This document shows positions 1-35,019 of a stretch of DNA of 35,019 nucleotides, piece after piece. The translations under genes were made by a program, and so were the position numbers. Source of the stretch: an uncultured Prevotella sp. (GTDB lineage: Bacteria > Bacteroidota > Bacteroidia > Bacteroidales > Bacteroidaceae). Numbering within the stretch: the stretch's first letter is position 1; every line of letters starts with the position of its first letter. The notes beneath the pieces are model-generated. The model saw only the letters and a list, made by a program, of their open reading frames with translations, did no database searches and was not told the origin of the DNA. The stretch is taken from positions 1 to 35,019 of the forward strand of contig CAMGFM010000002.1 in assembly GCA_946055365.1 (NCBI GenBank). Reading direction: 5' to 3'.

Positions 1-51
1 ATCGCCAGCAGATTTACAGTCTGCCCCATTTGGCCACTCTGGTAACCACCC
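1..51 (-). tRNA. tRNA-Tyr (GTA), 3' part truncated by the window edge
   Basis: Reverse complement reads GGGTGGTTACCAGAGTGGCCAAATGGGGCAGACTGTAAATCTGCTGGCGAT: D-arm, then anticodon stem CAGA-CTGTAAA-TCTG with GTA anticodon. T-arm and 3' acceptor lie outside the window. Confidence 0.88.
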
Positions 52-77
52 TTGCGTTTGATTTCTCAAAGCGAGTG

Positions 78-85
78 CAAAGGTA
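78..85 (-). promoter_or_regulatory. Bacteroidota -7 element (TAnnTTTG) for tRNA-Tyr
   Basis: Minus strand TACCTTTG lies 26 nt upstream of the tRNA 5' end and matches the Bacteroidetes -7 consensus TAnnTTTG. Confidence 0.6.
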
Positions 86-253
86 AGCATAATTTTTCTA
101 ATATACGCACAAAAAGCAGTTTTTTTTATTCCCGAAACTCACATTTGTCCACATAGTCACCGTCTTCGTCTTGTGCTGGTGACGTTTTGCGGGTGAAAAA
201 CGTTGACGTTGAATAAAATATATAGGTATGGATATGTCGTGTGGAATATTTTT

Positions 254-261
254 AGTAAATT
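254..261 (+). promoter_or_regulatory. Putative -7 element upstream of GH2 beta-galactosidase
   Basis: TAAATTTG about 58 nt upstream of the ATG at 319; matches TAnnTTTG. Confidence 0.5.
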
Positions 262-306
262 TGCATCATACCATAGGTCTACAAAACAAACATATAAAAA
301 CATTAA

Positions 307-3621
<3,315 letters not shown>

Positions 3622-3682
3622 CATAAACGTGCCACGCATGGCTTCCCATAGGCGGTCATGCCTCACGTGACGGCATACTATT

Positions 3683-3728
3683 GCGGAGCTGTCTTCCTGC
3701 TTTTTCGGGGAGACGGCTCCGCTTTTTC
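3683..3728 (+). terminator. Rho-independent terminator after GH2
   Basis: GCGGAGC-T-GTCT ... AGAC-G-GCTCCGC stem followed by TTTTT. Confidence 0.8.
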
Positions 3729-3754
3729 GTTGTCAAACGGTTGCGTAAGTGTCT

Positions 3755-3920
3755 CAACGTGGCTCTTTCGGTTCTCTCAAGTGCCACTTCCCTTATCCTA
3801 AAGTGCCGCTTTGCGTTTCCCAAGTGCCACTCTCCGTTCCCCATGTGGCTCTTTCTGTTCTTCCAAGTGCCATTTTCCGCTCTACAAGTGGCTTTTTTCG
3901 TTTTCTCAGGTGTTTCTTTC
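3755..3920. repeat. Phased quasi-palindrome array A (8 units)
   Basis: Core (C)AAGTGCCRCTTT/GTGGCTCTTT with centres near 3762, 3784, 3806, 3827, 3848, 3870, 3891, 3913; spacings 22,22,21,21,22,21,22. Confidence 0.85.
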
Positions 3921-4097
3921 TTATAACTCACACCAAGACAAGGACGCGCTTTTTGTACCGTTGTTCACGTCGTGTGCATAGTCATTCGCATGATGTCACG
4001 TCATGAGCGTGTGCACGTGTCTCTGTGTGTGCGCATGATATATTGTGCCGTGCATAAAAATATCCTGTGAGAAACCTTTGGGTAATTAAAAAAATGT

Positions 4098-4110
4098 ATA
4101 ACTTTGCACA
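4098..4110 (+). promoter_or_regulatory. Putative promoter of SGNH/MBOAT operon
   Basis: TATAACTTTGCA (TAnnTTTG) with an upstream TTTG near 4077; implies the listed ATG at 4067 is too far upstream and ATG 4151 is the likelier start. Confidence 0.6.
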
Positions 4111-4150
4111 CCGTTTTTATAGGGATAAACATTCTTACACAACACAGCAG

Positions 4151-5068
4151 ATGAATGACACCTTCAAGTTGGCGGCAATATTCCTTTTGTCGCTTGCCAT
4201 CTTCGCCTTATACTCACTTGTGCCTGAGGAAATGGCAGAGTCCATGCACATCAGGCAGATAAGCCTTGGCTCGGGAGACACTTTCCGTGCCGCTGGAGAG
4301 CCTGCCGACAGCGTCGCTGCCGCCGAGGCAGAGCAGGAGACGCTTGCCGTCGTGCCTACAGACACCACTCGGCAGGTCATACTGCTCTTTGGCGACTCCA
4401 TGTCTCAACCTTTGGCACTCCGACTCTCCGACTATGCCGCCCATAACGGCCACAGCCTGACTTGCGTCACGTGGAATGGCTCAGGCACAAAGACGTGGGC
4501 GGAGAGCGACACGCTCAACCGTTACATAAGCGAGCTGCGCCCCACACAGATATTCGTGTGCCTTGGCAGCAACGAGCTTTACACCAAGGACATGAAAGGC
4601 TGCCACACGAAAATCACGCGCATAATGCAGCGCATGGGCAACGTGCCTTTCGTGTGGATAGGGCCGCCCAACTGGTGTGAGGACAACGGCATCAACGACC
4701 TCATAGAGCAGGCCGTGGGCAAGAGGCGGTTCTTCAGGACCAAGGGCATGGAGTTTGAGCGGCAGCAAGACGGCCGTCACCCCACCTATGGTGCGTCTGT
4801 GGTGTGGATGGACAGCATCGTGGGCTGGATAAACGCAGGACATTCGCTGCACCCCATACGTCTCGAGAAGCCCGAGAAGAGGTGTGTCAGATATAGCCAG
4901 CTGTTCATTTCGGATAAAAAGCAGGCGCATGGCGCACAGCCGGCAGACTCTGCCGCCGTCGAAAGCCCCGTGACACAGGAGAGCGACATGCCCGCAGATC
5001 CGCAGACACCCGTGGAGGCAGAGCCTCGGGGTGTGCCTGCCGACACCGTGGCGCAAGGCAAAAAATAA
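4151..5068 (+). CDS. SGNH/GDSL-type hydrolase, membrane-anchored (ORF-track start 4067 probably too early)
   Basis: N-terminal hydrophobic segment MNDTFKLAAIFLLSLAIFALYSLV; ILLFGDSMSQPLALRL (GDS block), VCLGSNEL, WIGPPNW and DGRHPT motifs; P/E/A-rich C-terminal tail. Confidence 0.8.
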   Translation: MNDTFKLAAIFLLSLAIFALYSLVPEEMAESMHIRQISLGSGDTFRAAGEPADSVAAAEAEQETLAVVPTDTTRQVILLFGDSMSQPLALRLSDYAAHNGHSLTCVTWNGSGTKTWAESDTLNRYISELRPTQIFVCLGSNELYTKDMKGCHTKITRIMQRMGNVPFVWIGPPNWCEDNGINDLIEQAVGKRRFFRTKGMEFERQQDGRHPTYGASVVWMDSIVGWINAGHSLHPIRLEKPEKRCVRYSQLFISDKKQAHGAQPADSAAVESPVTQESDMPADPQTPVEAEPRGVPADTVAQGKK

Positions 5069-5089
5069 CAACGAAACACATTACACGCG

Positions 5090-6505
5090 ATGAACTTTAC
5101 CGATTTTTACATGCAGCTGACGTTAGTTGCGTTTCTCGTCATCTTTGCCGTGGTGCGCCGACACTCGCGCGTGGCTATGATGATGTATGTGCTGGCGTTC
5201 AACCTCTATTTTGCCTACCGTCTCAACGGCATGCAGATGTGGCTGCTGCCGCTTACCGCCTGCCTCAACTATGCCCTTGTGCAGGAGATGAGCCTGCGCG
5301 AGGGCAGGGCACGCAGGCTTCTGCTGTGGGCGGTGGTGGCTGCCGACATTGGCGCGCTGGCCTATTTCAAGTACACCACGTTCATCTTTGACGACGTTAT
5401 AGGCAAGATGATAGGCAGCAACTTCTCCCTGCACTCTGTGGTGATGCCCGTGGGCGTGTCGTTCTACACCTTTCAGGCTGTGAGCTATGCCGTGGATGTC
5501 TACAGGCGGCGTTTCACGATGGAGGTCAGGCTGCTTGAATATCTCTTTTATCTCACGTTCTTCCCCCTGTTGCTCGCCGGGCCCATCACGCGTGCCTGCA
5601 ACCTTCTGCCGCAGTTGCGCCGCAACAGTCCTGCGTCGGGCCGCATGGTGTGGACGGGGCTTTGGCTGCTGATGCTCGGCATGTTGAAGAAGTTTGTAGT
5701 GGCAGACTACATAGCGCAGTTCAACAACTGGGTGTTTGATGCTCCGCAGTCGTTCTCGGGATTTGAGAACATGGCGGCTTTCTTGGGCTATCCCGTGCAG
5801 ATATACCTCGACTTCTCGGGCTACAGCGACATGAGCATAGGCGTTGCGGCCATGCTTGGCTTCATGCTGCCCGACAATTTTCGCTTCCCCTACCGCTCCC
5901 TCAGTCTCACCGAGTTCTGGCGACGCTGGCACATCTCGCTCTCCACGTGGTTCAGAGACTATCTCTACATACCCTTGGGCGGCAACCGCAAAGGCACGCT
6001 GCGCATGTATCTCAACAATTTTGTCACCATGCTTGTGGCAGGACTGTGGCATGGCGCGTCGTGGATGTTTGTCATTTGGGGAGCGTTGCACGGCATAGGC
6101 CTCGCCATACACAAGTTTTTCAGCCGCCAGCTGGGCCTGCGTCTCCCCAACAATGTCGCTGGCAATGCCCTGTCGTGGCTGTTGACCTATGCCTATGTGT
6201 GCGTGGCGTGGACATTCTTCAGGGCCACAGACGTGGGGTGCGTGGTCACGATGTATGCGCGCATTGCGACAGACCTCAGCATGGACTATCTTGTGCCGTT
6301 TGTGTGCGCCCGTCCCGTGTGGACTCTGCTCGTGGCGGTGTCCATGCTGACCTATCTTGTGCCTGAGCGGCAGTACACCCGTATGCAGATGCGTTTCATC
6401 TGCCTGCCATGGGCGGTAAAGTTTGTGTCGTTTCTCGTGTTGGCGCAGCTGGCCGTACAGATGTCGTCGGAAAATGTGCAGCCGTTTATATACGCCAACT
6501 TCTAA
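5090..6505 (+). CDS. MBOAT family O-acyltransferase (DltB/AlgI-like)
   Basis: Multi-TM protein with typical MBOAT blocks MPVGVSFYTFQAVSYAVDVYR, YLDFSGYSDMSIG, FWRRWHISLSTWFRDYLYIPLGGNRKG and LWHGASWMFVIWGALHG (catalytic His). Confidence 0.95.
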   Translation: MNFTDFYMQLTLVAFLVIFAVVRRHSRVAMMMYVLAFNLYFAYRLNGMQMWLLPLTACLNYALVQEMSLREGRARRLLLWAVVAADIGALAYFKYTTFIFDDVIGKMIGSNFSLHSVVMPVGVSFYTFQAVSYAVDVYRRRFTMEVRLLEYLFYLTFFPLLLAGPITRACNLLPQLRRNSPASGRMVWTGLWLLMLGMLKKFVVADYIAQFNNWVFDAPQSFSGFENMAAFLGYPVQIYLDFSGYSDMSIGVAAMLGFMLPDNFRFPYRSLSLTEFWRRWHISLSTWFRDYLYIPLGGNRKGTLRMYLNNFVTMLVAGLWHGASWMFVIWGALHGIGLAIHKFFSRQLGLRLPNNVAGNALSWLLTYAYVCVAWTFFRATDVGCVVTMYARIATDLSMDYLVPFVCARPVWTLLVAVSMLTYLVPERQYTRMQMRFICLPWAVKFVSFLVLAQLAVQMSSENVQPFIYANF

Positions 6506-6541
6506 GGCGTTTGCAAAGTGCAAAAGCGTTTTCTTAATAGT

Positions 6542-6599
6542 AAAGGTGGATGCGACGTGTCAGGCAAAATGTCCTGCACGCTGCATCCACCTTTCTTTT
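6542..6599. terminator. Bidirectional terminator between convergent MBOAT and S9 peptidase genes
   Basis: AAAGGTGGATGC ... GCATCCACCTTT stem with inner CAGG/CCTG pairing and flanking T-rich sequence. Confidence 0.75.
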
Positions 6600-6721
6600 G
6601 TATGGGGCGCACACGTGGCTTGCCGGTGCTTGCGCGGCTTGTCTCACATGCCCCCGTGTGCTTCTCTCTTGCGCCGCACGGTCATGTCGTTGCGCGCAAG
6701 AGAGTCGTTGTGATGCTATCC

Positions 6722-8866
6722 TTATTTCTTTATGCCCATATTCCAGAGCGTGAAACTGAGTACGTCGGCCTGCTCCTCAAGATGTTTTGCAAGCGGCTTG
6801 CCGCCTCCGTGTCCTGCATTGGTGTCTATGCGTATCAGCACGGGACTCTTGCCTGCCTGACACTCCTGCAATCTTGCCGCAAACTTGAACGAGTGGGCAG
6901 GCACTACGCGGTCGTCGTGGTCGGCGGTGGTCACGAGCGTGGCGGGATAGGCCACTCCAGGCTTGAGGGTGTGCAGCGGAGAGTAGTTGAGCAGATACTC
7001 AAACATCTCCTTAGAGTCTTCCGAGGTGCCGTAGTCGGGAGCCCAGTTCCAGCCGATGGTAAACTTGTGGTAGCGCAGCATGTCCATCACGCCCACGGCA
7101 GGCAGACACACGCGGAAGAGATCGGGACGCTGGGTCATGCATGCGCCCACCAGCAGGCCGCCGTTGCTGCCGCCCTTTATGGCGAGATAGTCTGGTGAGG
7201 TGTACTTGTGGCTGATGAGATACTCGGCAGCCGAGATGAAATCGTCAAAGACGTTTTGCTTCTGCATCTTCGTGCCGCTGACGTGCCATTGCTCGCCATA
7301 TTCGCCGCCGCCTCTCAGCACGGCATGCACGTAGATGCCCCCGCGCTCCATGAACGGTATCATTGACGAGAGGAATGTGGGCGGATAGGTCACGTTAAAG
7401 CCGCCGTAGCCATAAAGCAGCAGCGGGTTGCGTCCGTTGAGCTTCATTCCCTTGCGATAGGTGATGAAGAGCGGGGCCTGTGTGCCGTCCTTGCTCGTGT
7501 AGAACACCATTTCGGTGGTGTAGTCCTGCGTGTTGAAGTTGAGCTTGGGCGCATACATCAGTTTGCAGCTGTTGCTTTCAGGCACATAGCTGTAGATGGA
7601 GTTGGGCGTGGTGTATGACATGAACGAGAGAAACATCTCTTTCTCTCCCTTTTGTCCGCCGAAGCGTGCCGTGCCGATGCCCGGCAGGCTTATCTCGTCC
7701 TTGCGCTTGCCGTCCAGAGTGTAGGTATAGAGGTGCGAGCAGTTGTCCTTGGAATAGTCAAGCACCATCATGTCATCGGCAAAGGTCACGTCCTGCAACA
7801 CCCCGTCGCCCTCTGGCACTATCTCCTGCCAGTCTTTGTAGCCCGGACGCTTAAGCGAGGCGCGCATGAGGCGATATTTGGGTGCGTCGGCATTGGTGAG
7901 TATGAATATGTCGTTGCCCTCCACCTCCACGCTGCCGTAGGTGTAGCGCGGGTCGGCGCACATCTGTATGAACTGCGAGTCCTTGCGTCTGAGGTCTCTC
8001 ACATAGAGGTTGTTGCCATTGTCCATGCCGGCTTCGGAAAGCAGCATCACCGTCTCCTCCTTGTTGACCTCCACGCTATAGAAGCGCAGCGGCTGTGTGG
8101 GGTTGTGAAAGAACACCTCGTCAGATGACTGTGGCGTGCCTATGCGGTGGTAGTATATCTTCTGCACTTCGTTCTTTGACGAAATCTCCCTGCCCTCTTC
8201 GGGCGCGTCATAGGCACTATAATAGAAGCCGTCGCCGAGCCATGTGGCAGAAGTGAACTTTGCCCACACTATATGGTCGTCAAGCACGTTGCCCGTGGCC
8301 ATGTCCTTGACGTATATCTCCTCCCAGTCAGAGCCGTTGCGCGAGATGACGTAGGCCATGTATTTGCCGTTGTTTGAGAAGCTGATGTTCTTGAGTGCCA
8401 CCGTGCCGTCCTTGCTCAGCGTGTTTGGGTCGAGCCACACGCGCCACTTGTCGGCAGGAGCGTCGGGTGCGTCCATCTGATACAGCACGCTCTGGTTTTG
8501 GAGTCCGTTGTTGCGGTAGACATACCATTTGCCTGCACGCTTGAATGGCATACCTATCTTTTCATAGTTGGCGGTCTCTTTCAGGCGTTTGAGTATCTTC
8601 TCTCTCATGGGCAGGCGTTGCAGGTAGGCTTGCGTCACGCTGTTTTGCGCCTCCACCCATGAGGCAGTCTGTGCGCTGGTGTCGTCCTCGAGCCAGCGGT
8701 AAGGGTCTTCCACTTTCACGCCGAAGTACTCGTCGGTGACATTCTCCTTGGCCGTGGGCGGATAGGAGATGTTTTGTGCGGCTACCGTGCCGCTCGCCAG
8801 CATCGTGGCGGCGATGGCTGCCATTGAGGTCTTGTCCATAAGGGCAGCCAGAGAGGTTTTGTTCAT
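6722..8866 (-). CDS. Prolyl oligopeptidase family serine peptidase (S9A), secreted
   Basis: 714 aa; signal-like N-terminus; DPYRWLEDD, LLYGYGGFNVTYPPTF, LRGGGEYGEQWH, GGSNGGLLVGACMTQRPDLF and TADHDDRVVPAHSFKFAARLQ...HGGGK motifs. Confidence 0.95.
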   Translation of the reverse strand: MNKTSLAALMDKTSMAAIAATMLASGTVAAQNISYPPTAKENVTDEYFGVKVEDPYRWLEDDTSAQTASWVEAQNSVTQAYLQRLPMREKILKRLKETANYEKIGMPFKRAGKWYVYRNNGLQNQSVLYQMDAPDAPADKWRVWLDPNTLSKDGTVALKNISFSNNGKYMAYVISRNGSDWEEIYVKDMATGNVLDDHIVWAKFTSATWLGDGFYYSAYDAPEEGREISSKNEVQKIYYHRIGTPQSSDEVFFHNPTQPLRFYSVEVNKEETVMLLSEAGMDNGNNLYVRDLRRKDSQFIQMCADPRYTYGSVEVEGNDIFILTNADAPKYRLMRASLKRPGYKDWQEIVPEGDGVLQDVTFADDMMVLDYSKDNCSHLYTYTLDGKRKDEISLPGIGTARFGGQKGEKEMFLSFMSYTTPNSIYSYVPESNSCKLMYAPKLNFNTQDYTTEMVFYTSKDGTQAPLFITYRKGMKLNGRNPLLLYGYGGFNVTYPPTFLSSMIPFMERGGIYVHAVLRGGGEYGEQWHVSGTKMQKQNVFDDFISAAEYLISHKYTSPDYLAIKGGSNGGLLVGACMTQRPDLFRVCLPAVGVMDMLRYHKFTIGWNWAPDYGTSEDSKEMFEYLLNYSPLHTLKPGVAYPATLVTTADHDDRVVPAHSFKFAARLQECQAGKSPVLIRIDTNAGHGGGKPLAKHLEEQADVLSFTLWNMGIKK

Positions 8867-8935
8867 AGCGATAAATGTATTAATGGTAATGGATTTGTCG
8901 GTGCATGAGGTGCTGTCGGCCCTCCTTGGCTCAGG

Positions 8936-9110
8936 CTTTCTTGTGGTTTTGCGCCCTAAGCGTGTCTCTTTTGTGAGCGTCTGCTTGTGGTTTTGCGCCC
9001 GGGCGTGTCCCTTTTGGCGAGAGCTTTCTTGTGGTTTTGCCGCCAGCAGGTCTCTCTTTGGCAGGCTTTATGCGGGTTTTGCCGTCAGCGCATGTGTCCT
9101 TTGCGTCATG
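8936..9110. repeat. Degenerate ~43-44 bp tandem repeat (4 copies), possibly a diverged sixth array
   Basis: CTTGTGGTTTTGCGCCC...GTGTCTCTTTTG repeated at about 8941, 8985, 9029 and 9071, between the S9 peptidase and MFS genes. Confidence 0.6.
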
Positions 9111-10434
9111 CTTTCTTCAGCTTTATGCCGCCCACACATGCCGCTCCTGCCACGAGGCATGCGGCTGCCACGAGCATCATGTTGCTCTGCACAGAGCCAA
9201 CCAGCGACAGTATCACTCCTCCGAGGGCGGCCGCTATGATCTGAGGCACGCAGATAGTGCCGTTGAAGAGTCCGAGATAAGCACCCTTGTGGCCATATCC
9301 CTCGAGGGCGTTGGTGACAAAGGCAAAGGGCATGGCGAGCATGGCCGCCCAGGCGCATCCTATGAGCAGGAAAGGCAGCACGAGCAGGTTCTTGTCGCCC
9401 ATGAACGGCACCATGGCAAAGCCCACCGCGCCTATGGCGAGGCTGAGGGCGTAGGCAAACTTCATGTTCTTGAACCTTGCAAGCACCATTGCCCATACCA
9501 CGCTGCCAACGGTCTGCCAGAAGAACACCACGCCCACCCAGTTGCTTGCCTCCTGATAGGCGGGTGATGACGTGTCGGTGGTGTGCCACACGGTCTCGGC
9601 GAGCGTGCCGTTGGTATATGTCCACATATACATGAACGCCGCCCAGCAGAAGAACTGCACCGCGCCTACTTTCCAGAACACCGAGGGCGCGTTTCTTAGC
9701 AGTGTGAGCCATCCGGCCTTGCCTTTGGAGTCGTCGGCCTTGCCTTTTGAGTTGTCGGCCTTTGCCTCGTTATATTCGGCATACACCTCTGGCGGCCATT
9801 CCTTCACCTTGACGGTGGTGTATGCCACGCACAGCACGAGTATGGCCGCTCCCACATAGAACGAGTAGACCACCGAGTCGGGTATAACGCCCTTGGGCGC
9901 GATGTTTGATATGCCGAGAGCAGTGAAGAGAAAGGGGAAGATGTAGCCTATGAGTCCTCCCGAGTTGCACACGAATGACTGTATGGAGTAGGCGAGCGAC
10001 TTCTGCTTCTCGTTTACCATGTCGCCCACGAGCATCTTAAACGGCTGCATCGCCATGTTGATGCTTGTGTCGAGAAACATGAGCGCGACGAGTCCGAAAA
10101 TCATCGCCGTGCCTGCCGCCATGCCAAACGAGCCGGCGTTGGGCAGCAGGCACATGACAGCCACAGCCACTGCCGAGCCGATGAAGAGGTAGGGTATGCG
10201 TCGTCCGAGGCGGCACCATGTGCGGTCGCTGCACGTTCCCACGATGGGCTGTACGATGATGCCCATGAGCGGAGGCAGTATCCAGAAGAAGCTGAGGCTG
10301 TGCGGGTCAGCTCCAAGTGTGGCAAAGATGCGTGTGATGTTTGCGCTTTGCAGAGAGTAGGCTATCTGCACGCCGAAGAATCCGAAACTGAGGTTCCACA
10401 GTTTCCAGAAACTGAGATTGGGTTTTTGTTTCAT
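9106..10434 (-). CDS. MFS sugar transporter (SLC45/GPH-like, probable maltose/maltodextrin-type)
   Basis: 442 aa, 12-TM-like; LSFWKLWNLSFGFFGVQIAYSLQSANITRIFATLGA and QPIVGTCSDRTWCRLGRRIPY motifs typical of SLC45-like MFS proteins next to glucan loci. Confidence 0.88.
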   Translation of the reverse strand: MKQKPNLSFWKLWNLSFGFFGVQIAYSLQSANITRIFATLGADPHSLSFFWILPPLMGIIVQPIVGTCSDRTWCRLGRRIPYLFIGSAVAVAVMCLLPNAGSFGMAAGTAMIFGLVALMFLDTSINMAMQPFKMLVGDMVNEKQKSLAYSIQSFVCNSGGLIGYIFPFLFTALGISNIAPKGVIPDSVVYSFYVGAAILVLCVAYTTVKVKEWPPEVYAEYNEAKADNSKGKADDSKGKAGWLTLLRNAPSVFWKVGAVQFFCWAAFMYMWTYTNGTLAETVWHTTDTSSPAYQEASNWVGVVFFWQTVGSVVWAMVLARFKNMKFAYALSLAIGAVGFAMVPFMGDKNLLVLPFLLIGCAWAAMLAMPFAFVTNALEGYGHKGAYLGLFNGTICVPQIIAAALGGVILSLVGSVQSNMMLVAAACLVAGAACVGGIKLKKA

Positions 10435-10455
10435 TTTGGAGAAAGGTTATTTTTA

Positions 10456-11550
10456 TTATTCTTGTCTGTCGTTTTCCTTTGGCCGGCAGCCGCATTTTGC
10501 AGATGGGGGGGGTAGTTCCACGGTGCTGCCACGCACCACCAGTCTCGTGCGCACCACTCTCTTCTCCACCTTGTCCTTTGGCGTGAGTCCCTCTATCTTG
10601 TTGATGAGAATGTCGGCGGCCTCCTCGCCCACCTTTGAGCCCCGTTGCTCCACGGTGGTGAGCATGGGGTCGCAGGCTATGGCCCTGTTGCCGTTGGTAA
10701 ATCCGCACACGCAGATGTCGTGCGGTATCTTGAAGCCCTCCCTTTTGGCCGAATACATCACGCCGATGGCTGTGTCGTCGTTCACGCAGAAGAATGCGTC
10801 GGGCCTGCCTTGTCCATAGCTTGTGGCAAGCACATGTGGGGTGATGCGTTCCGCGTCGTCGCGGTTGTCACATTGGAACACGAGGCTCTCGTCCACCATT
10901 ATGCCGTGCTTCAGCAGTGCGTCGCGGTAGCCGTTATAGCGGTTTTGTCCCAGCACGGTCTTCTCTTTCATGCCATAATAGGCTATGCGCCTGCAGCCGC
11001 ACTCTATGAGATGGCTCACGGCGGCGTATGCGCCCTGATAGTCGTCCACCACCACTATGCTTGCGTTCACTCCTGTGCAGATGCGGTCGTAGAACACCAT
11101 GGGTATGCCGCGGTCTATGAGCGACTGAAAGTGGTCATATCTCACCGTGTTCTTTGACTGCGCCGCTATCACGCCGCTCACCTGATGCGATTCAAACATG
11201 TGGCATATCTTGACCTCCGTGTCATAGCACTCCCTTGACGTTGTGGCAATGAGCCTGTAGCCCTTTGCCGAGGCAACCGACTCTATGCCGTTGAGTATGG
11301 ACGAGAAATAATAGTGGGTAAATTCTGGTACAATCACGCCGATGACCTTTACGGGCTTGCTGCGCGAGTATCTCAGCGACTTGGCTATGTCGTTGGGATA
11401 GAAGTTGTGGCTCTGCGCATATTCGCATATAGCCTTGCGCTTGTCCTCGCTCACGCGGTTGCTGCCGTTGAGGGCTCTTGACACGGTGGCGATGGACACG
11501 CCAAACGCTTCCGCAATGTCTTTCATTGTGACGGGATGTTTGTCTGACAT
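10456..11550 (-). CDS. LacI family transcriptional regulator
   Basis: N-terminal HTH MKDIAEAFGVSIATVSRALNGSNRVSEDKRKAICEYAQSHNFYPNDIAKSLR and periplasmic-binding-like effector domain. Confidence 0.95.
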   Translation of the reverse strand: MSDKHPVTMKDIAEAFGVSIATVSRALNGSNRVSEDKRKAICEYAQSHNFYPNDIAKSLRYSRSKPVKVIGVIVPEFTHYYFSSILNGIESVASAKGYRLIATTSRECYDTEVKICHMFESHQVSGVIAAQSKNTVRYDHFQSLIDRGIPMVFYDRICTGVNASIVVVDDYQGAYAAVSHLIECGCRRIAYYGMKEKTVLGQNRYNGYRDALLKHGIMVDESLVFQCDNRDDAERITPHVLATSYGQGRPDAFFCVNDDTAIGVMYSAKREGFKIPHDICVCGFTNGNRAIACDPMLTTVEQRGSKVGEEAADILINKIEGLTPKDKVEKRVVRTRLVVRGSTVELPPPSAKCGCRPKENDRQE

Positions 11551-11640
11551 TTTCAGGGACTGTTTTTAGCGGTTTTAAGGATGTTTGTTTTTGGGCGGCG
11601 TGGGGACATTACGGGGCGAGAGTGGTGGAGTTCGCTCCCG

Positions 11641-11746
11641 TTTCCGAGCCGCCGCCTGCCTTATGCAAAGGCAGTGCAAGGCGAGTGAAATGGAAATTTA
11701 TTTCTGATTTCCGAGCCGCCGCCTGCCTTATGCAAAGGTAGTGCAA
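11641..11746. repeat. 39-bp direct repeat, two copies 67 bp apart
   Basis: TTTCCGAGCCGCCGCCTGCCTTATGCAAAGGYAGTGCAA at 11641-11679 and 11708-11746, one mismatch. Confidence 0.85.
11733..11740 (-). promoter_or_regulatory. Putative -7 element for the lacI-type gene
   Basis: Minus strand TACCTTTG inside repeat copy 2; copy 1 has TGCCTTTG and lacks the TA. Confidence 0.5.
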
Positions 11747-11772
11747 ACATTTTATAAATGATAACGCTTGCG

Positions 11773-11789
11773 CGTAATAATTATTGCGT
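11773..11789. promoter_or_regulatory. Imperfect palindrome in the lacI-susC divergent region
   Basis: CGTAATAATTATTGCG, near-perfect dyad. Confidence 0.45.
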
Positions 11790-11796
11790 GCATATT

Positions 11797-11808
11797 GCAA
11801 ACGTTTGC
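11797..11808. promoter_or_regulatory. LacI-family operator-like palindrome
   Basis: GCAAACGTTTGC: perfect 12-bp palindrome with central CG, as in LacI/CcpA-type operators, between lacI and susC. Confidence 0.65.
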
Positions 11809-11864
11809 GCACGCAAAACTGCTGATTTTGATGCAAAAAACATACACCTCATTGATTTGCATCA

Positions 11865-11872
11865 TAATTTTG
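11865..11872 (+). promoter_or_regulatory. Putative -7 element for susC operon
   Basis: TAATTTTG followed by GCATC, resembling the element upstream of the GH2 gene (TAAATTTGCATC). Confidence 0.45.
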
Positions 11873-11987
11873 CATCGTGATAATAGCATACACCTAAATC
11901 AGTCGGAATGGTCTGTCACAAGCATAGATACTTGATAACTAAAGACACGTGCGGTGCGAAAGTCAAAGAACGTCGTGGCGTCTAATA

Positions 11988-12068
11988 GGAAAACGGCACT
12001 TTAGCCCCAGAAAAACGGCACTTTGCACCTTCAAAAGCGGCACTTTGCAAACGAAAAGCGACACTTTA
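11988..12068. repeat. Phased quasi-palindrome array C (4 units)
   Basis: AAAACGGCACTTT, AAAACGGCACTTT, AAAGCGGCACTTT, AAAGCGACACTTT; centres 11996, 12018, 12040, 12061. Confidence 0.85.
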
Positions 12069-12253
12069 TTATGCGCAAGGAGGCAAGGCTCACACATGGG
12101 GACACCCTTTTGGGGCAAGAGAGAGCCGTGTGGTCATGCTGGAGAGCTGATGCGACAGTTGGTAACACCTTTTCCGCAAGGCGTTTGACAGACAACGGTA
12201 GGTAGAGAAATAATAACAAGACCAAACATTTATCAATAACTAAAACAAAAAAG

Positions 12254-15200
12254 ATGAAGCAGGTTAAATTGACAAACGCAGTCAGGACAGCCACCCTTGC
12301 GGCAGGCCTGTTCCTGAGTGCCAATGCCTTTGCACAGCAGATAGTTGTCAGGGGCAACGTTACGGACGAGACGGGCGAACCCGTCATCGGTGCTTCCGTC
12401 AAGGTCGTCGGGGGGCAGATAGGTGCCGTTACCGACATCGACGGCAACTTCCAGCTTTCCGTAGACCAGAAGTCCACCATCGAGATCACCTACATCGGCT
12501 ATGAGCCAGTCAAGGTGCAGGCATCAGCCACTGCCCTCAACGTGCAGCTCAAGAACACCTCGTCAACGCTCAACGAGGTAGTGGTCATCGGCTATGGCGC
12601 AGTAAAGAAGTCCGACCTTACGGGTTCTGTCACCGCTCTCAAGCCCGACTCCAAGAACAAGGGTCTCGTGGTCAATGCGCAGGACATGATCGCGGGCAAG
12701 GTAGCGGGCGTGAACGTCACAACAAACTCGGGTGAGCCTGGCGTAGGCACGCAGATACGCATACGTGGCGGCTCTTCGCTCTCCGCATCCAACGACCCGC
12801 TGATAGTGATTGACGGCGTGCCTATGGACAACAACAAGGTGGGCAACACCGGCAGCAACGTCCTTTCCACCATCAACCCTCAGGACATAGAGTCATTTAA
12901 CGTTCTCAAGGACGCTTCTGCCACTGCCATCTACGGATCGCGCGGCTCCAACGGTGTCATCATCATCACCACCAAGAAGGGACACAAGGGACAGAAGCCC
13001 GAGGTGAGCTATGCGGGCAGCGTGTCAGTGTCTATGAAGAAAAAGACCTATGACATGATGAACGGCGACCAGTATCGCGAGTATGTCAGGAGCATATTCA
13101 ACGAGGGCGACGACGCTGTCAAGGCACTCGGCACGGCCAATACCGACTGGCAGGATCTCATCTACCGCACAGCAGTGAGCCACGACCACAACATCACGCT
13201 CAGCGGCTCCGCAGGCGATGTGCTGCCCTACCGCGTGTCACTCGGCTATACCGGACAGCAGGGTATCCTCAAAAACTCTGACTACAACCGCTATACCGCA
13301 TCTGTAAGCCTCAATCCGTCGCTCCTCAACAACCACCTCAACATCAACATCAACGCCAAGGGCATGTATTCCAAGGCAAAGAAGGCTGACACAGGTGCCA
13401 TCGGCGCAGCCGTAAGCTATGACCCCACACAGAGTCCCTACGGCTTTACATCGGAGCGCGACCTCGCCATGCTCGGCAACAAGGCAGAGCAGACGCTCAA
13501 AAACTTTGGCGGCTACTTCGAGTGGCTCACCGACGCTTCGGGATATGGCGACGCACAGTGGCCGTTCACACGTTTCAAGGACGCTCCGTCCAACCCCCTC
13601 GCCCTGCTTGAGCTCGGCGGCAACACCGAGCGCGTCAACTCGTTCATCGGCTCGGCTGACGTCGACTACAAAGTGCATGGCTTTGAAGACCTGCGCCTGC
13701 ATGTGACCGCTGGTGCTGAGGTTGCACAGGGACGTGTCAACGAGACACAGCCCACTTCTTATCCCTCCACCATCTACTATGGCGGCGTGACCAAGAACAA
13801 GAACCTCAAGCGCAACCTCCTCCTGAGCATGTACGCACAGTACTTCAAGGATTTCAACAAGAACCACCACTTCGACATCATGGGCGGCTACGAGTATCAG
13901 CACTTCTTCTTCCGCTATGACAACAGCTGGAAGCAGTTCTATCCTGAGACCAACGCCAACGCCGGCGCAGAGTTCAAGAACACGCTCGACAAGGACAAGT
14001 ATGAGAACTATCTCGTGTCGTTCTTCGGACGCGCCAACTACACTCTCATGAACCGCTACTACTTCACTGCCACCGTGCGTGACGACGGCTCTTCGCGCTT
14101 TGCCGACCACTGGGGTCTCTTCCCGTCATTCGCTTTTGCATGGCGTGCCAAGGACGAGGCTTTGCTCAAGGACGTGAACTGGCTCTCTGACCTCAAGGTG
14201 CGTCTCGGCTATGGCAAGACAGGACAGCAGGAGGGCATTGACAACTATATATGGTTCAAGCAGTATAAGAAAGGACAGAACTTCGGCAACTATCCCGTCA
14301 TCGGCGACGGCTCAATCTACACGCCGCTCTACTATAACGACAAGCTCAAGTGGGAGACTACGGAGACTTACAACGTGGGACTCGACTTCGGCTTCCTCAA
14401 CAACCGACTCTCGGGTAGCGTAGACTGGTATTACCGCAAGACTACCGACCTTATCAACTCTGCACCCGTCGCTGCACTCGCAGGCTCTGCCGACCGAGGA
14501 CTGCAAAACATCGGCTCGCTCAAGAACACTGGCGTGGAGGCTTCGCTCACCTACATAGCACTCAACACCAAGGACTGGTATTGGACCATGAGCTACAACG
14601 TCACCTACAACAAGAACGAGATTACCGACCTCAGCGGCGTGAGCGACACCGGCGACCCCGTACTCACTGGCGACAACATCGACTCATCCAACAAGGTGCT
14701 TGCCTATCAGACAGGCTATGCCGCCAACTCGTTCTATGTGTACCAGCAGCTCTATGACTCAAACGGCAAGCCCATCGAGGGTGCTGTGGTCGACCGTGAC
14801 GGCAACGGCGTCATCAGCGAGAAAGACCGCTACCTCTACAAGTCGGTGGCCGCGCCTCTCACCATGGGATTCTCCTCAAGGGTAGAGTGGAAGAACTTTG
14901 ACCTCGGCTTCTCTCTCCGCGCAAGCATCGGCAACTATGTCTACAACAGCTTCGAGCAGGGCAAGCGTCTCAAGACTTCCAGCTCGGTATGGTGCCAGAG
15001 CTCATATCTCGCCAACCGACCGGTCAACACTCTCGGATGGGAGTCCGACTCCAACACCTCAAAGCTCAGCGACTACTTCGTGCAGAACGCCTCTTTCCTC
15101 AAGATGGACAACATCACGCTCGGCTATTCTTTCAGCGACCTCTTCAAGGCAGGCTCCTGGAAGGGACTCAGCGGACGCGTCTACGCATCTTGCTCCAACG

Positions 15201-15313
15201 TGTTCACCATCACAAAGTATAGCGGCATCGACCCCGAGGTCTACAACGGTATCGACAACAACGTCTATCCGCGTCCCATCACGTTCCTCATGGGTGTGAG
15301 CCTCAATTTCTAA
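12254..15313 (+). CDS. susC: SusC-like TonB-linked outer membrane protein
   Basis: 1019 aa; signal peptide; carboxypeptidase-like domain VRGNVTDETGEPVIGASVKVVG; plug motifs VVIGYGAVKKSDLTGSV, IRIRGGSSLSASNDPLIVIDGVPM and ASATAIYGSRGSNGVIIITTKKG. Confidence 0.95.
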   Translation: MKQVKLTNAVRTATLAAGLFLSANAFAQQIVVRGNVTDETGEPVIGASVKVVGGQIGAVTDIDGNFQLSVDQKSTIEITYIGYEPVKVQASATALNVQLKNTSSTLNEVVVIGYGAVKKSDLTGSVTALKPDSKNKGLVVNAQDMIAGKVAGVNVTTNSGEPGVGTQIRIRGGSSLSASNDPLIVIDGVPMDNNKVGNTGSNVLSTINPQDIESFNVLKDASATAIYGSRGSNGVIIITTKKGHKGQKPEVSYAGSVSVSMKKKTYDMMNGDQYREYVRSIFNEGDDAVKALGTANTDWQDLIYRTAVSHDHNITLSGSAGDVLPYRVSLGYTGQQGILKNSDYNRYTASVSLNPSLLNNHLNININAKGMYSKAKKADTGAIGAAVSYDPTQSPYGFTSERDLAMLGNKAEQTLKNFGGYFEWLTDASGYGDAQWPFTRFKDAPSNPLALLELGGNTERVNSFIGSADVDYKVHGFEDLRLHVTAGAEVAQGRVNETQPTSYPSTIYYGGVTKNKNLKRNLLLSMYAQYFKDFNKNHHFDIMGGYEYQHFFFRYDNSWKQFYPETNANAGAEFKNTLDKDKYENYLVSFFGRANYTLMNRYYFTATVRDDGSSRFADHWGLFPSFAFAWRAKDEALLKDVNWLSDLKVRLGYGKTGQQEGIDNYIWFKQYKKGQNFGNYPVIGDGSIYTPLYYNDKLKWETTETYNVGLDFGFLNNRLSGSVDWYYRKTTDLINSAPVAALAGSADRGLQNIGSLKNTGVEASLTYIALNTKDWYWTMSYNVTYNKNEITDLSGVSDTGDPVLTGDNIDSSNKVLAYQTGYAANSFYVYQQLYDSNGKPIEGAVVDRDGNGVISEKDRYLYKSVAAPLTMGFSSRVEWKNFDLGFSLRASIGNYVYNSFEQGKRLKTSSSVWCQSSYLANRPVNTLGWESDSNTSKLSDYFVQNASFLKMDNITLGYSFSDLFKAGSWKGLSGRVYASCSNVFTITKYSGIDPEVYNGIDNNVYPRPITFLMGVSLNF

Positions 15314-15352
15314 GCACATAACACACATTATATATTAAATAGAAACAAGACA

Positions 15353-16990
15353 ATGAAAAGACACATAATGAAGGCTCTGGCTCCCGCCGCCGCACTGATA
15401 TTCAGCATGGCTGCGACTTCTTGTCTCAACGACCTCGACAACGAGCCAATAAGCCCCAAGATCGACCTTGAGGTCAGCAACGACGGCCTGCTCAACAAGT
15501 GCTACGCCAACTTTGGTATCAACGGCACGGGCAGCGGCAGCAACAGCGACGACGACTGCGACGTAAAAGGCTTCAACGACAACGGCATGACAGGTCTCGT
15601 GAGAGCCATGTGGAATATCAACGAGCTGCCCACCGACGAGGCAACATGCTCGTGGGGCGACGGCTTGCAGGAACTCAACTTTGCCAAGTATGACCCCTCT
15701 CACCAGTGGGTGAAGCTCTACTTCACGCGTCTCACGCTCGGCATCACTTTCTGCAACCAGTATCTCGCCGTGGCAGGCGACGAGGATGCCACAAAGGCCG
15801 CCGAGTGCCGCTTCCTGCGCGCCATGCAGTATTATCTGCTCATGGATGCCTATGGCAACGTGCCTTTCAGCGAGACCATGGAAAAGCCGCAGCAGGTCTC
15901 ACGTGCAGAGATGTATGAGTGGCTTGTTAAGGAATTGACCGAAAACGTGGAGCCTGCCCTCGCCGAGCCAAAGGCCAAGACCTCTGCCGACGCTGGCTAC
16001 GGACGCGTCGACAAGGCTTCATGCTGGCTGCTGCTCTCCAGACTCTACCTCAACGCCGAGGTCTACACTGGCAAGGCCGACTGGGAGAACGCCAAGAAAT
16101 ACGCACAAAAGGTCATTGACTCTCCCTATGACATCAACACCACTTCTGTGAACGGATGGAGTGCCTACCAGCTCGTGTTCATGGGCGACAACGACCGCTC
16201 GGCAGCCGCCAAGGAGATACTCTTCCCCATTGTCAACAAGTCGGGCACCACTGCCTCCTACGGCAATTCGCTCTTCCTCATCGCAGGATGCTTTGATGCC
16301 GCCATGCATGCCAACCCCAACGACCCCAACGGCAGCAACGGCTGCGTGGGACAGACTTGGATAGGCCTGCACCCGCGTGTGTCACTCCTCCGCAAGTTCT
16401 TCCCCAACAGCGTTGCGCCCGAGGTGCCGTCTTATGAGATGACTGAGCGCGCCGGCGACGACCGCGCCATCTTCTGGGGTGAGGGTCGCACCTACGAAAT
16501 AGTCAATATCACCAAGTCGGCAGAGGGCTATGGCGTGTGCAAGTTCATTAATTACAACAGCGACAACACCGCTCAAGTCGACCCGGGCTTTGCCGACATG
16601 GACTGGCCATTCCTTCGCGCTGCCGAAGCCTACCTCAACTATGCTGAGGCTGACGCTCGCATGAACGGCGGCACCACCGGCGTGGAGGGAACACGCAAGC
16701 TCAACGCCCTGCGCCAGCGCGCCAACGCCACCACGCGCCCCGAGACCAACGGCTACTCGCTCAGCGAGATATGCGACGAGTGGAGCCGCGAGTTCTACTT
16801 TGAGGGCATACGCCGCACAACCCTCGTCCGCTTCAACCGCTTTGGCGGCAACACCGGCTATAACTGGGACTGGAAGGGCGGCGAGCCTGCAGGCAAGGAC
16901 TTTGAGGCCTACAAGAACGTCTATCCAATACCTCTCACGCAGATACAGAGCAACACCAACCTCAAGCAAAATGACGGCTATGTCAACTGA
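15353..16990 (+). CDS. susD: SusD-like starch-binding outer membrane lipoprotein
   Basis: Lipobox ATSC; RagB/SusD features (WVKLYFTRLTLGITFCNQYL, AECRFLRAMQYYLLMDAYGNVPF, LNYAEA, EFYFEGIRRTTLVRF); directly after susC. Confidence 0.95.
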   Translation: MKRHIMKALAPAAALIFSMAATSCLNDLDNEPISPKIDLEVSNDGLLNKCYANFGINGTGSGSNSDDDCDVKGFNDNGMTGLVRAMWNINELPTDEATCSWGDGLQELNFAKYDPSHQWVKLYFTRLTLGITFCNQYLAVAGDEDATKAAECRFLRAMQYYLLMDAYGNVPFSETMEKPQQVSRAEMYEWLVKELTENVEPALAEPKAKTSADAGYGRVDKASCWLLLSRLYLNAEVYTGKADWENAKKYAQKVIDSPYDINTTSVNGWSAYQLVFMGDNDRSAAAKEILFPIVNKSGTTASYGNSLFLIAGCFDAAMHANPNDPNGSNGCVGQTWIGLHPRVSLLRKFFPNSVAPEVPSYEMTERAGDDRAIFWGEGRTYEIVNITKSAEGYGVCKFINYNSDNTAQVDPGFADMDWPFLRAAEAYLNYAEADARMNGGTTGVEGTRKLNALRQRANATTRPETNGYSLSEICDEWSREFYFEGIRRTTLVRFNRFGGNTGYNWDWKGGEPAGKDFEAYKNVYPIPLTQIQSNTNLKQNDGYVN

Positions 16991-17059
16991 CGGCTGGCGT
17001 GACAGGCTCATAAAGTCATACACCTTAATTAATAACAGTATTATAAACGCACGACAAAT

Positions 17060-18208
17060 ATGAAAAATATATTCAAATCGGCATTGATGCTGATGGCGGG
17101 CTTCGCACTCCTCACATCCTGCGAGGACGATCGCGACGACAACCCCACCGTCTATGCACCGACAGAGTTTGTACTCAACACACCTGCCGCCGCATCCGAA
17201 AACATAGACCTCGCCAGCTCTTCGGCCCTCACGCTCACCTGCTCGCAGCCAAACTACGGTTTTCCTGCCTCAACGAAGTACACCGTGCAGGTGTCGCTCA
17301 ACGAGGACATGAGCGACATGGCTGCTCTCGACCAGAACTTCCAGAACACGGTCATCAGCGTTGACCCTTCCATCCTCGCAAGCAGCCTCACCACCCTTGC
17401 GCTCAACAGCGGCAAGGCAGAGGAGGACTTTCCGCTTGACATTCCCGTCTATGTGCGTCTGCGTGCGTGCATCGTCACCGACACTGACGGCGAGGTGGCC
17501 GGCACAGAGATACTCTCAAATGTCATAAAGCTCTCTTCAGTACACGTCAAGTACTCCCTCGCTCCCGTAGAGTTGCCCAAGCACATCTACGTCGTAGGTA
17601 GCTTCTGCGGATGGGACTGGGGCAGCTGCTTTGAGTTCGTTCCCGTCTACGAGCATCCCGAGATGTTCTGGCGCATGGTCTACATCGACGACCAGGGTGT
17701 CAAGATCAACACCGACAAGGCATGGGACGGCGGCGAGAAAGGCTTCAGCCAGATCACTGTCGATGGCGACCTCAAGGGCGAGATAGTAGACGGCGGCGGC
17801 AACATCGCCTCTTCCAAGCCCGGATGGTATCTCATGATAGTCACAGCCAGTGTCAAGGGCCGCGACATTGTCTACAACGTGCAGTTCAACCAGCCGCTTG
17901 TGTGGCTCATGGGCAACGTTATCGGCTCTTGGGACGAGTGTGCCGACGGATGGTCGTTTGATGTGCCTGCCACAAAGGACGGCGACTTCGTGTCTCCCGC
18001 CTTTGCAGGCTCTTCCGCAGGTGATGCCGACGGTGGCGTGCGCGCCTATGTCAAGGTGCCTGGCAACGACTGGTGGCACTCAGAGTTCATGGTCCTCAAC
18101 GGTGTCATTGAATATCGTGGCGCGGGAGGCGACCAGGCACGTGTGTCAGGCAACGCCGGACAGCGTCTTTACCTCAACTTCTCCAACGGCACAGGTGCTA
18201 TCAAGTAA
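17060..18208 (+). CDS. susE: SusE-like outer membrane lipoprotein
   Basis: Lipobox LLTSC; N-terminal FVLNTPAAASENIDLASSSALTLTCSQPNYGFPASTKYTVQVS typical of SusE; repeated starch-binding-type modules (YVVGSFCGWDWG, LMGNVIGSWDECADGW). Confidence 0.85.
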   Translation: MKNIFKSALMLMAGFALLTSCEDDRDDNPTVYAPTEFVLNTPAAASENIDLASSSALTLTCSQPNYGFPASTKYTVQVSLNEDMSDMAALDQNFQNTVISVDPSILASSLTTLALNSGKAEEDFPLDIPVYVRLRACIVTDTDGEVAGTEILSNVIKLSSVHVKYSLAPVELPKHIYVVGSFCGWDWGSCFEFVPVYEHPEMFWRMVYIDDQGVKINTDKAWDGGEKGFSQITVDGDLKGEIVDGGGNIASSKPGWYLMIVTASVKGRDIVYNVQFNQPLVWLMGNVIGSWDECADGWSFDVPATKDGDFVSPAFAGSSAGDADGGVRAYVKVPGNDWWHSEFMVLNGVIEYRGAGGDQARVSGNAGQRLYLNFSNGTGAIK

Positions 18209-18260
18209 GACACCCGAGCCGCACGACATCAGTCAATAGACATTTTTCAAACAATCCACA

Positions 18261-18318
18261 TCCCCTGCCGTCTGCCGCAAACCTTAGGCGCGACAGCCTC
18301 CGCAGGCGCGGCAGGGGA
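18261..18318 (+). promoter_or_regulatory. Intercistronic inverted repeat between susE- and susF-like genes
   Basis: TCCCCTGCCG (18261-18270) and CGGCAGGGGA (18309-18318); no T-tract, so an RNA-processing or stability hairpin is plausible. Confidence 0.5.
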
Positions 18319-18340
18319 GAAACAAACTCATAAAGACAAG

Positions 18341-19441
18341 ATGAAAAAGACATCAATATTTGCAGGCGCGATGCTTCTCGCGCTCACGCTTGCATCCTGT
18401 AGCGACGACTACAACGACTGGGCCGCGCCGCAGACCAATCCGCAGGAAGAAGCCATCACCATAAGCGGCTTCTCAGCAGCCGCCGTGCCTGCCATAGACC
18501 TCGGCACGGTCTCAGGCGACAAGGTTGCCGTGTTCAGTCTCAACGCAGGCACTCTGCCAGAGGGCTACACCCTCTCCAAGGCGCAGCTTGAGCTTGTGCC
18601 TGTGGACGGCAAGGGTCAATACACCATCGCCACCACTCTTGAGGGCGAGGCTGCCGTGGCAGACCTCACTGAAATGGTGGAGGCAGCCTTTGGCAAGCGT
18701 CCTGAGATGCGCGTCTTCGACGCAAAGGTCGTGCTAAACGCCGACTGCAACGGACAGTCCCTGCGCGTCAATGCAGGCGAAGTGAAGTTGCAGCTCATGC
18801 CTGCCGCATCCAACTACACCGTCAAGTATTATATAGTGGGCAAGATGCAGGGCTGGGACGCCACCAACATGTCGTGCGCACTCTATCCTCACGACCAGTT
18901 TGTCTATAGCTACACCACTCGCTATGACGATGACGCCAACCTGAAGATATGGTCAGAGGACACATTCGGCAATTGGAACCTCGCCTATGGCTGTGCCGCA
19001 GGCGCAGACCATTTCACCGAGGGCGACTTCGTGCAGAATGGAGGTGCCATAGTATGTCCCGAGCCGGGCTCATACTACACTTTCACCGCCGACTTCTCCA
19101 CCATGCACTACACATGGACCAAGTGCGACGACCAGAACCCCGCCACCTTCACACAGATGGGTCTCGTGGGAGGCATGACAGGATGGGCTGACGGAGCAGA
19201 CATCGTCATGACGCAGACAAGCCCCTGCAACTGGTATGCGGATCTCACGCTTGCCGAGGAAACGGAGCTCAAGTTCCGCGCCGACGGAGCATGGGACAAC
19301 AACTGGGGCACGGAAATCAATGTAGGCGAGACATTCTACGGCACCGGCACGCTGGGCGGAAAGAACATCAAGGTGCCTGCAGGCAACTATGCTGTCTACT
19401 TCAACAACATCACCGGACAGTTTGTGTTCGTGGCAAAGTAA
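18341..19441 (+). CDS. susF: SusF/SusE-like outer membrane lipoprotein
   Basis: Lipobox LASCSDDYNDW; C-terminal modules YIVGKMQGWDATN and MGLVGGMTGWADGADIVM...ELKFRADGAWDNNWGTE typical of SusE/F. Confidence 0.8.
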   Translation: MKKTSIFAGAMLLALTLASCSDDYNDWAAPQTNPQEEAITISGFSAAAVPAIDLGTVSGDKVAVFSLNAGTLPEGYTLSKAQLELVPVDGKGQYTIATTLEGEAAVADLTEMVEAAFGKRPEMRVFDAKVVLNADCNGQSLRVNAGEVKLQLMPAASNYTVKYYIVGKMQGWDATNMSCALYPHDQFVYSYTTRYDDDANLKIWSEDTFGNWNLAYGCAAGADHFTEGDFVQNGGAIVCPEPGSYYTFTADFSTMHYTWTKCDDQNPATFTQMGLVGGMTGWADGADIVMTQTSPCNWYADLTLAEETELKFRADGAWDNNWGTEINVGETFYGTGTLGGKNIKVPAGNYAVYFNNITGQFVFVAK

Positions 19442-19475
19442 GAGACGGCATATCACAACGCTTTCACCAAACAAA

Positions 19476-19690
19476 CAAGGCGGCACTTTCCTCATGTGAG
19501 AGTGCCGCCTTGGCGTTACAGGAGGATCACGCCTCCCCACGCAAAGTGCCGCCTGGCATGCGAGAGTGTCGCCTGGCATTTAGGAGAGGGCGGCATGCCT
19601 AAATGAAAAGTGCCGCCTGGCATCTGTAAAGAGCCGCTTTGACACACGCAAAGTGCCGTTTCCCGACAAGAGAAGCGGCACTTTGCGTGT
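19476..19690. repeat. Phased quasi-palindrome array D (10 units)
   Basis: Centres 19483, 19505, 19527, 19549, 19569, 19593, 19613, 19634, 19656, 19678; includes two extended inverted repeats. Confidence 0.8.
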
Positions 19691-19695
19691 GTCAA
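19639..19695. repeat. Perfect 20-bp inverted repeat containing two array units
   Basis: TTGACACACGCAAAGTGCCG (19639-19658) / CGGCACTTTGCGTGTGTCAA (19676-19695), 17-nt loop. Confidence 0.9.
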
Positions 19696-19719
19696 CACTG
19701 CGAGTTGTCTTTTCACACA

Positions 19720-19755
19720 AAGGGGATGAAGCCACAAACGTGCCTTCATCCCCTT
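19720..19755. terminator. Strong stem-loop between convergent susF-like and hsp20 genes
   Basis: AAGGGGATGAAGCCAC-AAAC-GTGCCTTCATCCCCTT, 15 of 16 bp paired. Confidence 0.65.
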
Positions 19756-19855
19756 GCCGAAACCAATAAAAAACCTCACAATCCGAGGTCATCCATTTAT
19801 TAACTCAATCATTAACCCTTTTGTTCTTGTCTCTTTGCCTTGCGTCAGGCCACCG

Positions 19856-20284
19856 TCATTCGATGTTGATGTTGCGCTCTATCTTCTTCACCTCCTCTTT
19901 GTTGGTTTTTGGCATGGTCACTGTAAGCACGCCGTTGTCCACCTTGGCGGAGATGTTGTCCTTTACGATGTCATCGGGCAGCACGTAGGTCTGCTGATAG
20001 TTGGAGTAGCTGAACTCACGGCGCAAGAAATGCTCCTTTTTGCTCTCTTCCTTGTGCTCCAGCTTGTTTTCGATGGCGATGTCGAGGTTTCCGTCGGCGT
20101 TGACGCTTACCCTGCAAAATTCCTTTTTGATGCCTGGCACAGCCAACTCCATGGTATAGGCCTCCGCATTTTCCTTTACGTTGACAGCCGGTGCAGTGGC
20201 TTTCATCTTCGGCATCCAGTCGCTGTTGAAGAAATCGTCAAATACTGTGGGAAACCAACTGTTTGTGTTCATTACTGGTAACAT
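19856..20284 (-). CDS. Hsp20/alpha-crystallin family small heat shock protein
   Basis: 142 aa; VNVKENAEAYTMELAVPGIKKEFCRVSVNADGNLDIAIENK, REFSYSNYQQTYVLPDDIVKDNISAKVDNGVLTVTMPK; GGAGG ribosome-binding-like site upstream. Confidence 0.95.
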   Translation of the reverse strand: MLPVMNTNSWFPTVFDDFFNSDWMPKMKATAPAVNVKENAEAYTMELAVPGIKKEFCRVSVNADGNLDIAIENKLEHKEESKKEHFLRREFSYSNYQQTYVLPDDIVKDNISAKVDNGVLTVTMPKTNKEEVKKIERNINIE

Positions 20285-20758
20285 AATAACCTCCTTGTTT
20301 TACAATCTTTTTTTTTCTGCGGGCCTTGCGGCTCTTTTAGAGCCTTGCGCCTGCACCCTATATAATGCAATGAGCGTGCCGTGAGCGCAAATGGTGACAT
20401 AAAGTCAGCAAAGTGTAATTTTTTTAAACATTGCTGTCTTTTTGGCTTTAACCCCAATAGGTCAATAGGACGTTATGATGATAATAACTTCTATTTTTTT
20501 TGCAGATGATTTTATGTTTTGAGGGCGCAATGAGGTCACATTGTAGCCGAAAAAACGGTAAGACAGATGTCAAAAAGAAAGTTTGTTTGCACATAAAGTC
20601 CTAATGACCGTTTTGGGTTAAAGGGTGACAGATTGTAAAGTGGCGAGGCGCGGCTGCCCGAGGGCTTGCGTCTGGGCGTGTGTGTCACTGAGCCTCGTGC
20701 AATCTTTCATGCGCCTGAAGCCCTCCGCCCTTTCCAGCGTCATGGGGCAGGATGTGAA

Positions 20759-20774
20759 GTGTAAACGTTTTCAC
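20759..20774. promoter_or_regulatory. LacI-family operator-like palindrome upstream of GH77 gene
   Basis: GTGTAAACGTTTTCAC, 14 of 16 positions palindromic, central CG. Confidence 0.6.
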
Positions 20775-20827
20775 TGATGTTTTGCAAAAAAACCGCATTG
20801 ATGTGTGTCATAACGCAGATGATTTAC

Positions 20828-20835
20828 TAACTTTG
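20828..20835 (+). promoter_or_regulatory. Putative -7 element for the GH77-pullulanase operon
   Basis: TAACTTTG (TAnnTTTG) about 54 bp downstream of the operator-like site; implies a ~210 nt 5' leader. Confidence 0.5.
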
Positions 20836-21049
20836 TATCAGCCTTTTGCCTTATAGCCTTGCGACACATGCAGAGGCGGTTGCCGGGCGGCGTGAGACAT
20901 GTTGTGGCATGGCCGCCAAACGCCTGTGGAGTAGCGACAAGACGTTTGTGTCATGGCAAAAAAAAGACTCTCTTGAGACGTGGCGACCGCACGCCCAAGG
21001 GAGAAGACCTTAGACGACGATATAACCAATAAACAATTTATATAACACG

Positions 21050-23818
21050 ATGAAAACAATATTCAACATCAAATACGACACCAAGTATGGAGAGGAACTC
21101 CTGCTTAACCTGCGTGCCGTGGGCTCTGCCTGTGCCGCAGGGCAGGAGGGAGAGGGGGCGTGCCAGGCATGGGACACCCTGCCCATGAACACGGGCGACG
21201 GCCATGTGTGGACGTGCGAGACCACGCTCGACGACGGCAACGTGTGTTATGACTATTTCTACAGCGTGCGCGGCTGCAACGGCACGATGCGCACGGAGTG
21301 GCAGACGGTGTGCCACTGCCTGAATCTCACGGCGGCAAAGGCAAAGACGTGCGTGGTGGATGACGTGTGGATGGACTTCCCGTGCGACGCCTACCTTTAT
21401 AGCAGCGCGTTTACCGACTGCATCAACAACCGTCCGTGCCTCGCACCCGTCACGTCGTCCTTTGGGAGCACCCTGCGTCTCGTGGTGCGCGCCCCGCAGC
21501 TGCGCAGGGGGGCGAGACTCGTGCTTGCTGGCGACGGTGAGGCTCTCGGCAACTGGGACGTGGCGCGCGCCCTGCCCATGACCGAGCATAGCCACAATGA
21601 GTGGATGGTAGACATTGACGTGGCAAGCCTCTGCCAGGCTCGCCCAAAGGCGGCATGGCAGCCCGGGGGCAAGACCTCCGACGACAAGCCCGCACTGCGC
21701 GTGGAGTTCAAGTTTGTGGCTCTTGGCGACAAGGGCGAAGTGTGGTGGGAGACTGGCGACAACCGTGTGTTGCAGACAGCCGTTCCTGCCGACGGCACAA
21801 TGCTCGTGAAAGCCCTCGATCAGGCGTTCTTTGCCATCTGCAACGACAAACTGGCAGGCACGCTCGTGCCTGTGTTCTCCCTGCGCTCGGCAGGCAGCTT
21901 CGGCGTGGGCGACTTTGGCGACCTGCGGCTCATGATCGACTGGGTGGCAGAGACACGCCAGCGTGTGCTGCAGGTGCTGCCCATCAACGACACCACGTCC
22001 ACGCACACATGGACCGACTCCTATCCCTACTCCTGCATCAGCATCTTTGCCCTGCATCCGCAGTATTGCGACCTGCGACAGCTACCCCCGCTCAAGGATG
22101 CCGACAAGGCGGCACGCCTCGAGGCATTGCGCCTGGAGCTGAACGCCCTGCCGCAGATAGACTATGAGCGTGTCAACGATGCCAAGACAGAGTATCTGCG
22201 CGAGATGTATGCCCAGGAGGGACGGGAGACGCTGCTCACCGACGAGTTTGGCTCGTTCTTCAGCCGCACTTCACACTGGCTCGTGCCTTATGCCCAATAC
22301 TGCCATCTGCGCGACCGCTACGGCACATGCGATTTCAGCGCATGGGAGGGCCACGAGCGGTGGCATGAGTGCGACCGCAAGGCTCTCTCTCGCCCCGGCA
22401 GTGAGGCTTGGCATGAGGTGGCGTTCTATTACTACGTGCAGTTTGTGCTTGACCGACAGATGCGCGCCGCCCACGACTATGCCAAGGCGCGCGGCGTGGT
22501 GCTGAAGGGCGACATACCCATTGGCGTGAACCGCAACGGATGTGACGTGTGGCACGAGCCAGAATATTTCAACCTCGACTCGCAGGCAGGCGCGCCGCCA
22601 GACGCTTTCTCCGTGAACGGCCAGAACTGGGGATTTCCCACCTACAACTGGCAGAGGATGATTGCCGACGGATGCAAGTGGTGGGTGAGGAGGTTTCAGA
22701 ACATGTCAAATTATTTTGATGCCTACCGCATAGACCACGTCTTGGGCTTCTTCCGCATCTGGGCGATACCCACCGACTGCGTGCATGGGCTGCTCGGACA
22801 GTTCCAGCCCGCACTCGCCATGAGCCGTGAGGAGATAGAGGGCTATGGACTGAGGTTTCAGGAGGAGCTGTTCACCACTCCGTTCATTGCCGATTGGGTT
22901 ATTGACCGAGTGTTCCGTGAGCGTGCCGACGAGGTGAGGGCCACTTTCCTCGACCACGCCCACCACGACATCTACAGGCTCAAGCCCGAGTTTGACACGG
23001 AGCGCAAGATAGAGGCGTGGTTTGACGGCAAGACCGAGGAGAGAGACATCTGGCTCAGAGACGGGCTATACTCTCTCGTGAGCGACGTGCTGTTTGTGAG
23101 AGACCGCGCCAACTCCAACATGTATCATCCGCGCATCACGGCACAGCTCAACTTCATGTATGAGGCTCTGTGCGACAGCGACAAGGCCGCCTTTAACCGC
23201 CTCTACAACGACTACTACTATCGCCGCAACAGCCAGTTCTGGTATCACGAGGCCATGAAGAAGCTGCCGCGACTCTCACAGGCCACTCGTATGCTCGTGT
23301 GTGCCGAAGATCTCGGCATGGTGCCCGACTGTGTGCCTTGGGTGATGGAGGAGCTGCGCATATTGAGCCTCGAGCTGCAGTCCATGCCCAAAGACCCGAG
23401 CGTGAAGTTTGGCATACTCTCGCGCAACCCTTACCGCTCGGTATGCACACTGTCCACTCACGACATGCCGACGCTCAGGCAATGGTGGGACGAGGACCCC
23501 TCACTGACGCAGGAATACTACAACACCATGCTCTACCGCGGCGGGGCTGCACCGCATCCGCTGCCCGGATGGCTGGCACGCGACATTGTAGCAAGGCAGC
23601 TCGACTCTCCCTCGATGCTGTGTGTGCTGTCCATACAAGACTGGATGGCCATGGACGAGAGGCTGAGGCTGCCCGATGCCGACGCGGAGCGCATCAACAT
23701 TCCTGCCAACCCCAGACACTACTGGAGATACCGTATGCACGTGGGCATAGAGAGCCTCATGGTCAGCAAGGAGTTCAATGACAACATAAGGGAGCTTGTG
23801 TCTGCCGCAGGACGATAG
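21050..23818 (+). CDS. malQ: 4-alpha-glucanotransferase (GH77) with N-terminal starch-binding (CBM20-like) modules
   Basis: 922 aa; LRSAGSFGVGDFGDLRLMIDW, LPINDTTSTHTWTDSYPYSCIS, KGDIPIGVNRNGCDVW, FDAYRIDHVLGFFRIW, VCAEDLGMVPDCVPWVM, STHDMPTLRQWW. Confidence 0.95.
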   Translation: MKTIFNIKYDTKYGEELLLNLRAVGSACAAGQEGEGACQAWDTLPMNTGDGHVWTCETTLDDGNVCYDYFYSVRGCNGTMRTEWQTVCHCLNLTAAKAKTCVVDDVWMDFPCDAYLYSSAFTDCINNRPCLAPVTSSFGSTLRLVVRAPQLRRGARLVLAGDGEALGNWDVARALPMTEHSHNEWMVDIDVASLCQARPKAAWQPGGKTSDDKPALRVEFKFVALGDKGEVWWETGDNRVLQTAVPADGTMLVKALDQAFFAICNDKLAGTLVPVFSLRSAGSFGVGDFGDLRLMIDWVAETRQRVLQVLPINDTTSTHTWTDSYPYSCISIFALHPQYCDLRQLPPLKDADKAARLEALRLELNALPQIDYERVNDAKTEYLREMYAQEGRETLLTDEFGSFFSRTSHWLVPYAQYCHLRDRYGTCDFSAWEGHERWHECDRKALSRPGSEAWHEVAFYYYVQFVLDRQMRAAHDYAKARGVVLKGDIPIGVNRNGCDVWHEPEYFNLDSQAGAPPDAFSVNGQNWGFPTYNWQRMIADGCKWWVRRFQNMSNYFDAYRIDHVLGFFRIWAIPTDCVHGLLGQFQPALAMSREEIEGYGLRFQEELFTTPFIADWVIDRVFRERADEVRATFLDHAHHDIYRLKPEFDTERKIEAWFDGKTEERDIWLRDGLYSLVSDVLFVRDRANSNMYHPRITAQLNFMYEALCDSDKAAFNRLYNDYYYRRNSQFWYHEAMKKLPRLSQATRMLVCAEDLGMVPDCVPWVMEELRILSLELQSMPKDPSVKFGILSRNPYRSVCTLSTHDMPTLRQWWDEDPSLTQEYYNTMLYRGGAAPHPLPGWLARDIVARQLDSPSMLCVLSIQDWMAMDERLRLPDADAERINIPANPRHYWRYRMHVGIESLMVSKEFNDNIRELVSAAGR

Positions 23819-23867
23819 GCATGATGCGTGACGGCAGGACACACTTTGACCATACATTAATATATAT

Positions 23868-25793
23868 ATGAAGATAAAGAACCTACTCCTGTCGCTGCTC
23901 ACCGTGGCGGCGGCACCGTCTGTGCAGGCACAGACGTTTGACGAGGTGGTCTATTCGCCCAAGTCCACCACATTCAGCCTTGTCACATCGCCCGACGTGA
24001 GGAGCGTGGATGTGCTTATCACCGACACCGACAGCGACGACAGCAACGGCCGTGTGCTAAAGAGGATGAAGCGCGTGGCTGACGGCAGATGGCGCGTGAC
24101 AGTAAAGGACGACCTCAAGGACAAGTATTATGTCTTTAATGTCTACAACCGCGAGCAGCCCGATGTCACTCCGGGTGTCTTCGCCAAGGCCGTGGGGCTA
24201 AACGGCCGCCGCGGAGCGATCGTCGACATGCGTGAGACCGACCCCGAGGGATGGAATCGTGACGTGAGACCCGCGCTAAAGTCGCCCTCAGACCTCATTA
24301 TATATGAGCTGCACCACAGAGACTTCTCTGTCGACATCTCCTCGGGACTCAGGCACAAGGGCAAGTATCTCGCCCTGTCAGAGCCAAAGGCCATAGAATA
24401 TCTCAAGAGGCTCGGCGTGAACGCCATACATCTGCTGCCCTCGTTTGACTATGCCTCCGTCGACGAGTCTGTGCCCGACAGCAGACAGTATAACTGGGGC
24501 TATGACCCGCTCAACTATAATGTGCCAGAGGGCTCTTACTCCACCAACGCCGCCGACCCCAAGACACGCATACGCGAGTTTAAGACCATGGTGCAGGCGT
24601 TGCACAAGGCTGGCATAAGGGTTATACTCGACGTGGTCTACAACCACACGTTTGACATTGAGGGTTCTAACTTCCAGAAGACGTGGCCCGGCTATTATTA
24701 CCGCAAGACGCAGGACGGCAAGTATAGCGACGGCTCGGGCTGCGGCAACGAGACGGCAAGCGAGAAGCCGCTGATGCGCGAGTTTATGATAGAGAGCGTG
24801 AAATACTGGATAGAGGAGTATCACATCGACGGCTTCCGCTTCGACCTCATGGGCATACACGACATAGAGACCATGAACGCCATACGCGCGGCGGTGGACT
24901 CCATAGACCCCTCCATCTATATTTATGGTGAGGGATGGAGCGCAGGCACATGCGCCTATCCCGAAGAACAGCTCGCCATGAAGCGCAATACGGGTCGTCT
25001 CGACGGCATAGGCGCGTTCTGCGACGACATGCGCGATGCCTTGCGCGGTCCTTTCTCCGACGACCACAAGGGCGGCTTCCTCGCGGGCGTGCCTGGACAG
25101 GAGGAGAGCATTAAGTTTGGGCTGGCAGGAGCCGTCAGCCATCCGCAGATAGACATGAGCCGCGTGAACTATTCTGACGCTCCGTGGGCCAACCAGCCCA
25201 CACAGATGGTGGCTTATGTGAGCTGTCATGACGACATGTGCCTCACCGACAGGCTGCGCACGAGCATTCCCTATATCTCTGATGACGAACTCATACGCCT
25301 TGACCTGCTCGCACAGACGGCGGTGCTTGTTTCGCAGGGCGTGCCGTTCATTCTGTGCGGCGAGGAGATGCTGCGCGACAAGAAGGGAGTGCATAACTCG
25401 TTTCGCTCTCCCGACTCTGTCAACCATCTTGACTGGCACAATCTCAGCCGCTATCCGCAAGTCTTCGACTACTACTCTGGACTCATAGCCTTGCGCAAGG
25501 CTCATCCGGCGTTCCGCATGGGCGATGCCGACGAGGTGAGGCGCAACCTCGAGTTTCTTGACGCGCCTGCCGGCATGGTGGCGTTTGTGTTGAAAAACCA
25601 TGCAGGCGGCGACGAGTGGGGCAATATAGTGGTGGTGCTTAACGCCAACGCCAAGCCCACAAGCGTGAGAGTGCCGCAGGGCGGATATACTATGGTCGTG
25701 GCTGACGGCAAGGTAAACGCCAAGGGCCTCGGCACGTTCACAGGCGACAATCTGACAGTAGCCCCGCAGACAGCAGTCATCATGCACGACTGA
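23868..25793 (+). CDS. pulA: Type I pullulanase (GH13_14), secreted
   Basis: 641 aa; signal peptide; YNWGYDPLNYNVPEGSYS type I pullulanase hallmark; GH13 blocks ILDVVYNHTF, GFRFDLMGIHD and YGEGW. Confidence 0.93.
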   Translation: MKIKNLLLSLLTVAAAPSVQAQTFDEVVYSPKSTTFSLVTSPDVRSVDVLITDTDSDDSNGRVLKRMKRVADGRWRVTVKDDLKDKYYVFNVYNREQPDVTPGVFAKAVGLNGRRGAIVDMRETDPEGWNRDVRPALKSPSDLIIYELHHRDFSVDISSGLRHKGKYLALSEPKAIEYLKRLGVNAIHLLPSFDYASVDESVPDSRQYNWGYDPLNYNVPEGSYSTNAADPKTRIREFKTMVQALHKAGIRVILDVVYNHTFDIEGSNFQKTWPGYYYRKTQDGKYSDGSGCGNETASEKPLMREFMIESVKYWIEEYHIDGFRFDLMGIHDIETMNAIRAAVDSIDPSIYIYGEGWSAGTCAYPEEQLAMKRNTGRLDGIGAFCDDMRDALRGPFSDDHKGGFLAGVPGQEESIKFGLAGAVSHPQIDMSRVNYSDAPWANQPTQMVAYVSCHDDMCLTDRLRTSIPYISDDELIRLDLLAQTAVLVSQGVPFILCGEEMLRDKKGVHNSFRSPDSVNHLDWHNLSRYPQVFDYYSGLIALRKAHPAFRMGDADEVRRNLEFLDAPAGMVAFVLKNHAGGDEWGNIVVVLNANAKPTSVRVPQGGYTMVVADGKVNAKGLGTFTGDNLTVAPQTAVIMHD

Positions 25794-25815
25794 CGGCTGC
25801 CGCAAGGCATCGGGC

Positions 25816-25918
25816 TAAAGTGGCACTTGAGCGATGGCAAAGTGTCACTTTAGCGACACAGAGCGGCACTTTGCAATGGCAAAAGTGCCGCTTTCCTGAC
25901 GGCGAAATGCCGCTTTTG
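25816..25918. repeat. Phased quasi-palindrome array E (5 units)
   Basis: AAAGTGGCACTTG, AAAGTGTCACTTT, GAGCGGCACTTT, AAAGTGCCGCTTT, AAATGCCGCTTTT; centres 25823, 25845, 25866, 25888, 25910. Confidence 0.85.
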
Positions 25919-26019
25919 CATTGTCAGGGCTGACGACGCGCCACACGTGACACCTCTTCCGCCCGTGCAAAGACACATTGTATCAATCATCCAATAACAT
26001 CCAAACATCACACGACGCT

Positions 26020-27999
26020 ATGACAATCACCAGCAATCTCACCTTAAGGGCAGGCTTGAGGGCCTTGCTCTTTCTGAGTGTGTTATTTTTATCAGGCAAG
26101 ACTATGGCAAAGGACAAGAAACCCAAGGCCTCAAAGCCCACTATTGACCGCATAGACCCCACCTGTTGGTATGCAGGCATGAAAAACCCCTCGTTGCAGC
26201 TCATGGTCTACGGGCGTGACATACGCGACGCGGAGGTTGCCACCGACTATCTCGGCGTGACCGTCGACTCGCTTGTGAGGCTCGACAGCCCCAACTACCT
26301 GCTGGTCTATCTCAACCTCAAGGACGCACAGCCAGGCACCATGCAACTCACGTTCAAGAGGGGCGGTAAGTATGCCGCCAAGGTTGACTATGAGATCAGG
26401 AGACGCGACATGCCCGGCGAAAGGCGCGTGGGCTTCAGCAACGCCGACGTGCTTTACATGCTCATGCCCGACCGCTTTGCCAATGGCTCTGGCTCAAACG
26501 ACAACATCAAGTCGCTCAACGCCTATAAGGTAGACCGCACACAGCCCTCTCTGAGGCACGGCGGCGACCTTGAGGGCATCAGACAGCACCTCGACTACTT
26601 CAACGAGCTGGGCGTGACGGCACTCTGGTTTACGCCTGTGCTTGAAAACAACTCGCCCGACCACGGCAACCAAAGCACCTACCATGGCTATGCCACTACC
26701 GACTACTATCGTGTAGACCCGCGCTTCGGCATTAACGATGAATACAGACGGCTCATCGACGAGGCACACGCCAAGGGACTCAAGGTGGTGATGGACATGA
26801 TATTCAACCATTGTGGCTTTGAGCATCCGTGGGTCAAGGACATGCCTGCCGCCGACTGGTTTAACACTCCCGAATGGCTCTATCCCGAAAACCAGAAGAA
26901 CGCCGTCAAGACACAGACAATGGACGGTGAGCAGACCACCAACGACAAGTATCTACAGACAAGCTACAAGCTCACGCCCGTGCTTGACCCCTACGCCAGC
27001 CAAGTGGACATGCGCGAGACGGTGGACGGATGGTTCGTGCCTTCCATGCCCGACCTCAACCAACGCAACCACCACGTCATCACCTATCTCATACAAAATT
27101 CCGAGTGGTGGATAGAGACTGCTGGCATTGACGGCATACGCATGGACACCTATCCTTACGCCGACCGCAGAGCCATGGCGCATTGGATGAAGGTGCTTAA
27201 CGAGGAATATCCCAATTTCAACACCGTTGGCGAGACCTGGGTGACAGAGCCTGCCTACACGGCGGCATGGCAGAAAGACTCACCGCTCTCTGACATCAAC
27301 TCAAATCTCAAGACGGTCATGGACTTCTCGTTCTTTGACAAGCTCAATCAGGCCAAAAACGAGGAGACCGACGACTGGTGGACAGGCTACAACCGCATCT
27401 ACAACTCCTTGTGCTATGACTATCTCTATGTAGACCCGTCATCTGTCATGGCTTTCATCGAAAACCACGACACCGACCGCTTCCTCGGAGAGGGACAGGA
27501 CACGCCCGCGCTCAAGCAGGCCCTCGCCTTGCTGCTCACCATCAACCGCACGCCGCAGCTCTACTATGGCACGGAGATACTCATGAACGGCACCAAGAGG
27601 GTCACCGACGGCCATGTGAGAAAGGATTTCCCTGGCGGTTTCCCGGGCGACACACGCAATGCTTTCATCAAGGAGCAGCGCACCAAGGACGAGCAGGACA
27701 TGTTTGCATGGACAAGCCGACTGCTGCACTGGCGCAAGGGCAACGAGGTCATCATCAAGGGCCGTCAGACACAGTTCATACCCTACAAGGGAGTGTATGT
27801 GGTGGCACGCACCCTCAACGGCAAGTGTGTCATGACCGTTCTCAACGGCACGTCCAAGGACGCGACTCTCAGCGTGTCACGCTATGCGGAGATTATAGGC
27901 ACGCACAAGGAGGCTGTTGACGTGCTTACGGGCAGCAAGGTCGACTTGACAAAAGACGTGAGGCTCGCCCCAAGGGCGGTCTTTGTGCTTGACATGTAG
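26020..27999 (+). CDS. susA: GH13 neopullulanase/cyclomaltodextrinase-like, SusA-like (ORF-track start 25978 possible but ATG 26020 precedes the signal peptide)
   Basis: Cyclomaltodextrinase-type N-domain (IDRIDPTCWYAGMKNPSLQLMVYG); LYMLMPDRFANG, VVMDMIFNHCGFEHPW, GIRMDTYPYAD, VGETWV, FIENHDTDRFL. Confidence 0.92.
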   Translation: MTITSNLTLRAGLRALLFLSVLFLSGKTMAKDKKPKASKPTIDRIDPTCWYAGMKNPSLQLMVYGRDIRDAEVATDYLGVTVDSLVRLDSPNYLLVYLNLKDAQPGTMQLTFKRGGKYAAKVDYEIRRRDMPGERRVGFSNADVLYMLMPDRFANGSGSNDNIKSLNAYKVDRTQPSLRHGGDLEGIRQHLDYFNELGVTALWFTPVLENNSPDHGNQSTYHGYATTDYYRVDPRFGINDEYRRLIDEAHAKGLKVVMDMIFNHCGFEHPWVKDMPAADWFNTPEWLYPENQKNAVKTQTMDGEQTTNDKYLQTSYKLTPVLDPYASQVDMRETVDGWFVPSMPDLNQRNHHVITYLIQNSEWWIETAGIDGIRMDTYPYADRRAMAHWMKVLNEEYPNFNTVGETWVTEPAYTAAWQKDSPLSDINSNLKTVMDFSFFDKLNQAKNEETDDWWTGYNRIYNSLCYDYLYVDPSSVMAFIENHDTDRFLGEGQDTPALKQALALLLTINRTPQLYYGTEILMNGTKRVTDGHVRKDFPGGFPGDTRNAFIKEQRTKDEQDMFAWTSRLLHWRKGNEVIIKGRQTQFIPYKGVYVVARTLNGKCVMTVLNGTSKDATLSVSRYAEIIGTHKEAVDVLTGSKVDLTKDVRLAPRAVFVLDM

Positions 28000-28102
28000 C
28001 CCCCACACGGCATCACACACGTGCTATCACGCACACGCTTGCTTGCCGTGTTTCTGAAAAAAGAAAAATAAGAAAAGAAAAAAACGCCCAAGACACAACA
28101 GA

Positions 28103-28130
28103 GCCGTCTCGTCCGTCAGCACGAGACGGC
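28103..28130. promoter_or_regulatory. Perfect 10-bp stem hairpin upstream of alpha-amylase
   Basis: GCCGTCTCGT-CCGTCAGC-ACGAGACGGC; no adjacent plus-strand T-tract. Confidence 0.5.
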
Positions 28131-28191
28131 AGGGCAGTCGTTCAAAGTGGGTCATGTCAATGGCTCACACACCTTTATAAAAACAAAAGAC

Positions 28192-30237
28192 ATGAGAAGA
28201 CTCCTGTTATCTGCCATCTGTCTCTCCGCCGCCACGGCGGCCATGGCACAGGGATGGCCCTCCGCCCACAAGGGCGTGATGCTTCAGGCTTTCTATTGGG
28301 ACAGTTATGATGCCACGGCGTGGTCAAAACTCGAGAGCCAAGCCGATGAATTGTCCGACTATTTCAACCTTGTGTGGATACCGCAGAGCGCGTCGTGCGG
28401 CGGCAAGTCCATGGGCTATGACGACCTCTATTGGTTCAGCCACTACGACAGTTCCTTTGGCACGGAGGAACAGCTGCGCTCGATGATTGGCACGTTCAAG
28501 TCAAAGGGCATAGGCACCATCGCCGACGTGGTAATCAACCACCGCAAGGGTGAGACCAACTGGGTTGACTTTCCTGCGGAGACATACAATGGCACTACCT
28601 ATCAGCTTTTTTCCACCGATATATGCAAGGGTGATGACGGGGGCAACACCCAGAAGTGGATAAACGACAACGGTCTGCAAGGCAAGTATGCCCTCAGCGA
28701 CAACTATGACACGGGCGACGACTTCAACGGCGCGCGCGACCTCGACCACAACAGTCCCAACGTGCAGGCAAACGTCAAGGCCTATCTGCGTTTCCTGCTC
28801 GACGAGCTGGGCTATACTGGCTTTCGCTATGACATGACCAAGGGCTATGCAGGCAAATTCACGGGCTTGTATAACGCCGATGCCGCTCCCGTCTACAGCG
28901 TGGGCGAGTATTGGGACGGCAACAAGGCCTCCTTGCAGGCGTGGCTCAACAGCACCAAGGTCGACGACAATATCATGACCGCCGCCTTTGACTTTCCCAT
29001 ACGCTACTCCTGCCGTGACGCCGCCAATAACGGCGACTGGTCAAAGCTCGACAACGGCGGTCTTGCCACCGTCAGCACCTACAGACGCTATGCCGTGACC
29101 TTCTGCGAGAACCACGACACGCAATATCGCTCGGCAAGTGAGCAGAACGATCCCATACGCAAGGACACCCTTGCCGTCAACGCCTATCTGCTCGCCATGC
29201 CTGGCACTCCCTGCGTGTTCCTCAGACACTGGATGGACTACAAGCCCGAACTCAAGAACATGATAATGCTGCGCAACCTCACGGGCATAAGCAACACCAG
29301 CAAGTGGGGGTGTGTGGAGAACAGTAAGGACCGCTATGTGCTGACCTCTACGGGCGACAACGGCAAGCTCATGGCTGCCGTGGGCAAGACCGCTGGCGAC
29401 TATGAGCCTGATGCGGGATGGGCATTGGCCCATGAGGGCTATCATTACCGCTATTTCCTCGAGACCACGCAGGAGACAGTGTGGCCCTCGTTGCCGTCGG
29501 GCGAATACTATAACGCCCCTGCCGTGGTGCTGCGGGCCATCACAGGGAGCGACGGCGCAAAGATAGTCTACACCCTTGACGGCAGTGAGCCGACAGCCTC
29601 CTCGCCCTCCGTGGCAAACGGGGCAAGCGTCGCTCTGCCCTCTGGCACGGTGACGCTCAAGGCAGGACTGCTCACGGGCGGCACGGTCAAGGGCATACAG
29701 ACACGCCGCTATGACATAAAGGCATTTGAGGCTCATGACATAGACGTGTATGTCAATGCCGACAAGGTGGGCTGGAGCGAAATGTATTTCTGGACATGGG
29801 GCGGCGACGGCAGCCATGCGCCACAAAACGGCACATGGCCGGGTGACAAGGTCTCCACCACCTTACGGATGAACGACAGGGAGTGGTTTGTGCGCACGTT
29901 CACCATCAACGCCCCCGACGACTATGTCAACATGGTGCTTGCCAAGAACGCCTTGGTGCAGACCATGGATGTCACTGGCGTAAATGCCGACACGTGGCTT
30001 GAGATACAGGGTGACAAAGACGCGCAGGGACACTATCTCGTAAAGGACGTGACAAGCGAGCAGCCCTCTGCCATCGTCAACGTCCACGACGACACAGCCG
30101 CCAAACCCACAAGTGTCATCACCATTGACGGCCGCTGCCTGCGCACGTTCACACATCATGTGGGCGAAAGCGAGGCTCTGAGAGGACTCGGCAAAGGCGT
30201 GTATATAGTGAACGGACGCAAGGTGGTGAGACATTGA
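28192..30237 (+). CDS. Secreted alpha-amylase (GH13) with C-terminal CBM26-like module and T9SS-type C-terminal motif (ORF-track start 28147 probably too early)
   Basis: Signal peptide MRRLLLSAICLSAATAAMAQ; GVMLQAFYWDSYD, IADVVINHR, GFRYDMTKGY, VGEYWDGN, FCENHDTQYR; starch-binding segment DIDVYVNADKVGWSEMYFWTWGGDGSHAPQNGTWPG; C-terminal GKGVYIVNGRKVV. Confidence 0.92.
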   Translation: MRRLLLSAICLSAATAAMAQGWPSAHKGVMLQAFYWDSYDATAWSKLESQADELSDYFNLVWIPQSASCGGKSMGYDDLYWFSHYDSSFGTEEQLRSMIGTFKSKGIGTIADVVINHRKGETNWVDFPAETYNGTTYQLFSTDICKGDDGGNTQKWINDNGLQGKYALSDNYDTGDDFNGARDLDHNSPNVQANVKAYLRFLLDELGYTGFRYDMTKGYAGKFTGLYNADAAPVYSVGEYWDGNKASLQAWLNSTKVDDNIMTAAFDFPIRYSCRDAANNGDWSKLDNGGLATVSTYRRYAVTFCENHDTQYRSASEQNDPIRKDTLAVNAYLLAMPGTPCVFLRHWMDYKPELKNMIMLRNLTGISNTSKWGCVENSKDRYVLTSTGDNGKLMAAVGKTAGDYEPDAGWALAHEGYHYRYFLETTQETVWPSLPSGEYYNAPAVVLRAITGSDGAKIVYTLDGSEPTASSPSVANGASVALPSGTVTLKAGLLTGGTVKGIQTRRYDIKAFEAHDIDVYVNADKVGWSEMYFWTWGGDGSHAPQNGTWPGDKVSTTLRMNDREWFVRTFTINAPDDYVNMVLAKNALVQTMDVTGVNADTWLEIQGDKDAQGHYLVKDVTSEQPSAIVNVHDDTAAKPTSVITIDGRCLRTFTHHVGESEALRGLGKGVYIVNGRKVVRH

Positions 30238-30317
30238 GACGCACGGCACGGCTCATGGGCATGACGACGCACACTCATGCGTCTGCGTACACCTCATAAG
30301 AGACATGACACATTTGT

Positions 30318-30632
30318 AGAGCGGCATTTGGCACATCGTCAAGTGCCGCTTTTGTTGTCGTATAGCGGCACTTGGCTTTCACAGAGTGGCACTTGGCTTT
30401 TATGTAGTGCCGCTTTTGTTGCCGCAGAGTGGCACTTGGCTTTCACAGAGTGGCACTTGGCTTTTATGTAGTGCCGCTTTTGTTGCCGCAGAGTGGCACT
30501 TGGCTTTCACAGAGTGGCACTTGGCTTTTATGTAGCGGCACTTTTGTTGCCGCAGAGTGGCACTTGGCTATCACAGAGTGGCACTTGAATTTTATGGAGT
30601 GGCACTTTTGCTATCACAGAGCGTCACTTTTG
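30318..30632. repeat. Phased quasi-palindrome array F (15 units, largest and most regular)
   Basis: Centres 30324, 30346, 30368, 30389, 30410, 30432, 30453, 30474, 30496, 30517, 30538, 30560, 30581, 30602, 30624; all spacings 21 or 22; part has a 64-bp (three-unit) higher-order repeat. Confidence 0.95.
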
Positions 30633-30678
30633 CTGTCGTCATGCGTTGCCTGCCTCATGTCCATCCTCTTTTAATCCA

Positions 30679-30720
30679 TAAAGAAAGGCGTGCAGCCTTT
30701 GTCCTGCACGCCTTTCTTTA
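30679..30720. terminator. Bidirectional terminator between convergent alpha-amylase and GH2 genes
   Basis: TAAAGAAAGGCGTGCAG - 8 nt - CTGCACGCCTTTCTTTA, perfect 17-bp stem with A/T-rich ends. Confidence 0.88.
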
Positions 30721-30742
30721 ATTGCGTTGTCGTCTCTTTATG

Positions 30743-35019
<4,277 letters not shown>

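Follow-up and report, generated by a model that had tools for sequence, protein, structure and literature searches.

What is an array of 15 imperfect palindromes, set at intervals of 21 or 22 bp, doing between two sugar-utilization genes of an uncultured Prevotella? The DNA analyzed here (the window, 35,019 nucleotides) is one entire contig of a Prevotella-type MAG with a 1.69 Mb assembly that is 57% complete, and it contains a starch-utilization (Sus) locus and two GH2 beta-galactosidases. The Sus-type locus extends over positions 12254–30237 and includes SusC/D/E/F-like genes, amylases, and a pullulanase, with a LacI-family regulator upstream. The array itself (30318–30630; like the other arrays below, not assigned to a strand) is flanked by convergent genes for an amylase (28147–30237, forward strand) and a GH2 beta-galactosidase (30743–34450, reverse strand). 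An earlier note on the window had described 15 consecutive cores with every step at 21 or 22 bp, and all 15 AAAGYGSCRCTTT-type cores were indeed present, with steps of 22, 22, 21, 21, 22, 21, 21, 22, 21, 21, 22, 21, 21, and 22 bp (300 bp over 14 steps, mean 21.4). TRF reported a period of 21 and also a period of 64 (4.2 copies, 94% match), the latter indicating that a 3-unit block was recently duplicated within part of the array. As a feature the array is real, but its length is atypical, four being the usual unit: similar arrays occur chromosome-wide, and this one is unusually expanded.

Several other members occur in the window. A canonical quartet (11990–12067; steps of 22, 22, and 21 bp) lies between divergent LacI-family and TonB-receptor genes, and an 8-unit array (3713–3897, with its clear part at about 3755–3897) lies between a GH2 gene and an unassigned gene on the same strand. 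An interrupted array of 3 + 5 units (19477–19684) is located downstream of the susF-like gene, and a 5-unit array (25817–25916; steps of 22, 21, 22, and 22 bp) separates the pullulanase-type and cyclomaltodextrinase genes. A degenerate array with a 22/44-bp period (8933–9069), located between those at 3.8 and 12.0 kb, contains a diverged core, TTGTGGTTTTGCGCC..., and is inferred to be possibly a decayed array.

Core, Pitch, and Spacers in the Same Genome

The sample of this genome, an incomplete MAG, comprised the window and 20 further contigs that were chosen by number and not by match (338.6 kb in total), with genes predicted by a simple ORF criterion. When motifs with at least 11 of 13 matching positions were counted, nearly all pairs less than 110 bp apart fell at 21/22, 42–44, 63–66, 85–88, and 106–110 bp. 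This is the sharp 21–22 bp peak with harmonics whose occurrence outside the window the earlier note had proposed as a check, and whose absence there would have refuted it. The sample contained 63 arrays of at least three units, and three runs of Markov resampling of the noncoding DNA yielded no array and only two single units, which places the array far outside chance expectation. Throughout the 1.69 Mb assembly, a strict two-unit pattern matched 275 and 301 times on the two strands (0 in the reversed control), and a strict three-unit pattern (AAG-N5-CTT) matched 203 times.

The 13-bp core has the oriented consensus AAAGYGGCWCTTT, and its central G and C (positions 5 and 7) are approximately 99% conserved in this genome. 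Cores carry 0.6–1.9 bits of information per position and spacers 0.0–0.3; between arrays, cores are 73% identical vs. 29% for the spacers, which are 8–9 bp long and near random. Tandem duplication with the core no better kept than the spacer, which would have refuted the earlier note, is ruled out by these values. Arrays were found in all gene orientations, including between divergent pairs, at a median distance of 85 bp from gene 3′ ends vs. 152 bp from 5′ ends. Four further noncoding loci of the same genome (L032:12290, L033:13478, L035:11271, and L037:459) harbored arrays with a 22-bp period and unrelated cores.

Array Size and Even Spacing

Under one fixed detection rule, the numbers of arrays with one to eight units were 4, 4, 1, 31, 19, 4, 4, and 1, respectively, in addition to the single array of 15. 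There is thus a sharp size threshold at four units, with quartets making up 31 of the 69 arrays and only nine arrays being smaller. Growth by slippage predicts many singles and pairs, of which there were few. Of the 31 quartets, 21 spanned 65 bp, six 64 bp, and four 66 bp. The 65-bp span was thereby more frequent than independent steps of 21 and 22 bp would give, and the variance of the span was half of what such steps predict (P = 0.003). The outermost units face inward (first–last GC 18, CG 4). Adjacent units within arrays are similar to one another, as local duplication predicts.

Merged array loci were 1.7–9.6 kb apart (none closer than 1.6 kb), with a mean of 4.86 kb and a CV of 0.38. Random placement in intergenic slots gave a CV of 0.647 (sd 0.065) and never reached so low a value in 5000 trials (P < 1/5000); the result held under eight definitions of the slots. 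Arrays per contig were likewise under-dispersed (chi2 6.8 on 20 df). The effect is mainly one of repulsion, and avoidance of long gaps was weak (P 0.03–0.12). The arrays therefore have the non-random, chromosome-wide distribution that a set of chromosome-organizing sites should have, although even spacing by itself could also result from exclusion, for instance through target immunity.

Arrays with Other Cores in Related Genomes

The core of the window was nearly absent from 35 relatives of the same genus (0–4 copies per strand). A motif-blind scan of the noncoding DNA of these relatives nevertheless detected 24 arrays at a lag of 22 and eight at a lag of 21, against 2–3 at lags of 17–19 and two at 23; in the other families sampled, a peak at 21/22 was not clear. 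A plain statistic of the distances between palindromes, based on 7 paired positions, lacked sensitivity. A GTDB scan with the core of the window gave at least about 20 Bacteroidales species among the matches listed, including named strains. Named strains that carry arrays are Xylanibacter rodentium PROD, X. brevis ATCC 19188, and Prevotella dentasini JCM 15908. Array position at one orthologous locus was not conserved between species in the relatives examined.

Individual relatives have their own cores at the same pitch. The genome G361 has AAAAGSATAGCTTTT as its core, with a pitch of exactly 22 bp and 7-bp spacers that vary; there were 250 pairs vs. 0 in the reversed control, and its two-unit pattern occurred only once across 59 other congeners. 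Its exact chains were quartets in 11 of 21 cases and longer in one of 21, short chains partly reflecting strict matching. On its first contig, 13 arrays among the matches listed were on average approximately 9.7 kb apart, with a CV of 0.27 vs. 0.90 for uniform placement. In a third species, RUG12472, the closest of the 27 arrays among the matches listed were 7.9 kb apart (P = 0.00035). Positions in both genomes rest on strict patterns, which overlook degenerate arrays, and uniform placement was the null against which these positions were tested. Even spacing is thus a property of both the window's genome and G361, and repulsion is evident in RUG12472. One AAAAGSATAGCTTTT pair was also observed in the viral contig IMGVR_UViG_3300017585_000296 (L325:9464–9500).

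The complete genome G024 has the core AAACGTTT at 22 bp in 34 places per strand, with 0–2 in others, and G016 contains arrays of 3–8 units with a core near AARTGANKCAARTT, for which spacing data are few. An EM-refined motif for G016 drifted (a 16/17-bp control also found arrays), and only arrays found with its fixed consensus were used. For G027, matches to the loose consensus AAAAGNNNCTTTT were mostly chance chains; at one locus of this genome (L172:18102–18212), successive units are different palindromes at a 22-bp pitch, as if dyad symmetry had been kept while the sequence changed. Many species retain AAAG...CTTT in their cores and differ in the center. The cores are species-specific and the pitch is constant. 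Two genomes from other families of this order also gave matches: G547 contains six dispersed arrays of AAGTYNNACTT with a 22-bp pitch, and 19 places in G468 matched a three-unit repeat in AAGTAACGCTTC style.

Alternative Explanations

The quartets might be selfish dispersed repeats, that is, a miniature non-autonomous mobile element or a minisatellite that spreads between genes, with the 22-bp pitch being the spacing of transposase binding and target immunity producing the even distribution. We consider this unlikely, yet it cannot be set aside. In two other species, RGIG3222 and SRR8387716_bin.62, quartets form part of MITE-like elements that have CGTGAAACA/TGTTTCACG in their inverted ends and that share flanks and spacers, and mobile dispersal therefore occurred at least there. 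These elements are approximately 200–320 bp long and were located at L071, L083, L087, and L100 in the former and at L073, L085, and L108 in the latter. They keep a mobile element alive as the origin of the arrays, though they leave the window's genome unexplained. The inward-facing outer units could also be two transposon ends, and the likeness of neighboring units is a sign that local duplication occurs. Moreover, BrickBuilt of Porphyromonas gingivalis is a MITE/minisatellite of 23-nt tandem repeats (19 copies, no spacers), and its leader and tail carry terminal inverted repeats (PMC4596501). Like the Prevotella arrays, it lies between genes of a Bacteroidales species and is made of short tandem repeats, each roughly two helical turns long, and its repeats are partly conserved and variable in number (PMC4596501).

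In contrast to BrickBuilt, the Prevotella arrays are palindromic cores at 21–22 bp, occur as hundreds of arrays with a threshold at four units, and are evenly spaced. In the window's genome, no target-site duplication was found at arrays above the level of shuffles and no conserved flank was present, so that what marks a MITE or BrickBuilt-like element is missing there; the spacers are also random between arrays. Selfish spread further has to account for a pitch that stays constant while the core changes among species, and the core of the window had no match in viral contigs, phages, or plasmids. The Y1_Tnp domain (PF01797) was absent from G024, G012, G026, G027, G361, and G000, all of which carry 21/22-bp arrays; several of these genomes are incomplete, and G024 is a single contig that is 99% complete.

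Several specific candidates were rejected. A RAYT/REP system was rejected for the lack of Y1_Tnp in the complete, array-bearing G024, and a transposition footprint for the lack of both target-site duplication and flank consensus in the window's genome. IS or transposon ends do not fit neighbors that are sugar-utilization genes and quartets that are isolated between host genes. CRISPR was dismissed since the arrays have degenerate 13-bp cores and 8–9 bp spacers vs. near-identical repeats of approximately 23–50 nt with spacers of similar length, and Rfam likewise gave no match in the window. The statement of the earlier note that the array has no CRISPR, REP/BIME, or IS-end architecture survived the tests that were made.

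A less probable alternative is that intrinsic DNA mechanics suffices: helically phased short A- and T-tracts would make the DNA curved or wrappable, for example as preferred gyrase or HU sites, and the arrays would need no dedicated sequence-specific protein to serve as supercoil sinks. AAA and TTT do recur approximately every 10–11.5 bp along the array, the retention of AAAG...CTTT in many species agrees with such a role, and even spacing at 5–10 kb would fit a topological function. In E. coli, BIME-2 arrays are targeted by gyrase (Espeli and Boccard, 1997, as cited in PMC12306157). Mechanics alone, on the other hand, would not need the highly conserved G and C in the core center (positions 5 and 7), and the A-tract part of the core differs in G016 and G024.

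An RNA-level element, in which the palindromes would form hairpins in the transcript and thereby terminate it or shield its 3′ end, was already disfavored and is very improbable: palindromes are always able to pair and the arrays lie somewhat closer to gene 3′ ends, but neither positions −2/+2 within units nor any pair of units within quartets had complementarity covariation, arrays also lie between divergent genes, and an Rfam search of the window gave no match to a structured RNA family. RNA hairpins and terminators were accordingly rejected, the covariation and gene-orientation tests having given them no support.

Comparison with Known Systems

REPs are hairpin-forming elements associated with Y1 (RAYT, TnpA-REP) transposases. 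The arrays resemble REP/BIME elements as species-specific intergenic palindromes in hundreds of copies and small clusters, but they lack hairpin covariation, have a fixed helical pitch, and occur without Y1_Tnp in the complete G024. Plasmid iterons and the operators of oligomeric regulators (Lrp/AsnC-type octamers and phage repressors) have several cooperatively bound sites two helical turns apart. The arrays share these multiple sites at two-helical-turn intervals; iterons, however, are direct repeats at one origin. Lrp/AsnC, a plausible octameric candidate for the binding protein, was not supported, because its recognition helix is unchanged across species with different array cores; several loci in this comparison lacked a clean open frame. 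The parS, matS, and SlmA/Noc sites are short palindromes that recur along the chromosome, each set being recognized by a single protein. The arrays are likewise short palindromic sites repeated along the chromosome. However, parS, matS, and SlmA/Noc sites are single sites that have a conserved sequence and are distributed in regional clusters or gradients, whereas the arrays are quartets on a 5–10 kb grid with a core that differs between congeneric species. The architecture was undescribed in what a literature search found, with many subscription papers outside its reach. To our knowledge, no bacterial element joins phased palindromes in a set number, an even kb-scale chromosome grid, and a core that differs among sister species.

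A Possible Chromosome-Organizing Protein

The arrays meet what is expected of operators for a cooperative dimer, namely cores better conserved than spacers, a fixed helical phase, and a minimum number of sites. The reading of the earlier note, a cooperatively binding dimeric or oligomeric protein, remains the best in view of core-over-spacer conservation, the four-unit threshold, the constrained span, and the absence of RNA-type covariation. With modest confidence, we interpret the arrays as chromosome-wide operators for an unidentified dimeric, cooperatively assembling, chromosome-organizing protein with a specificity that diverges between species; this function is an inference. The trans-acting protein has not been identified, and the protein itself, its binding, and its oligomeric state (one dimer per palindrome and four dimers per complex) are therefore inferred. 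Besides the missing protein, several observations count against this reading: the invariant recognition helix of Lrp/AsnC, the lack of positional conservation at one orthologous locus, the MITE-like carriers of quartets in two other species, the 22-bp arrays with other cores in the window's genome, exclusion as another possible source of even spacing, and the weak avoidance of long gaps.

On this interpretation as operators, each quasi-palindrome of 13–15 bp would bind one dimer, and dimers on neighboring palindromes two helical turns (21–22 bp) apart would lie on the same face, touch, and assemble cooperatively. Four palindromes (approximately 78 bp) would form one functional nucleoprotein complex, longer arrays being tandem expansions. 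One complex per 5–10 kb may then act as an evenly spaced architectural mark, for instance as a boundary between domains, an anchor for loops, or a barrier to supercoiling. The sequence preference of the protein would shift between species, and the sites would shift along with it, while the geometry stays fixed. Both the architectural role on this scale and the co-evolution of protein and sites are inferred.

More tentatively still, Prevotella chromosomes may carry an even grid of four-palindrome docking sites, one per 5–10 kb, for one fast-evolving architectural protein. If true, such a grid would amount to a bacterial counterpart of a chromatin anchor set at regular positions, with a DNA code that is rewritten in each species and a four-dimer geometry that is kept. 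The arrays offer hundreds of natural replicates and make two questions testable, namely what sets the size of bacterial chromosome domains and by what route a protein that has hundreds of sites in a genome can alter its DNA specificity. If a protein reads them, the arrays would represent a new kind of chromosome-organizing system in bacteria that rank among the most abundant of animal guts.
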